Assembly: GCA_018241665.1 (NCBI GenBank)
Contig: JAFEDK010000004.1
Span: 62,001 to 126,000, forward strand
Source: Pseudomonadota bacterium
Lineage (GTDB): Bacteria; Pseudomonadota; Gammaproteobacteria; Burkholderiales; Rhodocyclaceae
Length of the DNA stretch: 64,000 bases
Direction: 5' to 3'
The notes under the pieces were generated by a model. That model saw only the letters and a program-made list of their open reading frames with translations. It was not told the origin of the DNA and did no database searches. A program made the translations under genes and the position numbers. Numbering within the stretch: position 1 is the first letter of the stretch; each line of letters starts with the position of its first letter. Of this stretch, positions 1 through 64,000 are shown piece by piece.

Positions 1-1
1 G

Positions 2-1888
2 CTCGGCTACCTGATGGTCGGGGCGGCCGTCGGCCCGCACGCCATGAGCCTGATGCAGGATTCCGATGGCGCCCGCTACCTGGCCGAGTTCGGCGTGGTG
101 TTTCTGATGTTCACCATCGGACTCGAGTTTTCGCTGCCGCGCCTTTACAGCATGAAGCGCACGGTGTTCGGGTTGGGGGCCGTGCAGGTCCTCGGTACGA
201 CCCTGCTGACCATGCTGATAGGCACCATCGGCGGGCTCAACTGGGGGGCGAGCTTTGCGCTGGGCGGCACCCTTGCCATGTCGTCCACCGCCATCCTGTC
301 CAAGTTGCTGTCGGACAGACTGGAGCTGGATTCCAAGCACGGGCGGGAGACGATCGGCGTGCTGCTGTTCCAGGATCTGGCGGTGGTGCCGCTGCTGATC
401 CTGATCCCCGCGCTGTCGCGCCCCGCGGACGAACTGTTCGGCACTCTGGCGCTGGCGGCCGGCAAGGCGGTGCTGGTGCTCGGTCTGGTCTTGTTCATCG
501 GCCAGAAGCTGATGCGCCGCTGGTTCTTCTTGGTGGCGCGACAGCGTTCCGCCGAGTTGTTCATGCTCAACGTGCTGCTGATCACCCTCGGTTTGGCCTG
601 GCTGACCGAGGTCGCAGGTTTGTCGATGGCGCTGGGGGCCTTCCTGGCCGGGATGCTGATCTCCGAGACCGAATACCGCTATCACGTGGAAGAAGACATC
701 AAGCCCTTTCGCGATGTGTTGCTCGGCCTGTTCTTCGTGACAGTGGGGATGTTCCTCGACGTCGGCCAGATCATCCTCAGCCTGCCGATGGTGCTGGCCA
801 TGCTGGCGGCGCTGCTGGTCGGCAAATTCCTCATCGTCGGTGCTGCGTCGCGGTTGCTGGGGGCCAGCCAGGGAACCGCGGCACGGACCGGCCTGTGGCT
901 GTGTGCGGGAGGTGAATTCGGTTTCGTGCTGTTGTCGCAGATCGACGAGGCGCACCTGTTGCCGCCGTCCCTTTCGCAAGTGGTGGTGGCGGCGATGGTG
1001 CTGTCCATGCTGCTTGCCCCGCTGATCGTGCAGTACAGCGAAAAGATCGTGCTGAGGCTGGTGCCGTCGGAATGGATGACCCGTTCCCTGCAACTCACCA
1101 ACATCGCAACCCAGTCGATGTTCGTCGACAAACACGCGATCCTCTGCGGCTTCGGGCGCAACGGGCAGTACCTGGGCCGCCTGCTCGAGCAGGAAGGCAT
1201 CACCTACATCGCCCTCGACCTCGACCCCGAGCGGGTGCGCGAGGCTGCGGCGGCCGGTGAAACCGTGGTGTTCGGCGATGCGGCGAAGCGTGAGACGCTG
1301 ATGGCGGCCGGTATTTCCAGGGCGTCCGTGGTGGTGATCACCTATGCGGACACCGATGCGGCGCTGCGGGCCATGAGCCAGGTGCGCTCCTGCCGGCCCG
1401 ATGTACCGGTGGTGGTCCGCACGGCTGACGAGATGGACCTCGAGAAGCTCCAGCAGGCGGGCGCGGCGGAAGTGGTGCCGGAGGCGGTCGAATCCTCGCT
1501 GATGCTGGCGTCCCACGCGCTGGCCCTGCTGGGCGTGCCCTTGCCGCGGATCCTGAAGCGGATCCGCGAGATCCGTGCCGAGCGTTATCACCTGCTGCGC
1601 GGCATCTACCGGGGGGGCGAGCATCTGCATGAGGAGGCGCTGGAGGAGCGCCAGCAGACCCGGCTGCACTCTGTGGTGCTGGATGCAGGCACACATGCCA
1701 TCGGCCGCAGTCTGGCCGAGCTGCGCCTGAACGAGCTGGGTGTCGAGGTCAGCGCGCTGCGGCGGCAGCGGGTCCGGGTGGACGAACCGACACCGGAGAC
1801 CACTCTGGAACTCGATGACGTGCTGGTGTTGCTTGGCACGCCATCGCAGCTGGCCAACGCGGAGACGCGCATCTTCAAGGGCTTGTAA
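2..1888 (+). CDS. CPA2-family K+/H+ antiporter, KefB/KefC-like (5' end outside window)
   Basis: Inner-membrane monovalent cation:proton antiporter of the CPA2 family. The reading frame is open to the left edge (first complete codons read LGYLMVG), so the true start lies upstream of the window. About 350 residues form a hydrophobic multi-pass exchanger domain, followed near residue 375 by a cytosolic RCK/TrkA_N domain with the nucleotide-binding glycine motif GFGRNG, and a TrkA_C-like segment in the last 80 residues. This layout matches KefB/KefC-type glutathione- or nucleotide-gated potassium efflux systems. The gene converges on the pilin operon with only 27 bp between. The family call is firm; the transported ion and its gating are inferred. 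Confidence 0.93.
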   Translation, partial: LGYLMVGAAVGPHAMSLMQDSDGARYLAEFGVVFLMFTIGLEFSLPRLYSMKRTVFGLGAVQVLGTTLLTMLIGTIGGLNWGASFALGGTLAMSSTAILSKLLSDRLELDSKHGRETIGVLLFQDLAVVPLLILIPALSRPADELFGTLALAAGKAVLVLGLVLFIGQKLMRRWFFLVARQRSAELFMLNVLLITLGLAWLTEVAGLSMALGAFLAGMLISETEYRYHVEEDIKPFRDVLLGLFFVTVGMFLDVGQIILSLPMVLAMLAALLVGKFLIVGAASRLLGASQGTAARTGLWLCAGGEFGFVLLSQIDEAHLLPPSLSQVVVAAMVLSMLLAPLIVQYSEKIVLRLVPSEWMTRSLQLTNIATQSMFVDKHAILCGFGRNGQYLGRLLEQEGITYIALDLDPERVREAAAAGETVVFGDAAKRETLMAAGISRASVVVITYADTDAALRAMSQVRSCRPDVPVVVRTADEMDLEKLQQAGAAEVVPEAVESSLMLASHALALLGVPLPRILKRIREIRAERYHLLRGIYRGGEHLHEEALEERQQTRLHSVVLDAGTHAIGRSLAELRLNELGVEVSALRRQRVRVDEPTPETTLELDDVLVLLGTPSQLANAETRIFKGL

Positions 1889-1915
1889 GGGGCGTCCCCG
1901 TCCTGTTTCCCGGCC

Positions 1916-2572
1916 TCAGTAGCTCGCGCAGACGGTGTACAGCTCGCTGTCCGTGAGCTTGGCCGCCTCGATGGCCGCGCCATTGGCGGCTCCGTCGGCC
2001 AGCAGGCGGACCGAGCCGCTGTCGGATTGGCCGTCATCCAGCGCAATGTCGATCTGGCGTGCGAAGCCGCCGGGGAGTTTGTCCTGGCAGACGAACAGGC
2101 TTCCTCCCCAGCCGGTGATCGGGCTGCTGCCGGTGACACCGAGCCGCCCCCCGACGGCGTTGCGGGGCAGCCAGTCCTGGAGGGTAATGCCCTCGCCACC
2201 CGGATTGCGGCCGTCACCCCCCGCAAAATTGGCCAGTCGAACGTGCTGCCAGAACAGCACGCTTTCGTCGGTGGCCGTGCTGGAGTTCCAGTTTCCTTCA
2301 AGGCGGCCGTTGCCGACCGTGCCACCCGTGCTGGCCTTGACGGCGCCGGTGAGGCGACTCGCGACGCTCGCGTCATCGCCGGGCATGGCACGGAAACGGT
2401 CCTGATAGCCGAAGACGTAGGTCGAGGTGTTGCGGAAGTCGTTCATCACGTTCTTCACCTTCGCCCCGTTGATGAGTTCCTGCCCTTTCAGAACCCCGCC
2501 CAGCAATAGTCCGATGATGACCAGGACGACCGCAATTTCAACCAGGGTGAAGCCGCACTGCCTTTTTTCCAT
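1916..2572 (-). CDS. Type IV pilin / pseudopilin-like protein
   Basis: A 218-residue prepilin. After a six-residue basic leader it carries the class III cleavage motif G/FTLVE at residues 8-12, then a hydrophobic helix (AVVLVIIGLLLGGV) and a large glycine- and serine-rich C-terminal domain with a few cysteines that could form disulfides. Cleavage and N-methylation would need a PilD/GspO peptidase, which is not in this window. It is the last gene of a leftward pilin-like group and is separated from the preceding gene by 109 AT-rich bases, so it may have its own promoter and higher expression, as expected of a major subunit. Whether it builds a pilus or a secretion pseudopilus cannot be told from sequence. 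Confidence 0.88.
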   Translation of the reverse strand: MEKRQCGFTLVEIAVVLVIIGLLLGGVLKGQELINGAKVKNVMNDFRNTSTYVFGYQDRFRAMPGDDASVASRLTGAVKASTGGTVGNGRLEGNWNSSTATDESVLFWQHVRLANFAGGDGRNPGGEGITLQDWLPRNAVGGRLGVTGSSPITGWGGSLFVCQDKLPGGFARQIDIALDDGQSDSGSVRLLADGAANGAAIEAAKLTDSELYTVCASY

Positions 2573-2681
2573 GAACGTGCTCCTGATGTGCCGGCCGCCG
2601 CGAATTGGCTTCCGGGCAGAGTGAATGTGGAGTGCTCATGATAATGCAATTGTCATAATTCTGGTGCATCCCCCGGTCTTT

Positions 2682-3395
2682 TCAGGGAAAGCGGGCAGCG
2701 CTGATGAGGCGGTTGGCGATGAGGTTGGGGGATAGCCAGACGAGCCGGTCGTCGAAGGCTCCGCCGGCCGCGCTACCGTTTTCGGAGAGCACGCGGCTGT
2801 AGAACTGGCGTCCGCTGGCATTGGCGTTGATGGCTTCGTCGGATGCGACGGCGGGGGGCGGATAGGCCTGTCCGTCCGGCGTCGTGGCGCCGAGGCCATT
2901 GACCCCGTGCGACAGGACCACGGCCGGTGTCCTGCCGCCCTCCGTGGTCAGCTTGAGTACATCGCCGTTGCCGTTGCGCGTAAAGATGTCGATGTCGCCG
3001 TCGTCCAGTGCCACGATCTTGCGCGTGTAGGCTGGCGTCACCGCGTAGCGCAGGCGGCGTCCCCAGCCGTCGGTGCCGGCGATGCCGAGGCTCGCCCACG
3101 GCAACAGGCCGGTGTGGGTCTGGCAGGTGCCGGCTTCCCGGCCTTCGCTGCCGTCCGTCGCGCTCCTGGCAGGGCAGGGGAACATGCCTTTGCGGACGAC
3201 GTAGCCGAGGAGGGCATCCCGGGCCTCGGCCAGGGCCTCGTCCGTACTGGCCTCGGCGCGGCGGGCCAGTTGGGCGCCCAGTCCGGCGCTGAGCCCGCCG
3301 GCGAGCAAGCTGAGGATCAGCATGACTACTGCCATCTCGACGAGGGTGAAGCCGGCTGAACGGCCATCGGCGAAATGACGTGGCGGGACTTTCAT
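2682..3395 (-). CDS. Prepilin-like protein (pseudopilin)
   Basis: A 237-residue protein with a 15-residue basic leader, the cleavage motif G/FTLVE and a hydrophobic helix (MAVVMLILSLLAGGL), followed by a soluble domain containing a CPAR segment and several DG turns. The ATG at 3395 is chosen because it overlaps the stop codon of the upstream gene in an ATGA junction, implying translational coupling; the frame stays open further upstream, but that part reads as proline- and arginine-rich shadow sequence. Its position between a long bitopic protein and a second pilin suggests a minor pilin in one assembly. Its specific role is unknown. Confidence 0.85.
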   Translation of the reverse strand: MKVPPRHFADGRSAGFTLVEMAVVMLILSLLAGGLSAGLGAQLARRAEASTDEALAEARDALLGYVVRKGMFPCPARSATDGSEGREAGTCQTHTGLLPWASLGIAGTDGWGRRLRYAVTPAYTRKIVALDDGDIDIFTRNGNGDVLKLTTEGGRTPAVVLSHGVNGLGATTPDGQAYPPPAVASDEAINANASGRQFYSRVLSENGSAAGGAFDDRLVWLSPNLIANRLISAARFP

Positions 3396-4588
3396 GGCAG
3401 GCACAGGGCCACGTCCTCCGAAGCGGCTGCAGTAGGGGCCAGGAGCGGCAGTGAGATCTGTCGGGAGAGCGCGTGGAGCTGGCCTGCTGCCAGGGCGGTC
3501 AGGGTCGGCGCTTCCAGGTACTCGGTCGTTGTCTGCTTGTCCTGCGGGTTGATCCGGTGCTGTACAGGAGCCAGGCTGCGTCGCTCGCCGCCGAACAGCA
3601 GGACGCCTCGGCAAGGCCCTTGGGCCGAGGCCAGGCAGGGGCTTCCGTCGGTGCAGCGCCCGTAACGCATCATCTCGCTCCAGTTGCCGGACGCGTCGCG
3701 CCGTTCAATGTCGGTGCACGGGCCGTTCAGCTTGTTGAGGGCGGGCACGCCGCCGAACTGGAGGGGGCCGTGGGGCTGGGCCAGGGCCGGACTGGGCAGG
3801 CCGCCTTTTTCCAGACAGTCGGCGATGGCTTGCAGGCTGGCCTGGAGGTGCTGGGCGTAGTCGGTCCGGCGCTTCAGCTGCGCGAAGATCTCGCCGCCGC
3901 TCAGGCTGAGCAGCCGGTCATTGCCGGCGGCTGCGTCGATGCGTATTTCGGTGATTCCGTCTTGGGTGGGGCCGAAGGCCTCCACGTAATCCTCGAGCCG
4001 GGCGGCCTGGCCATCGCCGCAACGCCCCTGGCCGGGGCCACGTTGCTGATGGCCGAGGGGCGGACCGGGGGCGAAGACGATGGCCGCCGCAAGACCGAGC
4101 TGGTCGCCGGCGAGCACGACCGACTGGCCGTCCCGGTCAAGCAGGCGGAATTGGCCGACGCTGTCCCAGTTCAGGACGTCGGCCTTCGGGTTGTTCTTGA
4201 AACTGCCGGATACGGCGTACCACAGGCATTCGCCGGCGCCGTCGCGCAGGTCTGGCAGGTTGAGGGTCAGGTAGGGCAGGCGGCCGATGCTCGGCTGATC
4301 CTTGGTCCCGCAGGTTTCCGATGAGCCGTCGCCGTTCAGGTCGGGGCAGGGCAGGTAGCCGAAGTCGGCGTGGGGATGTTCGTGGTTGCGGTAATTGGCG
4401 GCGAAACCCAGCAGCGCATCCCGGGCGATTTCGAGGGCGCGGGTGGTCTGCGCATCCCGTCGCAGCTGGCGGGCCGCCCGATCGGCGCCGCTGTCGGTTC
4501 GTGCCAGCAGCCATCCGAGCCCGCCGAGCGACAGCAGAAGGATCAGGATGGGGAGCATCATGCCTCGCTGCCGGCGGGGGGCTGTCAT
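3392..4588 (-). CDS. Bitopic pilin-operon protein of unknown function
   Basis: A 398-residue protein with a basic N-terminus (MTAPRRQRG), one hydrophobic segment (MMLPILILLLSLGGLGWLLA, residues 10-29) and a large exported domain. There is no classical prepilin cleavage motif, although the arrangement resembles PilX- or GspK-like minor pilins. The exported part has a FGYLPCPDLNGDG segment with calcium-loop-like acidic residues, and six or more cysteines. It overlaps both neighbours by 4 bases (ATGA junctions at 4585-4588 and 3392-3395), so it is translationally coupled within the pilin operon. I do not recognise a named family; a tip or minor-pilin role is inferred from context only. Confidence 0.75.
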   Translation of the reverse strand: MTAPRRQRGMMLPILILLLSLGGLGWLLARTDSGADRAARQLRRDAQTTRALEIARDALLGFAANYRNHEHPHADFGYLPCPDLNGDGSSETCGTKDQPSIGRLPYLTLNLPDLRDGAGECLWYAVSGSFKNNPKADVLNWDSVGQFRLLDRDGQSVVLAGDQLGLAAAIVFAPGPPLGHQQRGPGQGRCGDGQAARLEDYVEAFGPTQDGITEIRIDAAAGNDRLLSLSGGEIFAQLKRRTDYAQHLQASLQAIADCLEKGGLPSPALAQPHGPLQFGGVPALNKLNGPCTDIERRDASGNWSEMMRYGRCTDGSPCLASAQGPCRGVLLFGGERRSLAPVQHRINPQDKQTTTEYLEAPTLTALAAGQLHALSRQISLPLLAPTAAASEDVALCLP

Positions 4589-4923
4589 GGCTGCGGGATG
4601 GGGGAAGGGTTCCCGACCTGCAGGCGATGGTGGCGTCCGTCAGAGCTGGTGAAGCTGACCGAGGCGTCCTGCGGGTGGATCTGCCGAGGAGAGGCGGGAA
4701 CGGCCTTCCCGTCGAGGAACAGGGTCGGAGCCCCTTCGCTGCGGATGATGAAGCCGTCGAGCCGGGGTGGTGGCGCCGTGCGCATCGGCGGAAGCCGTTC
4801 ACGGTCTATCCGCAGCCGCTCTGCCGGCGAGAAGAAAAGCCGTCCGAGTGTTTCCCCGCAGGCCGGTCCGGGCGTTGCGAGGCATACGGCAATCAGCAGG
4901 AAGCATGTCGAATGAATTTTCAT
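4585..4923 (-). CDS. Small secreted protein of the pilin operon (MshK/PilP-like?)
   Basis: A 112-residue protein with a signal peptide (MKIHSTCFLLIAVCLATPGPACG) and an exported domain whose second half (FLDGKAVPAS, then VSFTSSDGRHHRLQVG) resembles the small beta fold of MshK, PilP or GspC-type accessory proteins. It is the first gene of the leftward pilin operon and overlaps the next gene by 4 bases. Upstream, between it and the diguanylate cyclase gene, is a perfect GC-rich hairpin. The MshK/PilP comparison rests on general pattern only and is weak. The reading frame itself is supported by the signal peptide and the coupling. Confidence 0.7.
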   Translation of the reverse strand: MKIHSTCFLLIAVCLATPGPACGETLGRLFFSPAERLRIDRERLPPMRTAPPPRLDGFIIRSEGAPTLFLDGKAVPASPRQIHPQDASVSFTSSDGRHHRLQVGNPSPIPQP

Positions 4924-4947
4924 CGCGACATGAATTTAGCATAATCG

Positions 4948-4970
4948 TCGCGACGGCGGGGCCGTCGCGA
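4948..4970 (-). terminator. GC-rich hairpin after diguanylate cyclase gene
   Basis: A perfect 10-bp stem (TCGCGACGGC and its complement) with a GGG loop lies 19 bp past the stop of the leftward diguanylate cyclase gene and before the pilin operon start. There is no T-run after it on the minus strand, so it may be a weak terminator or an RNA-stabilising structure. Confidence 0.45.
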
Positions 4971-4988
4971 TCCGCTGTTTGCCGGGCT

Positions 4989-6755
4989 TCAGGTGCCGGC
5001 GGCGATGACCCGGTTCTTGCCCGAGCGCTTGGCGATGTACATGGCCTTGTCGGCGCGGTCGATGGCGTCCTCGGGGGCTTCGTGCTCACACAGTTCGGCA
5101 ACGCCGGCGCTGAAGGTGATCAGCAGCTTCTGCTGGCGGGCCAGGAAGAAGCGCTTGGTGAGGGCCCGCTGCAGGCGGGTCAGCGTGGCTACGGCGCTCT
5201 CCAGCTGGGTGTCCGGCAGCAGGATGACGAACTCCTCGCCGCCGTAACGGGCAACCGAATCCTGCGGACGCATGTTCTCGCGCACCACGTCCACCAGGTG
5301 CTGGAGGGCTTCGTCCCCGGTCTGGTGGCCGTGGACGTCGTTGATCTGCTTGAAGTTGTCCACGTCGAGCAGGCCGATGCAGAGCGCTGTGCCGCGGCGG
5401 CGGGCCAGGGCGGTCTCCCGGGCCAGGGCTTCGTCGAGCCCTTTCCGGTTGAGTACGCCGGTCAACGGGTCGTGGCGGATCAGTTCGCTGGTCTGCTCCA
5501 GCTCGAGTTGCAGGCGCGTGATCTCCGCGTTGGCATCATTTACCCGAGCATGCAGTTCCTCGATCTCGTTGCGCGAGCGCAGCGTAGACTCCTGAACCGT
5601 GCGGGTCTCGCGCATCACCTCGGCAATGACGTCGGTCAGTTCGCTGATGTCGGCTGCACCTTCGATGCGCTTCGCGCACAGCTCGATCTTGTCGTGATAT
5701 TCGCCGGTTGCGTCGGAGAAGTCGCCCAGCCGGTCGACGAAGCTGGCCAGCATTTGCTTGAGCCGGCTCTGGGCGTCGTTCAACTCAAGTTTGATCGCCC
5801 CCTGGCGGTGGATCACGTCGCGCAGACGGCTTTCCAGCTCGCCCAGCGTACGGACGTCCAGCGGGCGCTCGAACATTTCGCCCATCAGGACGATCTGGCC
5901 GCGCAGCCAACGGTCGTCCAGAACCAATTCGCTGATGTTCTCGAGAAGCAGTTGCAGCACCCGCTGCAGCGCATCACGCACCGCATGCTGATCTTCCGCA
6001 ACCCATTCGAGGCTGGTGCGCAGTTTGTCTACGCGTTCGAGCAGCGTGGCGAAGGGCGTTCCGTCGGAGGGCTGGCGCAGCAGGGAGGCCAGCTCGCGGG
6101 CTTCAGAGGCGACCGTTGTGTTGGCCAGTTGGGGCTGGCCGGCCAGGCTGTCGAGCAGCGTCGCCAGGAGGTCGGCGTAGGCCGGGGGCGGCGAGCCGGA
6201 AACGGGAGGCTGTTCGACGGCGACCGGCCCCTCTGTCTCGGCAGCCTGCCCGTCGCCGGTGATCGGGCTGCCTTCCTCATCGCTGTTACGGCCCCATGCG
6301 CGGAGCAGGCCTTGCAGCCGTTCGAACAGCTTGGCCGGATTGCCGGCGGAGCTGGTCAGGACGCGCTCCAGCATCTCCCGTTTGCGTGCCTGGGTCAGGC
6401 CGGTCTGACGACGATCCCATTCGGTGATCAGGTCGCGCAGCAGGGATGCCCAGTTGAGGTCGGGCTTGCTGGGAAGGGAGAACCGGTCGACCAGCAGCGT
6501 GCGCAGGGCAGACCATTCCCCCAGGTCGATGGCCGCCTCGAAGTCGAGCGCCAGGCGCAAGGCTTCCTGGTTGTTGCGCGGCAGGGCGGCGGCGATCTGC
6601 TTGAGCGTTCGCTCCGGAAAGGCATCTTCGGCGACCGAGCCGGCAATCTCATGGTAGAGCGCCCGGTAGTTGTCCGGGGTGGGCGCGATGCGTCGCATGG
6701 CCAACTGGCGCAGCGTCTCGCGGGCGACTTCTGAGGGTTGGCTGGTATCGGTCAT
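4989..6755 (-). CDS. GGDEF diguanylate cyclase
   Basis: A soluble 588-residue protein that should make cyclic di-GMP from two GTP. The last 165 residues form a GGDEF domain with the active-site variant GGEEF (about residues 504-508), which is catalytically competent in this family, preceded by five residues by RPQD, a match to the RxxD inhibitory I-site, so product feedback is expected. The first 400 residues are alpha-helical, partly coiled-coil, with no membrane segment; the opening (TPDNYRALYHEIAGS) is typical of a subgroup of proteobacterial cyclases. I place the start at the ATG at 6755; an in-frame ATG at 6791 would add a proline/arginine-rich dodecapeptide that looks non-native. The signal sensed is unknown. 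Confidence 0.92.
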   Translation of the reverse strand: MTDTSQPSEVARETLRQLAMRRIAPTPDNYRALYHEIAGSVAEDAFPERTLKQIAAALPRNNQEALRLALDFEAAIDLGEWSALRTLLVDRFSLPSKPDLNWASLLRDLITEWDRRQTGLTQARKREMLERVLTSSAGNPAKLFERLQGLLRAWGRNSDEEGSPITGDGQAAETEGPVAVEQPPVSGSPPPAYADLLATLLDSLAGQPQLANTTVASEARELASLLRQPSDGTPFATLLERVDKLRTSLEWVAEDQHAVRDALQRVLQLLLENISELVLDDRWLRGQIVLMGEMFERPLDVRTLGELESRLRDVIHRQGAIKLELNDAQSRLKQMLASFVDRLGDFSDATGEYHDKIELCAKRIEGAADISELTDVIAEVMRETRTVQESTLRSRNEIEELHARVNDANAEITRLQLELEQTSELIRHDPLTGVLNRKGLDEALARETALARRRGTALCIGLLDVDNFKQINDVHGHQTGDEALQHLVDVVRENMRPQDSVARYGGEEFVILLPDTQLESAVATLTRLQRALTKRFFLARQQKLLITFSAGVAELCEHEAPEDAIDRADKAMYIAKRSGKNRVIAAGT

Positions 6756-6945
6756 CGGCGGGCGGCGCAACGGGGGAGGGCGTTGGATCATCCGGCGTTC
6801 GGTTTCTCTACGTGATCGGACTTGTCCAAACTCGGGTCTGTGGAAACATCGGTTTCTCGACGATGCCGCCGATAACGGTCGTCAGCCCGGGGTCTTGAGC
6901 CGGATGTTATCCAAATATGCAAAAAATGGTGACGGCGGGCCATCC

Positions 6946-7587
6946 TCATTCGGCAAGACCGTGTTTGAGTCCGTAATGGGTCAGTTCTGCATTGTTGCGC
7001 AGGTTCATTTTTTCGAGCAGCCGGGCCCGGTAAACGCTGACCGTCTTGACGCTCAGGTTCAGTGCTTCGGCGATCTCGGCGGGGGTCTTGCCGGAGGCGA
7101 TCAGGCACAGGGTCTGATATTCCCGGTCGGACAGCTTTTCATGGGCGGGGCGCTCGCTGTCCTTGCCGATGGCGTTGACGAGCTCTTCGGCCACCGACGG
7201 GCTGACGTATTTCTTGCCGCTGGCCACCTGCCGGATGGCCGTCACCAGCAGGTCGGGGGCACTCTGCTTGGTGAGGTAGCCGGCCGCGCCGGCCTTCAGG
7301 GCGCGTATCGCGTATTGTTCTTCCGGATACATGCTGAGGATCAGCACCGGCAGGCGCGGACATTCCTTCTTGATCAGCTTGAGTGCATCGATGCCGTTGC
7401 GGTCGGGCATCGAGACGTCCATCAGCACCACGTCCCACTCGCCGCCGCGGACCATCTGCACGGCCTCGACGCCGTTGTCGGCCTCGCCGGCGACGGTCAG
7501 GTCGGGGGTGTCGGAAAGGATCTGGCGCAGGCCCTGACGGACGATCGCATGATCGTCGGCAATCAGGACACGGATCGGTTTGCTCAT
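6946..7587 (-). CDS. NarL/FixJ-family response regulator
   Basis: A 213-residue two-component regulator. The receiver domain spans residues 5-120 with the acidic pair DD near residues 11-12, the phosphoacceptor Asp57 (VVLMDVSMPD) and the conserved lysine in YLTKQS. A LuxR-type helix-turn-helix fills residues 145-210 (LSDREYQTLCLIASGKTPAEIAEAL). It overlaps the upstream sensor kinase gene by 4 bases (7584-7587), so the pair is co-expressed and almost certainly a cognate system. Target genes are not evident from the sequence. Confidence 0.95.
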   Translation of the reverse strand: MSKPIRVLIADDHAIVRQGLRQILSDTPDLTVAGEADNGVEAVQMVRGGEWDVVLMDVSMPDRNGIDALKLIKKECPRLPVLILSMYPEEQYAIRALKAGAAGYLTKQSAPDLLVTAIRQVASGKKYVSPSVAEELVNAIGKDSERPAHEKLSDREYQTLCLIASGKTPAEIAEALNLSVKTVSVYRARLLEKMNLRNNAELTHYGLKHGLAE

Positions 7588-9146
7588 GGACGGAATTTCC
7601 TGTTGCCCTTTGGCAGTTCTTCAGGCGTTGCGGGTTGTAGCGGTGCGCGCAGAACGATACGCGTCCCCTGCGGCTTGGCTGGGCCGATTTCGAGCAGCCC
7701 CCCCAAGCTGGCCAGCCGCTCGCGGATGCCACGCAGGCCAAAGGAGCGTGGCTTCAGGAGGTCGGCGGCGGAGATGCCACAACCGTCATCGGTGATCTCG
7801 AGCAGCGCGTCGTCCCCGTCCTGCAGCAGGCGCACGTTCACCTGGCGGGCCCGGGCATGCTTGCTGACGTTGGTCAGGGCTTCCTGGAAGATCCGGAAGA
7901 AGGCCAGCGCAGTATCGTAAGCCGGTGTGAGGTCGTGGTCGGTGCACAGGATGTTACAGGCGATGCCGGTGCGTTGGGCGAAGTCTTCGCCTTGCGACTC
8001 GATCGCCGCAGCCAAACCGAAGTCCTTGAGGATGCCTGGGCGCAGCTCGCGGGTCACCCGTCCGGCCGTCGCAATGGCGTCGTCTATCATGCGCATGACG
8101 TTGCTGGCCCCGGCGGCGGCCGGTGCAGGGCCGTCGCGCAGCCTGGCCTCCAGGCGCGCAATCTCGAACTTCATGGCGACCAGTGTTCCACCGAGAACGT
8201 CATGGACGTCCCGCGCGATGCGCTCCCGCTCTTCTTCCTTGATGCGCTGCAGGTGGTTCGACAGGGCCGCCAGCCGGCCGCGCGACTCGCGCAGGTCGGC
8301 TTCGACCCGCTTGCTGTGGGTGATGTTCCACATCACGCCTTCCCAAACCACGTTGCCGTTCTCGGACTGGCGCGGCGAGCTACGCAGGTTGATCCATTTC
8401 TGCTCCCCGGAAGGGAGCTGGATGCGGCCTTCCCAGTTGAGCGTGCACAACTGGTCGGCAGAACTGGCCGCGGCAGCCACGAACCCGGGCAGGTCCTCGT
8501 CGAGGAGCCAGGTCATCCAGCTTGCCGAACCGCCGACGAGTTCGTCGGCGCCGGTGCCGAAGAGCATGGTTGCTGCTTCGCTGAGGTACTGGAAGCCAAG
8601 CATGCCATCGGGCGTGTAGCCCATCTGGAAAACCACCCCGGGGATGTTGTCGGTGAGCGCCCGCAGGCGGGCCTCGCTGTGGCGCAAGGTCTGTTCGGCG
8701 CGGCGCTTTTCCCGCCGGTTGGCCGCCTCGCGCAGCTCACGCTCGACTGCGGGGATCAGCCGGTCGAGCTTGCGCTTGCTCAGGTAGTCGTGGGCACCGG
8801 CCCGCATGGCGGCAATCGCCTCGTCCTCTTGCATGACGTCGGAGACGATGATGAAGGGGAGGTCGAGGGCCAGCTCCCGCAGTACGCCTAGGGCTGCCTG
8901 CATGCTGCAGCCGGGCAGGTTGTGGTCGCAGAGGAGGACGTCCCAGGCCTCCTTCTGGAGGGTTTCGCGGAGTGCGGCTGCCGATGTGACGCGCCGATGC
9001 CGGGGGGAGAAGCCGGCAGCCCGGAAGCGCCGCAAAAGCAGGCGCACATCGTTGTCGCAGTCTTCGATGAAAAGCAGCCGGATGACGGGCTTGCCGGCAC
9101 TGCCTGCTGCGACGGAGGCCGCCGCCAGACGGGGGGCAATGGACAT
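7584..9146 (-). CDS. Sensor histidine kinase with N-terminal receiver and PAS domain
   Basis: A 520-residue soluble kinase of the NarX/DegS type. Domain order: receiver domain at residues 22-140 with Asp74 (LLCDHNLPG), PAS domain about 155-285, HisKA_3 dimerisation domain with phospho-acceptor His315 (ERERIARDVHDVLGG), and an HATPase domain about 405-510 with DDGCGIS and FGLRGIRERL. It has no transmembrane segment, so it senses a cytosolic cue, and the leading receiver means a second kinase may feed into it. It is translationally coupled to the downstream NarL-type regulator. The stimulus is unknown. Confidence 0.94.
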   Translation of the reverse strand: MSIAPRLAAASVAAGSAGKPVIRLLFIEDCDNDVRLLLRRFRAAGFSPRHRRVTSAAALRETLQKEAWDVLLCDHNLPGCSMQAALGVLRELALDLPFIIVSDVMQEDEAIAAMRAGAHDYLSKRKLDRLIPAVERELREAANRREKRRAEQTLRHSEARLRALTDNIPGVVFQMGYTPDGMLGFQYLSEAATMLFGTGADELVGGSASWMTWLLDEDLPGFVAAAASSADQLCTLNWEGRIQLPSGEQKWINLRSSPRQSENGNVVWEGVMWNITHSKRVEADLRESRGRLAALSNHLQRIKEEERERIARDVHDVLGGTLVAMKFEIARLEARLRDGPAPAAAGASNVMRMIDDAIATAGRVTRELRPGILKDFGLAAAIESQGEDFAQRTGIACNILCTDHDLTPAYDTALAFFRIFQEALTNVSKHARARQVNVRLLQDGDDALLEITDDGCGISAADLLKPRSFGLRGIRERLASLGGLLEIGPAKPQGTRIVLRAPLQPATPEELPKGNRKFRP

Positions 9147-9291
9147 GGGACGATCGGTGGGCTGCGCGAATGGGCCGGTTCTGTTTATAATCCGGCCCTC
9201 GTTCGGGGCCTGGCATCTTTCAAGGATAGTGCAGGCGTGCCATTCGCGTCCATGCCGGCAAGACGGGCTGGGACGTAAAGCACCCGACGCT

Positions 9292-9367
9292 GCCGGTGTA
9301 GCTCAGTTGGTAGAGCAGCGCACTTGTAATGCGAAGGTCGAGGGTTCGATTCCTTTCACCGGCACCA
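9292..9367 (+). tRNA. tRNA-Thr (TGT anticodon)
   Basis: A 76-nt cloverleaf: acceptor GCCGGTG pairs with CACCGGC, discriminator A, encoded CCA. The D-arm is AGCTCAGTTGGTAGAGC, the anticodon loop CTTGTAA gives TGT (9325-9327), and the T-arm carries GGTTCGATTCC. A TATAAT hexamer at 9186-9191 is a possible -10 element but lacks a good -35. Confidence 0.97.
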
Positions 9368-9482
9368 AGGGATTCAAGCGCTTGGGCCACTCCGCCGGGG
9401 TGGCCGCTTGCTTCGGCGGCATGTCTTGCCGCCATTCCGCCGATTCGGGAAGTCAAACGGGGCGCGTAGCCGACACACTGCA

Positions 9483-9629
9483 ATGCACGGGTTGATGGGA
9501 GTCATCGTCATCGTGGCCTGCGTCTGCGCAGCGCTGGCTGCCGCCGCATTCTTCTACAAGGACCTCAGGGACAGTCGCCGGGCGGAGACGCGCCGGCAGC
9601 AGCTGGTTTCCCGCCTGCGTCCGAAGTAG
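9483..9629 (+). CDS. Small single-pass membrane protein
   Basis: A 48-residue frame starting MHGLMGVIVIVACVCAAL: one hydrophobic helix of about 20 residues followed by a basic tail rich in arginine (KDLRDSRRAETRRQQ). It ends 27 bp before the SRAP gene on the same strand. There is no strong ribosome-binding site, and an in-frame ATG at 9495 is equally possible. The helix plus positive-inside tail makes it plausible as a small inner-membrane protein, but nothing identifies its function. Confidence 0.45.
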   Translation: MHGLMGVIVIVACVCAALAAAAFFYKDLRDSRRAETRRQQLVSRLRPK

Positions 9630-9656
9630 TCCGCGGGCCCGCCGCGGCAGATCTGC

Positions 9657-10283
9657 ATGTGTGCCAATTTTGCTCCCGCGACTCCGCAGCAGCTCGCGGC
9701 CTTTTCGCTGCCCCCTCCTGATTTCGCCTACGCCGAGGCCTTTCCCGGCTCCACCGTTCCGATCGTTACGAATTTCGCGCCGCGTACCTGGGTGCCGGCC
9801 TGTTTCGGACTGGTTCCCGCCTGGGCGAAAGACGACAGGATCGTCCGCTCCACCTACAACGCCCGAACCGAGACCCTCGCGGAGAAACCTTCGTTTCGCG
9901 ACGCATGGCGGCGCGGTCAGCTCTGCATCGTTCCGGCCGAGGCGCTTTACGAGCCGTGTTACGAGAGCGGCCGGGCCGTCCGCTGGCAGATCAGCCGGCA
10001 GAACGGGCGCCCGATGGGGCTCGCCGGTCTGTGGGAGCGGGCTGTGCAGCCGGATGGGCAGGTCGCTTGGTCGATGACCATGCTGACCGTCAATGCGGAT
10101 GGCCATGTCCTGTTCGGGCGCTTCCACAAGCCCGGGGATGAAAAGCGCGCTGTCGTGATGCTGCCGGACAGCGCCTGGGGAACGTGGCTTCGGGCGCGCT
10201 CGGCGGAGGAGGCGCGCGCCTTGCTGACGCTGGTCGGCCCGGATGGCCTCGCTGCCGTTCCGGCGCCCCGCGCCGGGCGCTGA
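9657..10283 (+). CDS. SRAP-family (YedK/HMCES-like) DNA-abasic-site protein
   Basis: A 208-residue SOS-response-associated peptidase family protein, which in YedK/HMCES crosslinks through Cys2 to abasic sites in single-stranded DNA and protects them. The mature N-terminus would be Cys2. Other expected active-site residues are visible: Asn68 (STYNARTET), Glu99 (EALYEP) and His157 (GRFHKPGDEKR). The opening MCANF replaces the usual MCGRF, and the histidine motif is FHKPGDEKR rather than the common HxRMP form, placing it in a divergent subgroup. It converges with the lipoprotein gene with one base between. Family assignment is good; DNA-crosslinking activity is inferred. Confidence 0.88.
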   Translation: MCANFAPATPQQLAAFSLPPPDFAYAEAFPGSTVPIVTNFAPRTWVPACFGLVPAWAKDDRIVRSTYNARTETLAEKPSFRDAWRRGQLCIVPAEALYEPCYESGRAVRWQISRQNGRPMGLAGLWERAVQPDGQVAWSMTMLTVNADGHVLFGRFHKPGDEKRAVVMLPDSAWGTWLRARSAEEARALLTLVGPDGLAAVPAPRAGR

Positions 10284-10284
10284 G

Positions 10285-11103
10285 TCAGGGGCGGACCCCC
10301 TGGAAGAACAGGCCGTTGCTGCGGGTCGTGTTGGGGGCCGCGATGAAGAACTGTTTGCTGGGAATGTCGTAGAAACCGATGCCGGCCAGGTTGTCACTGC
10401 CAAAGGGACAGCTGCTGCCCCGGAGCGTGAGGGACAGGTTGAACACATTGACCGCTCCGCGGGGCGTGGCCGTGCCGGACAGGTTGCACTCGGACTCGGC
10501 CACCACGCCGGTGACGGTGCCGTTGGCCTGCAGGGTCATGAAGGCGGACTGGCGGCCAGCCGCCGAGATGACGTTGCCCGCGTAGGTGCCGGTTGCCAGG
10601 CTGGCGCTCGCCGGCTGTTCGTAGACCGGGTTGTACTGGGCGGTGAAGGACTTCGTTTCACGGGTCGCATAGCTCAGTAGCCCGCGGAGGGATGACTTCG
10701 CGAAGTAACTGGCGGAAATGTCGAGCTGGGTGGCGCTCGAGCCGCTGAAGTTGAAGTCGACCGCCTCCTTCACCGTGAAGCTGCCGCTGTTGCTCTGGCC
10801 CGTGCCCGTGATCACCCCGTCGATCAGGGTCTTGTCGTCGCGTGCGGAGTACACCGCGTAGAAGCCACCATCGTTCAGGATCACGCCGTAGATGCTGGCG
10901 CCGGCGTCGCTGGTGCCGAACCACATGCCCTCCGCGGTATCCGGTGAGGTGACGAGGGATGGTCCCTGATTCCCGCTGCTACCGGTGCCGCCGGTGAGGC
11001 TGTCTCCACCGGTCGTTCCGCCCCCTCCGCCGCCTCCACAGGCGGCCAGGGACAGGGAAATGGAAAGGAGGAGGGGGCGCGAAGCCTTGATACGTCGGGG
11101 CAT
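10285..11103 (-). CDS. Secreted lipoprotein of unknown function
   Basis: A 272-residue lipoprotein. The signal peptide ends in a lipobox (SLAAC), followed by a flexible run of seven glycines and a Gly/Ser/Thr linker, then a beta-rich domain (MWFGTSDAGASIYGVILNDG at its start) that continues with strands around TGTYAGN, with two cysteines near the C-terminus. The ATG at 11103 is preceded by AGGAAC at a good distance, so it is preferred over an upstream in-frame ATG. Similar lipoproteins are common in Rhodocyclales, but I cannot name a function. It is divergent from the T2SS operon. Confidence 0.8.
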   Translation of the reverse strand: MPRRIKASRPLLLSISLSLAACGGGGGGGTTGGDSLTGGTGSSGNQGPSLVTSPDTAEGMWFGTSDAGASIYGVILNDGGFYAVYSARDDKTLIDGVITGTGQSNSGSFTVKEAVDFNFSGSSATQLDISASYFAKSSLRGLLSYATRETKSFTAQYNPVYEQPASASLATGTYAGNVISAAGRQSAFMTLQANGTVTGVVAESECNLSGTATPRGAVNVFNLSLTLRGSSCPFGSDNLAGIGFYDIPSKQFFIAAPNTTRSNGLFFQGVRP

Positions 11104-11473
11104 GGGCGTGTTCCTGTAAATCGGCCGGTGGGGTGTCCAGCCTGACGACACACAATTTTTCGGATGGCGGATTGTCCTTGAGCAGCGTGATGACAGAGGG
11201 TTATTCGGGGCACATCAAAGGTGTGGCGTATTACCGATGGATGTGCAGCCCGCTGCTGGAGGATTGGTTTCCGCGCCGCCGCGAGGTGCTCCAGTAAGCG
11301 TGCATTTGTGCTTCATCGCCGCCATCTCGAGCATTGCACCGGGTCTGGGCGGGACGTAGGATGGTCAGCGCGTGCCGCATTACCGCGTGGCGGCGCGTTG
11401 GCCGGTGGCATGCTGGCCAGCAGGGTGGTTCAGGGGACCGGGGCTGATGTTCTGGGTATTGCCGTCACTGCAC
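11104..11473. other. Intergenic region between lipoprotein and T2SS operon
   Basis: About 370 bases between divergent genes. I see no convincing gene. A weak -24/-12-like sequence (TGGCCGG-N4-ATGCT) lies at 11399-11414, 60 bp before the first T2SS start. Its match is partial, and in GC-rich DNA such matches arise by chance. No strong sigma-70 promoter stands out. Confidence 0.5.
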
Positions 11474-11935
11474 ATGAAAAATAATCGGGCTTCGTGCCCC
11501 ATGCGGGCACCCGGGGGTTTGGGCTGCCGGCGGCGGCCGGGGGGATTCACCCTGCTGGAGCTGCTGGTGGTGATGACCATCATCGGCCTGCTTGCCGGGT
11601 ATGTCGGGCCGAAATTCTTCTCCCACATCGGCAAGTCCGAGATCAAGGCCGCGCGCGCCCAGATCGATGGTTTCGAGAAGGCGCTCGACCAGTTCCGGCT
11701 CGACGTCGGGCGTTATCCGACGACCGAGGAAGGGCTCAAGGCGCTGGTCACCAAGCCGGCGGAGCTGCCACGCTGGGACGGACCCTACCTGCGCAAGGCG
11801 GTACCGAACGACCCCTGGGGCAAGCCCTATCAATATGTCCTGCCTGGCGAGCACGGGGAGTTCGACCTTTATTCCCTTGGCCGCGATGGCCAGCCCGGTG
11901 GTACTGGCGACGCGGCCGATATCGGCAACTGGTAG
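11474..11935 (+). CDS. gspG: T2SS major pseudopilin GspG
   Basis: A 153-residue pseudopilin. A basic leader ends in the cleavage motif G/FTLLE, followed by a hydrophobic helix (LLVVMTIIGLLAGYVGPKFF). The C-terminal domain has the GspG signature RYPTTEEGLKALV, then WDGPYL, the DPWGKPYQY turn and the calcium-site region YSLGRDGQPGG. The start at 11474 is one of two reasonable ATGs; 11501 would give a shorter leader. It is first in the T2SS operon, with gspF five bases downstream. It should be processed by a prepilin peptidase encoded elsewhere and polymerise into the periplasmic pseudopilus. Confidence 0.93.
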   Translation: MKNNRASCPMRAPGGLGCRRRPGGFTLLELLVVMTIIGLLAGYVGPKFFSHIGKSEIKAARAQIDGFEKALDQFRLDVGRYPTTEEGLKALVTKPAELPRWDGPYLRKAVPNDPWGKPYQYVLPGEHGEFDLYSLGRDGQPGGTGDAADIGNW

Positions 11936-11940
11936 GCGCC

Positions 11941-13119
11941 ATGCGATTCCGCATCAGGGCGGTCACGGCCGCCAACGTGATCGAGGACATCGAGCTCGAA
12001 GCCGTCGACGAGGCGGCGGCCCGCAGCCTGGCTGAGGCGCAGGGGCTCGGCGTGCTGTCGGCTACGCTGCTGCGGTCGGGCGCGGTGCGCGGCGGGCGTT
12101 TTCCGTTGCTGCTGCTGAACCAGGAACTGCTCGCGCTGCTGACGGCCGGCATTCCACTGGCCGAATCCCTGAGTGCGTTGGCCGAGAAGGAGACGCGGCC
12201 TGCCGTCCGGCAGGTGCTGGCGGTGCTGATCGCCGCGCTGCGCGAGGGACGGCCGCTGTCGGCAGCATTGGCGGCCCGGCCGGACTGCTTCCCCGAACTG
12301 TACGTCGCCACCATGCGTGCGGCGGAGCGGACCAGCGATCTGGCCCCCGCCCTGGGGCGCTACATCGCTTACCAGCGGCAGATCGAATTCGTGCGCGACA
12401 GGCTGGTTGCCGCGGCGCTCTATCCCCTGCTGCTGCTGCTGGTGGGGGCGGCCGTCATGCTCTTCCTGCTGGTGTATGTGGTGCCGCGTTTCGCCCGTGT
12501 CTTCGAGACTGTCGGCGGGGATTTGCCATGGCTGTCCCGCCTGCTGCTCGACTGGGGGCGCCTGGTGGAGGGGCGGGGCGACGTGCTGGCGGTGCTGGCC
12601 TGCGGCGGCGTGGCCGGGCTGCTTGCCTTGCTGCGCCGGCAGGACATCTGGGCGGCGCTGCTGGGGCTGGCCTGGCGGCTCCCGCGGGTTGGGGGGCAGT
12701 TGCGGGTGTTCGAGCTGGCTCGGCTATACCGGACCTTGGGCATGCTGCTGCGGGGAGGCATTCCGGCGGTCGCCGCGATGGGCATGGTGGAGGGGCTGCT
12801 GTCGCCGCGCCTGCGTGCGGGCGTGGGTGCGGCAGCGGCTGACATCCGTAACGGCGAGCGTTTCTCGGCTGCCCTGCAGCGCCACGCCCTCGCCACGCCG
12901 GTGGCCCTGCGCATGCTGGCGGTCGGCGAGCGGGCCGGCCAGCTCGGTGAAATGCTCGAACGGGCGGCCGAGTTCCACGAAGAGGAGAGCGCCCGCCAGC
13001 TGGAGGTCGTGACGCGGCTGGCCGGCCCGCTGCTGATGTTGATCGTCGCGATGGCCGTGGGGTTGGTGCTGGTGATGCTTTACCTGCCCATCTTCCAGGT
13101 TGCGGAGAGCATTCAATGA
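11941..13119 (+). CDS. gspF: T2SS inner-membrane platform protein GspF
   Basis: A 392-residue polytopic protein with two T2SSF domains. The N-terminal region (VIEDIELEAVDEAAARSLAE) is the typical cytosolic start of GspF. Three hydrophobic segments follow the usual pattern: about residues 160-185 (YPLLLLLVGAAVMLFLLVYVVPRF), a second near 215-235, and a C-terminal one (LLMLIVAMAVGLVLVMLYLPIF). The second domain carries the family motif ALRMLAVGERAGQLGEML. It is the inner-membrane platform that couples the GspE ATPase to pseudopilus assembly. It overlaps gspE by 4 bases (ATGA at 13116). Confidence 0.94.
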   Translation: MRFRIRAVTAANVIEDIELEAVDEAAARSLAEAQGLGVLSATLLRSGAVRGGRFPLLLLNQELLALLTAGIPLAESLSALAEKETRPAVRQVLAVLIAALREGRPLSAALAARPDCFPELYVATMRAAERTSDLAPALGRYIAYQRQIEFVRDRLVAAALYPLLLLLVGAAVMLFLLVYVVPRFARVFETVGGDLPWLSRLLLDWGRLVEGRGDVLAVLACGGVAGLLALLRRQDIWAALLGLAWRLPRVGGQLRVFELARLYRTLGMLLRGGIPAVAAMGMVEGLLSPRLRAGVGAAAADIRNGERFSAALQRHALATPVALRMLAVGERAGQLGEMLERAAEFHEEESARQLEVVTRLAGPLLMLIVAMAVGLVLVMLYLPIFQVAESIQ

Positions 13120-14798
13120 ACCGGGACGACGTCTTTTCCGGCGCGCCACCCTTCTCCCTCGACACCCTGGCCGAGGCCGCAGGGCTCGCCCGGCGTTCCG
13201 GCGGCAAGGTGGTGGACGTCCTGGCACGGGAGGCGGGGACGGATTTCCCGCAGCGCCTGGCCGCCACCACCGGGATCATGCCCCTCGATCACCGGACCCT
13301 GTTTGCGCTGGAGCCGGATTTCGCGGTTCTATCCTTCGACACCGCCCTGCGCCGGGAGGCCCTGGCCCTCCGCGATGAGAGGGGCAGGCTGAGCGTCGCG
13401 CTGGTCGATCCCTTCGACACGGATCTGGTGGACGGACTCGGGGCGAGCTTGGCCGAAGCCTTTCAGCTGCGCCTGGTGGACCGGGACGATCTGGCCGCCT
13501 GCCTGGCCCGCCACGAGGCGAACCACCGGGTGGTGGCCGAGCTGCTCGACGGCAGTGCGGCGGCCGGCGACGGCGGAGGCGAGGATCTGTCCCTCAGGCG
13601 CATTGCCGGCGATGCCAGCCCGGTCGTCAAACTGGTCAATTCCACCCTCTACGACGCCATCCAGCAAGGCGCCAGCGACATTCACCTGGAATGCGTGCCG
13701 GGCGGGCTGGTGGTCAAGTTCCGGGTGGACGGCGTGCTGGCGCGGGTTGGCGGGGTGCAGGGCGGCGAACTGGCGGAACAGGCGGTTTCCCGGCTCAAGG
13801 TGCTGGCCGAACTGGATATCGCCGAGCGCCGGATCCCCCAGGATGGGCGCTTCAAGGTCCAGGCCGGCGGCCGCGCGATCGATTTCCGGGTGTCCATCAT
13901 GCCCAGCATCCATGGCGAAGATGCCGTGCTGCGCATCCTCGACAAGGAACACCTGACCCGCGAGATGGCCGGTTTGACGCTGGATTCCCTGGGCTTCGAC
14001 GCGACGGTGCGCAGCCAGCTGCGGCGCATGGCCGGCGAGCCCTACGGCATGTTGCTGGTGACCGGGCCGACCGGGTCGGGCAAGACAACCAGCCTCTACG
14101 CGCTGCTGTCGGAAACCAATACCGGGCAGGACAAGATCGTCACCATCGAGGACCCGGTGGAGTACCAGCTGCCCGGCGTGCTGCAGATCCCGGTGAACGA
14201 GAAGAAGGGGCTGGGCTTCGCCCGTGGCCTGCGCTCCATCCTGCGCCACGATCCGGACAAGATCATGGTCGGCGAGATCCGCGACCCGGAAACCGCCGAA
14301 ATTGCCGTCCAGGCCGCCCTCACCGGCCACCTCGTGTTCACCACGGTGCATGCCAACAATGCCTTCGACGTGATCGGGCGCTTCATGCACATGGGGGTCG
14401 ATCCCTACAACCTGGTGGCTGCCCTCAACGGGGTGGTGGCCCAGCGCCTGGTGCGCATCAACTGCCCGGGCTGCGCCGTCGACGTGGCGGTGGCACCGGC
14501 GCTGCTTGACGCGTCGGGCCTCGGTGCCGACGGCGCGGCTGCGGGCTACCGCTTTCGTGCCGGCACGGGCTGTGGCCAGTGTCGCGGCTCGGGCTACCGC
14601 GGCCGGCGGGCGATCGCCGAGGTGTTGCTGCTCGACGACGAGTTGCGTGACCTGATCGTGGCGCGCGCGCCGCTGCGCCAGCTCAAGGAGCGCGTGCGGC
14701 AGCGCGGCTTCGTCAGCCTGCGCCAGGCAGGGCTGGCCCTGGTGCGTGAGGGGCTCACCACTTTGCAGGAGTTGAACCGTGTCACGTTTGTGGCCTGA
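13116..14798 (+). CDS. gspE: T2SS assembly ATPase GspE
   Basis: A 560-residue secretion ATPase that powers pseudopilus assembly from the cytosolic face. An N-terminal T2SSE_N domain (first 150 residues) precedes the catalytic core: Walker A GPTGSGKTT about residues 317-325, Asp box TIEDPVEYQ, Walker B region MVGEIRDPETAEIA near 385, and the His box TTVHANNAF. A four-cysteine zinc module (CPGC near 450, CGQC near 486) follows, typical of GspE and PilB. The start overlaps gspF, and the end overlaps the next gene by 20 bases. Confidence 0.96.
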   Translation: MNRDDVFSGAPPFSLDTLAEAAGLARRSGGKVVDVLAREAGTDFPQRLAATTGIMPLDHRTLFALEPDFAVLSFDTALRREALALRDERGRLSVALVDPFDTDLVDGLGASLAEAFQLRLVDRDDLAACLARHEANHRVVAELLDGSAAAGDGGGEDLSLRRIAGDASPVVKLVNSTLYDAIQQGASDIHLECVPGGLVVKFRVDGVLARVGGVQGGELAEQAVSRLKVLAELDIAERRIPQDGRFKVQAGGRAIDFRVSIMPSIHGEDAVLRILDKEHLTREMAGLTLDSLGFDATVRSQLRRMAGEPYGMLLVTGPTGSGKTTSLYALLSETNTGQDKIVTIEDPVEYQLPGVLQIPVNEKKGLGFARGLRSILRHDPDKIMVGEIRDPETAEIAVQAALTGHLVFTTVHANNAFDVIGRFMHMGVDPYNLVAALNGVVAQRLVRINCPGCAVDVAVAPALLDASGLGADGAAAGYRFRAGTGCGQCRGSGYRGRRAIAEVLLLDDELRDLIVARAPLRQLKERVRQRGFVSLRQAGLALVREGLTTLQELNRVTFVA

Positions 14799-16038
14799 GC
14801 GGATCCGCCTGCACATCGGCCCGGCCAGCCTGCGCGTGGGCCGGCGCGGACGGGCGGACCTGGAGCTGCCGCTGGCCGCGGACTGGCCGGCGAGCCTCGC
14901 GGCGCTGCCGGAGCTGCCCCGCCATGCTCACCTGGAGGTGCGAGTGGCCGACTGCCATGCGCGCTACTTCCGCATCCTGTGGCCGGCAGGCTTGCAGCGG
15001 GGCGAGCGGGACAGCTGGCTGCGCCATCGTTTCGTGGAGATCTTCGGCAATGCCGATGGCTGGCGCGTGCTGGCCGACCGGGATGCGGTGGTTCATCCCT
15101 GCCTGGCGCTGGCTTTGCCCACGGCGCTGCTAGCGGCGGTGGACGATTTTTCCGTGCAGCGGGGCATGAGGCTGCACAGCCTGTCGGCGGATTTTGTCGA
15201 CAGTTACAACCTCCTCGACGGTGGGCTGGCGGCCGATGGGGCGCTGGCCTGCGCGCGCGACGGGCGGCTGACTCTCGGCCTGTGGCAGGGCGGACGCTGG
15301 CTGGCCATCCGCAGCCTGGCCGGTGCCAGCGTGGCGGAGAGCCTGGCGGGCCTGCTGCCCCAACTGGCCGGGCGTGGCGAGCAGCCCGCGGGTGGCACGC
15401 TCTACCTCGCCGACGCCACGGGCGTCGCCGGGCTACCCGCCGGCTGGCAGGCCGAGGCCGTGGATGGGCGATCGTCCCCGCGGCGCTTCGGCCTGCGGCG
15501 GGCGCCGCCCCCGCTGGCGCTGGACTTCGCCCAGCGGGGGCCACGCCTCGGCTGGGTCGGCGCACTGATGCTGGCCGCCGGCGTCGCTGCGCTGGCTGGC
15601 GTGATGCACGAATACGAGGTGCTGGAAAACCAGCGTGACGAGGCGCTCCGGCGGGGGGAACGCTTCAGGCGGGCCATCGACCGGCAGGCCGGCTTGCGCC
15701 CGGCGGCGGCCGGAGTGGTGAGCGAACAGGAGCTGCGGCCGGCGCTGGGCGTGGCCCGCCTGCTGCGGCGGGACTGGCCCGGCGTCTTCGCGGCCCTCGA
15801 GGGGGCTGCCGACGATCCGGGCATCGCCGTTTTAGGCGTGGAGCTCGAAGGGCCGCGGGGGACCGTCAAGCTGATGGGTGAGGCACGCAACCTGCCGGAG
15901 GTCTTCGCCTTCGCTAGACGCCTGGAGGGGGCCGGTGGGCTGGCCGAAGTGCGCCTGGTGAGCTACGCCTTCCAGGCATCGGCCAGCGTGCCGAGCGTCG
16001 GTTTCACGCTGGCGGCCCGCTGGGAGGGCAGGCCATGA
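14779..16038 (+). CDS. T2SS GspL-like assembly protein (PilM/PilN-like fusion)
   Basis: A 419-residue protein whose first 250 residues are cytosolic and resemble the actin-like fold of GspL/PilM. A single transmembrane helix follows near residues 255-275 (LGWVGALMLAAGVAALAGVM), then a coiled-coil segment (YEVLENQRDEALRRGERF) and a PilN-like ferredoxin fold. That architecture is GspL, the protein linking the GspE ATPase to the inner-membrane platform. Sequence identity to classical GspL looks low, so the assignment rests on topology and position between gspE and the GspM-like gene. It overlaps both neighbours, by 20 and 4 bases. Confidence 0.78.
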   Translation: MSRLWPERIRLHIGPASLRVGRRGRADLELPLAADWPASLAALPELPRHAHLEVRVADCHARYFRILWPAGLQRGERDSWLRHRFVEIFGNADGWRVLADRDAVVHPCLALALPTALLAAVDDFSVQRGMRLHSLSADFVDSYNLLDGGLAADGALACARDGRLTLGLWQGGRWLAIRSLAGASVAESLAGLLPQLAGRGEQPAGGTLYLADATGVAGLPAGWQAEAVDGRSSPRRFGLRRAPPPLALDFAQRGPRLGWVGALMLAAGVAALAGVMHEYEVLENQRDEALRRGERFRRAIDRQAGLRPAAAGVVSEQELRPALGVARLLRRDWPGVFAALEGAADDPGIAVLGVELEGPRGTVKLMGEARNLPEVFAFARRLEGAGGLAEVRLVSYAFQASASVPSVGFTLAARWEGRP

Positions 16039-16598
16039 GCGCGCGGACGAAGATCCTGCTCACCGGCGCGCAAGAGTCCGCCGGCCGGGCATTCCGGCGG
16101 GCCGGCTGGGGGGGCGTGCTCGGTTTCGCGGTGCTGGTCTGCGCGTTGAGCTTCGATTACAGCGGCAATCGCGTACTGGAGGCCGAGGCCGAGTCCCTGG
16201 GGCAGGAGGCACAGGCGCTGGCCCGGCGGCTGCACCAGCCGGTTCGTCCGCAGGCGTCGGCGCGCCAGCGTCTGGAGGCGTTCTACGCGGGCTTTCCAAT
16301 CGGTACGACCTTGCCTGACCTGCTGGTGCGCCTGCATGGCCATGCCCAGGCCCGCGGCGTGGCACTCGAGCGGGCCGACTACCGGACGGCGGTCGAGGTG
16401 GGGACGCCGCTGGAACGGGTGAGTCTCGACTTGCCCGCCCGCGGCAGCTATCCGGTATTGCGAGCCTGGCTCGACGACCTCGTGGCGGAAATGCCCGAGC
16501 TGGCGCTGGAGTCGGTGTCCTTGCGCCGCGAGCGCATCGATGAGCCGCAGCTGGAAGCCCGCGTGCGGCTGGCATTCTTCCTGCGCAGGGCGCCATGA
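16035..16598 (+). CDS. T2SS GspM/PilO-like protein
   Basis: A 187-residue bitopic protein: short cytosolic N-terminus, one hydrophobic helix (GVLGFAVLVCALSFDY, about residues 27-43), a coiled-coil stretch (LEAEAESLGQEAQALARRL), then an alpha/beta periplasmic domain. Topology and location directly after the GspL-like gene fit GspM or PilO, which heterodimerise with GspL/PilN to form the inner-membrane assembly platform. It overlaps both neighbours by 4 bases. Family assignment is by architecture rather than by a strong motif. Confidence 0.74.
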   Translation: MSARTKILLTGAQESAGRAFRRAGWGGVLGFAVLVCALSFDYSGNRVLEAEAESLGQEAQALARRLHQPVRPQASARQRLEAFYAGFPIGTTLPDLLVRLHGHAQARGVALERADYRTAVEVGTPLERVSLDLPARGSYPVLRAWLDDLVAEMPELALESVSLRRERIDEPQLEARVRLAFFLRRAP

Positions 16599-17083
16599 AA
16601 CGCCAGCACATCCTGGGCGCAGCCCTGCTCCTGACACTGGTCGCCAGTTGGTGGGCCGCCGTTGTCGACGGCGACGAGGAGCGCGCTGGCATGCCAGCGC
16701 GGGGGCCGCGCGCCGCCGCGCCCGCGGCGAAGGCGGGCAGTGTTGGCGGCCTGGAACTGCTCGACCGGCGCCCGCCGCCGCTGCGGCGGGAGGGCGTGGC
16801 GGTGGACCTCTTCGCCGCGCGCAGCTTCGAGCCGCCGCCGCCCGCCGCGCCGCCACCACCTCCGCCAAGTGCCCCGGCGCTGCCTTTCCGTTATCTCGGC
16901 ATGCTCGAGGAGGATGGCCGCCAGCTGGCTTTCCTGGCCGAGGGGGACACGCTGCGGGTGCTGCATGCCGGCGAGCAGATGGATGCCCGCTACCGGGTGA
17001 CGGCGATCCGCCGTGATCGCATCGACTTCCTGTATCTCCCGCTCAACCAGATCCAGAGCCTCGCCACGGGGGCCGTGCCATGA
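16595..17083 (+). CDS. T2SS GspC/PilP-like periplasmic connector
   Basis: A 162-residue protein with an N-terminal membrane anchor (ILGAALLLTLVASWWAAVV), a proline-rich linker (PPPPAAPPPPPPSAP, about residues 76-90), and a small C-terminal beta domain (FRYLGMLEEDGRQLAFLAEG) that matches the homology-region fold of GspC and PilP. Such proteins connect the inner-membrane platform to the secretin. It sits immediately before the secretin gene, overlapping it by 4 bases, which is the expected place. It lacks a PDZ or long coiled-coil tail. Confidence 0.75.
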   Translation: MKRQHILGAALLLTLVASWWAAVVDGDEERAGMPARGPRAAAPAAKAGSVGGLELLDRRPPPLRREGVAVDLFAARSFEPPPPAAPPPPPPSAPALPFRYLGMLEEDGRQLAFLAEGDTLRVLHAGEQMDARYRVTAIRRDRIDFLYLPLNQIQSLATGAVP

Positions 17084-19335
17084 CCACTCCGATCCTGCGG
17101 CGCCTGTCTGCCGCCTTGTGCCTGTTGCTGCTGTGTTGCGCGTGTACCTCCAACCGGGCGCTGGAGGAAAGCCGGCAGGCCTTTGCCGGCGGAAATCCGG
17201 AGAGCGCGCTGCGAGACCTGCGCGAGCGGGTTGGTGCCGAGCCGAAGAACCTCGAACTGCGTGCCTACTATCTGCGCCAGCGCGACATCCTGACCGTGCG
17301 CCAGTTGGCGATGGCCGAGCAGGCCCGCGTCGCCGGCCGTTTCGACGAGGCGGAGCAGGCCCTGGCGCTGGCCCGCCAGTTCGACCCCAACCATCCGCGC
17401 GTACTGGCCGGCGCCGAGGCGATTGCCGCCACGCGTCAGCGCCACGGGCAAGCCCTGGAGGCGGAGCAGCATTTTGCGCGTGGCGACCTGGCCGGGGCCG
17501 AAGTCCGCGTGCGTGCCGTGCTGGCCCAGGACCCGGCCCATGCGGGTGCGCGCAGCCTGCTGCGCCGCCTCGACGAGCGGGCCGCCACCCGCGACAACAC
17601 CCCGGCCGCACTGCAGGGGCCGCTGGCCAGGCCGGTCAGCCTGGAGTTCCGCGATGCGCCGCTGCGCGGCGTGTTCGAGGCCCTGTCGCGTGCCTCCGGG
17701 CTCAACTTCGTGTTCGACCGGGACGTGCGTGCCGATGCGAAAGTGACGATCTTCGTGCGCAACAACAGCATCGATGACGTGCTCAAGTTGTTGATGGTGA
17801 CCCAGCAGCTCGAGCGCAAGCTGCTCAACGGCAACTCGGTGCTGATCTATCCGAATACCCCGGCCAAACAGAAGGACTACCAGGAGTTCGTCACGCGCAG
17901 CTTCTATCTGGCCAATGCCAGCGTGGCCCAGGCCCAGGTGCTGGTGAAACAGATGGTCAAGAGCCGCGACGTGTTCGTCGACGAAAAGCTCAACCTGCTG
18001 ATCGTCAAGGACACCCCGGAGGCCGTTCGCCTGGTCGAGAAGCTGCTGGCCAGCCTGGATCTCGCCGAGCCTGAGGTGATGCTGGAGGTGGAGGTGATGG
18101 AGATCAGCCGCAACAAGCTCCTCGAGCTGGGGCTGCGCTTCCCTGACCAGATCGGCTATGGCCTGCTGCAGCCCAATACGACCAGTGCGGTGACCACCAC
18201 GACGGGGACGACCATCACGCAGAATCTGGGCGGCCAGCTGCTGCCCGGCAACGTGAGCCTGCGCAACACTGGCGCCCTGGTGCCCTACGTGGCCAATCCG
18301 GCCCTGCTGCTCAACCTGCATGATCAGGACGGCAGCTCCAACATCCTCGCCAATCCGCGCATCCGCGTGCGCAACCGGGACAAGGCGAAGATCCACATCG
18401 GCGAGAAGCTGCCGGTGTTCACCACCACCTCGACGGCCAACGTGGGGGTGTCGGCGTCGGTCAATTACCTGGACGTGGGCCTCAAGCTGGAGGTCGAGCC
18501 CTCCGTGCATCTGGATGACGAAGTGGCCATCAAGGTCAGCCTGGAGGTGAGCAGCATCGTCAAGGAGGTGATGGGGCCGTCCAGTTCCCTGGCCTACCAG
18601 GTGGGTACGCGCAGCGCAATCACGTCCCTGCGCCTGCGGGACGGGGAGACCCAGGTGCTGGCCGGCCTGATCAGCGACGAGGAGCGGACCTCGGCCAACC
18701 GCCTGCCGGGCTTCGGCGAAATGCCGGCGGTCGGGCGCTTGTTCAGCAGCCAGCGGGACAGCGAGAGCAAGACCGAGATCGTGCTGCTGATCACCCCGCG
18801 GGTGGTGCGCAACATCGTCCGCCCGGATCCGGCCACGGCCACCCTGGCCGCCGGGACGGAGTCGGCTGTCGGCGGGGCGCCGCTGCAACTGGGGCCGCAG
18901 GCCTCGGCTGGCGTGTCCTTCAGTCCGGCGGGCGCCATCCCGGCGGCGCCCGCCGTGGTACTGCCTGCGTCCGTGTCCGCCACGGCGCCGGTGGTGGACA
19001 GTCCGTTCAGCCTGCTGGTGCCAGAGGAGGTCGGGGGGGGCGATGAATTCACGGTCAGCGTGCAGTTGCTCCTCGACGGCCTGGAGAGCGGCAGCGTCGT
19101 TCTCCGCTACGATCCGGCGCTGCTCATTCCGGCGGACGATCCCGGCGCTACCGGCGGGACGAGGACGCTGAACCTGCAGCTCGGCAGCCCGAACCGGGGC
19201 GGGGCGCGCTTCCGTGTCCGCCAGGGGGCTTTCGGTGGGGCCGTCTTCGAGCTGGCCGGCAGCAGCCTGCGGGTCGGCGGCGCGGAGCGTCAGCTGACGC
19301 TGCCGGCGCCGGCCGTGGTGCGCGTCCGTCCCTAG
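17080..19335 (+). CDS. gspD: T2SS secretin GspD with N-terminal TPR and C-terminal cohesin-like domain
   Basis: A 751-residue outer-membrane secretin. The signal peptide ends in a lipobox-like LLCCAC, then a TPR-like region (to about residue 170) replaces the usual N0 start. N-domains follow (SLEFRDAPLRGVFEALSRASG), then the secretin pore (SSNILANPRIRVRNRDKAKI; TEIVLLITPRVV at about 565-577). After a low-complexity Ala/Pro linker, residues 645-751 form an extra beta domain (DEFTVSVQLLLDG, GSVVLRYDPALL) that looks like a cohesin. A dockerin-like tail is found on an exported protein 3 kb downstream. It is the last T2SS core gene and overlaps the previous gene by 4 bases. Confidence 0.93.
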   Translation: MTTPILRRLSAALCLLLLCCACTSNRALEESRQAFAGGNPESALRDLRERVGAEPKNLELRAYYLRQRDILTVRQLAMAEQARVAGRFDEAEQALALARQFDPNHPRVLAGAEAIAATRQRHGQALEAEQHFARGDLAGAEVRVRAVLAQDPAHAGARSLLRRLDERAATRDNTPAALQGPLARPVSLEFRDAPLRGVFEALSRASGLNFVFDRDVRADAKVTIFVRNNSIDDVLKLLMVTQQLERKLLNGNSVLIYPNTPAKQKDYQEFVTRSFYLANASVAQAQVLVKQMVKSRDVFVDEKLNLLIVKDTPEAVRLVEKLLASLDLAEPEVMLEVEVMEISRNKLLELGLRFPDQIGYGLLQPNTTSAVTTTTGTTITQNLGGQLLPGNVSLRNTGALVPYVANPALLLNLHDQDGSSNILANPRIRVRNRDKAKIHIGEKLPVFTTTSTANVGVSASVNYLDVGLKLEVEPSVHLDDEVAIKVSLEVSSIVKEVMGPSSSLAYQVGTRSAITSLRLRDGETQVLAGLISDEERTSANRLPGFGEMPAVGRLFSSQRDSESKTEIVLLITPRVVRNIVRPDPATATLAAGTESAVGGAPLQLGPQASAGVSFSPAGAIPAAPAVVLPASVSATAPVVDSPFSLLVPEEVGGGDEFTVSVQLLLDGLESGSVVLRYDPALLIPADDPGATGGTRTLNLQLGSPNRGGARFRVRQGAFGGAVFELAGSSLRVGGAERQLTLPAPAVVRVRP

Positions 19336-19345
19336 GCTGGCGACG

Positions 19346-19816
19346 ATGCGGGCGCGGGGCTTCACGCTTATCGAGATGGTGGTCACGGTGGCCATCGTCG
19401 GGATCCTGGCGTCCATCGCCGTGCCGGTGCTGCAGCTGACCGTGCAGCGTGCCCGGGAGAGCGAGCTGCGCTTGGCCCTGCGCCAGATCCGCGAGGGGAT
19501 CGACACCTACAAGCGCCTCGCCGACGAAGGGCGGATTGCCCGTCCGGCCGACGGTAGCGGCTACCCGCCGCGGCTGTCCGACCTGGCTGCGGGGCTGTCC
19601 GACCTGCGTTCGCCCCTGCCCCGAAAGATCTACATCCTGCGCCGGATTCCCCGCGACCCGCTGCATCCGGATCCCAAGGTGCCGGCCGAGGAGACCTGGG
19701 GGCTGCGCAGCTACGCCAGTCCGCCGGATGCCCCCGCCGAGGGGGATGACGTGTTCGACGTGTTTTCGCGCGCCGAGGGCCTTGGCCTGAACGGCATCCG
19801 CTACCGGGAGTGGTGA
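19346..19816 (+). CDS. T2SS pseudopilin (minor, GspG/GspH-like)
   Basis: A 156-residue pseudopilin with a four-residue leader (MRAR), cleavage motif G/FTLIE and hydrophobic helix (VVTVAIVGILASIAVPVL). The soluble part has PLPRKIYILRRIPRDPLHPD and EETWGLRSYASPPD, a pattern seen in pilin-like proteins of this operon type (GspG-like but without its calcium loop). It sits 10 bases after the secretin gene and directly before another pseudopilin. Its exact subunit class (H, I or G-like) is not clear. Confidence 0.86.
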   Translation: MRARGFTLIEMVVTVAIVGILASIAVPVLQLTVQRARESELRLALRQIREGIDTYKRLADEGRIARPADGSGYPPRLSDLAAGLSDLRSPLPRKIYILRRIPRDPLHPDPKVPAEETWGLRSYASPPDAPAEGDDVFDVFSRAEGLGLNGIRYREW

Positions 19817-19817
19817 G

Positions 19818-20210
19818 GTGATGGACTGCGCAAGGCGCCGGCTGGCGCGTGGCTTCACGCTGGTGGAACTGCTGGTGGTGATGGCGATCGTCGCGCTGTT
19901 GCTGGCGATCGCCGCGCCGCGTTATTTCGGTCATCTGGAAAAGGCCCGGGAAGCCGCCCTGCTGGAGACGCTGGCCGTCACCCGCGATGCCATCGACAAG
20001 TTCTACGGGGATGCCGGGCGCTATCCCCGCGACCTCGACGAGCTGGTGAGCCGGCGCTACCTGCGTGCGCTGCCCCTCGACCCGCTGACCGAGAGGGGCG
20101 ACAGCTGGCAGCTGACCCCGGCACCGGACGGCACCAACGGCGGGGTTTCGGACCTGCATAGCGGTGCGGAAGGGCTTGCCCGCGACGGGCGCCGCTACGG
20201 CGAGCTATGA
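19818..20210 (+). CDS. T2SS pseudopilin (GspG-like)
   Basis: A 130-residue pseudopilin with a basic leader, cleavage motif G/FTLVE and a hydrophobic helix (LLVVMAIVALLLAIAAPRYF). The soluble domain starts with a GspG-like DKFYGDAGRYPRDLDEL segment and ends with GAEGLARDGRRY. Two starts are possible: GTG at 19818, spaced well from GGAG, or the adjacent ATG at 19821; the protein differs by one residue. It follows the preceding pseudopilin by one base and overlaps the next gene by 4. Confidence 0.88.
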   Translation: MMDCARRRLARGFTLVELLVVMAIVALLLAIAAPRYFGHLEKAREAALLETLAVTRDAIDKFYGDAGRYPRDLDELVSRRYLRALPLDPLTERGDSWQLTPAPDGTNGGVSDLHSGAEGLARDGRRYGEL

Positions 20211-20716
20211 GTCCGCGCCACCGCCAGGCAGGAGGCCTCTATCTGCTGATGCTGTTTGCCGTCTTTGGCCTGGGCCTGGGGCTGGCCCGTTTTGGCAGCG
20301 TCTGGTCGACGACGGCATGGCGCGAACGGGAGACCGAGCTGATCTTTGCCGGTGGTGAAATCGCCCGCGCCATCGCGCGCTATCGCGCGGACTCCCCGGC
20401 CGGGCGTAGCGACTTCCCGCAAACCCTTGGCGATTTGCTCGAGGACCGCCGTGTGCCCTACGTGCGCCGCCATCTGCGCCGCCTGTACCGGGATCCGATG
20501 ACGGGGCTGGCGGACTGGGTGCCGGTCCGGGAGGGCGAGCGGATCGTCGGTGTGCGCAGCCGCTCTGAGCGGGAACCCCTGCGCAGCGGGGCGCTGCCCG
20601 ACTTCATCCGGGTGAAGCCGCCGCGGGAGGGGAGTGTCCATTACTCCGACTGGATCTTCCGCATCGATCCGCTGGCGCCGGCTACACCCGCCCTGACCGA
20701 GGCCCGGCGCCCCTGA
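20207..20716 (+). CDS. T2SS pilin-like protein without classical cleavage motif
   Basis: A 169-residue protein with a basic start (MSPRHRQAGG), a hydrophobic helix (LYLLMLFAVFGLGLGLARFG) and a soluble domain. The G/LYLLM junction resembles a degenerate prepilin site but lacks the Phe and the conserved Glu5, as in GspK-type tip subunits. The soluble part contains RRLYRDPMTGLADWVPV, similar to processed pilin-like proteins found in T2SS clusters of this kind. It closes the operon and overlaps the preceding pseudopilin by 4 bases. Confidence 0.78.
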   Translation: MSPRHRQAGGLYLLMLFAVFGLGLGLARFGSVWSTTAWRERETELIFAGGEIARAIARYRADSPAGRSDFPQTLGDLLEDRRVPYVRRHLRRLYRDPMTGLADWVPVREGERIVGVRSRSEREPLRSGALPDFIRVKPPREGSVHYSDWIFRIDPLAPATPALTEARRP

Positions 20717-20834
20717 AGCCTCTCCCTTGGATGGCCCGTGCCATCGTCCGGCAGGTGCTCCCCTGATCTGGCAAATTCGCCGGCAGCCGGGATGACCCTG
20801 CTGCTATGTCGGTTTTTTTTACAAATTCCGTATT

Positions 20835-20873
20835 GTTGAATAATGGATATATGGAAAAAACCATAAATTCAAC
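20835..20873. repeat. AT-rich inverted repeat upstream of exported-protein genes
   Basis: Outer arms GTTGAAT and ATTCAAC flank a nested ATGG-A6-CCAT palindrome within a 39-bp AT-rich island. It lies 13 bp upstream of a -24/-12-like sequence and about 90 bp before the small Ig-like protein gene. It has no T-run and is better placed as an operator than a terminator. The factor is unknown. Confidence 0.5.
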
Positions 20874-20885
20874 GAGTTCGATTTG

Positions 20886-20901
20886 TGGTATGGGAAATGC
20901 G
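20886..20901 (+). promoter_or_regulatory. Possible sigma-54 (-24/-12) promoter
   Basis: TGGTATG-N4-ATGCG gives the required GG-N10-GC spacing, 61 bp before the next start codon. Two of the -24 bases and two of the -12 bases deviate from consensus, so this is a moderate match. PEP-CTERM genes are known to be sigma-54 controlled through PrsK/PrsR in some relatives, which makes the site plausible here. Confidence 0.4.
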
Positions 20902-20961
20902 TGCCGAAGGGGTGGATGGTAGTGATGGTTGCTTGGTTTGTCTTCGCAAGGGGAGAAAATT

Positions 20962-21303
20962 ATGTGCAACGGGTACAGTCATCTGCGTTTCATTCTTACC
21001 GGCTGTCTGGCGGTGCTGGCTGCCAGCGTTCATGCCGGTGGCCCCACGCTCAGCGGTCCTTCATCCATCACGCTCAGTGAGCGGGCCGTGTTCAACGGTG
21101 GCAACTTCCCTCCCAGCAGTGCCTTGACCGTCGTGGTCACCGATCCCGCAGGCAAGCAGAGTTCGCGGTCGGTTGCCAGTAGCGCCAGCGGTACTTTCCA
21201 GTATGAGCTGAGTGCCGGCGCCACCGGGCGCTATGAAATCAAGGTGGTGGACGGCAAGGGGGCGCCCCTCGGTTCCGCCCTGGTCGTTCCGGTCAATCCC
21301 TGA
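20962..21303 (+). CDS. Small exported Ig-like protein
   Basis: A 113-residue protein with a signal peptide (FILTGCLAVLAASVHAG) and an immunoglobulin-like beta sandwich of about 85 residues (SGPSSITLSERAVFNGGNFP, then TVVVTDPAGKQSS and GRYEIKVVDGKG), similar in pattern to Ig-like or invasin-type repeats that mediate surface adhesion. The ATG at 20962 is preceded by GGGAGA. It is the first of four exported proteins after the T2SS operon. It has no anchor, so it is probably secreted or bound to another surface protein. Confidence 0.8.
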   Translation: MCNGYSHLRFILTGCLAVLAASVHAGGPTLSGPSSITLSERAVFNGGNFPPSSALTVVVTDPAGKQSSRSVASSASGTFQYELSAGATGRYEIKVVDGKGAPLGSALVVPVNP

Positions 21304-21326
21304 TTCCGTCCTCCAGGGAGACAACC

Positions 21327-22424
21327 ATGGATAACAAGCGTGCCTGGCGGGCGGGGCTTGCCGGGGGAGTTCTTGCGTCGCTGTGCGTTGGTGCCGCCTG
21401 GGCCGCCGGGCCGGGCGTCCTGTTCGTGTCCAACCGCGATGGCCACATGCAGATCTACCGCGTGGCGGACGACGGTGGTGCGGAAACCCGCCTGACCTTC
21501 AGCCAGGGCGGGAACAATCAGCCCGCCTGGTCGCCGGACGGGCGGCGGATCGCCTTTACCTCGACCCGCGACGGAAATCCGGAAATCTACGTGTCCAATG
21601 CGGACGGCAGTGACGCCCGCCGGCTGACCAATGATCCGGCCATCGACGTGCGGCCCGCCTGGTCGCCGGATGGTGCCCGGATCGCCTTCGTGTCGACCCG
21701 CGAAGGGCGCAGCAACATCCACGTTATGAATGCGGACGGCAGCGCGCAGCGGGCCGTCACCGCGGCTAGCGGCGAACTGAGCGGGGGGGCGCCGATCTGG
21801 TCGCCCGACGGGAAGACGCTGTATTTCCTGATGGGCGTCGGCAACAAGAACCAGCTGCACGCCATTCAGGTGGATGGCAGCGGCCTCAAGGACCTCAGCT
21901 CGGCGATTTCGCGGGGTGGCAAGGGAGAGGCCGATCTGTCCCCCGATGGCCGCTGGCTGGTATTCACCACCGCGGAGGACAAGCAGCCGGTCAATCTGGT
22001 GGTGATGCGCTCGGATGGTTCGGAGGCACGGCAGATCACCCGTGAGCAGGGCGACAACTATTCGCCGCACTGGTCGCCGGACGGCCGGCATATCGCCTTC
22101 GTGTCCAGCCGCGACGACCTCGTCCGCTCGGAGATCTACGTGGCCAATGCCGATGGAACGGCGCCCCGCAATGTCTCCAATCACCCTCGGGACGATTTCG
22201 AGCCACGTTGGGTGGATGGCCGCACGGTGGTTTTCGCCAGCATGCGCGCGCCCATCACTCAACTGTACCGGGTGGATATCGAAGCGGCGCAGCCGCAGCG
22301 CATCACCCATAGCCAGTCCCTTGAACTGGAACCCACGCCGTTTGCCGGCTCGCCGCTGCAATCCGGCCTGGCGGACGGGCGCGACTGGCGCGCGTCCCTC
22401 GTCCTGAACCGCTCATCCCGTTAG
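21327..22424 (+). CDS. Exported TolB-like PD40 beta-propeller protein
   Basis: A 365-residue protein with a signal peptide ending GAAWAAG and at least five PD40/WD40-like repeats with the consensus AWSPDGRRIAFTSTRDGN (for example near residues 68, 112, 152, 205 and 248), the blade motif of the TolB C-terminal domain. The TolB N-terminal domain is missing, so this is a free-standing propeller rather than a Tol-Pal component. It lies 23 bp after the Ig-like gene and 10 bp before the dockerin-tailed propeller gene, suggesting one transcript. A protein-binding scaffold role outside the cytosol is inferred. Confidence 0.88.
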   Translation: MDNKRAWRAGLAGGVLASLCVGAAWAAGPGVLFVSNRDGHMQIYRVADDGGAETRLTFSQGGNNQPAWSPDGRRIAFTSTRDGNPEIYVSNADGSDARRLTNDPAIDVRPAWSPDGARIAFVSTREGRSNIHVMNADGSAQRAVTAASGELSGGAPIWSPDGKTLYFLMGVGNKNQLHAIQVDGSGLKDLSSAISRGGKGEADLSPDGRWLVFTTAEDKQPVNLVVMRSDGSEARQITREQGDNYSPHWSPDGRHIAFVSSRDDLVRSEIYVANADGTAPRNVSNHPRDDFEPRWVDGRTVVFASMRAPITQLYRVDIEAAQPQRITHSQSLELEPTPFAGSPLQSGLADGRDWRASLVLNRSSR

Positions 22425-22434
22425 GAAAGCCATC

Positions 22435-24246
22435 ATGACCAAGAACAGAACGCTCAAACTGAGCCAGATCGTCCTCTCGGTTGGCTGTGCCTTGACCTGT
22501 ATGCAGGCCGGTGCCGCCGGCAAGACCTATACCCTCGATGCCGATTTCGATCTGGGCACGGCGGTCAACGTCAATCACAACGCGCCGAACAGCAACCAGC
22601 TGCAACTCAACACGGTGACCTCGACCTTTCCGGTGCTGTGGGTCGCCAATGCGGGGGAGGACACGGTCAGCAAGATCGACACGCTGAACAACAAGGAGAT
22701 CGCGCGTTATCGCACCTGGTTCGGCCCGGCGGGCCAGCCCGGCTACTATGCCCACCTTGGCGCGCCGTGGACGGGGCCAGCGCCGTCACGTACGGCGGTG
22801 GACAAGGACGGCAACGCCTATGTGCTGAATCGCCACTTCGAAGGCCGGCCGGCGATGCTGATGAAGATCCTGACCCAGGGCGGGATCGACCGTAATGGCA
22901 ACAGCGTCATCGACACCTCGGCGGATACGGACAACAGCGGCGGCATCGGCGCCGGCGAGATCCTGCCGCTGGCGGACTCGAACGGTAACGGGGTTCTCGA
23001 CCCCGCCGAGCTTACCGATGAGCGCGTGGCCTGGGCCGTTACGGTCGGCCCGGCCAACGGACTCGGACGCTCCCTGTGCATCGGTACCGACGGGCATCTG
23101 TGGGTGGGCCTCTACAACTCGCAGACCTATTACAAGGTCAGCTCCGTCAATGGCGCGATCCTGGCCGGACCGGTCAGCACCGCCCCGACTGCCGGGCAAC
23201 CCAGCGCCGGCAGCTGGACGCCCTATGGCTGCCTGATCGATGCCAACGGGACCCTGTGGTCTGCGTCACTGACGGGGGTGCTCGGCAAGATCACCAATAC
23301 CCAGAGCAACGTCGGGCCGTGGACTGTTTCCTCCTTCGGCAGCAGCTACCAGAACTACGGTATCGCACTGGGCAACGGCATGGTCTATCTGGGCGCGATC
23401 GGCAACGCGGTCAGCTATGTCCAGTTCAACCCGGCCACCAATACGTTCTCCCTGCCGGCCCAGGGGCCTGGCTACTATTCCACGGGGATCGGCGTGGACG
23501 GCGCTGGCGACATCATCACCGGGCCGTACGGATCGGGCGGGCTGACCAAATACCATGCCAACGGCACGATCGCGTGGACGGCGCCGACCCAGCTGGCCAG
23601 TGAAACCCGGGGCGTGATCCCGGACCAGGACAACAACCTGTGGCAGGTCAGCCGTACCGGCAACCGGATCATGAAGTACCGGGGCAGTGACGGGGCGCCC
23701 CTCGGCATGGTGCAGGTCGGCGACAACCCCTACACCTACAGCGATGCGAGCGGATCGACGGTGCTGGGGCAAACCACCCCGAGCGGCAACTGGGCGGCCA
23801 TCTACGACGGTGGTGCCGCGGGTGCAAAGTGGGGGACGGTCAGCTGGCACGAGCTGGTGCCGACCGGAGGTTCCCTGACGGTCAAGGTGCGCTGGGCCGA
23901 CCTGCAGGCCAATCTGCCGCTGCAACCCTGGACTCCGGTGAGCAACAACGTGGCGTTCAATGGCACCGGGCGTTTCATCCAGGTACAGGCCGATCTGGGG
24001 GCCAATGCGCAGAACCAGTCGCCGGTCCTGTATGACCTGACGATCGCCGGTATCAGCACCGCCGTGTGCGATGTGGACGGGGATGGCGACATCGACCAGA
24101 ACGACCTCGCCCTGATCAGCAAGGGGCGCGGGCAGACGCCGACCGCCAACGACCCGCGGGATGCCAATCGTGACGGGAAGATCGATCCGCTGGATGTGAA
24201 GGTCTGCATTCCCAAGTGCACGCGGGCCAACTGCGCGATCCAGTAA
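22435..24246 (+). CDS. Exported NHL-like propeller with C-terminal dockerin-like domain
   Basis: A 603-residue exported protein. A signal peptide ends near AGAAG. Residues 60-440 form repeated beta segments of the NHL/SMP-30 type (VLWVANAGEDTVSKIDT, SRTAVDKDGNAYVLN, NNLWQVSRTGNRIMKY). An inserted calcium-loop pair lies at about 150-195 (DRNGNSVID, DSNGNGVLD). The last 60 residues contain two EF-hand-like loops, DVDGDGDIDQNDL and DANRDGKIDPLDV, the duplicated layout of type I dockerins, then a cysteine-containing end. Dockerins bind cohesins through calcium; the secretin upstream ends in a cohesin-like domain, so this is its candidate partner. Confidence 0.87.
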   Translation: MTKNRTLKLSQIVLSVGCALTCMQAGAAGKTYTLDADFDLGTAVNVNHNAPNSNQLQLNTVTSTFPVLWVANAGEDTVSKIDTLNNKEIARYRTWFGPAGQPGYYAHLGAPWTGPAPSRTAVDKDGNAYVLNRHFEGRPAMLMKILTQGGIDRNGNSVIDTSADTDNSGGIGAGEILPLADSNGNGVLDPAELTDERVAWAVTVGPANGLGRSLCIGTDGHLWVGLYNSQTYYKVSSVNGAILAGPVSTAPTAGQPSAGSWTPYGCLIDANGTLWSASLTGVLGKITNTQSNVGPWTVSSFGSSYQNYGIALGNGMVYLGAIGNAVSYVQFNPATNTFSLPAQGPGYYSTGIGVDGAGDIITGPYGSGGLTKYHANGTIAWTAPTQLASETRGVIPDQDNNLWQVSRTGNRIMKYRGSDGAPLGMVQVGDNPYTYSDASGSTVLGQTTPSGNWAAIYDGGAAGAKWGTVSWHELVPTGGSLTVKVRWADLQANLPLQPWTPVSNNVAFNGTGRFIQVQADLGANAQNQSPVLYDLTIAGISTAVCDVDGDGDIDQNDLALISKGRGQTPTANDPRDANRDGKIDPLDVKVCIPKCTRANCAIQ

Positions 24247-24318
24247 ATGCGTGACCCGGCTCCGGCAGGTTGCCGGGGCCGCCCAAGATTACTTGAGTTA
24301 GCCAAGGGAGTGCTCATC

Positions 24319-25083
24319 ATGAAAATGTCGCGAATTGCCGCCGGGCTGATGCTGTCCCTGGCCGCGGCTGGCGCCCACGCTGCGCTGCTTTCCGATCTGC
24401 TGAGCGGCGGCAGCATCGTTGCCGGGGACAAGTTGTTCGACAGCTGGAAGCTCGTCAGCTACACCGCGTCGGATCTCAATCGTTCATTCAATGCGTCCAA
24501 CATCGACGTCCAGGCGCTCAGTGACGGTGGCGACAAGCCCGGCCCCGGTCTGCGTTTTACGGCGTCGCGGAATGAACTGAGCGTCACCGGCGACGGCGTG
24601 TTTGGCTTCGTCGACCTGATGTTCGGTTTCCGGGTGTCCGTTTTCGACCCCGCCCGGCGGATCTCGGACAACTCGCTGTCCTACGCTTCAGGGGGATCGA
24701 CACTGAGCTGGACGGTAGACGGCAGCTACGACCTTGGTACGTATATCCGTGAAGTGATCGGCACGGCCGAGGGGCTCGATGACCTGGGGCAAAAGAACAT
24801 CGAGTTCAGCCAGCTGGGCGATCCGCTATCCGGCAGCAGCGGGACCACCAAGATTTCGGATTCGGCCGCGTTCGCGCCGCAGCAGACTGCCTGGGTAACC
24901 AAGAACATCCTGGTGTGGGCGGTGGATACGACGGATACCGCCGTCCTCACCCAGTTTGACCAGCGCTTCTCGCAGACCCAGGTTCCGGAGCCCGGCAGCT
25001 TTGCGCTGTTGAGTCTCGGTTTGCTTGGACTGGGCTGGATGCGTCGGAGCTCCTGCAAAAATAACTTGGCAAGAATCGGGTAG
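24319..25083 (+). CDS. PEP-CTERM sorting-domain exported protein
   Basis: A 254-residue exported protein with a signal peptide (AGLMLSLAAAGAHA) and a C-terminal PEP-CTERM signal: VPEPGS, a hydrophobic stretch (FALLSLGLLGLGW) and a basic end (MRRSSCKNN). Such proteins are cleaved and processed by an exosortase (XrtA/EpsH), not seen in this window, and are linked to exopolysaccharide and floc formation in relatives. The body is beta-rich with no recognisable enzyme motif. The start at 24319 follows AAGGGAG. The 3' end overlaps the promoter of the downstream initiator tRNA. Confidence 0.9.
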   Translation: MKMSRIAAGLMLSLAAAGAHAALLSDLLSGGSIVAGDKLFDSWKLVSYTASDLNRSFNASNIDVQALSDGGDKPGPGLRFTASRNELSVTGDGVFGFVDLMFGFRVSVFDPARRISDNSLSYASGGSTLSWTVDGSYDLGTYIREVIGTAEGLDDLGQKNIEFSQLGDPLSGSSGTTKISDSAAFAPQQTAWVTKNILVWAVDTTDTAVLTQFDQRFSQTQVPEPGSFALLSLGLLGLGWMRRSSCKNNLARIG

Positions 25084-25094
25084 CGGGGTAATAT
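25066..25094 (+). promoter_or_regulatory. Sigma-70 promoter of first initiator tRNA
   Basis: TTGGCA at 25066-25071, 17-bp spacer, TATT-free -10 hexamer TAATAT at 25089-25094, 13 bp before the tRNA. The -35 lies inside the last codons of the PEP-CTERM gene. The same -10 hexamer and spacing recur in front of the second tRNA copy. Confidence 0.8.
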
Positions 25095-25107
25095 TCGCCC
25101 CCTCTGA

Positions 25108-25184
<77 letters not shown>

Positions 25185-25197
25185 GTTTCAAGCGTTA

Positions 25198-25229
25198 AGG
25201 CTCAAGCATCCAGGTGCTTGAGCCTTTTT
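25198..25229 (+). terminator. Rho-independent terminator after tRNA-fMet copy 1
   Basis: An 11-bp stem (AGGCTCAAGCA and complement) with a 6-nt loop, followed by a T-run, 14 bases after the tRNA end. Confidence 0.88.
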
Positions 25230-25274
25230 GCTTTGGGGACAAGCCCGGACATCATGGTTGTTGCGCCCTGTTGT

Positions 25275-25362
25275 GGTGCGATAAAGTGGATTAAGTGCAA
25301 TAGTGGTGCATTCTATGGCCATAAAGGCTGAATTCTTCGACATATGCACTGTATGAGTGCAT
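25275..25362. promoter_or_regulatory. Cluster of (A/G)GTGCA half-sites upstream of hybrid kinase
   Basis: Five related hexamers: GGTGCG 25275, AGTGCA 25294, GGTGCA 25305, and a perfect inverted pair ATGCACT-N5-AGTGCAT at 25344-25362. Two direct copies are 11 bp apart, one helical turn. They precede the hybrid histidine kinase start by about 140 bp and look like an operator array; the binding protein is unknown. Confidence 0.4.
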
Positions 25363-25502
25363 AATCAAACGCCAATATTGCTTCAGGTATTGTGTGCTGC
25401 GTTTCCTGCCGGAAACGCGATACGGGGTCCATCGACAACGCTCCTTCACCGGCTCCTCCCGGAGCTTTCGGAGCGGGCCTGCGGCGCGCAGTTCATGCCA
25501 CG

Positions 25503-28500
25503 ATGATCACTGTTCCTGTCTCTCCCGCCATTTCGACACGCCCCGCTGCTCCAGTCCGCCGAAGATGGTTGCGCCTGGCCTTGCCGCTCGTCGCCGTTTC
25601 GGTGCTGATCGGTGCCGTAGGGGGCGTGGGCTATCGCTACCTGAGCGAGGAAACCCGTCGGGAGACCCACCGCACGCTGGCGGTCATCGCCGAGCAGAAG
25701 CGGCAGCAGATCGAGGACTCCCTGGCAGAGACGCGCACCGACGCCGAACTCTATTTTGCGAGTCGGTCCCAGATGGAGATGTTGTTCCGGCGCTGGCTGA
25801 ACGGTGGCCGCAAGGATGCCGAAGTCCTCGACCAGATCCGTAGCCGCATGCAGGAGGTGGCCCGGGTGCGGGGCTGGGGCGGCCTGGCGGTCGTCGATGC
25901 CGATGCACGCCCGGTAGTGGTGGTCGGCAAGGCGGACGTCCGCGACCACAGCGCACTGATCCAGGACATCCTGCGCGAGCCGCGCATCGAATTCGTCGAC
26001 CTGTACCGCAACGCCGAGGGCGAGGTGCTGTACGGCGTCCTGGCGCCGATCGGGGCGTCGGGCGACAAGCCGCTGGGGGTGGCCTACCTCACCTGGAAGG
26101 CAGAGAAGGCCCTGTATCCGCTGGTCGAGTCCTGGCCGGTTCCGACCCGCACCGCCGAAACCTATCTGGTGCGGCGGGACGGCAACAACGTCCGCTTCCT
26201 CACTCCGCTGCGCCACCGCGCCGTGCCGGCCCTGTCCCTGGCCCAGCCGCTGGATCAGCCCTTCCTGCCGGCGGGGCGGGCAGCCCAGGGCGAGCATGGC
26301 ATCCTCGCCGGCGGGCGGGATTACCGCAATGTGCCGGTGCTGGCCTATGCCTCGCCGGTGGGCGGCACGCCGTGGCTGATGCTGGCCGAGATCGACGAGG
26401 TCGAGGCCTATGCGGGCATTCACAACCTGGCCTGGGCGACCGGGCTGGTGGTGGGGCTGGGCCTGCTGTTCGTCTACTCGGCGGGTTACCTGCTGTGGCG
26501 CCGCGACCGGGAGCGCCAGGAGATGGCCGCCCTGCAGGCCCAGCAGGCGGCCGAGGCGCGTTTCCGGGTGATTTTCGAGCAGGCGCCCCTCGGCGTGGCA
26601 TTGCTCGATTCCCGTGGCAGCCGGATCACCGAGGCCAATGCCCGCTTCGCCGAGATCGTCGGCCTGGAGCCGGCGGCGATGGTTGGCCTCGACCCGATGG
26701 GCATGACCCACCCGGACGATGTGGAGGAGAGCCGGCACAACATTGCGGCCCTCAACGCCGGGGCGATCGACGGCTATCGCCTGATCAAGCGCTATCTGCG
26801 CCCCGACGGATCGGTGGTGTGGGTCAGCCTGAGCTGCGCGCCGGTGCAGGTCGCCAATGAGGACAGCCGCCGCTACCTGGCCATCGTCGAGGACATCACT
26901 GCCCGCAAGGAGATGGAGGAGCGCCTGCGGATCAGCGAGGCACGCCATCGCCTGCTGGCCGACAACGCGGTCGACGTGATCGTGACGATGGACCTGGATG
27001 GCCGTTTTTCCTACATCAGCCCGTCCGTCGAGCGCCTGCGCGGGCTGCCTGCCGACGAGGCGATCCGGCAGCCGCTGGCAGAGGTATTGACCGCCGACTC
27101 CCTGCGTATCGCCGAAGCGTATTTCGGGCGTCTGAAGAGCAGCCTTGCCAAGGGCGGGGCGCTGGAGCATTTCCGCGGTGAGCTGGAGGTGCGGCGCCAG
27201 GATGGCTCATCCGTCTGGACCGATGTCAGCGCCAGTCCGCTGCTCAGCGCGGAGGGCGGCATTGTCGAGATTCTCGGGGTGATCCGCGACGTCAGCGAGC
27301 GCAAGCGTTATGAATACAAGCTGCGCCAGGCCTCCGAAGCGGCAGAGGCAGCCAACGCGGCAAAGAGCGAGTTCCTGGCCCACATGAGCCACGAGATCCG
27401 CACGCCGATGAACGCCGTGCTGGGCCTTGCCCAGGTGCTCGAGCGCGAGCCGCTGGCGGAGCATCAGCACGACATGGTCCAGCGCATCCGTACGGCGGGT
27501 CAGTCCCTGCTGGCCATCCTCAACGACGTGCTCGACCTCTCCAAGATCGAGGCCGGCCAGCTGCGCATCGAGCAGCGCCCCTTCGACCTGGCGGTGCTGC
27601 TTGCCAACCTCGACAGCCTGATGGGCCAGAATGCCCGCGGCAAGGGCCTCGCGCTGCGCATCGACGGGCCGCCCGAATCCCTTGGCCCGCTGCTGGGCGA
27701 TGGCCTTCGCCTGGAGCAGGTCCTGTTCAACCTGACCGGCAATGCCATCAAGTTCACCGAGCAGGGCGAAGTGGCGGTGCGGGTCCGCGCCCAGCCTGCC
27801 GACGATACGACCCTGAAGCTCCGCTTCGAGATCCGCGATACCGGCATCGGCATCGACCCGGAGGCCCTGGGCCGCTTGTTCGCGCCCTTTGCCCAGGCCG
27901 ACGCAGGCATCGGCCGCCGCTTTGGCGGCACGGGCCTCGGCTTGTCGATCTGCAAGCGCCTGGTCGAGCTGATGAATGGACAGATCGGTGCCGACAGCCA
28001 GCCGGGGCAGGGGAGCTGCTTCTGGTTCGAGCTGCCGCTGCAGCGTGCCAGCGAAGCCGACATGGAGGCGCTGGCGGTTGCTGCGGCGCCGTCCGAGCCG
28101 ACGGGGCCGCGTCTTGTCGGCGCCCATCTGCTGGTGGTGGACGACAGCGCGATGAACCGCGATCTGGTCGAGCGGGCGTTGCGCCTCGAGGGCGCCAGCG
28201 CGACGCTGGCCGCCGACGGCCTGCAGGCGATCCAGATCCTGAAGACCCGGCCCGAGCGCTTCGATGCGGTGCTGATGGACGTGCAGATGCCGGTGATGGA
28301 CGGCCTCACCGCGATGCGCCTGATCCGTGGCGAACTGGGCCTGATCGACGTGCCGGTGATCGCCTTCACCGCCGGCGTGCGTGACGAACAGCAGGCGGCG
28401 GCACGGGCTGCCGGTGCGAACGACGTGCTCGCCAAGCCGATGGACCTGGACCAGATGGCGCGAACGCTGGCGCACTGGGTCCGCAGTGGCCGCCGTGATG

Positions 28501-28946
28501 CGGCTGCTTCGGCGACCTTGCCCACCGAACTCAAGCCGGTGGATGCGGCCGCTACGCCGCCGTCGGCGGAGGCCGTGGAGGCCGCTGGGACCGAGGCCGC
28601 CGCGGACTTCCCGGCGATCCCCGGCATCGACCGGGAGCGTGCCGCCCAGCGCCTGGGGCGCGACCGGGAGATGTTCCTCGGCCTGCTCGAACTCTTCGTC
28701 CATGACAACGCCGCGGCTGCCGACCAGGCCCGCAGTGCGCTCGCCGATGGCGACCGGGAGTCGGCGGGGCGGCGCATGCACACCCTGGGCAGCAACGCGG
28801 GCTTCCTGTGCGCATTCGGCCTGATGGACTCGGCGCGGGCGCTGGAGGCGGCCATCGACGGCGGCGAGACGGAACTCGACGCGGGCTTCGATGCGCTGGA
28901 GCGCGAGATCACCGACTTTGTCGAAGCCAGCGCGCCCTGGCGTTGA
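25503..28946 (+). CDS. Hybrid sensor histidine kinase (periplasmic sensor, 2 PAS, HisKA, HATPase, receiver, HPt)
   Basis: A 1147-residue membrane-bound phosphorelay kinase. Order: transmembrane helix about residues 23-46, a 260-residue periplasmic Cache-like sensor, second helix about 308-330, PAS domains about 352-470 and 480-600, HisKA with phospho-acceptor near residue 630 (AHMSHEIRTPMNA), HATPase with FGGTGLGLSICKRLVE, receiver with Asp near 925 (VLMDVQMPVMDG) and a C-terminal HPt domain with His near 1092 (MHTLGSNAGF). It has all four relay residues and no output domain, so a separate response regulator must exist elsewhere. The ATG at 25503 is chosen over upstream in-frame starts, which add a non-conserved leader. 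A strong terminator follows. Confidence 0.94.
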   Translation: MITVPVSPAISTRPAAPVRRRWLRLALPLVAVSVLIGAVGGVGYRYLSEETRRETHRTLAVIAEQKRQQIEDSLAETRTDAELYFASRSQMEMLFRRWLNGGRKDAEVLDQIRSRMQEVARVRGWGGLAVVDADARPVVVVGKADVRDHSALIQDILREPRIEFVDLYRNAEGEVLYGVLAPIGASGDKPLGVAYLTWKAEKALYPLVESWPVPTRTAETYLVRRDGNNVRFLTPLRHRAVPALSLAQPLDQPFLPAGRAAQGEHGILAGGRDYRNVPVLAYASPVGGTPWLMLAEIDEVEAYAGIHNLAWATGLVVGLGLLFVYSAGYLLWRRDRERQEMAALQAQQAAEARFRVIFEQAPLGVALLDSRGSRITEANARFAEIVGLEPAAMVGLDPMGMTHPDDVEESRHNIAALNAGAIDGYRLIKRYLRPDGSVVWVSLSCAPVQVANEDSRRYLAIVEDITARKEMEERLRISEARHRLLADNAVDVIVTMDLDGRFSYISPSVERLRGLPADEAIRQPLAEVLTADSLRIAEAYFGRLKSSLAKGGALEHFRGELEVRRQDGSSVWTDVSASPLLSAEGGIVEILGVIRDVSERKRYEYKLRQASEAAEAANAAKSEFLAHMSHEIRTPMNAVLGLAQVLEREPLAEHQHDMVQRIRTAGQSLLAILNDVLDLSKIEAGQLRIEQRPFDLAVLLANLDSLMGQNARGKGLALRIDGPPESLGPLLGDGLRLEQVLFNLTGNAIKFTEQGEVAVRVRAQPADDTTLKLRFEIRDTGIGIDPEALGRLFAPFAQADAGIGRRFGGTGLGLSICKRLVELMNGQIGADSQPGQGSCFWFELPLQRASEADMEALAVAAAPSEPTGPRLVGAHLLVVDDSAMNRDLVERALRLEGASATLAADGLQAIQILKTRPERFDAVLMDVQMPVMDGLTAMRLIRGELGLIDVPVIAFTAGVRDEQQAAARAAGANDVLAKPMDLDQMARTLAHWVRSGRRDAAASATLPTELKPVDAAATPPSAEAVEAAGTEAAADFPAIPGIDRERAAQRLGRDREMFLGLLELFVHDNAAAADQARSALADGDRESAGRRMHTLGSNAGFLCAFGLMDSARALEAAIDGGETELDAGFDALEREITDFVEASAPWR

Positions 28947-28995
28947 GGGTGTGGCCGTCCGGCCGCGTTACCGTGCAGGGGCGGGGTGGCCGATA

Positions 28996-30045
28996 TCAGG
29001 AAGACGCGCTTTCGGGCGCGTCTTTTTTTGCCCGCTCCGTGCGCGGCTGGCGGCGGTAGGCACCGGGCGGGCTGCCGGTCCATTGCTTGAAGGCCCGGTT
29101 GAAGGCCGATGGGTCGTCGAAGCCGATCTTCGCGCCGATCAGCGCGATCGGTTCGTCGGTCTTGGTCAGCAGGGTGATCGCCGCATCCCGCCGCAGGCTG
29201 TCCTTGAGGGACTGGAAGCGGCTGCCCTCGACGGCCAGGCGCCGCGCCAGCGTGCGCGGCGAGGTGTGCAGTGTGCGGGCCACGTCCTCGATGGTCAGCG
29301 GCTGGGCCAGCCGTTCCCGTAAATGGTCGCCGACCCGGTGGGTGACTGGGCGCTTGCTGGCCGAGACATGGAACCAGTCCATTGGCGCATTGCGCAGGAA
29401 GGCGCTCAGCGCGGTCTTGTTGCGGCGGATCGGCAGGGACAGGCAGGCCGGGTCGAGATGTAGGGCCGTCGCCGGCCGGGAGAAGCGGGCTGGGCCGGCG
29501 TACATGCGCGGATATTCGTCGGCATGGGGCGGCGGCGGATAGGCCAGGTCGATGCACTGGAAGGAGATCGGCTTCTCGATCATCCACGAGGCCACGCCCT
29601 GGACCAGCAGCAGCATGAACTCCAGCGCCAGGATGCGGCGTTCACCCAGGTCGGCCTTTTCGACCAGCCTGAGGCAGGTGCCGGTTTCCGACTCCCCCAG
29701 TTCGAACTGCAGGTCGTCCAGCACCAGCCGGAAGAAGCCGGCGAAGCGGTGCAGCGCGACGCCGAGGCTGGGCGCGTCCAGCATGGACAGGCACAGGAAC
29801 TTCAGCGTGCCGTTGCGCAGCGGCCGGGAGAACAGGCCGGGCGTCTCATCGTCGTACTGGACGGCGAGCAGCCGGTACAGGGATGACAACTGTTCGATGG
29901 TCACGCGGGCGCCGTCGTGCTGCAGCTGTGCCGGGGCGATGCCGGCGCGCAGCACGCAGTCCGGGTCGAAGCCCGGCGTGTCGCGCAGGTGGGCGATCAG
30001 GTCGGTGGCAAAGCGGGCGGGGATCGTCTGGAGCTGCGGATTCAT
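28996..30045 (-). CDS. AraC-family transcriptional regulator (OruR-like)
   Basis: A 349-residue regulator with an N-terminal arabinose_bd-type effector domain (about residues 20-210) and a C-terminal AraC helix-turn-helix pair (about 235-330: LTIEDVARTLHTSPRTLARRL and the family motif IALIGAKIGFDDPSAFNRAFKQWTG). This layout is that of OruR/ArgR-like activators of catabolic genes. It is divergent from the acyl-CoA dehydrogenase operon, its likely target. The last ten codons also form the stem of the terminator of the convergent kinase gene. Start at 30045 chosen over 30117, which would add a non-conserved leader. Confidence 0.9.
   Translation of the reverse strand: MNPQLQTIPARFATDLIAHLRDTPGFDPDCVLRAGIAPAQLQHDGARVTIEQLSSLYRLLAVQYDDETPGLFSRPLRNGTLKFLCLSMLDAPSLGVALHRFAGFFRLVLDDLQFELGESETGTCLRLVEKADLGERRILALEFMLLLVQGVASWMIEKPISFQCIDLAYPPPPHADEYPRMYAGPARFSRPATALHLDPACLSLPIRRNKTALSAFLRNAPMDWFHVSASKRPVTHRVGDHLRERLAQPLTIEDVARTLHTSPRTLARRLAVEGSRFQSLKDSLRRDAAITLLTKTDEPIALIGAKIGFDDPSAFNRAFKQWTGSPPGAYRRQPRTERAKKDAPESASS
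29002..29029 (+). terminator. Rho-independent terminator of hybrid kinase gene, within araC-type coding sequence
   Basis: An 8-bp perfect stem (AGACGCGC / GCGCGTCT), 6-nt loop and T-run (29023-29029) 55 bp after the kinase stop. It lies wholly inside the last codons of the oppositely oriented regulator gene. Confidence 0.85.
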
Positions 30046-30414
30046 CGACGGACGCGGAGGGCCTGGGCAAGATGGAATGATGGCAGAAAATGTCAATTTG
30101 TCGTCCGCCTCTGCCATCCCCGCCCGCCGGGCGATCTCCTACCATGTCGCCATCAACGGGTACTTCAAAGATGCCCGCCGGCCCCGCCCCGGGGACCGAT
30201 AAATACGGAGACACGACAATCATGGCATTCCTTCCGAAGCGCGCACACGTGACTTAGCGGGCATTCCTGCCCGGCTGGCGCGCCATTGCAGGTTGGCGCC
30301 CTTCGTCAATTTTCTGTTACCCCAGGACGGTCCTTGTACGCCATTGCCGGCGTGCCGAGGCAGGCGCTGTTACGCCTTCCCGACCGTCTCGGGCGGTTGC
30401 TGCGAGGACATCCA
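30046..30414. other. Divergent intergenic region, regulator / acyl-CoA dehydrogenase
   Basis: About 370 bases. It holds an 11-codon frame at 30222-30257 ([11 protein letters not shown]) with GGAG upstream, possibly a leader peptide, and a TGGC/TTGC pair at 30276-30290 with GG-N9-GC spacing, one base short of a normal sigma-54 promoter. No clear sigma-70 promoter was found. Confidence 0.4.
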
Positions 30415-31554
<1,140 letters not shown>

Positions 31555-31587
31555 TCCACGATTTCTTCGTCTTACAGGACTGTTCCC

Positions 31588-32778
31588 ATGACTTTCGCTT
31601 CGCCTTCCGAACCCCTGATCCTCGCCGCCGTGCGCACGCCTTTCGGGCGTCGTGGCGGCGCCTTCCGCGACACCCGTTCCGACAGCCTGCTGGCGGCCGC
31701 CATCGACGGCGTACTTCAGCGTGCCAGCCTGCCCGCCGAGCGGGTCGGCGACGTGCTGGCCGGCTGCGTCAGCCAGGCCGGCGAGCAGGGCGCCAACATC
31801 GCCCGCCAGGCCTTGCTGCTGGCCGGTCTGCCGGAGCATGTGCCGGGCGTCTCGATGAACCGCATGTGCGGCTCCAGCCAGTTCGCCACCCACGCGGCGG
31901 CCCAGGCGGTGGCCGCCGGCGACCTGGATTTCGCCATCGGCTGTGGCGTGGAGAGCATGAGCCGGGTGCCGATGTTCCTCGACCTCACGCTGGGGCAGGG
32001 CGACTTCCGCGGCTTCGACGGGCTGCATCCGGACCTGCTGGCCCGCTACCCGATCCCCCATCAGGTCGAGAGCGCCGAGCGGGTGGCCGGGCACTGGTCC
32101 CTCGGCCGCGCCGAGCTCGACGCCTTCGCCATCGAGAGCCACCGCCGCGCCGAAGCCGCACGGGCCGCCGGCGTGCATCGCGAGATCCTGCCGCAGGCCG
32201 GAGTGGACAAGGACGGGCAACCGATCAGCCTGGCCCACGACGAAGGCATCCGGGCCGTCATCGACCCGGCGAAGATGGCCGCGATGCAGCCGGTCTTCCG
32301 CAGTGCCGACGCCGGCGTGGTGACCGCTGCAAACGCCAGCCAGATGTCCGACGGCGCCGCCGCGGTGCTGATCGGCAGCCGGCGGGCCAGCGCCGATTTC
32401 GGGCTCAAGCCGCTGGCCCGCTTCCGGGCCCGCGTGGCGGTTGGCTCCGACCCGGTCATGCAACTCACCGGCGTCATTCCCGCCACCCGGCTGGCGCTGC
32501 AGCGGGCCGGCCTGTCGATCCGCGACCTGGACTGGATCGAGGTGAATGAGGCCTTCGCCAGCGTGGCCCTGTGCTTCGCGCGGGAGTTCGAGCCGGACAT
32601 GGGCAAGCTCAACCCGTGGGGCGGCGCCATCGCCCACGGCCACCCGCTGGGTGCCACCGGCGCCGGCCTGCTGGCCAAGATGCTCACCGGCCTGGCCCAT
32701 GTGGATGGCCAGCTCGGCCTGCAGGTGATGTGCATCGGTCACGGCATGGCGACGGCGACCATCGTCGAGCGCCTGTGA
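31588..32778 (+). CDS. Thiolase (acetyl-CoA acyltransferase)
   Basis: A 396-residue thiolase with the full catalytic set: nucleophile Cys94 (NRMCGSS), NEAFA near residue 317, His near 350 (GGAIAHGHPLGATGA) and the C-terminal Cys in MCIGHG near 382. It cleaves 3-oxoacyl-CoA with CoA, or condenses in reverse. It lies 33 bp after the acyl-CoA dehydrogenase gene and 44 bp before the ligase gene. No hydratase or 3-hydroxyacyl-CoA dehydrogenase is in the set, so those steps must be supplied elsewhere. Confidence 0.95.
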   Translation: MTFASPSEPLILAAVRTPFGRRGGAFRDTRSDSLLAAAIDGVLQRASLPAERVGDVLAGCVSQAGEQGANIARQALLLAGLPEHVPGVSMNRMCGSSQFATHAAAQAVAAGDLDFAIGCGVESMSRVPMFLDLTLGQGDFRGFDGLHPDLLARYPIPHQVESAERVAGHWSLGRAELDAFAIESHRRAEAARAAGVHREILPQAGVDKDGQPISLAHDEGIRAVIDPAKMAAMQPVFRSADAGVVTAANASQMSDGAAAVLIGSRRASADFGLKPLARFRARVAVGSDPVMQLTGVIPATRLALQRAGLSIRDLDWIEVNEAFASVALCFAREFEPDMGKLNPWGGAIAHGHPLGATGAGLLAKMLTGLAHVDGQLGLQVMCIGHGMATATIVERL

Positions 32779-32822
32779 CACGACCCATTAGAAAACGATA
32801 AGCAGCCAAGGAGGAGACCCAT

Positions 32823-34376
32823 ATGAACGACATCCGCAATGACGTCCGCCGTGCCAGCCGCAACCTGATCGGCGATGCGCTGCACCGCTCGGTGCGCCGC
32901 AATCCGGACAAAGAGGCGCTGCGCTTCCAGGCGCGCAGCTGGACTTACGCGCGCCTCGACGCGGCAGCCAACCGGGTGGCCAACCAGCTGCTGGGCCTCG
33001 GCCTGCAGAGCGGTGACCGGGTGGCCGCCTACGGCCGCAACTCCGACGCCTACGTGATCCTGTGGCTGGGCTGCGTGCGCGCCGGCCTGATCCACGTGCC
33101 GATCAACTACGCGCTGATCGACAGCGAGCTGCGCTACATCGTCGAACAGTCCGGCGCCCGTGCGCTGTTCTGCGATACCGACATCGCCAGCCACGTGCAG
33201 GCCCTCGGCCCGACGCTGGCCTGCGAATGGCAGGGCACGCTGCATGGCGGCGATGGCGCCCACGACGTGCTGGCCTGGGCCGACACGCCGGGCCGCGACG
33301 ACGCGCCGGCGCTGGACATCGACGAGGAGAGCATCGCCCAGTTGCTGTACACCTCCGGTACGACGGCGGCGCCGAAGGGCGCGATGATGAGCCACCGGGC
33401 GCTCTTGGCGGAGTACACCAGCACGTTGCTGGCCACCGACATCAAGCCCGGCGACCGTTCCCTGGCCTCGCTGCCCCTCTACCATTCGGCGCAGATGCAT
33501 GTCTTCCTGATGCCGCAACTGCTGGTCGGCGCGACCACCATCCTCGTGCAGGCGCCCCAGGCCGAGCTGTGCTTCGAGCTGATCGCCGCCGAGAAGATCA
33601 CCTCCTTCTTTGCGCCGCCGACGGTGTGGATTTCCTTCCTGCGTCACCCGGCTTTCGGGCGCAGCGACCTGTCCTCGCTGGAGAAGGGCTATTACGGCGC
33701 GTCCATCATGCCGGTGGCGGTGGTGCAGGAACTGGCCACCCGCCTGCCGGCGCTGCAGCTCTACAACTGCTACGGGCAGAGCGAGATCGCCCCGCTGGCG
33801 ACGGTGCTGCGTCCCGAGGAGCACGCCGAGCGGCCGGCGTCGGCGGGGCGGCCGATCTTCAACGTGGAAACCCGCATCGTCGATAGCGACATGAACGACG
33901 TGCCGCCCGGCGAGATGGGCGAGATCGTCCATCGCTCGCCGCAGCTGATGAGCGGCTACTGGAACAAGCCGGAGGAAACCGCCGGCTCCTTCGCCGACGG
34001 CTGGTTCCGTTCCGGCGACGTGGGCTACGTGGATGAGGCGGGCTACCTGTACATCACCGACCGCATCAAGGACGTCATCAAGACCGGCGGTGTGCTGGTG
34101 TCGAGCCGGGACGTGGAGGAAGCCTTGTATACCCACCCGGCGGTGGCCGAGGTCGCAGTGGTGGCCTTGCCTGACGAGCGCTGGATCGAGATCGTCGCCG
34201 CGGTTGTGGCGCTGAAGCAGGGTGCTACGGCCAGCGCCGATGAGCTGATGGTGCACGCACGCGCGCATCTGGCGGCCTTCAAGGTCCCGAAGAAGATCTT
34301 CTTCGTTGAAGACATGCCGCGCAACGCCTCCGGGAAGCTGCTCAAGCGTGAGCTGCGACGGGTTTATTCCGCCTAG
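32823..34376 (+). CDS. Acyl-CoA ligase (AMP-forming)
   Basis: A 517-residue ANL-superfamily enzyme that activates a carboxylic acid with ATP and CoA. AMP-binding P-loop YTSGTTAAPKGAMMSH, the A5-like motif LYNCYGQSEIAPL, the hinge region GWFRSGDVGYVDEAGYLYITDRIKDVIKTGG, and the terminal catalytic lysine in NASGKLLKREL are all present. A near-consensus ribosome-binding site (AAGGAGGAGA) precedes the ATG. It would feed the acyl-CoA dehydrogenase and thiolase upstream. The acid is not identifiable; medium-chain or cyclic acids are possible. Confidence 0.94.
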   Translation: MNDIRNDVRRASRNLIGDALHRSVRRNPDKEALRFQARSWTYARLDAAANRVANQLLGLGLQSGDRVAAYGRNSDAYVILWLGCVRAGLIHVPINYALIDSELRYIVEQSGARALFCDTDIASHVQALGPTLACEWQGTLHGGDGAHDVLAWADTPGRDDAPALDIDEESIAQLLYTSGTTAAPKGAMMSHRALLAEYTSTLLATDIKPGDRSLASLPLYHSAQMHVFLMPQLLVGATTILVQAPQAELCFELIAAEKITSFFAPPTVWISFLRHPAFGRSDLSSLEKGYYGASIMPVAVVQELATRLPALQLYNCYGQSEIAPLATVLRPEEHAERPASAGRPIFNVETRIVDSDMNDVPPGEMGEIVHRSPQLMSGYWNKPEETAGSFADGWFRSGDVGYVDEAGYLYITDRIKDVIKTGGVLVSSRDVEEALYTHPAVAEVAVVALPDERWIEIVAAVVALKQGATASADELMVHARAHLAAFKVPKKIFFVEDMPRNASGKLLKRELRRVYSA

Positions 34377-34560
34377 CCCTTCCCGGTTCCGGGGTTCACT
34401 TTCCGCGTTCGTTCAACGCATCCGCTCAAAGAACACGGCGGGAGTCTTGCGCCCGCCGCCCCGCGACGGCCTGGTCGGTCGGGCCGTCGCACGCCACAGC
34501 CCCCTGCAGAGGGGCACATCGTTGCCGGCTGAGAGCCGGTTTCAGGAGAGGAGACTGTCC

Positions 34561-35955
34561 GTGCATCACAAGAAGTCCATGAGTCGTTCCGTTAGCCATT
34601 CCATCGCCCGCCGCCCGCTGAGCCTGCTGTTGCTGGCCGCCTTCGGCACCGGCGCCGCCGCGCCGGCCTTCGCCGAGAGCGAGATCGACGCGCTCAGGCG
34701 CGAACTGGCCGAACAGCGCCAGCTGATCCAACAACTCATGAAGAACCAGGAAGAGCAGAAGAAGACCGAGATCCAGACCGGCGGCCCGGCTCGTGGCGCC
34801 GGTCTGCAGATGGGCGTGCCGACGGGGCCGTCCGGCACGCTGACGATCTATGGTGTCGCCGACGTCAGCGCCTCGACGGTGAACAGTGGCTATGGGCAGA
34901 AATCGACGATCGGCTCCGGCGGCATGACGTCCTCCCGCCTGGGCTTCAAGGGAGAGAAGGAGTTGGGTGACGAGGTGAAGGCGGTCTACCTGATGGAAGC
35001 CGGCCTGCTGTTCGACACCGGTTCCGTCGGTACCGGCGCGATCACGCCGGGCATCAACAACACCGCGGTGTCCAGCGGTGGCCAGACCAGCAACGGCAGC
35101 CAGATCTTCTCGCGGCAGATCTACGCGGGTCTCTCCACCCGCTTCGGCACCGTGACGGCTGGCCGTCAGTATGCCGGCTCCTACACCTCGTCGGTGATGT
35201 CGGCAGCGATGGGCGCCGGCTTCTTCGGCTCCTCCGCCGGCCTGCTGCCGGTGATCGGCGGCATGCCGACACGCCTGAACAATTCCCTGGTCTACGCTTC
35301 GCCCAAAGTCTCGGGCTTCTCCGGCCAGCTGACGCTGACCAGCGGCAGCGAGAACAATGTGAACATGGTCACGCCGATCGCCGCCGGTTCAACGACGGTG
35401 ACCACCGACAAGGCCGGCCGCGGCGGCGATCTGGCGCTGTTCTACAGTGGTGGCCCGCTGAATGCGACCTTCACCACCTGGCAGCTCGACAACGGCAGCT
35501 ACGTCGCCCCGGCGACGGGCCCGCAGGAGACCGGCCTGGCCAAGCGCCGTGGCTGGCAGGTCGGCGGCAGCTACAACCTGGGCTTCGCGACGCTGTACGG
35601 CAACTATGTGGCGGGCCGCATCAGCGGCGGCAACTACGAGAACGTGACGGGTACGCTCTCCAAGGCCGAAGGCTGGAGCGTCAGCGCAGGCATCCCGGTG
35701 TGGCGTGGCAAGGCTTTCGTGAGCTATAGCCAGCTCGACGACAAATCGATCAAGAACCGCGACGCCAACCTGCTGGGCCTCGCCTACGCCTACAAGCTGC
35801 AGGACAGCACGACGCTGTACGGCACCTGGGGCAAGGTCCTCAACAAGGCCAACGGCACCTACAGCCTGACCGACGGTGGCAACCTGGTCGGCACCGTCGC
35901 CAAGCCGGGTTACGACCCGAACGGCTACATGCTGGGTGTGAACCACGTGTTCTAA
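34561..35955 (+). CDS. Gram-negative porin
   Basis: A 464-residue trimeric-type porin. The signal peptide (SLLLLAAFGTGAAAPAFA) is followed by a coiled-coil segment (IDALRRELAEQRQLIQQLM) as in porins with an N-terminal stalk, then beta-strand porin sequence (TIYGVADVSASTV, SSRLGFKGEKELGDEVKAVYLME) ending in the canonical C-terminal phenylalanine (GVNHVF). GTG at 34561 is preceded by GGAG with 8-base spacing; an internal ATG at 34579 is possible. It closes the acyl-CoA set and probably admits its organic acid. Confidence 0.92.
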   Translation: MHHKKSMSRSVSHSIARRPLSLLLLAAFGTGAAAPAFAESEIDALRRELAEQRQLIQQLMKNQEEQKKTEIQTGGPARGAGLQMGVPTGPSGTLTIYGVADVSASTVNSGYGQKSTIGSGGMTSSRLGFKGEKELGDEVKAVYLMEAGLLFDTGSVGTGAITPGINNTAVSSGGQTSNGSQIFSRQIYAGLSTRFGTVTAGRQYAGSYTSSVMSAAMGAGFFGSSAGLLPVIGGMPTRLNNSLVYASPKVSGFSGQLTLTSGSENNVNMVTPIAAGSTTVTTDKAGRGGDLALFYSGGPLNATFTTWQLDNGSYVAPATGPQETGLAKRRGWQVGGSYNLGFATLYGNYVAGRISGGNYENVTGTLSKAEGWSVSAGIPVWRGKAFVSYSQLDDKSIKNRDANLLGLAYAYKLQDSTTLYGTWGKVLNKANGTYSLTDGGNLVGTVAKPGYDPNGYMLGVNHVF

Positions 35956-36013
35956 AACCGGAGCACGCTTGCAGGGCCAGGCTGGGAAACCGCCTGACCT
36001 GCAGGCACTTGTG

Positions 36014-36086
36014 CCTGTGGGGGCGAATTCATTCGCCCTCAGCCGGCTAAATGAAGTCCGAGGGCGAATGAATTCGCCCCCACAGG
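36014..36086. repeat. REP-like palindromic element, copy 1
   Basis: Two perfect 27-bp inverted arms (36014-36040 and 36060-36086) with a 19-bp spacer. Each arm itself contains a smaller palindrome, GGGCGAA-TTCA-TTCGCCC. Closely similar elements occur at 46761-46833 and 49899-49969, all intergenic. Confidence 0.9.
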
Positions 36087-36132
36087 CAAGCCCCACAGGC
36101 AAGCCCCACAGGCAAGCCCCACAGGGTGCCCC
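36082..36132. repeat. 13-bp tandem repeat adjoining REP-like element
   Basis: Three perfect copies of ACAGGCAAGCCCC (36082, 36095, 36108) plus a degenerate fourth, beginning inside the right arm of the REP-like element. Confidence 0.9.
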
Positions 36133-36154
36133 TACAGGGGGCCCCGGCTGACGC

Positions 36155-36994
36155 CTACCTGTTCCCGGCCTTGATGAACTTGAGCGTGAATTTGTCGCTC
36201 TCGCCGATGGCCAGGTAGTGGGCCCGGTCCTGGTCCTTGAGGCGTAGCGTGGGCGGCAGCGTCCAGACGCCGGCGGGGTGGTCCTTGGTGTCCAGCGGGT
36301 TGGCGGCGATCTCGGAGCGGGCGACGAGCTTGAAGCCGGCCTTCTCGATGCGGGCGATGACTTCGTCTTCCCGCAGGTAGCCGGCCTGCAGCTGCTCGGC
36401 GGACGGGCGGTCCGTGCGGGCGCGGTGATCCACCACGCCGAGCACGCCGCCGGGTTTGAGCACCGCGTGGAATTCGCGGATTACTGCGTCGGCGTTGCCG
36501 TCGGTGATCCAGTTGTGCAGGTTCATGAAGGTCAGCAGCAGGTCGACGGAGTCTGGCTTGAGCGTCGTCGTCAGGCCGGGGCTGAGGGCCAGTTCGACTT
36601 GGCCGTACAGCGTCGCCTGGCTGGCGATCAGGCCGCCGATGGCGTCATGCTCGGCGCGGGCGGCGGCGGGGTTGTGCTCACCGGCGTGCAGCGCGGCGAT
36701 GTAATGGCCGTGGTCGCGCAGGTAGGGGGCGAGGATCTCGAACCACCAGGCGCCGACGCTGGGCCAGATCTCGACGACCGTCTGGCCGGGCTTGATATCG
36801 AAGAATTCGAGGGTCGCCGCTGGCTGGCGGGCGGGGTCGCGCTGGCGGTTCTTCTCGCTGCGCTGGGGGCCGTCGATCCAGTGCTGGAGGGCGTTGTCCG
36901 CGTGGGCGGGGGCGATCAGCTGGCAGGCCAGGACGAAGGGCAGCAGAAGGCGTTTGAAGGTGGGCACAGCGTTCCTTTGGCGGGGCATGTTCAA
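36155..36994 (-). CDS. Exported SAM-methyltransferase-like protein (COG4798 type)
   Basis: A 279-residue protein with an N-terminal signal peptide (LLLPFVLACQLIAPAHA) followed by a class I methyltransferase-like fold. The SAM motif I position reads VVEIWPSVGAWWFEILAPYL, where the glycine-rich loop is degenerate; later motifs are VDLLLTFMNLHNW and FHAVLKPGGVLGVVDHRA. Predicted methyltransferases with signal peptides form a known uncharacterised group. SAM is not expected in the periplasm, so catalytic activity is doubtful. An ATG at 36988 is an alternative start. Confidence 0.82.
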   Translation of the reverse strand: MNMPRQRNAVPTFKRLLLPFVLACQLIAPAHADNALQHWIDGPQRSEKNRQRDPARQPAATLEFFDIKPGQTVVEIWPSVGAWWFEILAPYLRDHGHYIAALHAGEHNPAAARAEHDAIGGLIASQATLYGQVELALSPGLTTTLKPDSVDLLLTFMNLHNWITDGNADAVIREFHAVLKPGGVLGVVDHRARTDRPSAEQLQAGYLREDEVIARIEKAGFKLVARSEIAANPLDTKDHPAGVWTLPPTLRLKDQDRAHYLAIGESDKFTLKFIKAGNR

Positions 36995-37054
36995 GTGAGT
37001 GAGATGCTGCAGGAAGCCCCACAGGAAGCCTTTGATGAATGGGGCTAGGGTGTT

Positions 37055-37750
37055 TCAGAAGCTGTCACCGCCGGAATGGCGGAAGTCGTTGTCGATCCAG
37101 GCCTGGGCTGTGGCCGGGCTGAGCTTGAAGTCCGGCGTCACCCGCTGCTGGGCGACCAGCTCGCCGTCGGAGCCGAAGGCGCTGAGCAGGGCATGGGGTT
37201 CGTATTCGTCGGGCACGATGTCCAGTGTCACGTGCCACTCGGCGTCCTGGGCGAAGACGGTCAGGCGCTTGTGCAGGCGGGCCTGCAACTGCAGGCGCTG
37301 GCGCTGCATGGTCTCCTCGGCCGATTTGACCAGGGTGAGGAACTCACCGTAGTTGAGGGGCTTGGGATTGCGCAGGTCCCGGTCCAGGTCCCACGGGGCC
37401 AGCAGCGCGGGTTCGCTGTCGCCGTCCCGGCGCAGTTCGACGCTCCATTCGCCGTCGTTGCGGAGCACCCGCGCGGTCCAGCCGTTCTCCTGCCACAGGC
37501 GGCTCTCACGGATTGCGTCGCCCTTGTCGGCGGGGGCTTCGACGAGCTTGGGCAGGGGCGCGGGGAAGGGGCGCCGTGCTGCCACGGGGGCAGAGGGCGC
37601 CACCAGGCCACCGCTGGCGTTGACGAAGGCCAGCTGGGTGGGCGCGTGTTCGGCGGCCAGTGCGGCACGGGACAGCCGCCGGCGCGGGGCCAGGGCAGGC
37701 GGCAGCGGCGCCGCATCAAGGGGGAAATCGAAACTCATCTGGGCGTTCAT
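37055..37750 (-). CDS. Conserved hypothetical protein
   Basis: A 231-residue soluble protein. The N-terminal third is Ala/Pro/Arg-rich and probably disordered; the C-terminal part is compact (WTARVLRNDGEWSVELRRDG, then LNYGEFLTLVKSAEETMQRQR, a helix). I do not recognise a family. Start at 37750 (MNAQMSFDFP) is chosen because the upstream in-frame codons lie in an AT-rich, promoter-like stretch. It is alone on the minus strand between the methyltransferase-like gene and the Lrp regulator gene. Confidence 0.68.
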   Translation of the reverse strand: MNAQMSFDFPLDAAPLPPALAPRRRLSRAALAAEHAPTQLAFVNASGGLVAPSAPVAARRPFPAPLPKLVEAPADKGDAIRESRLWQENGWTARVLRNDGEWSVELRRDGDSEPALLAPWDLDRDLRNPKPLNYGEFLTLVKSAEETMQRQRLQLQARLHKRLTVFAQDAEWHVTLDIVPDEYEPHALLSAFGSDGELVAQQRVTPDFKLSPATAQAWIDNDFRHSGGDSF

Positions 37751-37846
37751 GGGCAGCGCGTCCTGCGGACGCTTCAAGCAAATGATGTATTGACTGTACA
37801 AAATAACACTAATTGCTTCAAGCCCGCGCCGCAGCTTCGTCTGCGC

Positions 37847-38323
37847 TCAGCGGCCGTCCAGCCCCACGGGCAGCTCGGTACGATCCACCACCCGGCGCAG
37901 CACGAAGCTGGTGTGCACGCCGGTGACGCCCTGGATGCGGGTGATGCGGTTGAGCAGCAGATCCTGATAGGCGTCCATGTCGCGGATCACCACCTTGAGC
38001 TGGTAGTCCGACTGCTGGCCGGTGATCAGCAGGCATTCGAGCACCTCCGGAATGTCGCTGATGGTGGCCTCCAGGCTGGCGAAGCGTTCCGGCGTGTGCT
38101 GGTCCATGGAAATGCCGATCAGGGCCATCAGGCTGAGGCCGAGCTTCCTGGCGTCGAGCAGGGCCCGGTAGCCGGTGATCAGGCCGGACTCCTCCAGCGC
38201 ACGGACCCGGCGCAGGCAGGGGGACGGCGACAGGCCGATGCGCTCGGCCAGGTCCTGGTTGCTGATCCGTCCGTCCTGCTGAAGGATGGCGAGAATTTGC
38301 CGGTCGTAGCGGTCGAGTTCCAT
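37847..38323 (-). CDS. Lrp/AsnC-family regulator
   Basis: A 158-residue regulator: N-terminal winged helix-turn-helix (DRQILAILQQDGRISNQDLAERIGLSPSPCLRRVRALE) and a C-terminal RAM effector domain (about residues 65-145). Lrp-like proteins of this size respond to amino acids and often regulate divergent amino-acid genes; here the divergent neighbour is 2-isopropylmalate synthase, so a leucine- or branched-chain-linked role is a natural inference. A TTTTGC-AC-GCAAAA palindrome in the shared intergenic region is a possible binding site. Confidence 0.93.
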   Translation of the reverse strand: MELDRYDRQILAILQQDGRISNQDLAERIGLSPSPCLRRVRALEESGLITGYRALLDARKLGLSLMALIGISMDQHTPERFASLEATISDIPEVLECLLITGQQSDYQLKVVIRDMDAYQDLLLNRITRIQGVTGVHTSFVLRRVVDRTELPVGLDGR

Positions 38324-38375
38324 TTAATTGTGGTAAAAATGTTTGTGATGGAATTTTCTGCCTATTTTAAGGTGA

Positions 38376-38389
38376 TTTTGCACGCAAAA
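38376..38389. promoter_or_regulatory. Palindrome between lrp-type gene and leuA
   Basis: TTTTGC-AC-GCAAAA, a perfect 6+2+6 inverted repeat centred about 75 bp upstream of leuA and 60 bp upstream of the divergent regulator gene; AT-rich flanks. A candidate operator for the Lrp/AsnC protein. Confidence 0.45.
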
Positions 38390-38457
38390 CGCAAGCACCT
38401 GCCCCGTCCCTTTCCGTAAGATTCACCCATCGAATTCAATCTTTCCGGAGCCCGATC

Positions 38458-40158
38458 ATGACGCAGCAGACGCCCGCCAAGTACAGCGCCTTCCCGCCCG
38501 TACAACTCACCGACCGCCAGTGGCCCAGCCGCGTCATCGACAAGGCGCCGATCTGGATGAGCACCGATCTCCGCGACGGCAACCAGGCCCTCTTCGAGCC
38601 GATGAACGCCGACAAGAAGATGCAGATGTTCAAGACCCTCTGCGCGATCGGCTTCAAGGAAATCGAGATCGCCTTTCCGTCCGCCTCGCAGACCGAGTTC
38701 GACTTCGTGCGTGGCTTGATCGAGGGCGGCCACATCCCCGCCGACGTGAGCATCGAGGTGCTCACCCAGGCCCGTGAGCACCTCATCCGCCGCACCTTCG
38801 AATCCCTCAAGGGTGCGAAGAAGGCCATCGTTCACGTCTATAACGCCACCTGCAAGACCTTCCGCGAGAACGTCTTCGGCATGAGCAAGGCCGAGGTGGT
38901 GGCAATGGCCGTCGATGCGGTGCGCCTCATCCGCACGCTCGCCGACGAGATGCCGGAAACCGAGATCACCCTCGAATACAGCCCCGAGCTCTTCACCGCC
39001 ACCGAACTCGATTTCGCCAAGGAAGTCTGCGACGCCGTCACCGAAACCTGGGGCGCCACGCCCGAGCGCAAGGTGATCCTCAACCTCCCGACCACCGTCG
39101 AGATCGCCACGCCCAATATCTATGCCGACCAGATCGAGTGGATGCACCGCAACCTCGCCCGCCGCGACAGCGTGATCATCAGCCTCCACCCGCACAACGA
39201 CCGCGGCACCGCCGTGGCCGCTGCCGAGCTCGGCCTCATGGCCGGGGCAGACCGCGTCGAGGGCTGCCTCTTCGGCAACGGCGAGCGCACCGGCAATGTG
39301 GACCTCGTGACCCTCGCCCTCAACATGCACACCCAGGGCGTCGATCCGCAGCTCGACTTCTCGGACATCAACGCCGTTGCCCGTACCTACGAGCACTGCA
39401 CCCAGTTGCCCATTCACCCGCGCCATCCGTACGTGGGTGACCTCGTCTTCACGGCCTTCTCCGGCTCCCACCAGGACGCCATCAAGAAGGGTTTCTCCGC
39501 TCAAAAGGCGGATGCGCCGTGGAACGTGCCCTATTTGCCCATCGATCCCGCCGACGTCGGCCGCAGCTACGATTCGGTGATCCGGGTGAATAGCCAATCC
39601 GGCAAGGGGGGCATCGCCTACTTGATGGAGAACGAATACGGCGTGGTGATGCCGCGCCGCTTGCAGGTGGAGTTCTCCGGCGTCGTGCAGCGCTACACCG
39701 ACGCCCACGGCGGCGAGGTGAGCGCCGACGACATCTGGCGCTTGTTCTCCGAGACCTATCTCGACACCGCCGCCCCGGTGCGCTACTGCAGCCACCACCT
39801 CGTCGAGAACGGTGCGGTGCAGGGCATCCGCTTGAGCGTGGAGATCGACGGCCAGGCGCGCATCCTCGACGGCGAGGGCAACGGTCCGATCAACGCCGCC
39901 GTGCATGCCCTCCAGAGCGCCGGCATCCGCGTCCAGGTGCGCAGTTACGAAGAACGCTCGATGGTGCCGATCGGCGACGACGGCAACGCCCAGGCCTGCG
40001 CCTTCATGGAAATGGCCGGCGAGACCCGCAGCGACTGCTACGGGGTCGGGATCGACGCCAACATCGTCACCGCGTCGATCAAGGCCCTCGTCAGCGGCGT
40101 GAATCGGGCCCAAGCGGCGAGCCACGTGGTGCCCAAGGCCGAGGCACAGTCGGCTTGA
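38458..40158 (+). CDS. leuA: 2-isopropylmalate synthase
   Basis: A 566-residue leucine-pathway enzyme condensing acetyl-CoA with 2-oxoisovalerate. The long-form LeuA (about 560 residues) layout is clear: TIM-barrel start [15 protein letters not shown] with the metal-binding aspartate, [17 protein letters not shown] metal histidines, [16 protein letters not shown], and a C-terminal regulatory domain ([23 protein letters not shown]) responsible for leucine feedback in this family. It is monocistronic and divergent from the Lrp-type gene. Confidence 0.96.
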
Positions 40159-40220
40159 GCGCTGCGGCGTAGGAGGCTCCCGCGGGGGGGCTTCCGGCCA
40201 GCAACTCCAATTCGCCAATT

Positions 40221-40263
40221 CACCGTCCGGTGTCGTCCTGAATGCGGACGGCATCGGACGGTG
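40221..40263. promoter_or_regulatory. Inverted-repeat cluster, candidate enhancer site
   Basis: CACCGTCCG at 40221 and CGGACGGTG at 40255 are exact inverted copies; CACCGTCCGGTG is itself nearly palindromic. The centre lies about 150 bp upstream of the -24/-12 promoter, the usual place for a sigma-54 activator site. Confidence 0.5.
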
Positions 40264-40381
40264 GCGTTGTGAACGCGGTTGCGGCAGCGCACAGAAAATC
40301 CGTTTTGAATTTTCGTTGAATTGATCCGCGTGCCGCGGAAATAAAGGCTCCTTGCTGTTCTAATCCATCGGTCTATTTGTC

Positions 40382-40397
40382 TGGCACATCGTTTGCT
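40382..40397 (+). promoter_or_regulatory. Sigma-54 (-24/-12) promoter of alcohol dehydrogenase/porin unit
   Basis: TGGCACA-N4-TTGCT with exact GG-N10-GC spacing; every consensus position matches except one. It lies 83 bp before the dehydrogenase start. Confidence 0.85.
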
Positions 40398-40479
40398 GAT
40401 TCGGCGCGGCTTTTCCGAAATGGAAAAGCCATTCCGAAAACGACAGCCGCGAGCGGCAAATAAATCTGGAGGAGCAGAA

Positions 40480-41544
40480 ATGGCAAATACGATGAAGGCC
40501 CTGGTCATGCGGGGCCTGCACGACGTGGCGGTGCTGGAGCGGCCTATTCCTGAGGCCGGGCCGAACGATGCGATCGTCAGGACCACGGTGGCGATGGTGT
40601 GCACGTCCGACTGCCACACCATCGAGGGCGGCCTCGGCGAACTGCAGGACCGGGTCCTCGGCCACGAGGCGGTGGGCGTCATCCACGCGCTGGGCAGCGC
40701 GGTGCGCGGCTTCCAGGTCGGCCAGCGGGTCGCGGTGAATGCGATCACCCCCTGCTACAAGTGCGAGAACTGCCAGCGCGGCTTCACCTCCCAATGCCAG
40801 GTGATGCTCGGCGGCTACAAGTTCACCGCCCAGAAGGACGGCAACATGGCCGAGTACTTCCACGTCAATGACGCGGAGGCCAACCTGGCGCCGATCCCCG
40901 ACGGGGTGTCGGACGAGGCCGCGTGCTACACCACCGACATGATGTCCACCGGCTTCAAGGGCGCCGAAAATGCCCGCATCCCCCTCGGAGGCTCGGGCGT
41001 GGTGTTCGGCATGGGGCCGGTCGGCCTGATGGCGGTGGCCGGCACGCGCCTGCTCGGCGCTGGCCTGGTGATCGCCGTGGACTGCGTGCCGTCGCGGCTG
41101 GAGCTGGCCCGTTACTACGGCGCCGACGTGACGATCAACTTCAAGGAGCAGGACCCGATCGCCGAGATCCTGCGCCTCACCGGCGGCCACGGCGCCGACG
41201 CGGCGATGGATGCGCTGGGCTCCCAGCCGACCTTCGAGAACTGCGTGAAGGCGACCCGGGCCGGCGGGGTGATCTCCAACATCGGCTATTTCGGCCACGG
41301 CGACTACATCAAGATCCCCCGCGCCGAGTGGGGCGTCGGCATGGGCGAGAAGACCATCACCACGCTGCTCTGCCCGGGTGGGCGCGAGCGCATGGGCCGC
41401 CTGCTGCGCCTGATCGAGAGTGGGCGCGTCGACCCGACCCGCCTCACTACCCACCACTTCAAGTTCTCGGAAATCGAGACGGCCCTCCACCTGATGACCA
41501 CCAAGGCCGACGGCATCATCAAGCCGGTCATCCATTTCGACTGA
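40480..41544 (+). CDS. Zinc-dependent secondary alcohol dehydrogenase
   Basis: A 354-residue medium-chain dehydrogenase that oxidises secondary alcohols to ketones. It closely resembles the clostridial/thermoanaerobic isopropanol dehydrogenase type: CTSDCHTIEGGLG, GHEAVG (catalytic zinc His and Glu), YFHVNDAEANLAPIP, TTDMMSTGF (catalytic-zinc Asp), and EWGVGMGEKTI with CPGGR. Unlike those enzymes it also has a cysteine cluster (CYKCENC, then SQC) that could bind structural zinc. The Rossmann motif is FGMGPVG, and an Asp (IAVDC) at the end of the second strand favours NAD+ over NADP+. GGAGGAG precedes the start. Confidence 0.9.
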   Translation: MANTMKALVMRGLHDVAVLERPIPEAGPNDAIVRTTVAMVCTSDCHTIEGGLGELQDRVLGHEAVGVIHALGSAVRGFQVGQRVAVNAITPCYKCENCQRGFTSQCQVMLGGYKFTAQKDGNMAEYFHVNDAEANLAPIPDGVSDEAACYTTDMMSTGFKGAENARIPLGGSGVVFGMGPVGLMAVAGTRLLGAGLVIAVDCVPSRLELARYYGADVTINFKEQDPIAEILRLTGGHGADAAMDALGSQPTFENCVKATRAGGVISNIGYFGHGDYIKIPRAEWGVGMGEKTITTLLCPGGRERMGRLLRLIESGRVDPTRLTTHHFKFSEIETALHLMTTKADGIIKPVIHFD

Positions 41545-41580
41545 GCCGCCGTCCGGCGAATCCAGCAACAGGAATACAAC

Positions 41581-42762
41581 ATGAACGCAAAATTCCATGC
41601 GCAGCTCTGCGCAGGGGCGGCCCTGTGCGCCCTTTTCGGGCCGGCGATGGCTGATGAAGGTTTCACCCTGCTTGACGGGGACAAGGGCCGCTTGAGCATC
41701 TACGGCACCCTCGACGGCGGCCTGCTCAGCCGCAGCGGCAGCAACGGCGCCTACGCCGCCCAGGCCGGCAGCAGCTTCGCCGGCCACAAGTCGGAACTGA
41801 CCAGCGGCATCGAATCGGAGAGCCGTCTCGGCGTCAAGGGCAGCCGCGACCTGCGCAACGGCATCACCGCGCTGTTCCAGCTCGAAGCCGGCCTCTCCAT
41901 CGACGACGGCAAGTCCACCCTCAGCGATGCGCAGGGCCACAGCCTGTTCCGCCGCAAGTCCTTCGTCGGCCTCAGCGGCAGCTACGGCACGGTGGTGATG
42001 GGGCGCATCGACGGCGGCCGCTACAGCGTGGCCGGCAAGTACGACCCCTTCGCCAACGGCACGGTGGCCAACATGGCGTCGGTGCAGGTGCATGGCACCC
42101 GCGCCGACAACGCGGTGGCCTACATCTCGCCGGCCTGGAACGGCCTGTCCTTCCTGGCCGCCTACACCACCAGCCTGGTCGGCCAGGAGAACCCGGGCAA
42201 CCGGAACGACGGCCGCCTGTGGGCCTTCATCCCGTCCTACGCCAAGGGCCCGCTCAACCTGACCCTGGATTTCGAGCAGCTGGCGCCCAAGGGCAGCGAG
42301 GAGCACAAGACCAATATCCTGGTCGGCGGCGCGTCCTACGATTTCGGCCCGTTCAAGCTGCACGGCTACTGGGAGAGCATCAAGACCGACAACTACAAGG
42401 ATGTCTTCGACGGCAGCTTCGCCACCTACAGCGCGCTGCTCAACCACCGCAGCTGGATGGTCGGCGCGTCGGCGCCGGTGTGGGGCGAGCAGGCTCGCGT
42501 GCGGGCGTCCTACGTGGTGCTCGACGACAAGACCTCCCTCGACGCGAGCTGCCGCAAGTGGGGCATTGGTGGTGTTTATTACCTGTTCGAGCGCAGCGCC
42601 TACCTGTATGCCGACGTGGCCAAGATCCACAACAGCGCCAACGGCATCTGCTCGATCCAGCCCAACCCGGCCCGCACGGCGGTGGACTCGGGCGGTGTCG
42701 GCTCGCCGGTGGGAGGCTATGGCACCACCGGTTTCGACCTGGGGCTGAGCTACAGCTTCTGA
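41581..42762 (+). CDS. Gram-negative porin
   Basis: A 393-residue porin with a signal peptide (GAALCALFGPAMA), beta-barrel segments (LSIYGTLDGGLLSRSGSNG, SRLGVKGSRDLRNGITALFQLE, SFVGLSGSYGTVVMGRIDGG) and a C-terminal aromatic end (LSYSF). It follows the alcohol dehydrogenase by 36 bp, so it should be co-transcribed from the sigma-54 promoter. It probably admits the same alcohol or a related compound; substrate preference is not visible. Confidence 0.92.
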   Translation: MNAKFHAQLCAGAALCALFGPAMADEGFTLLDGDKGRLSIYGTLDGGLLSRSGSNGAYAAQAGSSFAGHKSELTSGIESESRLGVKGSRDLRNGITALFQLEAGLSIDDGKSTLSDAQGHSLFRRKSFVGLSGSYGTVVMGRIDGGRYSVAGKYDPFANGTVANMASVQVHGTRADNAVAYISPAWNGLSFLAAYTTSLVGQENPGNRNDGRLWAFIPSYAKGPLNLTLDFEQLAPKGSEEHKTNILVGGASYDFGPFKLHGYWESIKTDNYKDVFDGSFATYSALLNHRSWMVGASAPVWGEQARVRASYVVLDDKTSLDASCRKWGIGGVYYLFERSAYLYADVAKIHNSANGICSIQPNPARTAVDSGGVGSPVGGYGTTGFDLGLSYSF

Positions 42763-42776
42763 CCGGCCGTTAGTGC

Positions 42777-42801
42777 GCCCGGCTCCCAAGTGGAGCCGGG
42801 C
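42777..42801. terminator. Hairpin between convergent porin and chemoreceptor genes
   Basis: A perfect 10-bp stem (GCCCGGCTCC and complement) with a 5-nt loop, 14 bp after the porin stop; no T-run. Its position between convergent genes suggests a two-way terminator. Confidence 0.55.
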
Positions 42802-42808
42802 GGACCGC

Positions 42809-44128
42809 TCAGGGCTCCTCGGTGGCCATCTTGCCGATCCGCGCGGTGGTCTCGCGGGTGCGCTCGGCGAGCTTGCGCACCTCGTCGGCGACCACCGCGA
42901 AGCCGCGTCCGCTTTCGCCGGCGCGGGCCGCCTCGATGGCCGCATTGAGCGCCAGCAGGTTGGTCTGGTCGGCGATCTCCTTGATCGTGCCGATCAGTTC
43001 GCCGATCCGGTGCAGCGTGGCCTCCAGCTTGGCCTGCTGCTTTTCGCGGATCTCCCGCTGCTCGTTCTCCCGCAGCCGGGTGTCGATGTCGGTGAGGGCG
43101 CCGACGGCGCGCAGCGGCGTGCCGTCAGGCGTCCGGCGGGTCTGGGCGGAGGCGCGGAACCAGCGGTACTCCCCGTTCTTCAGGGCGAGTCGGTGGGCTT
43201 CGTCGTAGGGCGTGCGGCCGCTGCGGTCGGCCAGGTGGTTGAGGAAGGCTTTCAGCACGCGCTCCCGGTCGTCCGGATGGAGGCGCGAGGACCAGGCTTC
43301 CAGCGTGTTCGGAAAATCGTGCTCATCGTTGAAACCGAGCATGCGCCGCAGCTGCTGCGACCACCACACGGTGTTGGCCGGGTTGAGGGCGTCGCCGCCG
43401 ACGATCTCGATGTCCCACAGCCCGTCGCTGAGCAGCTCGCGGACTAACTCGAAGCGCTCCAGGCTACGCTTGAGCAGGGCGTCCTGCTCCAGCGTGTCGT
43501 GGATGTCCAGCAGTGAGCCGGCCACCCGCAACGGCGTTCCGGACGCATCGCGCAGCGTTGTGCCGATGGCCCGGAACCAGCGGTAGCTGCCGTCCTTGCG
43601 GGCCAGCCGGTAATGAATGTCGTAGGGCGTGTGGCCGCCGCGGTCGGCCAGATGGGCGCTGAAGGCGGCGGCGACCCGGCGCGCGTCGTCCGGGTGCAGG
43701 CGCTTGCTCCAGCTCTCCAGGCGGTCCGGAAAGTCCCGTTCGTCGTCGAAGCCGAGCAGGCGCCGCAGCTGGGGCGACCACCAGACGACGCTGTCCGGAT
43801 GGGCCGGGTCGCCGGCCGCCAGATGGATGTCCCACAGGCCCTCGCCGCTGGCGCTGCTGATCAGTTCGAAACGCTCGGCCAGTTCGGCGGTTTCCCGGTG
43901 GGCATCGGAAAGGGCGGTTTCGAGGCGGACGGCTTCTTCTTCGAGGGCGTCCGCCCGGCGACGGGTTTCCGCCGCCCGGGAGAGGGCGCCCTGGTGGGCT
44001 TCCTGCAGGCGGCTGTCGAGTTGGGTGAGGCGGCGGGAGGCGCGGAACGGGGTAAGCAGCGGGGTTTCGCCGGCGAGGGCATCGGCGAAGTGTTCCAGGT
44101 GGGCGAGCCACTGGCGATTGGCAAACAC
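42809..44128 (-). CDS. Soluble PAS-PAS chemoreceptor-like protein with short signalling domain
   Basis: A 439-residue cytosolic protein. An N-terminal coiled coil (about residues 35-90) leads into two tandem, very similar PAS domains of the PAS_3 type (each with a W-W-S-x-Q-L-R-R-x-L-G-F start and HPDD), then a short MCP signalling hairpin ([21 protein letters not shown], then [18 protein letters not shown]) and an immediate end. Only about 60 residues of signalling helix remain against 200 or more in full receptors, and there is no transmembrane segment or pentapeptide tether. It could sense redox or energy state and bind CheA/CheW, or be inactive. Position: between the alcohol dehydrogenase units. 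Confidence 0.88.
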
Positions 44129-44172
44129 GTTGGTCGATCTCCGTGGAGAAAGGGACTGGAAGGGGCGGGCGC

Positions 44173-44197
44173 GGGGATGCCCGCAGCGGGCATCCCC
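44173..44197 (-). terminator. Hairpin after second alcohol dehydrogenase gene
   Basis: A perfect 11-bp stem (GGGGATGCCCG and complement) with a 3-nt loop, 28 bp past the dehydrogenase stop on the minus strand; no T-run. Confidence 0.55.
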
Positions 44198-44224
44198 GGC
44201 CTACGTGTCGCGGACGGACGGGCC

Positions 44225-45262
44225 TCAGGCCGCGATGACGACCTTCAGGGCCTTGCTGCTGGCCGCGCTGGCGAAGGTCTCGTAGGCCTCGAGGGCCTGC
44301 TCCAGCGTGAAGCGGTGGGTGATCAGCAGGGACGGATCGAGCTTCTTCGCCTGCACCGTCTTCAGCAGCATGCCGGTGGTGGCGGTATCCACGAGGCGGG
44401 TGGTGATGGAGATGTTGTGGGCCCACAGGGTTTCCAGGTGCAGGTCCACCTTGGTGCCGTGCACGCCGACGTTGGCGATCACCCCGCCGGCGGCGACGAT
44501 GTTCTCGCAGACGCCGAAGGTGGCCGGGATGCCCACCGCCTCGATGGCGGTATCCACGCCGCGGCCCTCGGTGAGCGCCTTCACCGCCTCGGCGGCCTTG
44601 CCGTCGCGGCTGTTCACCACGTCGGTGGCGCCGAAGCGCTTGGCCACGTCGAGGCGGTTGTCGTCCAGGTCCACCACGATGATGCGGGCCGGCGAGTAGA
44701 ACTGGGCGGTCAGCAGCGCCGCCAGGCCGACCGGGCCGGCACCGACGATGGCCACCGTGCTGCCCGGCTGCACCTTGCCGTTGAGCACGCCGCACTCGAA
44801 GCCGGTGGGCAGGATGTCGCTGAGCATCACGAGGGCTTCCTCGTCGGCGTCGGCGGGGATCGGGTAGAGGCTGGTGTCGGCGTGGGGCACCCGCACGTAC
44901 TCGGCCTGGGTGCCGTCGATCAGGTGGCCGAGCTGCCAGCCGCCGGTGGTGCAGTGGGAATACATGCCCTTGCGGCAGAACTCGCACTTGCCGCAGCTCG
45001 TGATGCAGGAGATCAGTACCCGGTCGCCGGGCTTGAAGGTGGTGACGCCGGCGCCGACCGACTCGACCACGCCGACCCCTTCGTGGCCGAGCACGGTGCC
45101 GGGGGCAACGGTGGGCACGTCACCCTTGAGGATGTGCAGGTCGGTGCCGCAGATGGTGGTCTTGGTGACGCGCACGATGGCGTCGCTGGCGTCCTTCAGT
45201 ACGGGCATGGGACGTTCTTCCAGGGACTTCTTGCCGGGACCGCCGTAGACGAGGGCTTTCAT
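44225..45262 (-). CDS. Zinc-dependent NAD+ alcohol dehydrogenase
   Basis: A 345-residue medium-chain dehydrogenase. Catalytic zinc ligands are CGTDLHIL (Cys) and GHEGVG (His, Glu); a four-cysteine structural zinc cluster is CGKCEFCRKGMYSHC; the Rossmann motif is GAGPVG with an aspartate (VVDLDD) indicating NAD+. It resembles broad-range alcohol dehydrogenases of Ralstonia/Azoarcus type. The ATG at 45262 is preceded by GGAGAAG. It is transcribed leftward from its own sigma-54-like promoter and follows a CobW-type gene. Likely partner of the first dehydrogenase in primary or secondary alcohol oxidation. Confidence 0.92.
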   Translation of the reverse strand: MKALVYGGPGKKSLEERPMPVLKDASDAIVRVTKTTICGTDLHILKGDVPTVAPGTVLGHEGVGVVESVGAGVTTFKPGDRVLISCITSCGKCEFCRKGMYSHCTTGGWQLGHLIDGTQAEYVRVPHADTSLYPIPADADEEALVMLSDILPTGFECGVLNGKVQPGSTVAIVGAGPVGLAALLTAQFYSPARIIVVDLDDNRLDVAKRFGATDVVNSRDGKAAEAVKALTEGRGVDTAIEAVGIPATFGVCENIVAAGGVIANVGVHGTKVDLHLETLWAHNISITTRLVDTATTGMLLKTVQAKKLDPSLLITHRFTLEQALEAYETFASAASSKALKVVIAA

Positions 45263-45331
45263 TGTTTCTTCTCCGTTCATGTTATGGATTGCCGCGCCCG
45301 CAGCCGGGACGGCCACGGGGCGGGGCTTTAC

Positions 45332-45347
45332 AGCAGGGGCCATGCCA
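45332..45347 (-). promoter_or_regulatory. Sigma-54 (-24/-12) promoter of second alcohol dehydrogenase
   Basis: On the minus strand, TGGCATG-N4-CTGCT with GG-N10-GC spacing, two mismatches to consensus, 70 bp before the start codon. A 14-bp perfect inverted repeat lies about 105 bp upstream. Confidence 0.75.
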
Positions 45348-45427
45348 TTCGGGCAGGCCTATCCCGGCTGCAGCGGAGTGCCCTGTTTTGAAAGGTATTT
45401 CAAATGGATGCCGGCAGGCGGGCGGTG

Positions 45428-45476
45428 GGCCAGCGTCTGATCTCCGGACGTCGGCTGACCGACGATCAGACGCTGG
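45428..45476. promoter_or_regulatory. Large inverted repeat, candidate enhancer or cobW terminator
   Basis: Perfect 14-bp arms GCCAGCGTCTGATC (45428-45441) and GATCAGACGCTGGC (45463-45476), with an inner GTCGG-CTGA-CCGAC. It is centred about 105-120 bp upstream of the minus-strand sigma-54 promoter and overlaps the end of the CobW-type gene. There is no T-run, so an activator site is at least as likely as a terminator. Confidence 0.5.
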
Positions 45477-46707
45477 CCGTCCGGCGGGTGAAACGGCGCG
45501 GCTGGACCACCCAGCCTTCGAGCTGCAGGCTGTCGGGGGCGGTCAGGGCGACCCGCTCCGAGAACCAGCAGCGGGTCGGTAGCAGCGGGTTGGCTGCGGT
45601 GGCGCGGATGGCCGCCGCGTCGCCGGGCAGCTGGGCGAGGGCGGCGTGGATCGCCTCGGCGGCGTCCGGCGGCAGATCGCGGGTGATGAAGACCAGCCGG
45701 CCGCGCCGGTCCTCGAAGGCGCCCTCGGCCGGCCAGGCCGGCAGGGTGACCGGCGGATAGGCGACGTTCTGCACGCACTGGACGACCCGCGGCCGGGATT
45801 CGCCGGCCACGTTGACCAGCCCCTTTACGCGCAACAGCTGCGGGCCGTACTGCTGCAGGATGCGCCCCAGCGCCAGTGCCAGGCCGAACCACGGCACTGG
45901 CGCTTCCAGGCGCACCACGAAGCTGGATACGCTGCCGTCGTGGCGCGGAGCATGGGCCGGGGCGCGGGGGCTGGCATGGCGGGTCCAGCTGGGCGTCGGC
46001 GGCGCGTGGCGGGCCTCGGCAGCGCGGGCGCGTTCTTCACCGAGCCAGGCCGCCACGTCGGGCAGCTTGTCGCCGGGCGCATAGACGCCGCCGCCGAACA
46101 GGCGGGCCGGCTCCACATCGCCGTGGCGCACCTCGATGCGCGGCGCGCCGGGGTTGAGTTCGGCCAGGCGGGCGTTGAGCCGCGCAAGCTGGCTGGAGCC
46201 GGCCAGATCGGCCTTGGTGATCAGCAGGCGGTCGGCCAGCGTCACCTGGCGCACGGCTTCCGCATGGCTGTCGAGCTGGGCGTCGCCGTGGGTGGCGTCC
46301 ACCACCGTCAGCACGCTGTCGCACACGTAGCGGGCGGCGATGAAGCGTTCCTCCATCAGCGTGTAGACCACCGGCACCGGGTCGGCGAGGCCGGTGGTCT
46401 CGATGACGACCCGCGAGACCGGCGGAATCTCCCGGCGGGACGTGCGCTGGTGCAGGCTCTTCAGCGCCTTCACCAGGTCGCCCTGCACGCTGCAGCACAG
46501 GCAGCCTGAGTCCAGCAGCACGGTGCTGTCGTCGATCCGGTCCACCAGGTGGTGATCCACGCCCACCTCGCCGAATTCGTTGATCAGCAGTGCGGTGCCG
46601 GCCATTGCCGGGTTCTGCATCAGGGCATTGAGGAGGGTCGTCTTGCCGGCGCCGAGGAAGCCGGTGAGCAGGCTGACCGGGATGCGGTCGACGGGGGCGG
46701 TCGTCAT
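45466..46707 (-). CDS. CobW/COG0523-family GTPase (metallochaperone-like)
   Basis: A 413-residue G3E-family GTPase. P-loop GFLGAGKTT (residues 16-24), the metal-binding CxCC motif C69-L-C-C72, the base-recognition motif TKADL, and a histidine-bearing linker (HAPPTPSWTRHASPRAPAH) before a CobW_C domain, as in COG0523 zinc chaperones. It would insert or deliver a metal, probably zinc, to a client protein. It lies 203 bp upstream of, and on the same strand as, the zinc alcohol dehydrogenase, a natural client by context only. Start at 46707; the upstream in-frame stretch runs through a REP-like element and is not coding. Confidence 0.9.
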   Translation of the reverse strand: MTTAPVDRIPVSLLTGFLGAGKTTLLNALMQNPAMAGTALLINEFGEVGVDHHLVDRIDDSTVLLDSGCLCCSVQGDLVKALKSLHQRTSRREIPPVSRVVIETTGLADPVPVVYTLMEERFIAARYVCDSVLTVVDATHGDAQLDSHAEAVRQVTLADRLLITKADLAGSSQLARLNARLAELNPGAPRIEVRHGDVEPARLFGGGVYAPGDKLPDVAAWLGEERARAAEARHAPPTPSWTRHASPRAPAHAPRHDGSVSSFVVRLEAPVPWFGLALALGRILQQYGPQLLRVKGLVNVAGESRPRVVQCVQNVAYPPVTLPAWPAEGAFEDRRGRLVFITRDLPPDAAEAIHAALAQLPGDAAAIRATAANPLLPTRCWFSERVALTAPDSLQLEGWVVQPRRFTRRTASV

Positions 46708-47143
46708 GGAATGTCTCCTGTTGTTGTGTCTTGTTGGGTGTCGAGAGGGGGAGCCTGTCTCCCGTGGGGGCGAATGAATTCGCCCTCGGTCGGTTGAACA
46801 GGCTCCGCGGGCGAATGAATTCGCCCCCACGGGTGTTTGTGGCAAGGGCTGTGCCACGAAGGCTTAGTGGCGCAGCAGCGCGGCAGGCAGGGCGTATGCA
46901 GGGGATGCGGGGGCTGACGACGTCCGGGAAGCAGCCGCAAAAAGCGGGAGATGCGTCCGAATTCCGGTCGTGTCAGACGGCCGCGGCGATGGTGAGCTGC
47001 CGGTGGCCGTGATTTGCCCCCACCGATTCAAGGGCTTGGCGGCGGGGGGCAGGAACGCCCGGACGGGCACGTCCCTTGCCATTTCGTCGTGCCGGCGGCG
47101 CCAGTGCCGTCGCATCCACACCAAACGAGAAAAAGGAGACGAC
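46708..47143. other. Divergent intergenic region, CobW / thiolase
   Basis: About 435 bases. It contains a REP-like element (46761-46833), a GTGGCA-N7-TGCCAC inverted repeat at 46839-46857, and weak -24/-12-like sequences (46840-46855; 47004-47018 with N9 spacing). No other gene is supported. Confidence 0.5.
46761..46833. repeat. REP-like palindromic element, copy 2
   Basis: Arms CCCGTGGGGGCGAA... and ...TTCGCCCCCACGGG about 20 bp apart, the same family as 36014-36086. Here the central tetramer is in direct rather than inverted orientation in the two arms. Confidence 0.88.
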
Positions 47144-48310
47144 ATGGGGGTTAGCATCATCGGCTGGGCGCATTCGCCCTTCGGACGGCTGGACGGCCTG
47201 GACCTGGAGGCGTTGATCGGCGGAGTCAGCCGCGACGCGCTGGAGCACGCCGGGATCCATCCGGAGGACGTGGACGGGATCTGGCTCGGGCATCTCAACG
47301 GCGGCTTCGTGCCGGACATCTTCTGTTCCTCGCTGGTCCTGCAGGCCGATCCGCGCCTGCGCTGGTGCCCGGCGACCCGCGTGGAGAACGCCTGCGCGTC
47401 GGGGGCGGCGGCGGTGTTCGCGGCCTGCGACGCCATTGAGTCCGGCCGTGCCGGCTTCGCGCTGGTGGTCGGCGCGGAGAAGATGACCGCGGTGTCCGGC
47501 CCGGAGGTCGCGCGCATCCTCGGCTCGGCGTCCTACGTGCGGGAGGAGGCCGCCCATGGCATGACTTTCCCCGGCCTCTTCGGCGAGCTTGCCGAGGCCT
47601 ATTTCCAGCACTACGGCGACCACTCGGCGACGCTGGCGCGGATCGCCGCCAAGAACCACGCCAACGGGGTGCGCAACCCGTGGGCACAGATGCGCAAGGA
47701 TCTGGGCTTCGAGTTCTGCAGCACGGTGTCGGAACGCAACCCGCGCATCGCCGGGCCATTGCGCAAGACCGACTGCTCGCTGGTGTCGGACGGGGCGGCA
47801 GCGCTGGTGCTCGCCGACGACGCTCTGCTCGCCAATGCCCGCCGGGCCATCCGCTTCCGGGCGCGGGCGCAGGTGAACGACTTCCTGCCGATCTCCCGCC
47901 GCGATGTGCTGAGCTTCGAAGGGCCGCGGCGTACCTGGGGTACGGCGCTGGCCGGCGCCGGCTGCCGGGTCACCGACCTGTCCTTCGCCGAAGTGCATGA
48001 CTGCTTCACCATCGCCGAGCTGCTCAGCTACGAGGCGATGGGCCTGGCGCGGCCGGGCCGCGGCGCGGACCGGCTGGCCGATGGCACGGTCTATCCGGGC
48101 GGTGCGCTGCCGGTCAATGCCTCCGGCGGCCTCAAGGCCAAGGGCCATCCGATAGGCGCCACCGGCGTGTCGATGCACGTGCTGGCAGCCATGCAGCTGG
48201 CCGGCGAGGCCGGCGACATGCAGGTGGAGGGGGCGCGCCTCGGCGGCGTCTTCAACATGGGCGGCGCGGCGGTCGCCAACTACGTGAGCATCCTGGAGAG
48301 ACGGAAATGA
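47144..48310 (+). CDS. Thiolase-like protein (SCP-x / lipid-transfer type)
   Basis: A 388-residue thiolase-family protein. The nucleophile Cys84 is present (VENACASGAAA), as is the C-terminal His loop (SGGLKAKGHPIGATG), and EVHDCFTIAE replaces the NEAFA motif, but the second catalytic Cys position is NMGGAAV, without cysteine. These are features of SCP-x-like thiolases acting on branched or bulky substrates. AAAGGAGA precedes the ATG. It overlaps the downstream acyl-CoA ligase gene by 4 bases. The substrate is unknown. Confidence 0.88.
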   Translation: MGVSIIGWAHSPFGRLDGLDLEALIGGVSRDALEHAGIHPEDVDGIWLGHLNGGFVPDIFCSSLVLQADPRLRWCPATRVENACASGAAAVFAACDAIESGRAGFALVVGAEKMTAVSGPEVARILGSASYVREEAAHGMTFPGLFGELAEAYFQHYGDHSATLARIAAKNHANGVRNPWAQMRKDLGFEFCSTVSERNPRIAGPLRKTDCSLVSDGAAALVLADDALLANARRAIRFRARAQVNDFLPISRRDVLSFEGPRRTWGTALAGAGCRVTDLSFAEVHDCFTIAELLSYEAMGLARPGRGADRLADGTVYPGGALPVNASGGLKAKGHPIGATGVSMHVLAAMQLAGEAGDMQVEGARLGGVFNMGGAAVANYVSILERRK

Positions 48311-49848
48311 ACCTGGCCCATATCCTCGCGCGCTCGGCGCGGACCTTCCCCGAGCGCCCGGCGCTCCTCGTCGGCGACCGCCAGGTGCATACCTATGCGG
48401 CGCTGGCGGCACGTTCTGCACGCCTGGCCGGCTATCTGCGCCAGAACCTCGGGCTCGAGGCCGGCGAGCGGGTGGCGATCTACATGAGCAACTGCGCCGA
48501 ATACCTGGAATGCCTCTACGGAACCCTGTGGGCCGGCCTGGTGGCGGTGCCGATCAACGCCAAGCTGCATCCCCGCGAGGCGGCGTGGATCATCGGCAAC
48601 GCCGGGGCGCGGCTGGTCTGCGTGTCGGCGGACCTGGCCGGCGAACTTGCGCCCGTGCTGCAGGACGAGGGGGGCGTGGTGCCGCTGCTGGTGCCCGGCG
48701 ACGGGCATTACCTGCGCGCCGTGACCGCGCTGGCGATCCCGGTGCAGGAGCGGGCGCCGGACGCGCTGGCCTGGCTGTTCTACACTTCAGGCACCACCGG
48801 CCAGCCGAAAGGTGTGATGCTGAGCCACCGCAACCTGCAGACCATGACTGCCTGCTTCTTTACCGACGTGGATCCGGTCGCCCGCGACGACGCGTCGGTC
48901 TATGCGGCGCCCCTGTCCCATGGGGCCGGGTTGTACAGCTTCCCCTACATGCTGCGTGGTTGCCGCCACGTGATCCCGGAGTCCGGCGGCTTCGAGCCGG
49001 ACGAGCTGATCGCCCTGTCACGCTCCGTCGGCCGCCTGTGTCTTTTTGCCGCGCCGACCATGGTGCGCCGCCTGGTGGATCGGGTACAGCGCAGCGCAGC
49101 CGACCCGTCCGGCTTCCAGACCATCATCTACGGCGGCGGCCCGATGTACGCCGACGACATCCGCATTGCCCTCCACGTGATGGGGCCGCGCTTCGTGCAG
49201 ATCTACGGCCAGGGCGAATCGCCGATGACGATCACCGCCTTGTCGCGGGAGGTGCTGGCGGACCGCGCCGATCCGGACTGGGAGTCGCGCGTCGCCTCGG
49301 TGGGCGTCGCCCAGGCCCTGGCCGAGGTGCGCATCGTCGATGCGGAGGGGCGCAGCCTGGCCAGCGACGAGGTCGGCGAGGTGGTGGTGCGTGGTGACGC
49401 GGTGATGTCCGGCTACTGGCGCAATCCGGCGGCCAGCGAGACGACGCTGCGTGACGGCTGGTTGTGGACCGGTGACATGGGCAGCATGGATTCCCACGGC
49501 TTCGTGACCCTCAAGGATCGCTCCAAGGATCTGATCATCTCCGGCGGTTCCAACATCTACCCGCGGGAGGTGGAGGAGGTGCTGATCGCCCATCCTGCGG
49601 TGCGGGAGGTGTCGGTGATCGGCCGCCGGGATGCGGAGTGGGGCGAAGTGGTGGTGGCCTTCGTGGTGCTGGAGGAGGGGGTGAAAGGCATCGGCGCGGA
49701 AGCCCTCGACCGCCACTGCCTTGAGCGCATGGCCCGCTTCAAGCGCCCGAAGGAATACCGCTTCGTCGATGCCCTGCCGAAGAACAACTACGGCAAGGTC
49801 CTGAAGACCAGTCTGCGACGGCTGCTCGCGGAGGCTGCAGACGACTAG
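48307..49848 (+). CDS. Acyl-CoA ligase (AMP-forming)
   Basis: A 513-residue ANL enzyme with YTSGTTGQPKGVMLSH (P-loop, residues 158-173), QIYGQGESPMTI (A5), the hinge DGWLWTGDMGSMDSHGFVTLKDRSKDLIISGG and a terminal catalytic lysine in NNYGKVLKTSLR. It activates an unidentified carboxylic acid with ATP. The ATG overlaps the thiolase stop. It is a distant paralogue of the ligase at 32823. The ligase-thiolase pairing suggests activation and thiolytic cleavage of one acid type, with missing steps elsewhere. Confidence 0.94.
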   Translation: MNLAHILARSARTFPERPALLVGDRQVHTYAALAARSARLAGYLRQNLGLEAGERVAIYMSNCAEYLECLYGTLWAGLVAVPINAKLHPREAAWIIGNAGARLVCVSADLAGELAPVLQDEGGVVPLLVPGDGHYLRAVTALAIPVQERAPDALAWLFYTSGTTGQPKGVMLSHRNLQTMTACFFTDVDPVARDDASVYAAPLSHGAGLYSFPYMLRGCRHVIPESGGFEPDELIALSRSVGRLCLFAAPTMVRRLVDRVQRSAADPSGFQTIIYGGGPMYADDIRIALHVMGPRFVQIYGQGESPMTITALSREVLADRADPDWESRVASVGVAQALAEVRIVDAEGRSLASDEVGEVVVRGDAVMSGYWRNPAASETTLRDGWLWTGDMGSMDSHGFVTLKDRSKDLIISGGSNIYPREVEEVLIAHPAVREVSVIGRRDAEWGEVVVAFVVLEEGVKGIGAEALDRHCLERMARFKRPKEYRFVDALPKNNYGKVLKTSLRRLLAEAADD

Positions 49849-49898
49849 CCGCCCTGTCTGTGGGGCGACTTGGCGGGGGCTGCTCTGTGGGGGCTGCT

Positions 49899-49969
49899 CT
49901 GTGGGGGCGAATTCATTCGCCCGCGGAGGCTGCTCCGGCGGCTGAGAGCGAATGAATTCGCCCCCACAG
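49899..49969. repeat. REP-like palindromic element, copy 3
   Basis: Perfect 22-bp inverted arms of the same family as 36014-36086 (CTGTGGGGGCGAATTCATTC at the left). It is preceded by a 14-bp tandem duplication, GGCTGCTCTGTGGG, that includes the arm end, comparable with the tandem flank of copy 1. Confidence 0.88.
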
Positions 49970-50150
49970 GGGCTTTCCTTTTCTGGCCTGTCCTGATCAG
50001 AAAGGCCAGGACGGGCCGCCATCATCGACCGACGCGGCGCCCGAATTTCGTACGAGCATTCAGGATGGGCGACCGCTATTAGGACGACAATCTGCCCCAA
50101 AAATCCGGATTGTTTTCCTATTTCCTTTCTAATCAAGTGGATATTGGTAC

Positions 50151-50166
50151 TGGCACCGCTCTTGCT
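50151..50166 (+). promoter_or_regulatory. Sigma-54 (-24/-12) promoter of CoA-transferase genes
   Basis: TGGCACC-N4-TTGCT with exact GG-N10-GC spacing and one mismatch, 93 bp before the GTG start of the A subunit. Confidence 0.87.
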
Positions 50167-50258
50167 GAATAAGAATTGCACGGAAGGGCCGTTCTACCAA
50201 TTCACCGGGAAATGGCTGCTTGAAAGACAGGGCAATTCTTGAATAGAGAGGATGCAAG

Positions 50259-50981
50259 GTGTCTGTGAGAAAAATCCATTCGTCGGCCAAGGCGGCCTTG
50301 GCCGACATATTGCGCGACGACATGACAATCATGTCCGGCGGTTTCGGGCTGTGCGGTATTCCGGCGGTGCTGATCGATGCGGTGCTGGAGTCCGGTGTGC
50401 GCGGGCTGACGATCATCTCCAACAACCCGGGTACTGAAAGCATGGGCCTCGGCAAGTTGTTCAAGACCCGCCAGGTGCGCAAGCTGGTTTGTTCGTACGC
50501 CGGCGAGAACGCCGAGTTCGCGCGCCAGTACATGGCCGGCGAGGTGGAGGTGGAGTTCAATCCGCAGGGCACGCTGGCCGAGCGCATCCGCGCCGGCGGC
50601 GCTGGTATTCCGGCCTTCTACACGCGGACCGGGGTCGGCACGGTGATCGCCGAGGGCAAGCCGCTGGCCGAGTTCGACGGCAAGCTGTATGTGCAGGAGC
50701 GCGGCCTGAAGGCCGATCTGGCGCTGGTCCATGCATGGAAGGCCGACACCGAGGGCAACCTGGTCTATCGCATGACTGCCCGCAACTTCAACCCGATGAT
50801 GGCCAGCGCCGCTGCATTGACCGTGGCCGAGGTTGAGCTGCTGGTGGAGCCCGGCGAGATCGATCCGGACCATATCGTCACGCCGGGCATCTTCGTTGAT
50901 CGCCTGGTGCTGCTGGACAACGTGGATAAGCACATCGAGCAGCGCACGGTACGCCGTCGCGCCGCAGTGGTGGAGGAATAA
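50259..50981 (+). CDS. 3-oxoacid CoA-transferase, subunit A
   Basis: A 240-residue subunit of a family I CoA-transferase that moves CoA from succinyl- or acetyl-CoA to a 3-oxoacid such as acetoacetate. The family motif FGLCGIP near residue 30 and SNNPGTESMGLGKLF are visible, with VIAEGKPLAEFDGKLY later. The start is a GTG with AGAGAGGA upstream. It is followed after 4 bases by subunit B. Acetoacetate as substrate is inferred from family and from the neighbouring secondary alcohol dehydrogenase. Confidence 0.93.
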   Translation: MSVRKIHSSAKAALADILRDDMTIMSGGFGLCGIPAVLIDAVLESGVRGLTIISNNPGTESMGLGKLFKTRQVRKLVCSYAGENAEFARQYMAGEVEVEFNPQGTLAERIRAGGAGIPAFYTRTGVGTVIAEGKPLAEFDGKLYVQERGLKADLALVHAWKADTEGNLVYRMTARNFNPMMASAAALTVAEVELLVEPGEIDPDHIVTPGIFVDRLVLLDNVDKHIEQRTVRRRAAVVEE

Positions 50982-50985
50982 AGCC

Positions 50986-51621
50986 ATGCCCTGGACTCGG
51001 GACCAAATGGCGGCACGGGCCGCCCGCGAGCTGCGTGACGGCTATTACGTGAACCTCGGTATTGGTATTCCGACCCTGGTGGCCAACCATGTGCCGCCAG
51101 GCATGTCGATCCAGCTGCAGAGCGAGAACGGCATGCTCGGGATGGGCCCTTTCCCGTGGGAAGGGGAGGAGGATGCCGACCTCATCAATGCCGGCAAGCA
51201 GACCATCACGACGCTGCCGACGACCAGTTTCTTCGACAGCGCGGCGTCCTTCGGGATGATCCGCGGTGGTCACATCCAGTTGTCGATGCTCGGCGCGCTG
51301 CAGGTGTCGGAGAAGGGTGATCTCGCCAATTGGGCGGTGCCCGGCAAGATGATCAAGGGCATCGGCGGGGCGATGGACCTGGTGGCCGGCGTCGGCCGCG
51401 TGGTGGTGATCATGGAGCATACCGCCAAGGGCGAAACGAAGATCGTCCGCGAATGCTCGCTGCCGCTGACCGGCAGTGGCGTGGTGAACATGATCGTGAC
51501 CGACCTATGTGTGTTCGAGGTGGGGCCGGACGGCCTGATCCTGGTGGATCTGGCGCCGGATACCTCGCTGGAGGACGTGCGGGCCAATACCGAAGCGGAT
51601 TTTCTGGTGGCGTTGCAGTAA
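50986..51621 (+). CDS. 3-oxoacid CoA-transferase, subunit B
   Basis: A 211-residue subunit carrying the catalytic glutamate Glu47 in the motif SENGMLGMGP, with GYYVNLGIGIPTLV just before it. The glutamate forms the acyl-anhydride and CoA-thioester intermediates in this family. It is encoded 4 bp after subunit A, and a terminator follows. Together they would activate 3-oxoacids to thioesters for thiolytic cleavage. Confidence 0.95.
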   Translation: MPWTRDQMAARAARELRDGYYVNLGIGIPTLVANHVPPGMSIQLQSENGMLGMGPFPWEGEEDADLINAGKQTITTLPTTSFFDSAASFGMIRGGHIQLSMLGALQVSEKGDLANWAVPGKMIKGIGGAMDLVAGVGRVVVIMEHTAKGETKIVRECSLPLTGSGVVNMIVTDLCVFEVGPDGLILVDLAPDTSLEDVRANTEADFLVALQ

Positions 51622-51627
51622 CCGGCC

Positions 51628-51657
51628 AGCCCGTGATGGCGGGCACCGGGCTTTTTT
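51628..51657 (+). terminator. Rho-independent terminator after CoA-transferase genes
   Basis: AGCCCG pairs with CGGGCT around a loop that can form an alternative inner stem, followed by T6 (51652-51657), 7 bp after the stop. Confidence 0.75.
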
Positions 51658-51837
51658 GGGGGCAATGCGGTATCCAGCGAGGAATCCTTCTCTCTCTCCC
51701 TCTCCTCGGAATCCTCTTTGTCTGGAAGCCCCCGTTTTTTTCCTCGCCGCCTGGCGACGACGTATCGCTCATTCCCCGGTTGCGCGCCGAAAGTGCCGCC
51801 CCGCCGCATGTCTTTCTTGGGCTCTGTAAAATAAAAT

Positions 51838-51866
51838 TTGACGAGTCGAGATAACTTGTCTAATAT
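51838..51866 (+). promoter_or_regulatory. Sigma-70 promoter of second initiator tRNA
   Basis: TTGACG at 51838, 17-bp spacer, TAATAT at 51861, 14 bp before the tRNA: a near-consensus strong promoter. Confidence 0.88.
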
Positions 51867-51880
51867 TCGCCCTCTCCAGA

Positions 51881-51957
<77 letters not shown>

Positions 51958-51966
51958 GATTCAACA

Positions 51967-51998
51967 AAAAGCCCAAGCATTCGTGCTTGGGCTTTTTG
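51967..51998. terminator. Bidirectional terminator, tRNA-fMet copy 2 / porin
   Basis: A-tract, perfect 9-bp stem GCCCAAGCA / TGCTTGGGC with TTCG loop, T-tract: works for the tRNA on the plus strand and for the convergent porin gene on the minus strand. Confidence 0.88.
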
Positions 51999-52070
51999 CT
52001 TTTGCGCGTACCTGTCCGTCTGCATGTGCTCCACGCATGATTGGCCCGCAGCAGCGGGCCCGGATGCAGC

Positions 52071-53474
52071 TCAGAACTTGAAGACGAAGCCGGTCTGGAT
52101 ACCGTCGATCCTCTGTCCGGTGCGGTCGGTGCCGGAGAAGGTCTTGGTCAGGCCGGCGGAGCCCGCGGGCCCCCAGTTGCCGTTCTGCTGGTTGTCGATG
52201 GAATCGAGCAGCGCGTAGAGCATCACGTTGCTGTTGAGGTCGTAGTAGCTGGCCAGGGCCCAGCCCTTGGAGCCCTTGGACTGGCCGGTGGTGTCCTTGA
52301 TGGTGCCCCACAGGCCACCGACGCGCCACTGGGGCGTGATGCGGTAGTCGGCGGAGAGCTGGTAGATCTCGTAGAAGATGTCCAGGCCGGTGCCGGGCAG
52401 GCCCGCGTTGAGGGAGCCGCTGGCGCTGCCGGTCGGGTTGTTGCCGACGATGTTGCCCCCGACGTTGCTCAGCGCGCCGCTGCCGTTGCCGTTGGCGCCG
52501 CCGTTGTTGGAGCGCACGAAGGCGGCATAGAGCTTGCCGCGGCCATAGTCGTAGTTGGCGTAGAAGCTGTGGTACTCGGCGTTCTTCTTCACCGTGCCCT
52601 TGTAGTCGGGGCGGCCCTCGATGCCGGCGTAGCCGATGCGGAAGGGGCCGTAGAGGTAGTCCAGCGCGAACTGGTAGACCGCCATGTTGCTGGGGCTGAT
52701 GTTGCTGGTGGTGGTTGCCGTGCCGGCCACCGGATTGGCACCGGCGAAGGCATAGTGGGCCTCGGCCAGCAGGCCGTTCCAGCGCGGCGAGATCCACGAC
52801 AGGTCGCCGTCGTAGCGGGACGGCACACCGAAGTTGTTGACCATCGAACCCAGGGTGCGCGAAGTCAGATCGAAGTAATCGCCGCGGGCGAAGATCGCGG
52901 TGTTCTGGCGGCCCAGGCGGAAATCGCCGTAGGGTGTCTGCACGCCGGCCCAGGCCTGGCGGTCGAACAGGCGGCCGCTGGTGGTCAGGCCGGTGGTGCT
53001 GGCGTTGGCGGTATCGGCGGCGCTGCCGTTGGTGAGGTTGAAGCCCTGCTCGAGCTGGAACTTGGCCACATAGTCGGGGCTGATCGCCCGGTCGCCCTTG
53101 AAGCCGATGCGGCTGCGCAGGGCGGCGCCGTCCTGGGCGGAGGCAATGGTGGCGCCCGAACTGCTCTTCATGTAGTTCAGGTATTCGTCGAGGTTGCCGT
53201 ACAGCGTGACGGTGCCGCCGCCCACGTTGAGGCTCAGCGGGCTCTGCGCGGTGCCGACGGTGACGCCGGAGGCCGCCGACGCACCCGTCGGGACAACCGC
53301 CTTCACGGTCGCCGCCTGCTTCTGGTTGTCTTCCATCTTCTCGATGCGGGACTGCAGGGCCTGCAGCTGGGCCTTGAGCTCTTCCAGTTCGCCAGCGAAC
53401 GCGACGCGGGGGCCGGCGAGGGTGGTGATGCCGGCGAGCAGCAGCAGGGCGGGCAGGGTCTTGTGTCGAATCAT
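52071..53474 (-). CDS. Gram-negative porin
   Basis: A 467-residue porin. Signal peptide (LPALLLLAGITTLAGPRVAFA), a coiled-coil stalk (ELEELKAQLQALQSRIEKME), barrel segments (TLYGNLDEYLNYMK, AALRSRIGFKGDRAISPDY, QAWAGVQTPYGDFRLGRQN) and the terminal phenylalanine (GFVFKF). It lies 109 bp after the FAD dehydrogenase gene on the same strand and is the last gene of the leftward IclR-linked arm, so it likely admits that cluster's substrate. The overall plan matches the porin at 34561. Confidence 0.93.
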   Translation of the reverse strand: MIRHKTLPALLLLAGITTLAGPRVAFAGELEELKAQLQALQSRIEKMEDNQKQAATVKAVVPTGASAASGVTVGTAQSPLSLNVGGGTVTLYGNLDEYLNYMKSSSGATIASAQDGAALRSRIGFKGDRAISPDYVAKFQLEQGFNLTNGSAADTANASTTGLTTSGRLFDRQAWAGVQTPYGDFRLGRQNTAIFARGDYFDLTSRTLGSMVNNFGVPSRYDGDLSWISPRWNGLLAEAHYAFAGANPVAGTATTTSNISPSNMAVYQFALDYLYGPFRIGYAGIEGRPDYKGTVKKNAEYHSFYANYDYGRGKLYAAFVRSNNGGANGNGSGALSNVGGNIVGNNPTGSASGSLNAGLPGTGLDIFYEIYQLSADYRITPQWRVGGLWGTIKDTTGQSKGSKGWALASYYDLNSNVMLYALLDSIDNQQNGNWGPAGSAGLTKTFSGTDRTGQRIDGIQTGFVFKF

Positions 53475-53583
53475 GGATGTCTCCTCTGTATGTATTGCGC
53501 CAGCTTCTTGACTCTGGCTTTTGTGGAATTTCCGCCGGCGCGCGTCTCCCGGGCCGGCTGCGGGTGTTTCTGCTCTGTCCAGC

Positions 53584-55320
53584 TTAGGTACGGGCCCGGG
53601 CTACCGCATGCTTGGCGGCGCGGTATCCAAAGACGAGGCCGGGGCCGATGGTGATGCCCGGTGCCGTATACACCCCGCCCATGATCGAGTGCATGTCGTT
53701 GCCGACCGCGTAGAGGCCGCCGATGGGCTGCTCCGTGCCGTCCAGTACGCGGGCGTCCACGTCCGCCGCGAGGCCGGTGGAGGCGCCGATGTCACCGGGA
53801 TAGAGGCGCACCGCGTAGAACGGCGCCTCGCTCAGCGCACCCAGGTTGGGGTTGCGGCCGGGCCAGGTGGCGTCGCCGATGTTCTGCTGGTAGGCCGTTT
53901 CGCCGCGCCGGAAGTCCGGATCGACGCCGCTCTCCGCGTAGGCATTGATCTTGGCGACGCTGGCCTGCAGCCGCGCCGGATCGATGTCCAGCTTGCGGGC
54001 GAGCTCGTCGATGCTGTCGGCCTGAGTCAGGTAGCCGTCGGCGAGGAAAGGGCCGAGCCCGCCGCCGCCGGGCCGCACCATGCCGAGGCCGTACTTGCGC
54101 AGCGCGCGGGCATCGCAGATCAGGTAGGCCGGTACGTCAGCTGCCGTGTTGCTGTCCGCCATGCTCTGCTGCATGCGCAGCGCGAACAGGTGGTAGGAGG
54201 TGCTCTCATTGACGAAGCGGTCACCGGCCTGATTGACCGTCAGCATGCCCGGCTTGGCCCGGTCCATCACGAAGTGCGGGAAGGCCGCGGTGCTGCCGTC
54301 CGCCCGCTTGCGTAGCGACACCGGCGCCCAGAAGGCGTTGGTGCCGTGGTTGGGGCCGTAGTGGGCGCCGAGCCCGCGGGCCAGTTCCTGGGCCTGGCCG
54401 GTGTGCCCCGGCGCGGCCGGGCACCAGCTCATGTTCACCTCGCCGAGCATCGCCTTGCGCAGTGCCGGGCTGCGGTTGAAGCCGCCGCTGGCGAGGATCA
54501 CGCCGCCCTTCACCTGCACGCGGCGCTGCTGCCCCTGCTGGGACAGGGTGATCGCCTCCACGCCGTCGGCACCGCGGTCGATGTCGGTCACCGCGGTGTT
54601 GAGCGCCAGGCTCACCTTGTCGTGCTGCGCGAGGGAATACAGCAGGCGGGCTACCAGCGCATTGCCCATCACCAGGCGCGTGCCGCGGGAGTGGCCGAGG
54701 CGGTCGCGGGCGTGGCGCAGGATGATCTTCAGCGAGTGCCGGAAGGACGCCAGCGACTGGGTCATGCCCAGCAGATGGTTGATGTCGTTGCGGTCCACCA
54801 TCATGCCGCCGAGCACCGTGAATTCCGGGATCGGCGGGCGGATCAGCGCGAACAACTCACCGAGCAGGCGGCCGTCGAAGGGCATCGGCTCCAGGGCTCG
54901 ACCGGTCAGCGTCGAGCCGGCCAGGTCGGAGATGTAGTCCGGGTGCTTGGCGTAGGGGCGGTATTTGACCTCCGACTGCGCCTCTATATAGCGCACCGCC
55001 TCCGGGCCGGTTTCCAGGAAGGCCTTGCGCAGGGCGGCGGGGCTGCGCTCGCCGACCGCGTTGTCCAGGTAGTGGGCGGCGTCGGCCAGCGTGTCCGTCG
55101 GATTGACCTTGGCGGAATGGTGGGTGCCGGGTACCCAGGTGGTGCCGGCGGACAGGGCGGTGGTGCCGCCGACGTAGCTGGTGTGTTCCACCAGCAGCAC
55201 GCGGGCGCCCTCGATGGCGGCGACCAGCGCCGCCGACAGGCCGGCGCCACCGGCACCGATCACTACCACGTCGTAACTTTGCGGCTCGGGCAGGTCGGCG
55301 AGCCGTGTGATGACTTGCAT
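53584..55320 (-). CDS. FAD-dependent dehydrogenase (KstD/fumarate-reductase-flavoprotein type)
   Basis: A 578-residue flavoprotein of the FAD_binding_2 family. The N-terminal dinucleotide motif is GAGGAGLSAALVAA, followed by GGTTALSAGTTWVPG; the C-terminal motif VGNDMHSIMGGVYTAPGITIGPG is shared with 3-ketosteroid delta-1-dehydrogenases and related ring-desaturating enzymes. It likely inserts a C=C bond into an alicyclic ring. It follows the shikimate-dehydrogenase-like gene by one base; an overlapping GTG at 55329 is an alternative start. A paralogue lies at 57137. Confidence 0.9.
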   Translation of the reverse strand: MQVITRLADLPEPQSYDVVVIGAGGAGLSAALVAAIEGARVLLVEHTSYVGGTTALSAGTTWVPGTHHSAKVNPTDTLADAAHYLDNAVGERSPAALRKAFLETGPEAVRYIEAQSEVKYRPYAKHPDYISDLAGSTLTGRALEPMPFDGRLLGELFALIRPPIPEFTVLGGMMVDRNDINHLLGMTQSLASFRHSLKIILRHARDRLGHSRGTRLVMGNALVARLLYSLAQHDKVSLALNTAVTDIDRGADGVEAITLSQQGQQRRVQVKGGVILASGGFNRSPALRKAMLGEVNMSWCPAAPGHTGQAQELARGLGAHYGPNHGTNAFWAPVSLRKRADGSTAAFPHFVMDRAKPGMLTVNQAGDRFVNESTSYHLFALRMQQSMADSNTAADVPAYLICDARALRKYGLGMVRPGGGGLGPFLADGYLTQADSIDELARKLDIDPARLQASVAKINAYAESGVDPDFRRGETAYQQNIGDATWPGRNPNLGALSEAPFYAVRLYPGDIGASTGLAADVDARVLDGTEQPIGGLYAVGNDMHSIMGGVYTAPGITIGPGLVFGYRAAKHAVARART

Positions 55321-55321
55321 G

Positions 55322-56116
55322 TCACTCACCCAGCAGGAAGTCGACCATCAGGTCGCAGACCCGGCCGAACATGTCGGCACCGGTGGAAGTGCCGCAGCCG
55401 AGGGCGCGGGCGGCGGCGATCAGCGGGGTGATCGCCGGGGCGGTGATCACGCAGCCGACGAAGGTCTGCGGCGTCAGCTTGCTGACGTCGAGGGGGTAGG
55501 GATCGCCTTCCTTCATGCCGACCGGGGTCGCGTTGATCACGATGTCGAAGCCGCTCGGATCGGGGCTGCCGTGGCTGACCGGGCATTGGCCGAGGCTGGC
55601 CAGGCGGTCCACCAGCGTGGTGCGGCGGGCGGTGTCTTCGTCGTGGATCGCCAGTGCGCTCACGCCGGCCACCACCAGCGCGTGGGCGATTGCCGAACCA
55701 GCGCCGCCGGCGCCCACCAGCAGTGCCTTCTTGCCCTTCGGCTCGCAGCCCCGGTCGCGCAGCGCGGACACGTAGCCGAGGCCGTCGAACATGTCGCCGT
55801 GCCAGCTGCCGTCCGGGTTGCGGCGCATCACATTGACCGTGTGCAGGAAGGCTGCCCGCTCGGAGGTCGTCGCGCACAGATCGAAGCAGGCGAACTTGTG
55901 CGGCACGGTGACGATGATCCCGTCCACGTTCTGGGCCAGGGACACGCCGTCCAGCCAGGCGGCCAGCTTGGCGGGCGCCACGTGGGCGGGCATCACGTAG
56001 GCGTTGCGGTCATGGGCGTGGAAGGCCTGGGTGACGCCGGCTGGCGACTTCACCTGGGCGATCGGGTCGCCGACGATGAAGTGAACGCGGGTGGCTCCGT
56101 TGAGGGGCTGCGACAT
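55322..56116 (-). CDS. Shikimate-dehydrogenase-like oxidoreductase (catabolic AroE paralogue)
   Basis: A 264-residue AroE-family enzyme. N-terminal substrate domain (GDPIAQVKSPAGVTQAF) with the catalytic-type lysine in VTVPHKF, then the Rossmann domain GAGGAGSAIAHAL and the C-terminal segment NATPVGMKEGDP. Anabolic AroE keeps a strict NHxxW-type environment; here the gene is linked to an IclR regulator and two FAD dehydrogenases, so it probably oxidises a hydroxylated ring acid in catabolism. It is the first gene of the leftward arm, downstream of a palindromic operator. Confidence 0.88.
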   Translation of the reverse strand: MSQPLNGATRVHFIVGDPIAQVKSPAGVTQAFHAHDRNAYVMPAHVAPAKLAAWLDGVSLAQNVDGIIVTVPHKFACFDLCATTSERAAFLHTVNVMRRNPDGSWHGDMFDGLGYVSALRDRGCEPKGKKALLVGAGGAGSAIAHALVVAGVSALAIHDEDTARRTTLVDRLASLGQCPVSHGSPDPSGFDIVINATPVGMKEGDPYPLDVSKLTPQTFVGCVITAPAITPLIAAARALGCGTSTGADMFGRVCDLMVDFLLGE

Positions 56117-56159
56117 GGTTTTGTCTCCGTTGTGGGTGTCAGGAGATTCCATTCTACAA

Positions 56160-56200
56160 AAAACAGAACAAGATTCCACTGTTGAATCTGGTTCTGTTTT
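56160..56200. promoter_or_regulatory. Near-perfect 41-bp inverted repeat, probable IclR operator
   Basis: Arms 56160-56176 (AAAACAGAACAAGATTC) and 56184-56200, reverse-complementary at 16 of 17 positions, with a 7-bp spacer. It lies between the divergent shikimate-dehydrogenase-like and iclR-type genes and overlaps the -35 of the rightward promoter. Confidence 0.8.
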
Positions 56201-56209
56201 ATCTATAAT
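56182..56209 (+). promoter_or_regulatory. Sigma-70 promoter of iclR-type operon
   Basis: TTGAAT at 56182, 16-bp spacer, perfect TATAAT at 56204-56209. The -35 lies within the right half of the operator, so IclR binding would occlude it. The leader (about 115 nt) contains three hairpins, including a perfect GCGCCGC stem at 56287-56305 just before the start region. Confidence 0.75.
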
Positions 56210-56327
56210 TCGATCGTCCGCCCGCCATGGGGTTGCAGGTCCCGGATAAATCCGGCAGGTAAGAGCCTGGCAAACCCAACCTCATCGCGCCGCGTCGTGC
56301 GGCGCTGTTACTAGAACTGGAGCAATC

Positions 56328-57140
56328 ATGAGCGGAGTACTCGAACGAACCCTGGGCATCCTTGAGCTGCTGGCCCGTCACGCGCATGGCCTCGAACTGG
56401 CCACCATCGCCGACCAGCTCAACATTCCGCGCAGCGGCGCCCACCGCCTGCTCACCGACCTCGCCCGCTGCGGCTATGTGCGCCAAGTGCGCGAGCAGGG
56501 CGACTACGTCCTCACCACCAAGCTGGTGTCCCTTGGCCTGAGCTACCTCGGCCACTCCGGCATCGTCGATATCGCCCAGCCGCTGCTCGATCAGCTGGCC
56601 GGCGTGTCGGGCGAGCTGGTGCGCCTGTCGGTCGTCGATGGCGATCGCCTGACCTGGGTGGCCCGTGCCCAGGGCGCCCGCCAGGGCCTGCGCTACGACC
56701 CGGAGATGGGCAGTGACGCGCGCCTGAGCTGTTCCGCGTCGGGCCTCGCGTGGTTGTCCACGCTCAGCGACGAGCAGGCGCTGGCGCTGGTGTCCCAGCA
56801 AGGCATCGGCCAGCCCGCCGACTTCGGCCCGAACGCGCCGGCCACTGTGCAGGCGGTGCTCGACGGCATCAACGAAACGCGCCGGCGCGGCTACAGCGTG
56901 ACGCTGGAAACCTACACGCCGGGCCTCAACTCGATGGCCGCGCCGGTGCGCCTGCGTGACCAGGCAGCCATCGGCGTGATCTCCATCGCCGGGCCGACGG
57001 TGCGCTTCAGTGAGGACAAGATGCACACGCTGGCCGACGAGCTGATCGCCACCGCCGGGCAGATGGCTGCCGCCAGCGGCGCCTCGCCTTTCTTCAACGT
57101 GGCGCGCAGATCCAGCGCCCAACCCATATACGCACCATGA
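56328..57140 (+). CDS. IclR-family transcriptional regulator
   Basis: A 270-residue regulator: N-terminal winged helix-turn-helix (LERTLGILELLARH, LATIADQLNIPRSGAHRLLTDL) and a C-terminal IclR effector domain (about residues 85-250; SCSASGLAWLS, then RRRGYSVTLETYTPGLNSMAAPV). IclR proteins bind palindromic operators and respond to aromatic or organic acids; the operator candidate lies 130 bp upstream. It overlaps the following FAD dehydrogenase by 4 bases, so it is autoregulated with its operon. Confidence 0.94.
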   Translation: MSGVLERTLGILELLARHAHGLELATIADQLNIPRSGAHRLLTDLARCGYVRQVREQGDYVLTTKLVSLGLSYLGHSGIVDIAQPLLDQLAGVSGELVRLSVVDGDRLTWVARAQGARQGLRYDPEMGSDARLSCSASGLAWLSTLSDEQALALVSQQGIGQPADFGPNAPATVQAVLDGINETRRRGYSVTLETYTPGLNSMAAPVRLRDQAAIGVISIAGPTVRFSEDKMHTLADELIATAGQMAAASGASPFFNVARRSSAQPIYAP

Positions 57141-58870
57141 TCCAAACCGATCTGCTGGTCATCGGCTCCGGCGCCGGCGGCCTGTCCGCGGCCGTCACCG
57201 CCGCCCACCTGGGGCTGCGCGTGCTGGTCGCCGAGAAGGACGCCCAATACGGCGGCACCACCGCCTGGTCCGGCGGCTGGATGTGGATTCCGCGCAATCC
57301 GCTGGCCGTCGAGGCGGGCATCGTCGAAGACATCGAGACGCCGCTGTCCTACCTGCGCCACGAGCTGGGCGACCAGTTCGATGAAGCGCGGGCGCGGACC
57401 TACCTGGAACACGGCCCGCGCATGGTGGACTTCTTCCGCCGCCACACTGCGCTGCAGTTCATCGATGGCAACGCCATTCCGGACTTCCACGGCAACACGC
57501 CCGACGCGGCGCTCGGCGGACGTTCCCTGTGCGCGGCGCCCTTCGACGGCCGCCGCCTCGGCCGGCAGATCGATCGACTCAAACCGCCTTTGCGTGAAAC
57601 CACCCTGTGGGGCATGGGCATTGCATCCGGGGCGGAACTCCGGCACTTCATGAACGCCATGCGCAGCGTGGCGTCCTTCCGCTACGTGACCGGCAAGGTG
57701 CTGCGCTACTGGCGCGACCAGCTGCAACACGGCCGCGGCATGCGCCTCGTCAATGGCAACGCGCTGGTCGCCGGCCTCGCCGCGTCGGCCTTCGAGCGTG
57801 GCGTCGACATCCGCACCGACAGCCCGGCCCGCCGCCTGCTGGTGGAGGATGGGCGCGTCGTCGGCGCGGTGCTCGGCGGACCGGACGGCGACGTGGAGGT
57901 CCGCGCCAGCCGCGGCGTGGTGCTGGCCTGCGGCGGCTTCCCCTTCGACGTGGAGCGCAAGAAAGCCTGGCTGCCCCACGCGCCGAGCGGCCGCGAACAC
58001 TGGTCGGCCGCCTCGCCCGGCAACACCGGCGACGGCCTGCGCATGGGCGAAGCCATCGGCGCCGCGCTCAACGGCCAGCTGGCCCAGGCCGCCGCCCTCG
58101 CGCCGGTGTCGCTGGTGCCCCACGCCGACGGTAGCTTCGCGCACTTCCCACACCTCATCGAGCGGGCCAAGCCGGGCCTCATCGCGGTGACGGCGGACGG
58201 CAAGCGCTTCACCAACGAGGCCGACTCCTATCACGACTTCGTGCGCGGCATGCTCGCCGCCGTGCCGGCCGGCCGGCCCGTCGAAGCCTGGCTGGTCTGC
58301 GACCACGCCTTCATCCGCCGCTACGGCCTGGGAGCCGTCAAGCCGGCGCCGATGCCGCTCGGCCGCATGATCGACAACGGCTACCTGAAGCGAGCCGCCA
58401 CGCCGGCCGAGCTGGCCCGCCAGTGCGGCATCGACCCCGACGCGCTGGCGCAGACGCTGCAGCGTTACAACCAGATGGCCCGCGCCGGCCGCGACGAAGA
58501 CTTCTCCAAGGGCGAGACGCCCTACAACCGCGTCCAGGGCGACGCCGCCTCCGGCCTGCCCAACCCCTGCATGGGGCCGCTGGAGCAGGGCCCGTTCTAC
58601 GCGGTGAAGATCGTCCCCGGCAGCCTCGGCACCTTCGACGGCCTGTGCGTCGATGCCCAGGCGCGCGTGCTCGACAGCCACGGCCAGCCGATCGCCGGCC
58701 TCTACGCAGGCGGCAACGACATGGCCAGCATGATGGGCGGCCACTACCCGAGCGGTGGCATCACCCTTGGCCCGGCCATGACCTTCGGCTACCTCGCCGC
58801 CCACCACGCCGCCGGCCAGCCCCTGCTTGCCGACGCGCCGGAACCCCGGATTCAACCCAGCTACGCTTGA
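57137..58870 (+). CDS. FAD-dependent dehydrogenase (KstD-like), second copy
   Basis: A 577-residue flavoprotein of the same family as the gene at 53584. Dinucleotide motif GSGAGGLSAAVTAA, then GGTTAWSGGWMWIPRN, and the C-terminal GGNDMASMMGGHYPSGGITLGPA. Clear but moderate similarity to its paralogue means they are not recent duplicates and may act on successive intermediates or on different ring positions. It overlaps the iclR gene and is followed after 18 bp by the NIPSNAP gene. Confidence 0.91.
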   Translation: MIQTDLLVIGSGAGGLSAAVTAAHLGLRVLVAEKDAQYGGTTAWSGGWMWIPRNPLAVEAGIVEDIETPLSYLRHELGDQFDEARARTYLEHGPRMVDFFRRHTALQFIDGNAIPDFHGNTPDAALGGRSLCAAPFDGRRLGRQIDRLKPPLRETTLWGMGIASGAELRHFMNAMRSVASFRYVTGKVLRYWRDQLQHGRGMRLVNGNALVAGLAASAFERGVDIRTDSPARRLLVEDGRVVGAVLGGPDGDVEVRASRGVVLACGGFPFDVERKKAWLPHAPSGREHWSAASPGNTGDGLRMGEAIGAALNGQLAQAAALAPVSLVPHADGSFAHFPHLIERAKPGLIAVTADGKRFTNEADSYHDFVRGMLAAVPAGRPVEAWLVCDHAFIRRYGLGAVKPAPMPLGRMIDNGYLKRAATPAELARQCGIDPDALAQTLQRYNQMARAGRDEDFSKGETPYNRVQGDAASGLPNPCMGPLEQGPFYAVKIVPGSLGTFDGLCVDAQARVLDSHGQPIAGLYAGGNDMASMMGGHYPSGGITLGPAMTFGYLAAHHAAGQPLLADAPEPRIQPSYA

Positions 58871-58888
58871 AACGCAAAGGAAGACCCC

Positions 58889-59515
58889 ATGTTCTACGAA
58901 CTGTCCACCATGACCCTGCCGTTCGGCACCGCCGCCCAGGCGTCCGCCAATGTGCAGGCCTTCGCCACCGCCCCCGAAGCCCGCGGCGAGCTGCTCGCCT
59001 GCTGGTTCACCGACATCGGCACGCTCAACCAGATGATCGTGCTGCGCGGCTTCGACGACCTCGCCACCCTGCAGGCCGAGCGCGAGCGCACCCAGCTCAG
59101 CGCCAGCCCCTTCGGCTGCGGCGAGATCTTCCAGAGCCTCGAGCAGCACAGCTACCAGGGCTTCCCGTGGATGAAGCCGGTGCGCCCGTCGGCCGAATCC
59201 GGCATCCGCGGCCCGGTGTACGAGATCCGCACCTACGGCATCAAGCCGGGCGGCGTGCAGGCCACCATCGACCTGTGGGAACAGGCCGTGCCGGCCCGCG
59301 AGGAAATCTCCCCCTGCGTGGTGGCGATGGTGGCCCTCGACGGCCCGCTGCGCTTCACCAACATCTGGGCCTACCCGACCGTCGACGCCCGCGGCAAGGC
59401 CCGCGCCGACTCCGTCGCCAAGGGCATCTGGCCGCCGAAGGGTGGCCCGGCCCACCTGACCACTGCGATGACCTCCACCATCGCGCTGCCGACCGCCGTC
59501 TCGCCGCTGCAGTGA
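58889..59515 (+). CDS. NIPSNAP-family protein
   Basis: A 208-residue protein with two NIPSNAP/dimeric alpha-beta barrel repeats (start MFYELSTMTLPFGTAAQ, second near residue 110 with VYEIRTYGIKPGGVQATIDLWE). This family includes small stress-responsive and catabolic-cluster proteins, of which few have a known reaction. Aromatic and alicyclic degradation clusters often carry one. Its stop overlaps the ATG of the next gene by one base (TGATG junction). Confidence 0.87.
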   Translation: MFYELSTMTLPFGTAAQASANVQAFATAPEARGELLACWFTDIGTLNQMIVLRGFDDLATLQAERERTQLSASPFGCGEIFQSLEQHSYQGFPWMKPVRPSAESGIRGPVYEIRTYGIKPGGVQATIDLWEQAVPAREEISPCVVAMVALDGPLRFTNIWAYPTVDARGKARADSVAKGIWPPKGGPAHLTTAMTSTIALPTAVSPLQ

Positions 59516-60339
59516 TGCCCGCCATGGAGCGTCCCTTTTCCCTCGCCTACCTGACGTCCAATACCCTGACGCCGCCCGAGGCCATCCGCCTCGCGGCGGA
59601 GCTGGGCTACGGCTTCGTCGGCCTGCGCCTGCTGCCCAACATGGCCGGTGCACCGCAGCAGTTCATGATCGGCCTGCCCGACGTGCTGCGCGAAACCCGC
59701 GCTGCGACCAAGGACACCGGTGTCCGCGTGTTCGACCTGGAAATCATCCGTCTGACGGACGACTTCGAGCTCGGGCGTTGTCTACCCTTGATAGAGATCG
59801 GTGCGGAACTCGGCGCCAAGGCGCTGCTGGTGGCCGGCGACGATACCGACGAAGGCCGCCTTGCCGCCAACTACGCGCAGCTGTGCGAAGTGGCCGACCG
59901 GCACGGGATGACGGCCGACCTGGAGTTCATGCCCTGGACGGCGGTGCCCGACGCAAAGGCCGCGCTGCGGGTCGTCGAAGCGGCGGGGCGCCCGGCCGGT
60001 GCCGGCATCCTCGCCGATGCATTGCACGTGGCCCGGTCCACCACCACGGCGGACGATCTGCGCGCGCTGCCGCGGGAATTGCTGCACTACGCACAGATCT
60101 GCGATGCCCCCACCGGGCTCACTTTGACGGTGGAGGAGATGATCCACGCGGCGCGCTGCGAACGCCTGTTGCCGGGGGAGGGCGGCATCGACCTGCGCGG
60201 CATGTTCGCCGCGCTGCCCGCTGATCTGCCGGTCAGCGTGGAGGTGCCGCACATGGTCCGGATGGCCGAAGTCGGGCAGGTCGAATGGGCACGCCAGGCC
60301 CTCGCCGCCAGCCGCCGGATGCTGGAATCGGTCGGCTGA
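59515..60339 (+). CDS. TIM-barrel sugar-phosphate isomerase/dehydratase-like protein
   Basis: A 274-residue xylose-isomerase-like (AP_endonuc_2) TIM barrel. Likely divalent-metal ligands: Glu in ADLEFMPW, Asp/His in ADALHVARS, a loop AQICDAP and Glu in SVEVPH. The family includes sugar isomerases and 3-dehydroshikimate dehydratases (AsbF type), which with an AroE-like enzyme would convert shikimate-type acids to protocatechuate. The start at 59515 overlaps the NIPSNAP stop. The dehydratase idea is inference only. Confidence 0.86.
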   Translation: MPAMERPFSLAYLTSNTLTPPEAIRLAAELGYGFVGLRLLPNMAGAPQQFMIGLPDVLRETRAATKDTGVRVFDLEIIRLTDDFELGRCLPLIEIGAELGAKALLVAGDDTDEGRLAANYAQLCEVADRHGMTADLEFMPWTAVPDAKAALRVVEAAGRPAGAGILADALHVARSTTTADDLRALPRELLHYAQICDAPTGLTLTVEEMIHAARCERLLPGEGGIDLRGMFAALPADLPVSVEVPHMVRMAEVGQVEWARQALAASRRMLESVG

Positions 60340-60410
60340 GGCTTATTGCATTGCAGCATTGCAAGGCCGGTGCAAGGAGAGGAGGAGGGATCGCCAAGCC
60401 TTCACAACGT

Positions 60411-60446
60411 GCGCGATTGTCGAACAATCTGTGGCGCTAATCGCGC
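60411..60446. promoter_or_regulatory. Nested inverted repeats upstream of MHS transporter gene
   Basis: Outer GCGCGATT / AATCGCGC (60411-60418, 60439-60446) enclosing GATTGT-CGA-ACAATC (60415-60429). No sequence similarity to the 56160-56200 operator is apparent. Confidence 0.4.
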
Positions 60447-60573
60447 ATAGCACGTATTCGAGCAGTTAATTCGGACATCGCTATCGTTAATCTAGCCCCA
60501 CTTCTGAAGCCACCGCGGTGGCACATTTTTCAGTTCCGAATTGCTGCAACACACAAAAAAATCGGAGACAACC

Positions 60574-62001
60574 ATGCGTAGTCCTGTCGAACACAAGCAA
60601 CATGGGACCCAGCAGACCAAGAAGGCCACCGCCAGTGGCTGGATCGGTTCCGTGCTGGAGTATTACGACTTCTTCATCTACGCGACCGCCGCGTCGCTGA
60701 TCTTCCCGCAAGTCTTCTTCCCCCAGGGCGACCCCCAGATCGCCATCGTCGCGTCCCTCGCCACCTATGGCGTCGGCTACGTGGCCCGTCCGATCGGCGC
60801 CTTCGTGCTCGGCCACTGGGGCGACACCCACGGCCGCAAGCAGGTGCTGTTGATCTGCATGTTCCTGATGGGTATTTCCACCATGGCCGTCGGCCTGCTG
60901 CCGACCTATGAGCAGGTTGGCCTGCTGGCCCCGACGCTGCTGGTGCTCCTGCGCCTGATTCAGGGCTTCGCGGTGGCCGGTGAAATCTCTGGCGCCAGCT
61001 CGATGATCCTCGAGCACGCCCCCTTCGGCCGTCGCGGCTTCTACGCCAGCTTCACGCTGCAAGGCGTGCAGGCCGGCCAGATCCTCGCCGCCGCCGTGTT
61101 CCTGCCGCTGGCCTATTTCATGCCGACCGAAGCCTTCAACAGCTGGGGCTGGCGCATTCCCTTCCTGATGAGCTTCGTCGTCATCATCGCCGGCTACATC
61201 ATTCGCCGCGAAGTGGACGAAACCCCGGCCTTCGCCCAGGAAACCAAGAAGGGTGAAGTGCCGAAGGCGCCGGTCGTCCAGGCCATCCGCGAGAACTGGC
61301 GCGACATGCTGCGCGTGATGTGCGCCTCCCTGATGAACGTCATTCCGGTCGTCGCCACCATCTTCGGTGCCGCCTACGCGGTGCAGCCCGGCTACGGCAT
61401 CGGCTTCAGCAAGGACGTCTACCTGTGGATCCCGGTGCTCGGCAACTGCCTCGCCGTGCTGGTCATTCCCATCGTCGGCAACCTGTCCGACAAGATCGGC
61501 CGTCGTCCGCTGATCATCGGCGGTTCCCTCGGCGCCGGCCTCCTGTCCTTCGGCTACCTGTACGCCATCAGCATTCACAACGTGCCGCTGGCGATCGTCA
61601 TGTCGCTGCTGATGTGGGGCCTGGTCTACCAGGGCTACAACGCGATCTTCCCGAGCTTCTACCCGGAAATGTTCCCGACCCGCACCCGCGTTTCGGCGAT
61701 GGCCATCTCCCAGAACCTCGGCACCATGGTCACCGCGATGCTGCCGGCCGTGTTCGCCACCGTGGCGCCCCCGGGCTCCGTCAACATCCCGGTGACCGTC
61801 GGCTCCATCACCCTGGGCATCACCGTCATCGCCGCGATCGCCGTGTGGACTGCCCGCGAGACCTACCGTGTCCGCATGCACGACCTGGGCAACCGCGACG
61901 CCAGCCCGGTGCCGCACGCCGAGTACCACGAGCTGCGCGAGCAGGCCTTCGCCGAAGCCCGCAAGACCTCCTGGATCTCCGCGTTCTCCATGAAGCACTA
62001 A
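60574..62001 (+). CDS. MHS-family MFS transporter (ShiA/KgtP-like)
   Basis: A 475-residue twelve-helix proton symporter of the metabolite:H+ symporter group, which carries shikimate, 2-oxoglutarate, proline/betaine or aromatic acids. Typical start [18 protein letters not shown], cytoplasmic loop motif [10 protein letters not shown] between helices 2-3 and its repeat [11 protein letters not shown] between 8-9. The ATG at 60574 follows CGGAGA. It follows the catabolic genes by 235 bp and is closed by a strong terminator. It is the likely inner-membrane importer of the cluster's substrate. Confidence 0.94.
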
Positions 62002-62032
62002 GCCACGCGCTTCACCCAGGCAAGGCCGTGAA

Positions 62033-62065
62033 ACGGCCACCGGACACGGTTCCGGTGGCCGTTTT
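62033..62065 (+). terminator. Rho-independent terminator after MHS transporter gene
   Basis: A perfect 11-bp stem (ACGGCCACCGG and complement), 8-nt loop and T4 tail, 31 bp past the stop. Confidence 0.85.
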
Positions 62066-62101
62066 CAATTGGGCCGCAAGACAGCAGGAAGGAAACCAAC
62101 C

Positions 62102-63715
62102 ATGAAGCTATCCCGACGCCTCGGCCTCATCGTCGCCAGCGCGATCCTCGGGCTGGTCGTGGTGGCCGGCGTGGCGCTGACCACGCTGCGCACCACCATG
62201 CTCGACGAGCGGCGCAACGAACTGCGCACCGTGCTCATCCTCGCCACCCAGACCGTCGCCCGCTACCAGGCGCTGGAACAGGCCGGCACCCTCAGCCACG
62301 CCGACGCCCAGGCCCGCGCCATCGAGGCGCTGGCCGCCATGCGCGACGGCAAGACCAAATATGTGTGGGCGCGCACCACCGAAGGCCTCGGCCTGGTGCT
62401 GCCCAACATGAAGGACACCGGCCGGATCGACCTCGGCAAGAGGCTGCCCGACGGCCGCCACGACTTCGAGCGCTACCTCGACGCCCTCAAGGGCAACGAG
62501 TTCGGCTACGCGGAAATCCTCGTCAAGAAACCCGGCACCGACGTGGAGCTGCCCAAGATCAACGGCGTCACCCAGGTCCAGGGCTGGAACTGGGTCCTCG
62601 GCTACGGTGCCTGGGTGGACGACATCGACACCGCCTTCTGGCGCCTGGCCTGGCGCTTCATTGGTCTCGGCGTGGTGGTGCTGATCGTCGTCGCTGCGCT
62701 CGCCGGCCTGATGGCACGCAGCATCTACCGGCGCATCGGCGGCGAACCCGACTACGCCGCCCAGGTTGCGCGGGAGATCGCCGCCGGCAACCTCGGCCAG
62801 CACCTGGTGGCGGAGCAGGGCAGCGACAGCCTGCTCGCCTCCGTCGCCCACATGCAGGCCAGCCTGCGCGAGATGATCGACGGCATCCAGCGCAGCGCCA
62901 CCGTGCTCGGCCAGATCTCGTCGAGCCTCAGCCGCCAGATGACGCGCATCGACGAAGCCAGCCAGCTGTCCTCCGACGCCACCTCATCCACCGCCGCCGC
63001 CATCGAGGAGCTGTCGGTCAGCATCGACCACATCTCCGGCAGCGCGCGGGAAACCGAGGACAACTCCGTGCATTCCAGCCAGGTGGCACGGGACGGCGAG
63101 CAGATGGTGCAGCGCGCCGCCGACACCATCCAGGGCGTGTCCCGCCAGGTCAGCGAGGCGGCTCGCCTCATCGAAGGCCTGCTCGACCGCTCCTCGCAGA
63201 TCGGCGGCATCGCCAGCGTCATCAAGGAGATCGCCGACCAGACCAACCTGCTCGCCCTCAACGCCGCCATCGAAGCCGCGCGGGCCGGCGAACAGGGGCG
63301 CGGCTTCGCCGTCGTCGCCGACGAAGTGCGCAAGCTCGCCGAACGCACCACCAGCGCCACCGGCCAGATCACCACCATGGTCGCCGCCGTGCAGGCCGAC
63401 ACCGGCTCGGTGGTCGGCAGCATGCAGGCCATCACCCCGCTGGTCGGCCGCGGCGTCGACATGGCCAGCGCCGCCGCCGCATCGCTGCGGGAAATCAGCG
63501 CCGGCGCCGAAGCCACCGTTGCCAAGGTCCGCGACGTGGCCAGCGCCACCGCCGAACAAAGCCAGGCCGGCACCAGCGTCGCCCAGCACGTCGAGCGCAT
63601 CGCCCGCATGGCCGAGGAATCGGCCGCGTCGGTGCGGGCGGCGGACGAAGACGTGAAGCGGCTGGAAAGCCTGGCCGGCGAGTTGCGGGAGTCGGTGGCG
63701 CGCTTCCGCTTGTGA
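62102..63715 (+). CDS. Methyl-accepting chemotaxis protein with Cache (sCache_2) sensor
   Basis: A 537-residue chemoreceptor. Transmembrane helix about residues 8-30, a periplasmic single-Cache domain about 35-185 ([45 protein letters not shown]), second helix about 190-215, HAMP, and a full-length signalling hairpin ([34 protein letters not shown]). sCache_2 domains commonly bind small organic acids, so it may detect the transporter's substrate. It starts 37 bp after the transporter terminator, so some separate control is likely. Confidence 0.95.
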
Positions 63716-63750
63716 GCCGCGCGGTTTTCCCCCGGGGAAACCGCGATAAT

Positions 63751-63779
63751 GGCGTCCAATTCGTTTTGAACGCCTTTTT
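63751..63779 (+). terminator. Possible terminator after chemoreceptor gene
   Basis: GGCGT pairs with ACGCC around a 14-nt loop, followed by T5 (63775-63779). A second hairpin (CGCGGTTT / AAACCGCG) lies at 63719-63744. Confidence 0.5.
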
Positions 63780-63791
63780 CGGAATTCCCCC

Positions 63792-64000
63792 ATGGAAATC
63801 AAGGTCAATTTTCTCGACAAGCTTCGTCTCGAGGCCAAGTTCGATGACTTCACCGTAATCGCCGACCAGCCCATCCGCTATAAGGGCGACGGCTCGGCGC
63901 CGGGACCATTCGATTACTTCCTGGCCTCGTCGGCCTTGTGCGCGGCCTACTTCGTCAAGCTGTACTGCGAAACCCGTAATATTCCTACCGACAACATCCG
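63792..64000 (+). CDS. OsmC/YcaO-type fusion protein (3' end outside window)
   Basis: The first 69 residues of a gene that runs off the window edge. The start MEIKVNFLDKLRLEAKFDDF and GPFDYFLASSALCAAYFVK are characteristic of proteins that join an OsmC-like domain (thiol-dependent peroxidase fold with a conserved Cys) to a YcaO domain (amidine-forming, ribosomal-protein modification). Only the OsmC part is visible here, so the fusion is inferred from the family's sequence pattern. A GATAAT at 63745 may be its -10. Confidence 0.78.
   Translation, partial: MEIKVNFLDKLRLEAKFDDFTVIADQPIRYKGDGSAPGPFDYFLASSALCAAYFVKLYCETRNIPTDNI

Follow-up and report, generated by a model that had tools for sequence, protein, structure and literature searches.

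A gspD-like secretin of a type II secretion system (T2SS), encoded in the 64,000-nt stretch of DNA that we analysed (the window), ends in what profile comparisons identify as a real, shortened cohesin-family domain, and this tail appears to be an inherited accessory module of the secretion system. A propeller protein encoded nearby ends in an apparently real, borderline dockerin, and in the genomes compared tail and dockerin seem mostly to be inherited separately. What we observed is homology, inheritance patterns and gene order; from these we infer an adaptor role and a binding partner, and from known secretins a periplasmic placement: the shortened cohesin tail is probably, though far from surely, a periplasmic adaptor, and the dockerin of the separate cassette would bind the neighbouring PEP-CTERM protein. 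The secretin and the genes of its operon are as follows.

11372..17083, + strand, genes preceding the secretin in the T2SS operon
11372-11935, + strand, gspG-like (GspG above the NCBIfam cut-off)
within 11494-13119, + strand, gspF-like
13116-14798, + strand, gspE-like
14779-16038, + strand, gspL-like
16035-16598, + strand, gspM-like
16595-17083, + strand, gspC-like
17080..19335, + strand, gspD-like secretin, 751 aa (PF00263 at 2.7e-38, PF03958 at 2e-10)
19000..19332, + strand, C-terminal shortened cohesin-family domain, residues 641-751 of the secretin (profile evidence and selection)
19346..20716, + strand, three pseudopilin-like genes (19346-19816, 19818-20210 and 20207-20716), the final genes of the conserved operon

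One operon thus holds a secretin, an ATPase, a platform protein and a major pseudopilin, as a type II secretion system requires; the assignment is based on PF00263, on GspG above its cut-off and on homologous operons in relatives, the ATPase and platform genes being named by look only. The names gspF-, gspE-, gspL-, gspM- and gspC-like are given from the look of the sequences and from gene order. Pfam gave no match for the gspC-like protein or for the third pseudopilin-like gene, which adjoins the secretin in most loci searched; pseudopilin-like genes 1 and 2 contain the N_methyl motif. The known T2SS secretins PulD, EpsD and ExeD share with the window's protein the secretin pore, the N-domains, an operon with GspE/F/G-like genes and a C-terminal region after the pore. 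The window's protein differs in its linker and cohesin-family domain, in its score against the GspD equivalog model TIGR02517 (182 bits, below the cut-off of 351) and in a TPR-like N terminus, the match to which is below the Pfam cut-off.

The sequence-only reading of this DNA had described the secretin tail as cohesin-like. That likeness holds through the tails of relatives; in the direct search against the Pfam cohesin model PF00963 the window's tail gave no match. The kinship runs through intermediate sequences. Fifteen relatives have secretin tails with a PF00963 match; we aligned 14 of these tails, each of which matches the model again when searched alone. Profile A2, made from 14 same-position tails chosen from the PF00963 matches, is matched by profile A1 with a probability of 96% (E 3e-9), and its HMM matches the window's tail; profile A3 matches the NagJ chain of structure entry 2ozn. 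As read from alignments, the window's tail is ~18-20 residues shorter after a YDP motif than the PF00963-positive tails. By these alignments the gap would fall at strands 4-5 of the nine-strand cohesin jelly roll; a structure prediction from the tail's single sequence reached a pLDDT of only 38. Classical cohesins use strand 5 in the face that binds the dockerin. The tail is under purifying selection, evolves faster than the pore and is joined to it by a fast-evolving linker, as calculated from pairs with defined dS < 1.5 (out of 55 pairs, this kept 55 for the pore, 35 for the linker and 52 for the tail). Domain databases probably list secretin-cohesin architectures. In open-licence PubMed Central we found no paper on a cohesin domain together with GspD, and among the matches listed there the titles and abstract starts contained no description of a secretin with a cohesin.

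All 11 same-genus genomes that have this secretin also have the tail. In a quick tree of 68 secretins (68 of 70 rows kept after two that were truncated at the edge of a locus had been dropped; 8 of 78 rows had earlier been removed as identical) the tail label needs eight changes, and branches with strong support force four of these; tailed secretins are over-represented in this tree because its rows were partly found with a tail-containing profile. A cohesin also occurs at the end of a GspC-like protein in G116, G212 and G338. The secretins of G116 and G212 have no tail and that of G338 was not found; in G212 the GspC-like cohesin gene is not near the secretin operon. None of these three proteins had a PDZ match, and the same held for the window's GspC-like protein and for those from three relatives. 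The presence of the cohesin on a GspC-like protein while both secretins found are tailless suggests that the tail is a periplasmic adaptor module. The PDZ domain of GspC/EpsC is likewise a C-terminal accessory domain of the machine in the periplasm; it belongs to a different family from the window's module, which sits on the secretin and has a candidate cargo role only. Passages of PMC12369372 concern the GspC C-terminal domain in substrate selection by T2SS.

Downstream of the operon lies a cassette in the order small Ig-like, TolB-like, propeller-dockerin and PEP-CTERM anchor.

20929..21303, + strand, small Ig-like exported protein, cassette gene 1 (weak Ig-type Pfam matches below cut-offs; homologues, again weak, in both other cassettes, G052 and G102)
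21327..22424, + strand, TolB-like beta-propeller with PD40 repeats (PF07676 at 4.7e-55; homologues in both other cassettes, G052 and G102)
22435..24246, + strand, exported propeller protein with C-terminal dockerin (homologues of residues 1-536 only in G052 and G102)
24070..24201, + strand, dockerin-type module, residues 546-589 of the propeller (PF00404, close kin, solved-structure match)
24202-24243, + strand, Cys-rich end after the dockerin module
24319..25083, + strand, PEP-CTERM surface protein, proposed dockerin partner or anchor (PF07589 at 4.3e-07)

The propeller gene had been placed three genes after the secretin; it is in fact the sixth, with three pseudopilin-like genes, the Ig-like and the TolB-like gene between. 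G+C is 0.69-0.71 in the T2SS genes and lower, 0.61-0.67, in the cassette. The dockerin-like end of the propeller was read correctly from sequence, as a borderline case: PF00404 scored 22.8 bits against a cut-off of 22.9 in one search and 27.7 bits, above the cut-off, in another. Residues 546-589 contain two calcium loops in duplicated order; after loop 2 a short Cys-rich end takes the position of the second helix, and the profile is matched up to 50 of 57. The module also matches the partner chain of NagJ in entry 2ozn, which we take to be NagH of C. perfringens. The modules of NagJ/NagH, a non-cellulosomal cohesin-dockerin pair, join secreted glycosidases. The window's cohesin-family module, in contrast, sits on a secretion machine, and the pairing there is unsupported. 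With cellulosomes the window has common domain families only: the genome has one PF00404 place and no PF00963 place, and we found no scaffoldin with several cohesins accompanied by several dockerin enzymes.

Among 118 genomes, homologues of propeller residues 1-536 (E 1e-10) were found only in G052 and G102; the propeller thus occurs in three of the 118, each time with the dockerin and with the small and TolB-like genes. In both other copies the anchor in the PEP-CTERM place is cohesin-like. A PEP-CTERM-type gene directly adjoins the dockerin in 8 of the 11 places of the dockerin-query search and is cohesin-like in six; for several other dockerin-like proteins there is no cohesin next door. 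As in PEP-CTERM/exosortase surface proteins, the anchor-type proteins encoded next to dockerins have PF07589 or an end resembling it. Several of them carry a cohesin domain, whereas the window's PEP-CTERM protein (its ORF opens at 24247, Met at 24319 being the likelier start) has no cohesin similarity outside the sorting motif, and its assignment as dockerin receptor therefore draws on gene linkage in two genomes. Its one near-full-length homologue in two samples, in G098 (51%), directly follows the dockerin most like the window's (70%), the rest of that G098 dockerin protein being different. A BLAST search (E 1e-5) of 40 secretin loci in relatives, several of them truncated by contig ends, placed no gene of the four-gene cassette next to the T2SS operon, and the dockerin cassette, by its distribution, appears to be inherited separately from the secretin tail. 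No paper on PEP-CTERM together with dockerin was found in open-licence PubMed Central.

A cohesin-dockerin pairing between pore and cargo had also been proposed, along with a survey of related genomes. The survey returned a raw association of tail and dockerin, with most tailed genomes lacking a dockerin match, and it lends the pairing no clear support: either tail occurs without the other, an outcome that the sequence-only reading had itself named as refuting. Neither PF00404 nor the window-dockerin query is matched in 9 of the 11 same-genus genomes and in 27 of 35 tailed relatives (32 plus G084, G086 and G109 from the later secretin scoring). The order sample contains 63 full-tail genomes, and in 48 of them PF00404 finds nothing, which is an upper bound because PF00404 misses some close kin: window-type dockerins, for example of G052 and G087, are found by the window-dockerin query, and absence by PF00404 is over-counted. 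Dockerins without a match to this secretin are present in G012, G052 and G087 (E 1e-60; G087 also at 1e-30).

Genome lists for these counts were compiled by eye from search results. A full tail in the order sample is a match to profile A4 reaching at least position 283 of 304, with at most seven candidates scored per genome and G228 included from a contig-edge match at 74-303. A dockerin is present in 15 of 63 tailed genomes and 11 of 257 others (p 8e-6), or 3 of 54 others when only secretin genomes are taken (p 0.009); the association fades to 6/51 versus 3/54 (p 0.31) on leaving out two families, which were dropped after seeing the data. For the relatives the figures are 8/35 tailed and 6/85 others (p 0.025), the untailed including weaker secretins that were not read for a tail (e.g. 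G029, G033 and G038), and 8/35 against 1/17 for secretin genomes only (p 0.24). Mostly separate inheritance makes it more likely that the pore domain does another job in the cell envelope, and that the dockerin protein binds the surface-anchored protein encoded next to it.

These data bear on the sequence-only reading's mechanism, in which the pore would keep its dockerin-tagged product at the cell surface. In its favour, the domain types were named correctly and the two genes lie ~3 kb apart. However, passages of PMC6532946 state that only the beta-lip and amphipathic loop of known secretins enter the outer membrane, and passages of PMC6532946 and PMC3542185 place the C-terminal side in the periplasm, which makes a surface tether by the tail unlikely; tail and dockerin are mostly inherited apart, and dockerin cassettes usually carry an anchored partner of their own. 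We consider such a tether highly improbable. Somewhat less remote, and still distinctly unlikely in our judgement, is a hand-over in the periplasm, where the secretin cohesin would bind the dockerin and recruit the propeller for export before the PEP-CTERM anchor captures it at the surface. In this genome we found no cohesin-like domain other than the tail and no PF00404 match other than that of the propeller; entry 2ozn contains one chain matched by profile A3 and another matched by the dockerin; a cohesin-tailed secretin is present in G000 and G098, the two genomes in which the neighbour of the dockerin lacks cohesin likeness; and the raw association points the same way. Yet most tailed genomes, both same-genus and more widely among relatives, match neither dockerin query, the window's tail is without the segment around strands 4-5 and hence around strand 5 of the binding face known from classical cohesins, and in no other secretin locus searched are tail and propeller genes neighbours.

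The tail could instead be a structural or assembly element, namely a pilotin substitute, a clamp between subunits or a contact for GspC, with no cargo role. It follows the position of the S-domain, which binds pilotins in known secretins (passages of PMC6532946 and PMC3542185), the cohesin can sit on GspC, the direct partner of the secretin, and the tail is present in many genomes in which the searches brought up no ligand for it. Against this, the tail is gained or lost repeatedly while the system stays; together with the fast linker and a tail faster than the pore, this is more in keeping with a binding module than with a structural part, and we rate a purely structural role as unlikely, if the strongest of the alternatives. 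Under the preferred reading, a periplasmic adaptor with a separate dockerin cassette, the tail would hang by its flexible linker from a secretin C terminus that, by comparison with known secretins, should face the periplasm, and would most likely bind either cargo or another part of the machine close to where the pore is entered. The propeller's dockerin, after export, would most likely bind the PEP-CTERM protein encoded directly downstream, which appears to occupy the place of the cohesin-like anchored protein in the other two cassette copies.

Cargo choice by type II secretion systems is a long-standing open question. A bolder scheme, which we regard as a long shot, is that cohesins were recruited as exchangeable cargo-selection modules of PDZ-less T2SS, either on the periplasmic C terminus of the secretin or in the PDZ slot of GspC; in genomes such as this one, dockerin-tagged cargo would be caught by that module in the periplasm, pushed out and handed to a PEP-CTERM-anchored surface receptor, one tag serving as both export signal and surface address. 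A well-studied binding-domain family on the secretin, and in some relatives at the GspC PDZ position, would be a handle with which the ligand may be fished out biochemically. The cassette, for its part, may be a small Gram-negative surface-attachment unit of a dockerin protein and an anchored partner, and in one version that partner shows no recognisable cohesin.

The secretin and the propeller protein lie where the sequence-only reading had placed them:

17080-19335, forward strand: secretin ORF, GspD-like
22435-24246, forward strand: propeller ORF, exported, with a C-terminal dockerin

Five ORFs separate the two, which makes the propeller gene the sixth after the secretin and not the third, as had been described. 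The pore domain of the secretin (PF00263) ends at residue 577; the ∼174 residues beyond it begin with a short conserved stretch at the S-domain position, which a Pro/Ala-rich linker joins to the final domain, the tail (∼110 residues). Separately from the T2SS operon, the window carries two prepilin-like genes and an adjoining third gene on the minus strand (1916-4588). In one locus (L113:4797-8639) the secretin ORF continues in frame into pseudopilin sequence, which may reflect either a fusion or a frameshift.

The tail had been described as cohesin-like, a description supported by profile comparison through tails of relatives, though a direct test of the window tail against the Pfam cohesin model PF00963 gave no match. 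At the same position, domains passing PF00963 were found in 15 secretins from 14 of 120 genomes of relatives. Fourteen of these 15 tails were aligned into a profile, A2; all 14 match PF00963 again singly, as expected of tails selected by PF00963. Searched against solved structures, A2 found cohesins at E 1.4e-9, and profile A3, made from the window tail and its kin, found cohesins from E 8.5e-7 (NagJ cohesin, 5.6e-5); cohesins fill the top seven A3 matches, and the weaker matches include a designed Ig protein and a flagellin. In profile–profile comparisons A2 was matched by the same-genus tails with 96% probability and by A3 with 98.9%, and an A2 HMM built with the window left out matched the window tail at E 3.5e-5. 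Alignments show a gap of ∼18-20 residues in tails of the window lineage; it follows the YDP motif and falls around strands 4-5. Strand 5 is part of the dockerin-binding face of classical cohesins. Purifying selection acts on the tail.

The propeller had been said to end in a dockerin-like region with two calcium loops, and this holds: its last 67 residues contain two EF-type loops, followed by a Cys-rich end, and score at the PF00404 cut-off (22.8 bits against 22.9 in one search; 27.7 bits, above cut-off, in another). Among solved structures the region matches chain 2jnk/2ozn best (E 5.5e-5); EF-hand calcium-binding proteins score almost as well. Sequence comparison thus indicates that the secretin tail and the propeller dockerin are both real domains. 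The dockerin (24064-24243) resembles a Cys-capped subclass: one Cys stands just ahead of loop 1, and others cluster behind loop 2, in the place expected for the second helix; a similar Cys-rich end occurs in genomes G027, G052, G086, G087, G098 and G102 (kin in loci L121-L129).

This secretin is present in 52 of the 120 relatives (E 1e-60), and the tail in all 11 same-genus genomes that have it, the window's counted. Across the order, 320 evenly sampled genomes were searched for the secretin with profile A4, which includes the tail (304 positions; E 1e-30). It matched in 117 genomes, with 63 matches extending to at least position 283, i.e. through the cohesin, and the rest ending at position 208 or earlier. 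Mapped on a quickly built tree of 68 secretin cores, the tail requires eight changes of state, four of which strongly supported branches make unavoidable. The pattern suggests that the tail is an old module which this secretion system can carry or lack.

In the order sample PF00404 matched in 15 of the 63 full-tail genomes (absent in 48), against 11 of the 257 others (p 8e-6) and 3 of the 54 with a tail-less secretin (p 0.009). With families f29 and f6 removed, a removal chosen after seeing the data, the latter comparison became 6/51 versus 3/54 (p 0.31); many dockerins of these families sit within ORFs of thousands of codons. For the relatives we used two queries, PF00404 and the propeller's last 67 residues, the second being added because PF00404 misses some window-type dockerins, as in G052 and G087. 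Either query found dockerins in 8 of 35 tailed relatives versus 6 of 85 other genomes (p 0.025) and, within the 52 secretin genomes, versus 1 of 17 (p 0.24). An association of tail with dockerins thus exists in raw counts and is weaker with secretin presence held constant. Within the genus, dockerins occur in 2 of 11 tailed genomes, the window's and G019, the latter internal to an 11,900-codon ORF. Each was also found without the other: 27 of the 35 tailed relatives are dockerin-free by both queries, and G012, G052 and G087 carry dockerin genes but no match to this secretin at E 1e-60 (G087 also none at 1e-30). The comparative evidence gives no clear support to a functional tail–dockerin pair. 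Proteins of thousands of residues with internal dockerin modules occur in G019 (contig C46), G046 (C35) and the f29 and f6 genomes, and several hold cohesin modules in the same ORF.

Behind the T2SS operon of the window lies a cassette of four genes (Ig-like, TolB-like, propeller and PEP-CTERM), none of which was found in 40 secretin loci of relatives, several of them short. Among 118 genomes, three have the propeller or a homologue of it: the window's, G052 and G102. Each of these propellers carries the dockerin and has small and TolB-like genes alongside; next to those of G052 and G102 is encoded an anchored, cohesin-like protein. The cassette (20929-25083) has a G+C content of 0.61-0.67 versus 0.69-0.71 in the preceding T2SS genes, in line with separate acquisition.

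At 8 of the 11 places found by the window-dockerin query a PEP-CTERM-type gene directly adjoins the dockerin (the other three are two dockerins within longer G102 ORFs and a marginal G072 match). This gene is cohesin-like in six (G052, G086, G087, G102:C17 and two in G027). Its cohesin match passes the Pfam cut-off in G027 and falls short of it in G052 and G087; for G102 and G086 the call comes from profile comparison. The sorting motif of the gene is below cut-off in G086 and has no Pfam match in G102. Further adjacent pairs of dockerin and cohesin-PEP-CTERM genes occur in G012, G126 and G261 (cohesin below the Pfam cut-off in G261). No adjoining cohesin was found at the other dockerin-like regions read (G098:C15, G098:C19, G108, G182, G194, G266, G288, G296, G311, G321:C3, G321:C5, G345 and G365). 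In the window and G098 the adjoining PEP-CTERM-type gene belongs to another family. The window protein's sole near-full-length homologue is in G098 (51% identity); 12 other relatives match it partially, mostly C-terminally. Dockerin and PEP-CTERM protein seem to travel together, since the G098 homologue directly follows the closest match to the window dockerin (70%), which belongs to an otherwise different protein. If the window PEP-CTERM protein is the dockerin receptor, it would be of a non-cohesin kind, because a search for cohesin similarity found none beyond the sorting motif.

In the solved T2SS secretins only the beta-lip and an amphipathic loop enter the outer membrane, everything else lying in the periplasm, and pilotin lipoproteins attach to the S-domain (PMC6532946, PMC3542185). 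By analogy, the tail, lying behind the S-domain, should face the periplasm, since all but those two elements is periplasmic there; the proposal that the pore holds the propeller on the cell surface is unlikely. Cohesins also occur at the end of GspC-like proteins in three genomes (G116, G212 and G338), each by Pfam match to PF00963:

L131:6993-8138, GspC-like protein with terminal cohesin
L249:9219-10328, GspC-like protein with terminal cohesin
L250:6026-7060, GspC-like protein with terminal cohesin

The secretins of G116 and G212 are without the tail, and a search for a secretin in G338 found none; the GspC-like gene of G212 lies away from the secretin operon. No Pfam family at all was matched by the GspC-like proteins of the window or of three relatives. 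We infer cargo binding by the cohesin tail, and the main rival is that the tail has a role in assembly instead. Most simply read, the cohesin would serve this T2SS as an adaptor module that can sit on one or the other partner of the GspC–GspD contact. A cohesin module on the secretin or on GspC is a more interesting result than the secretin–dockerin pair that had been inferred.
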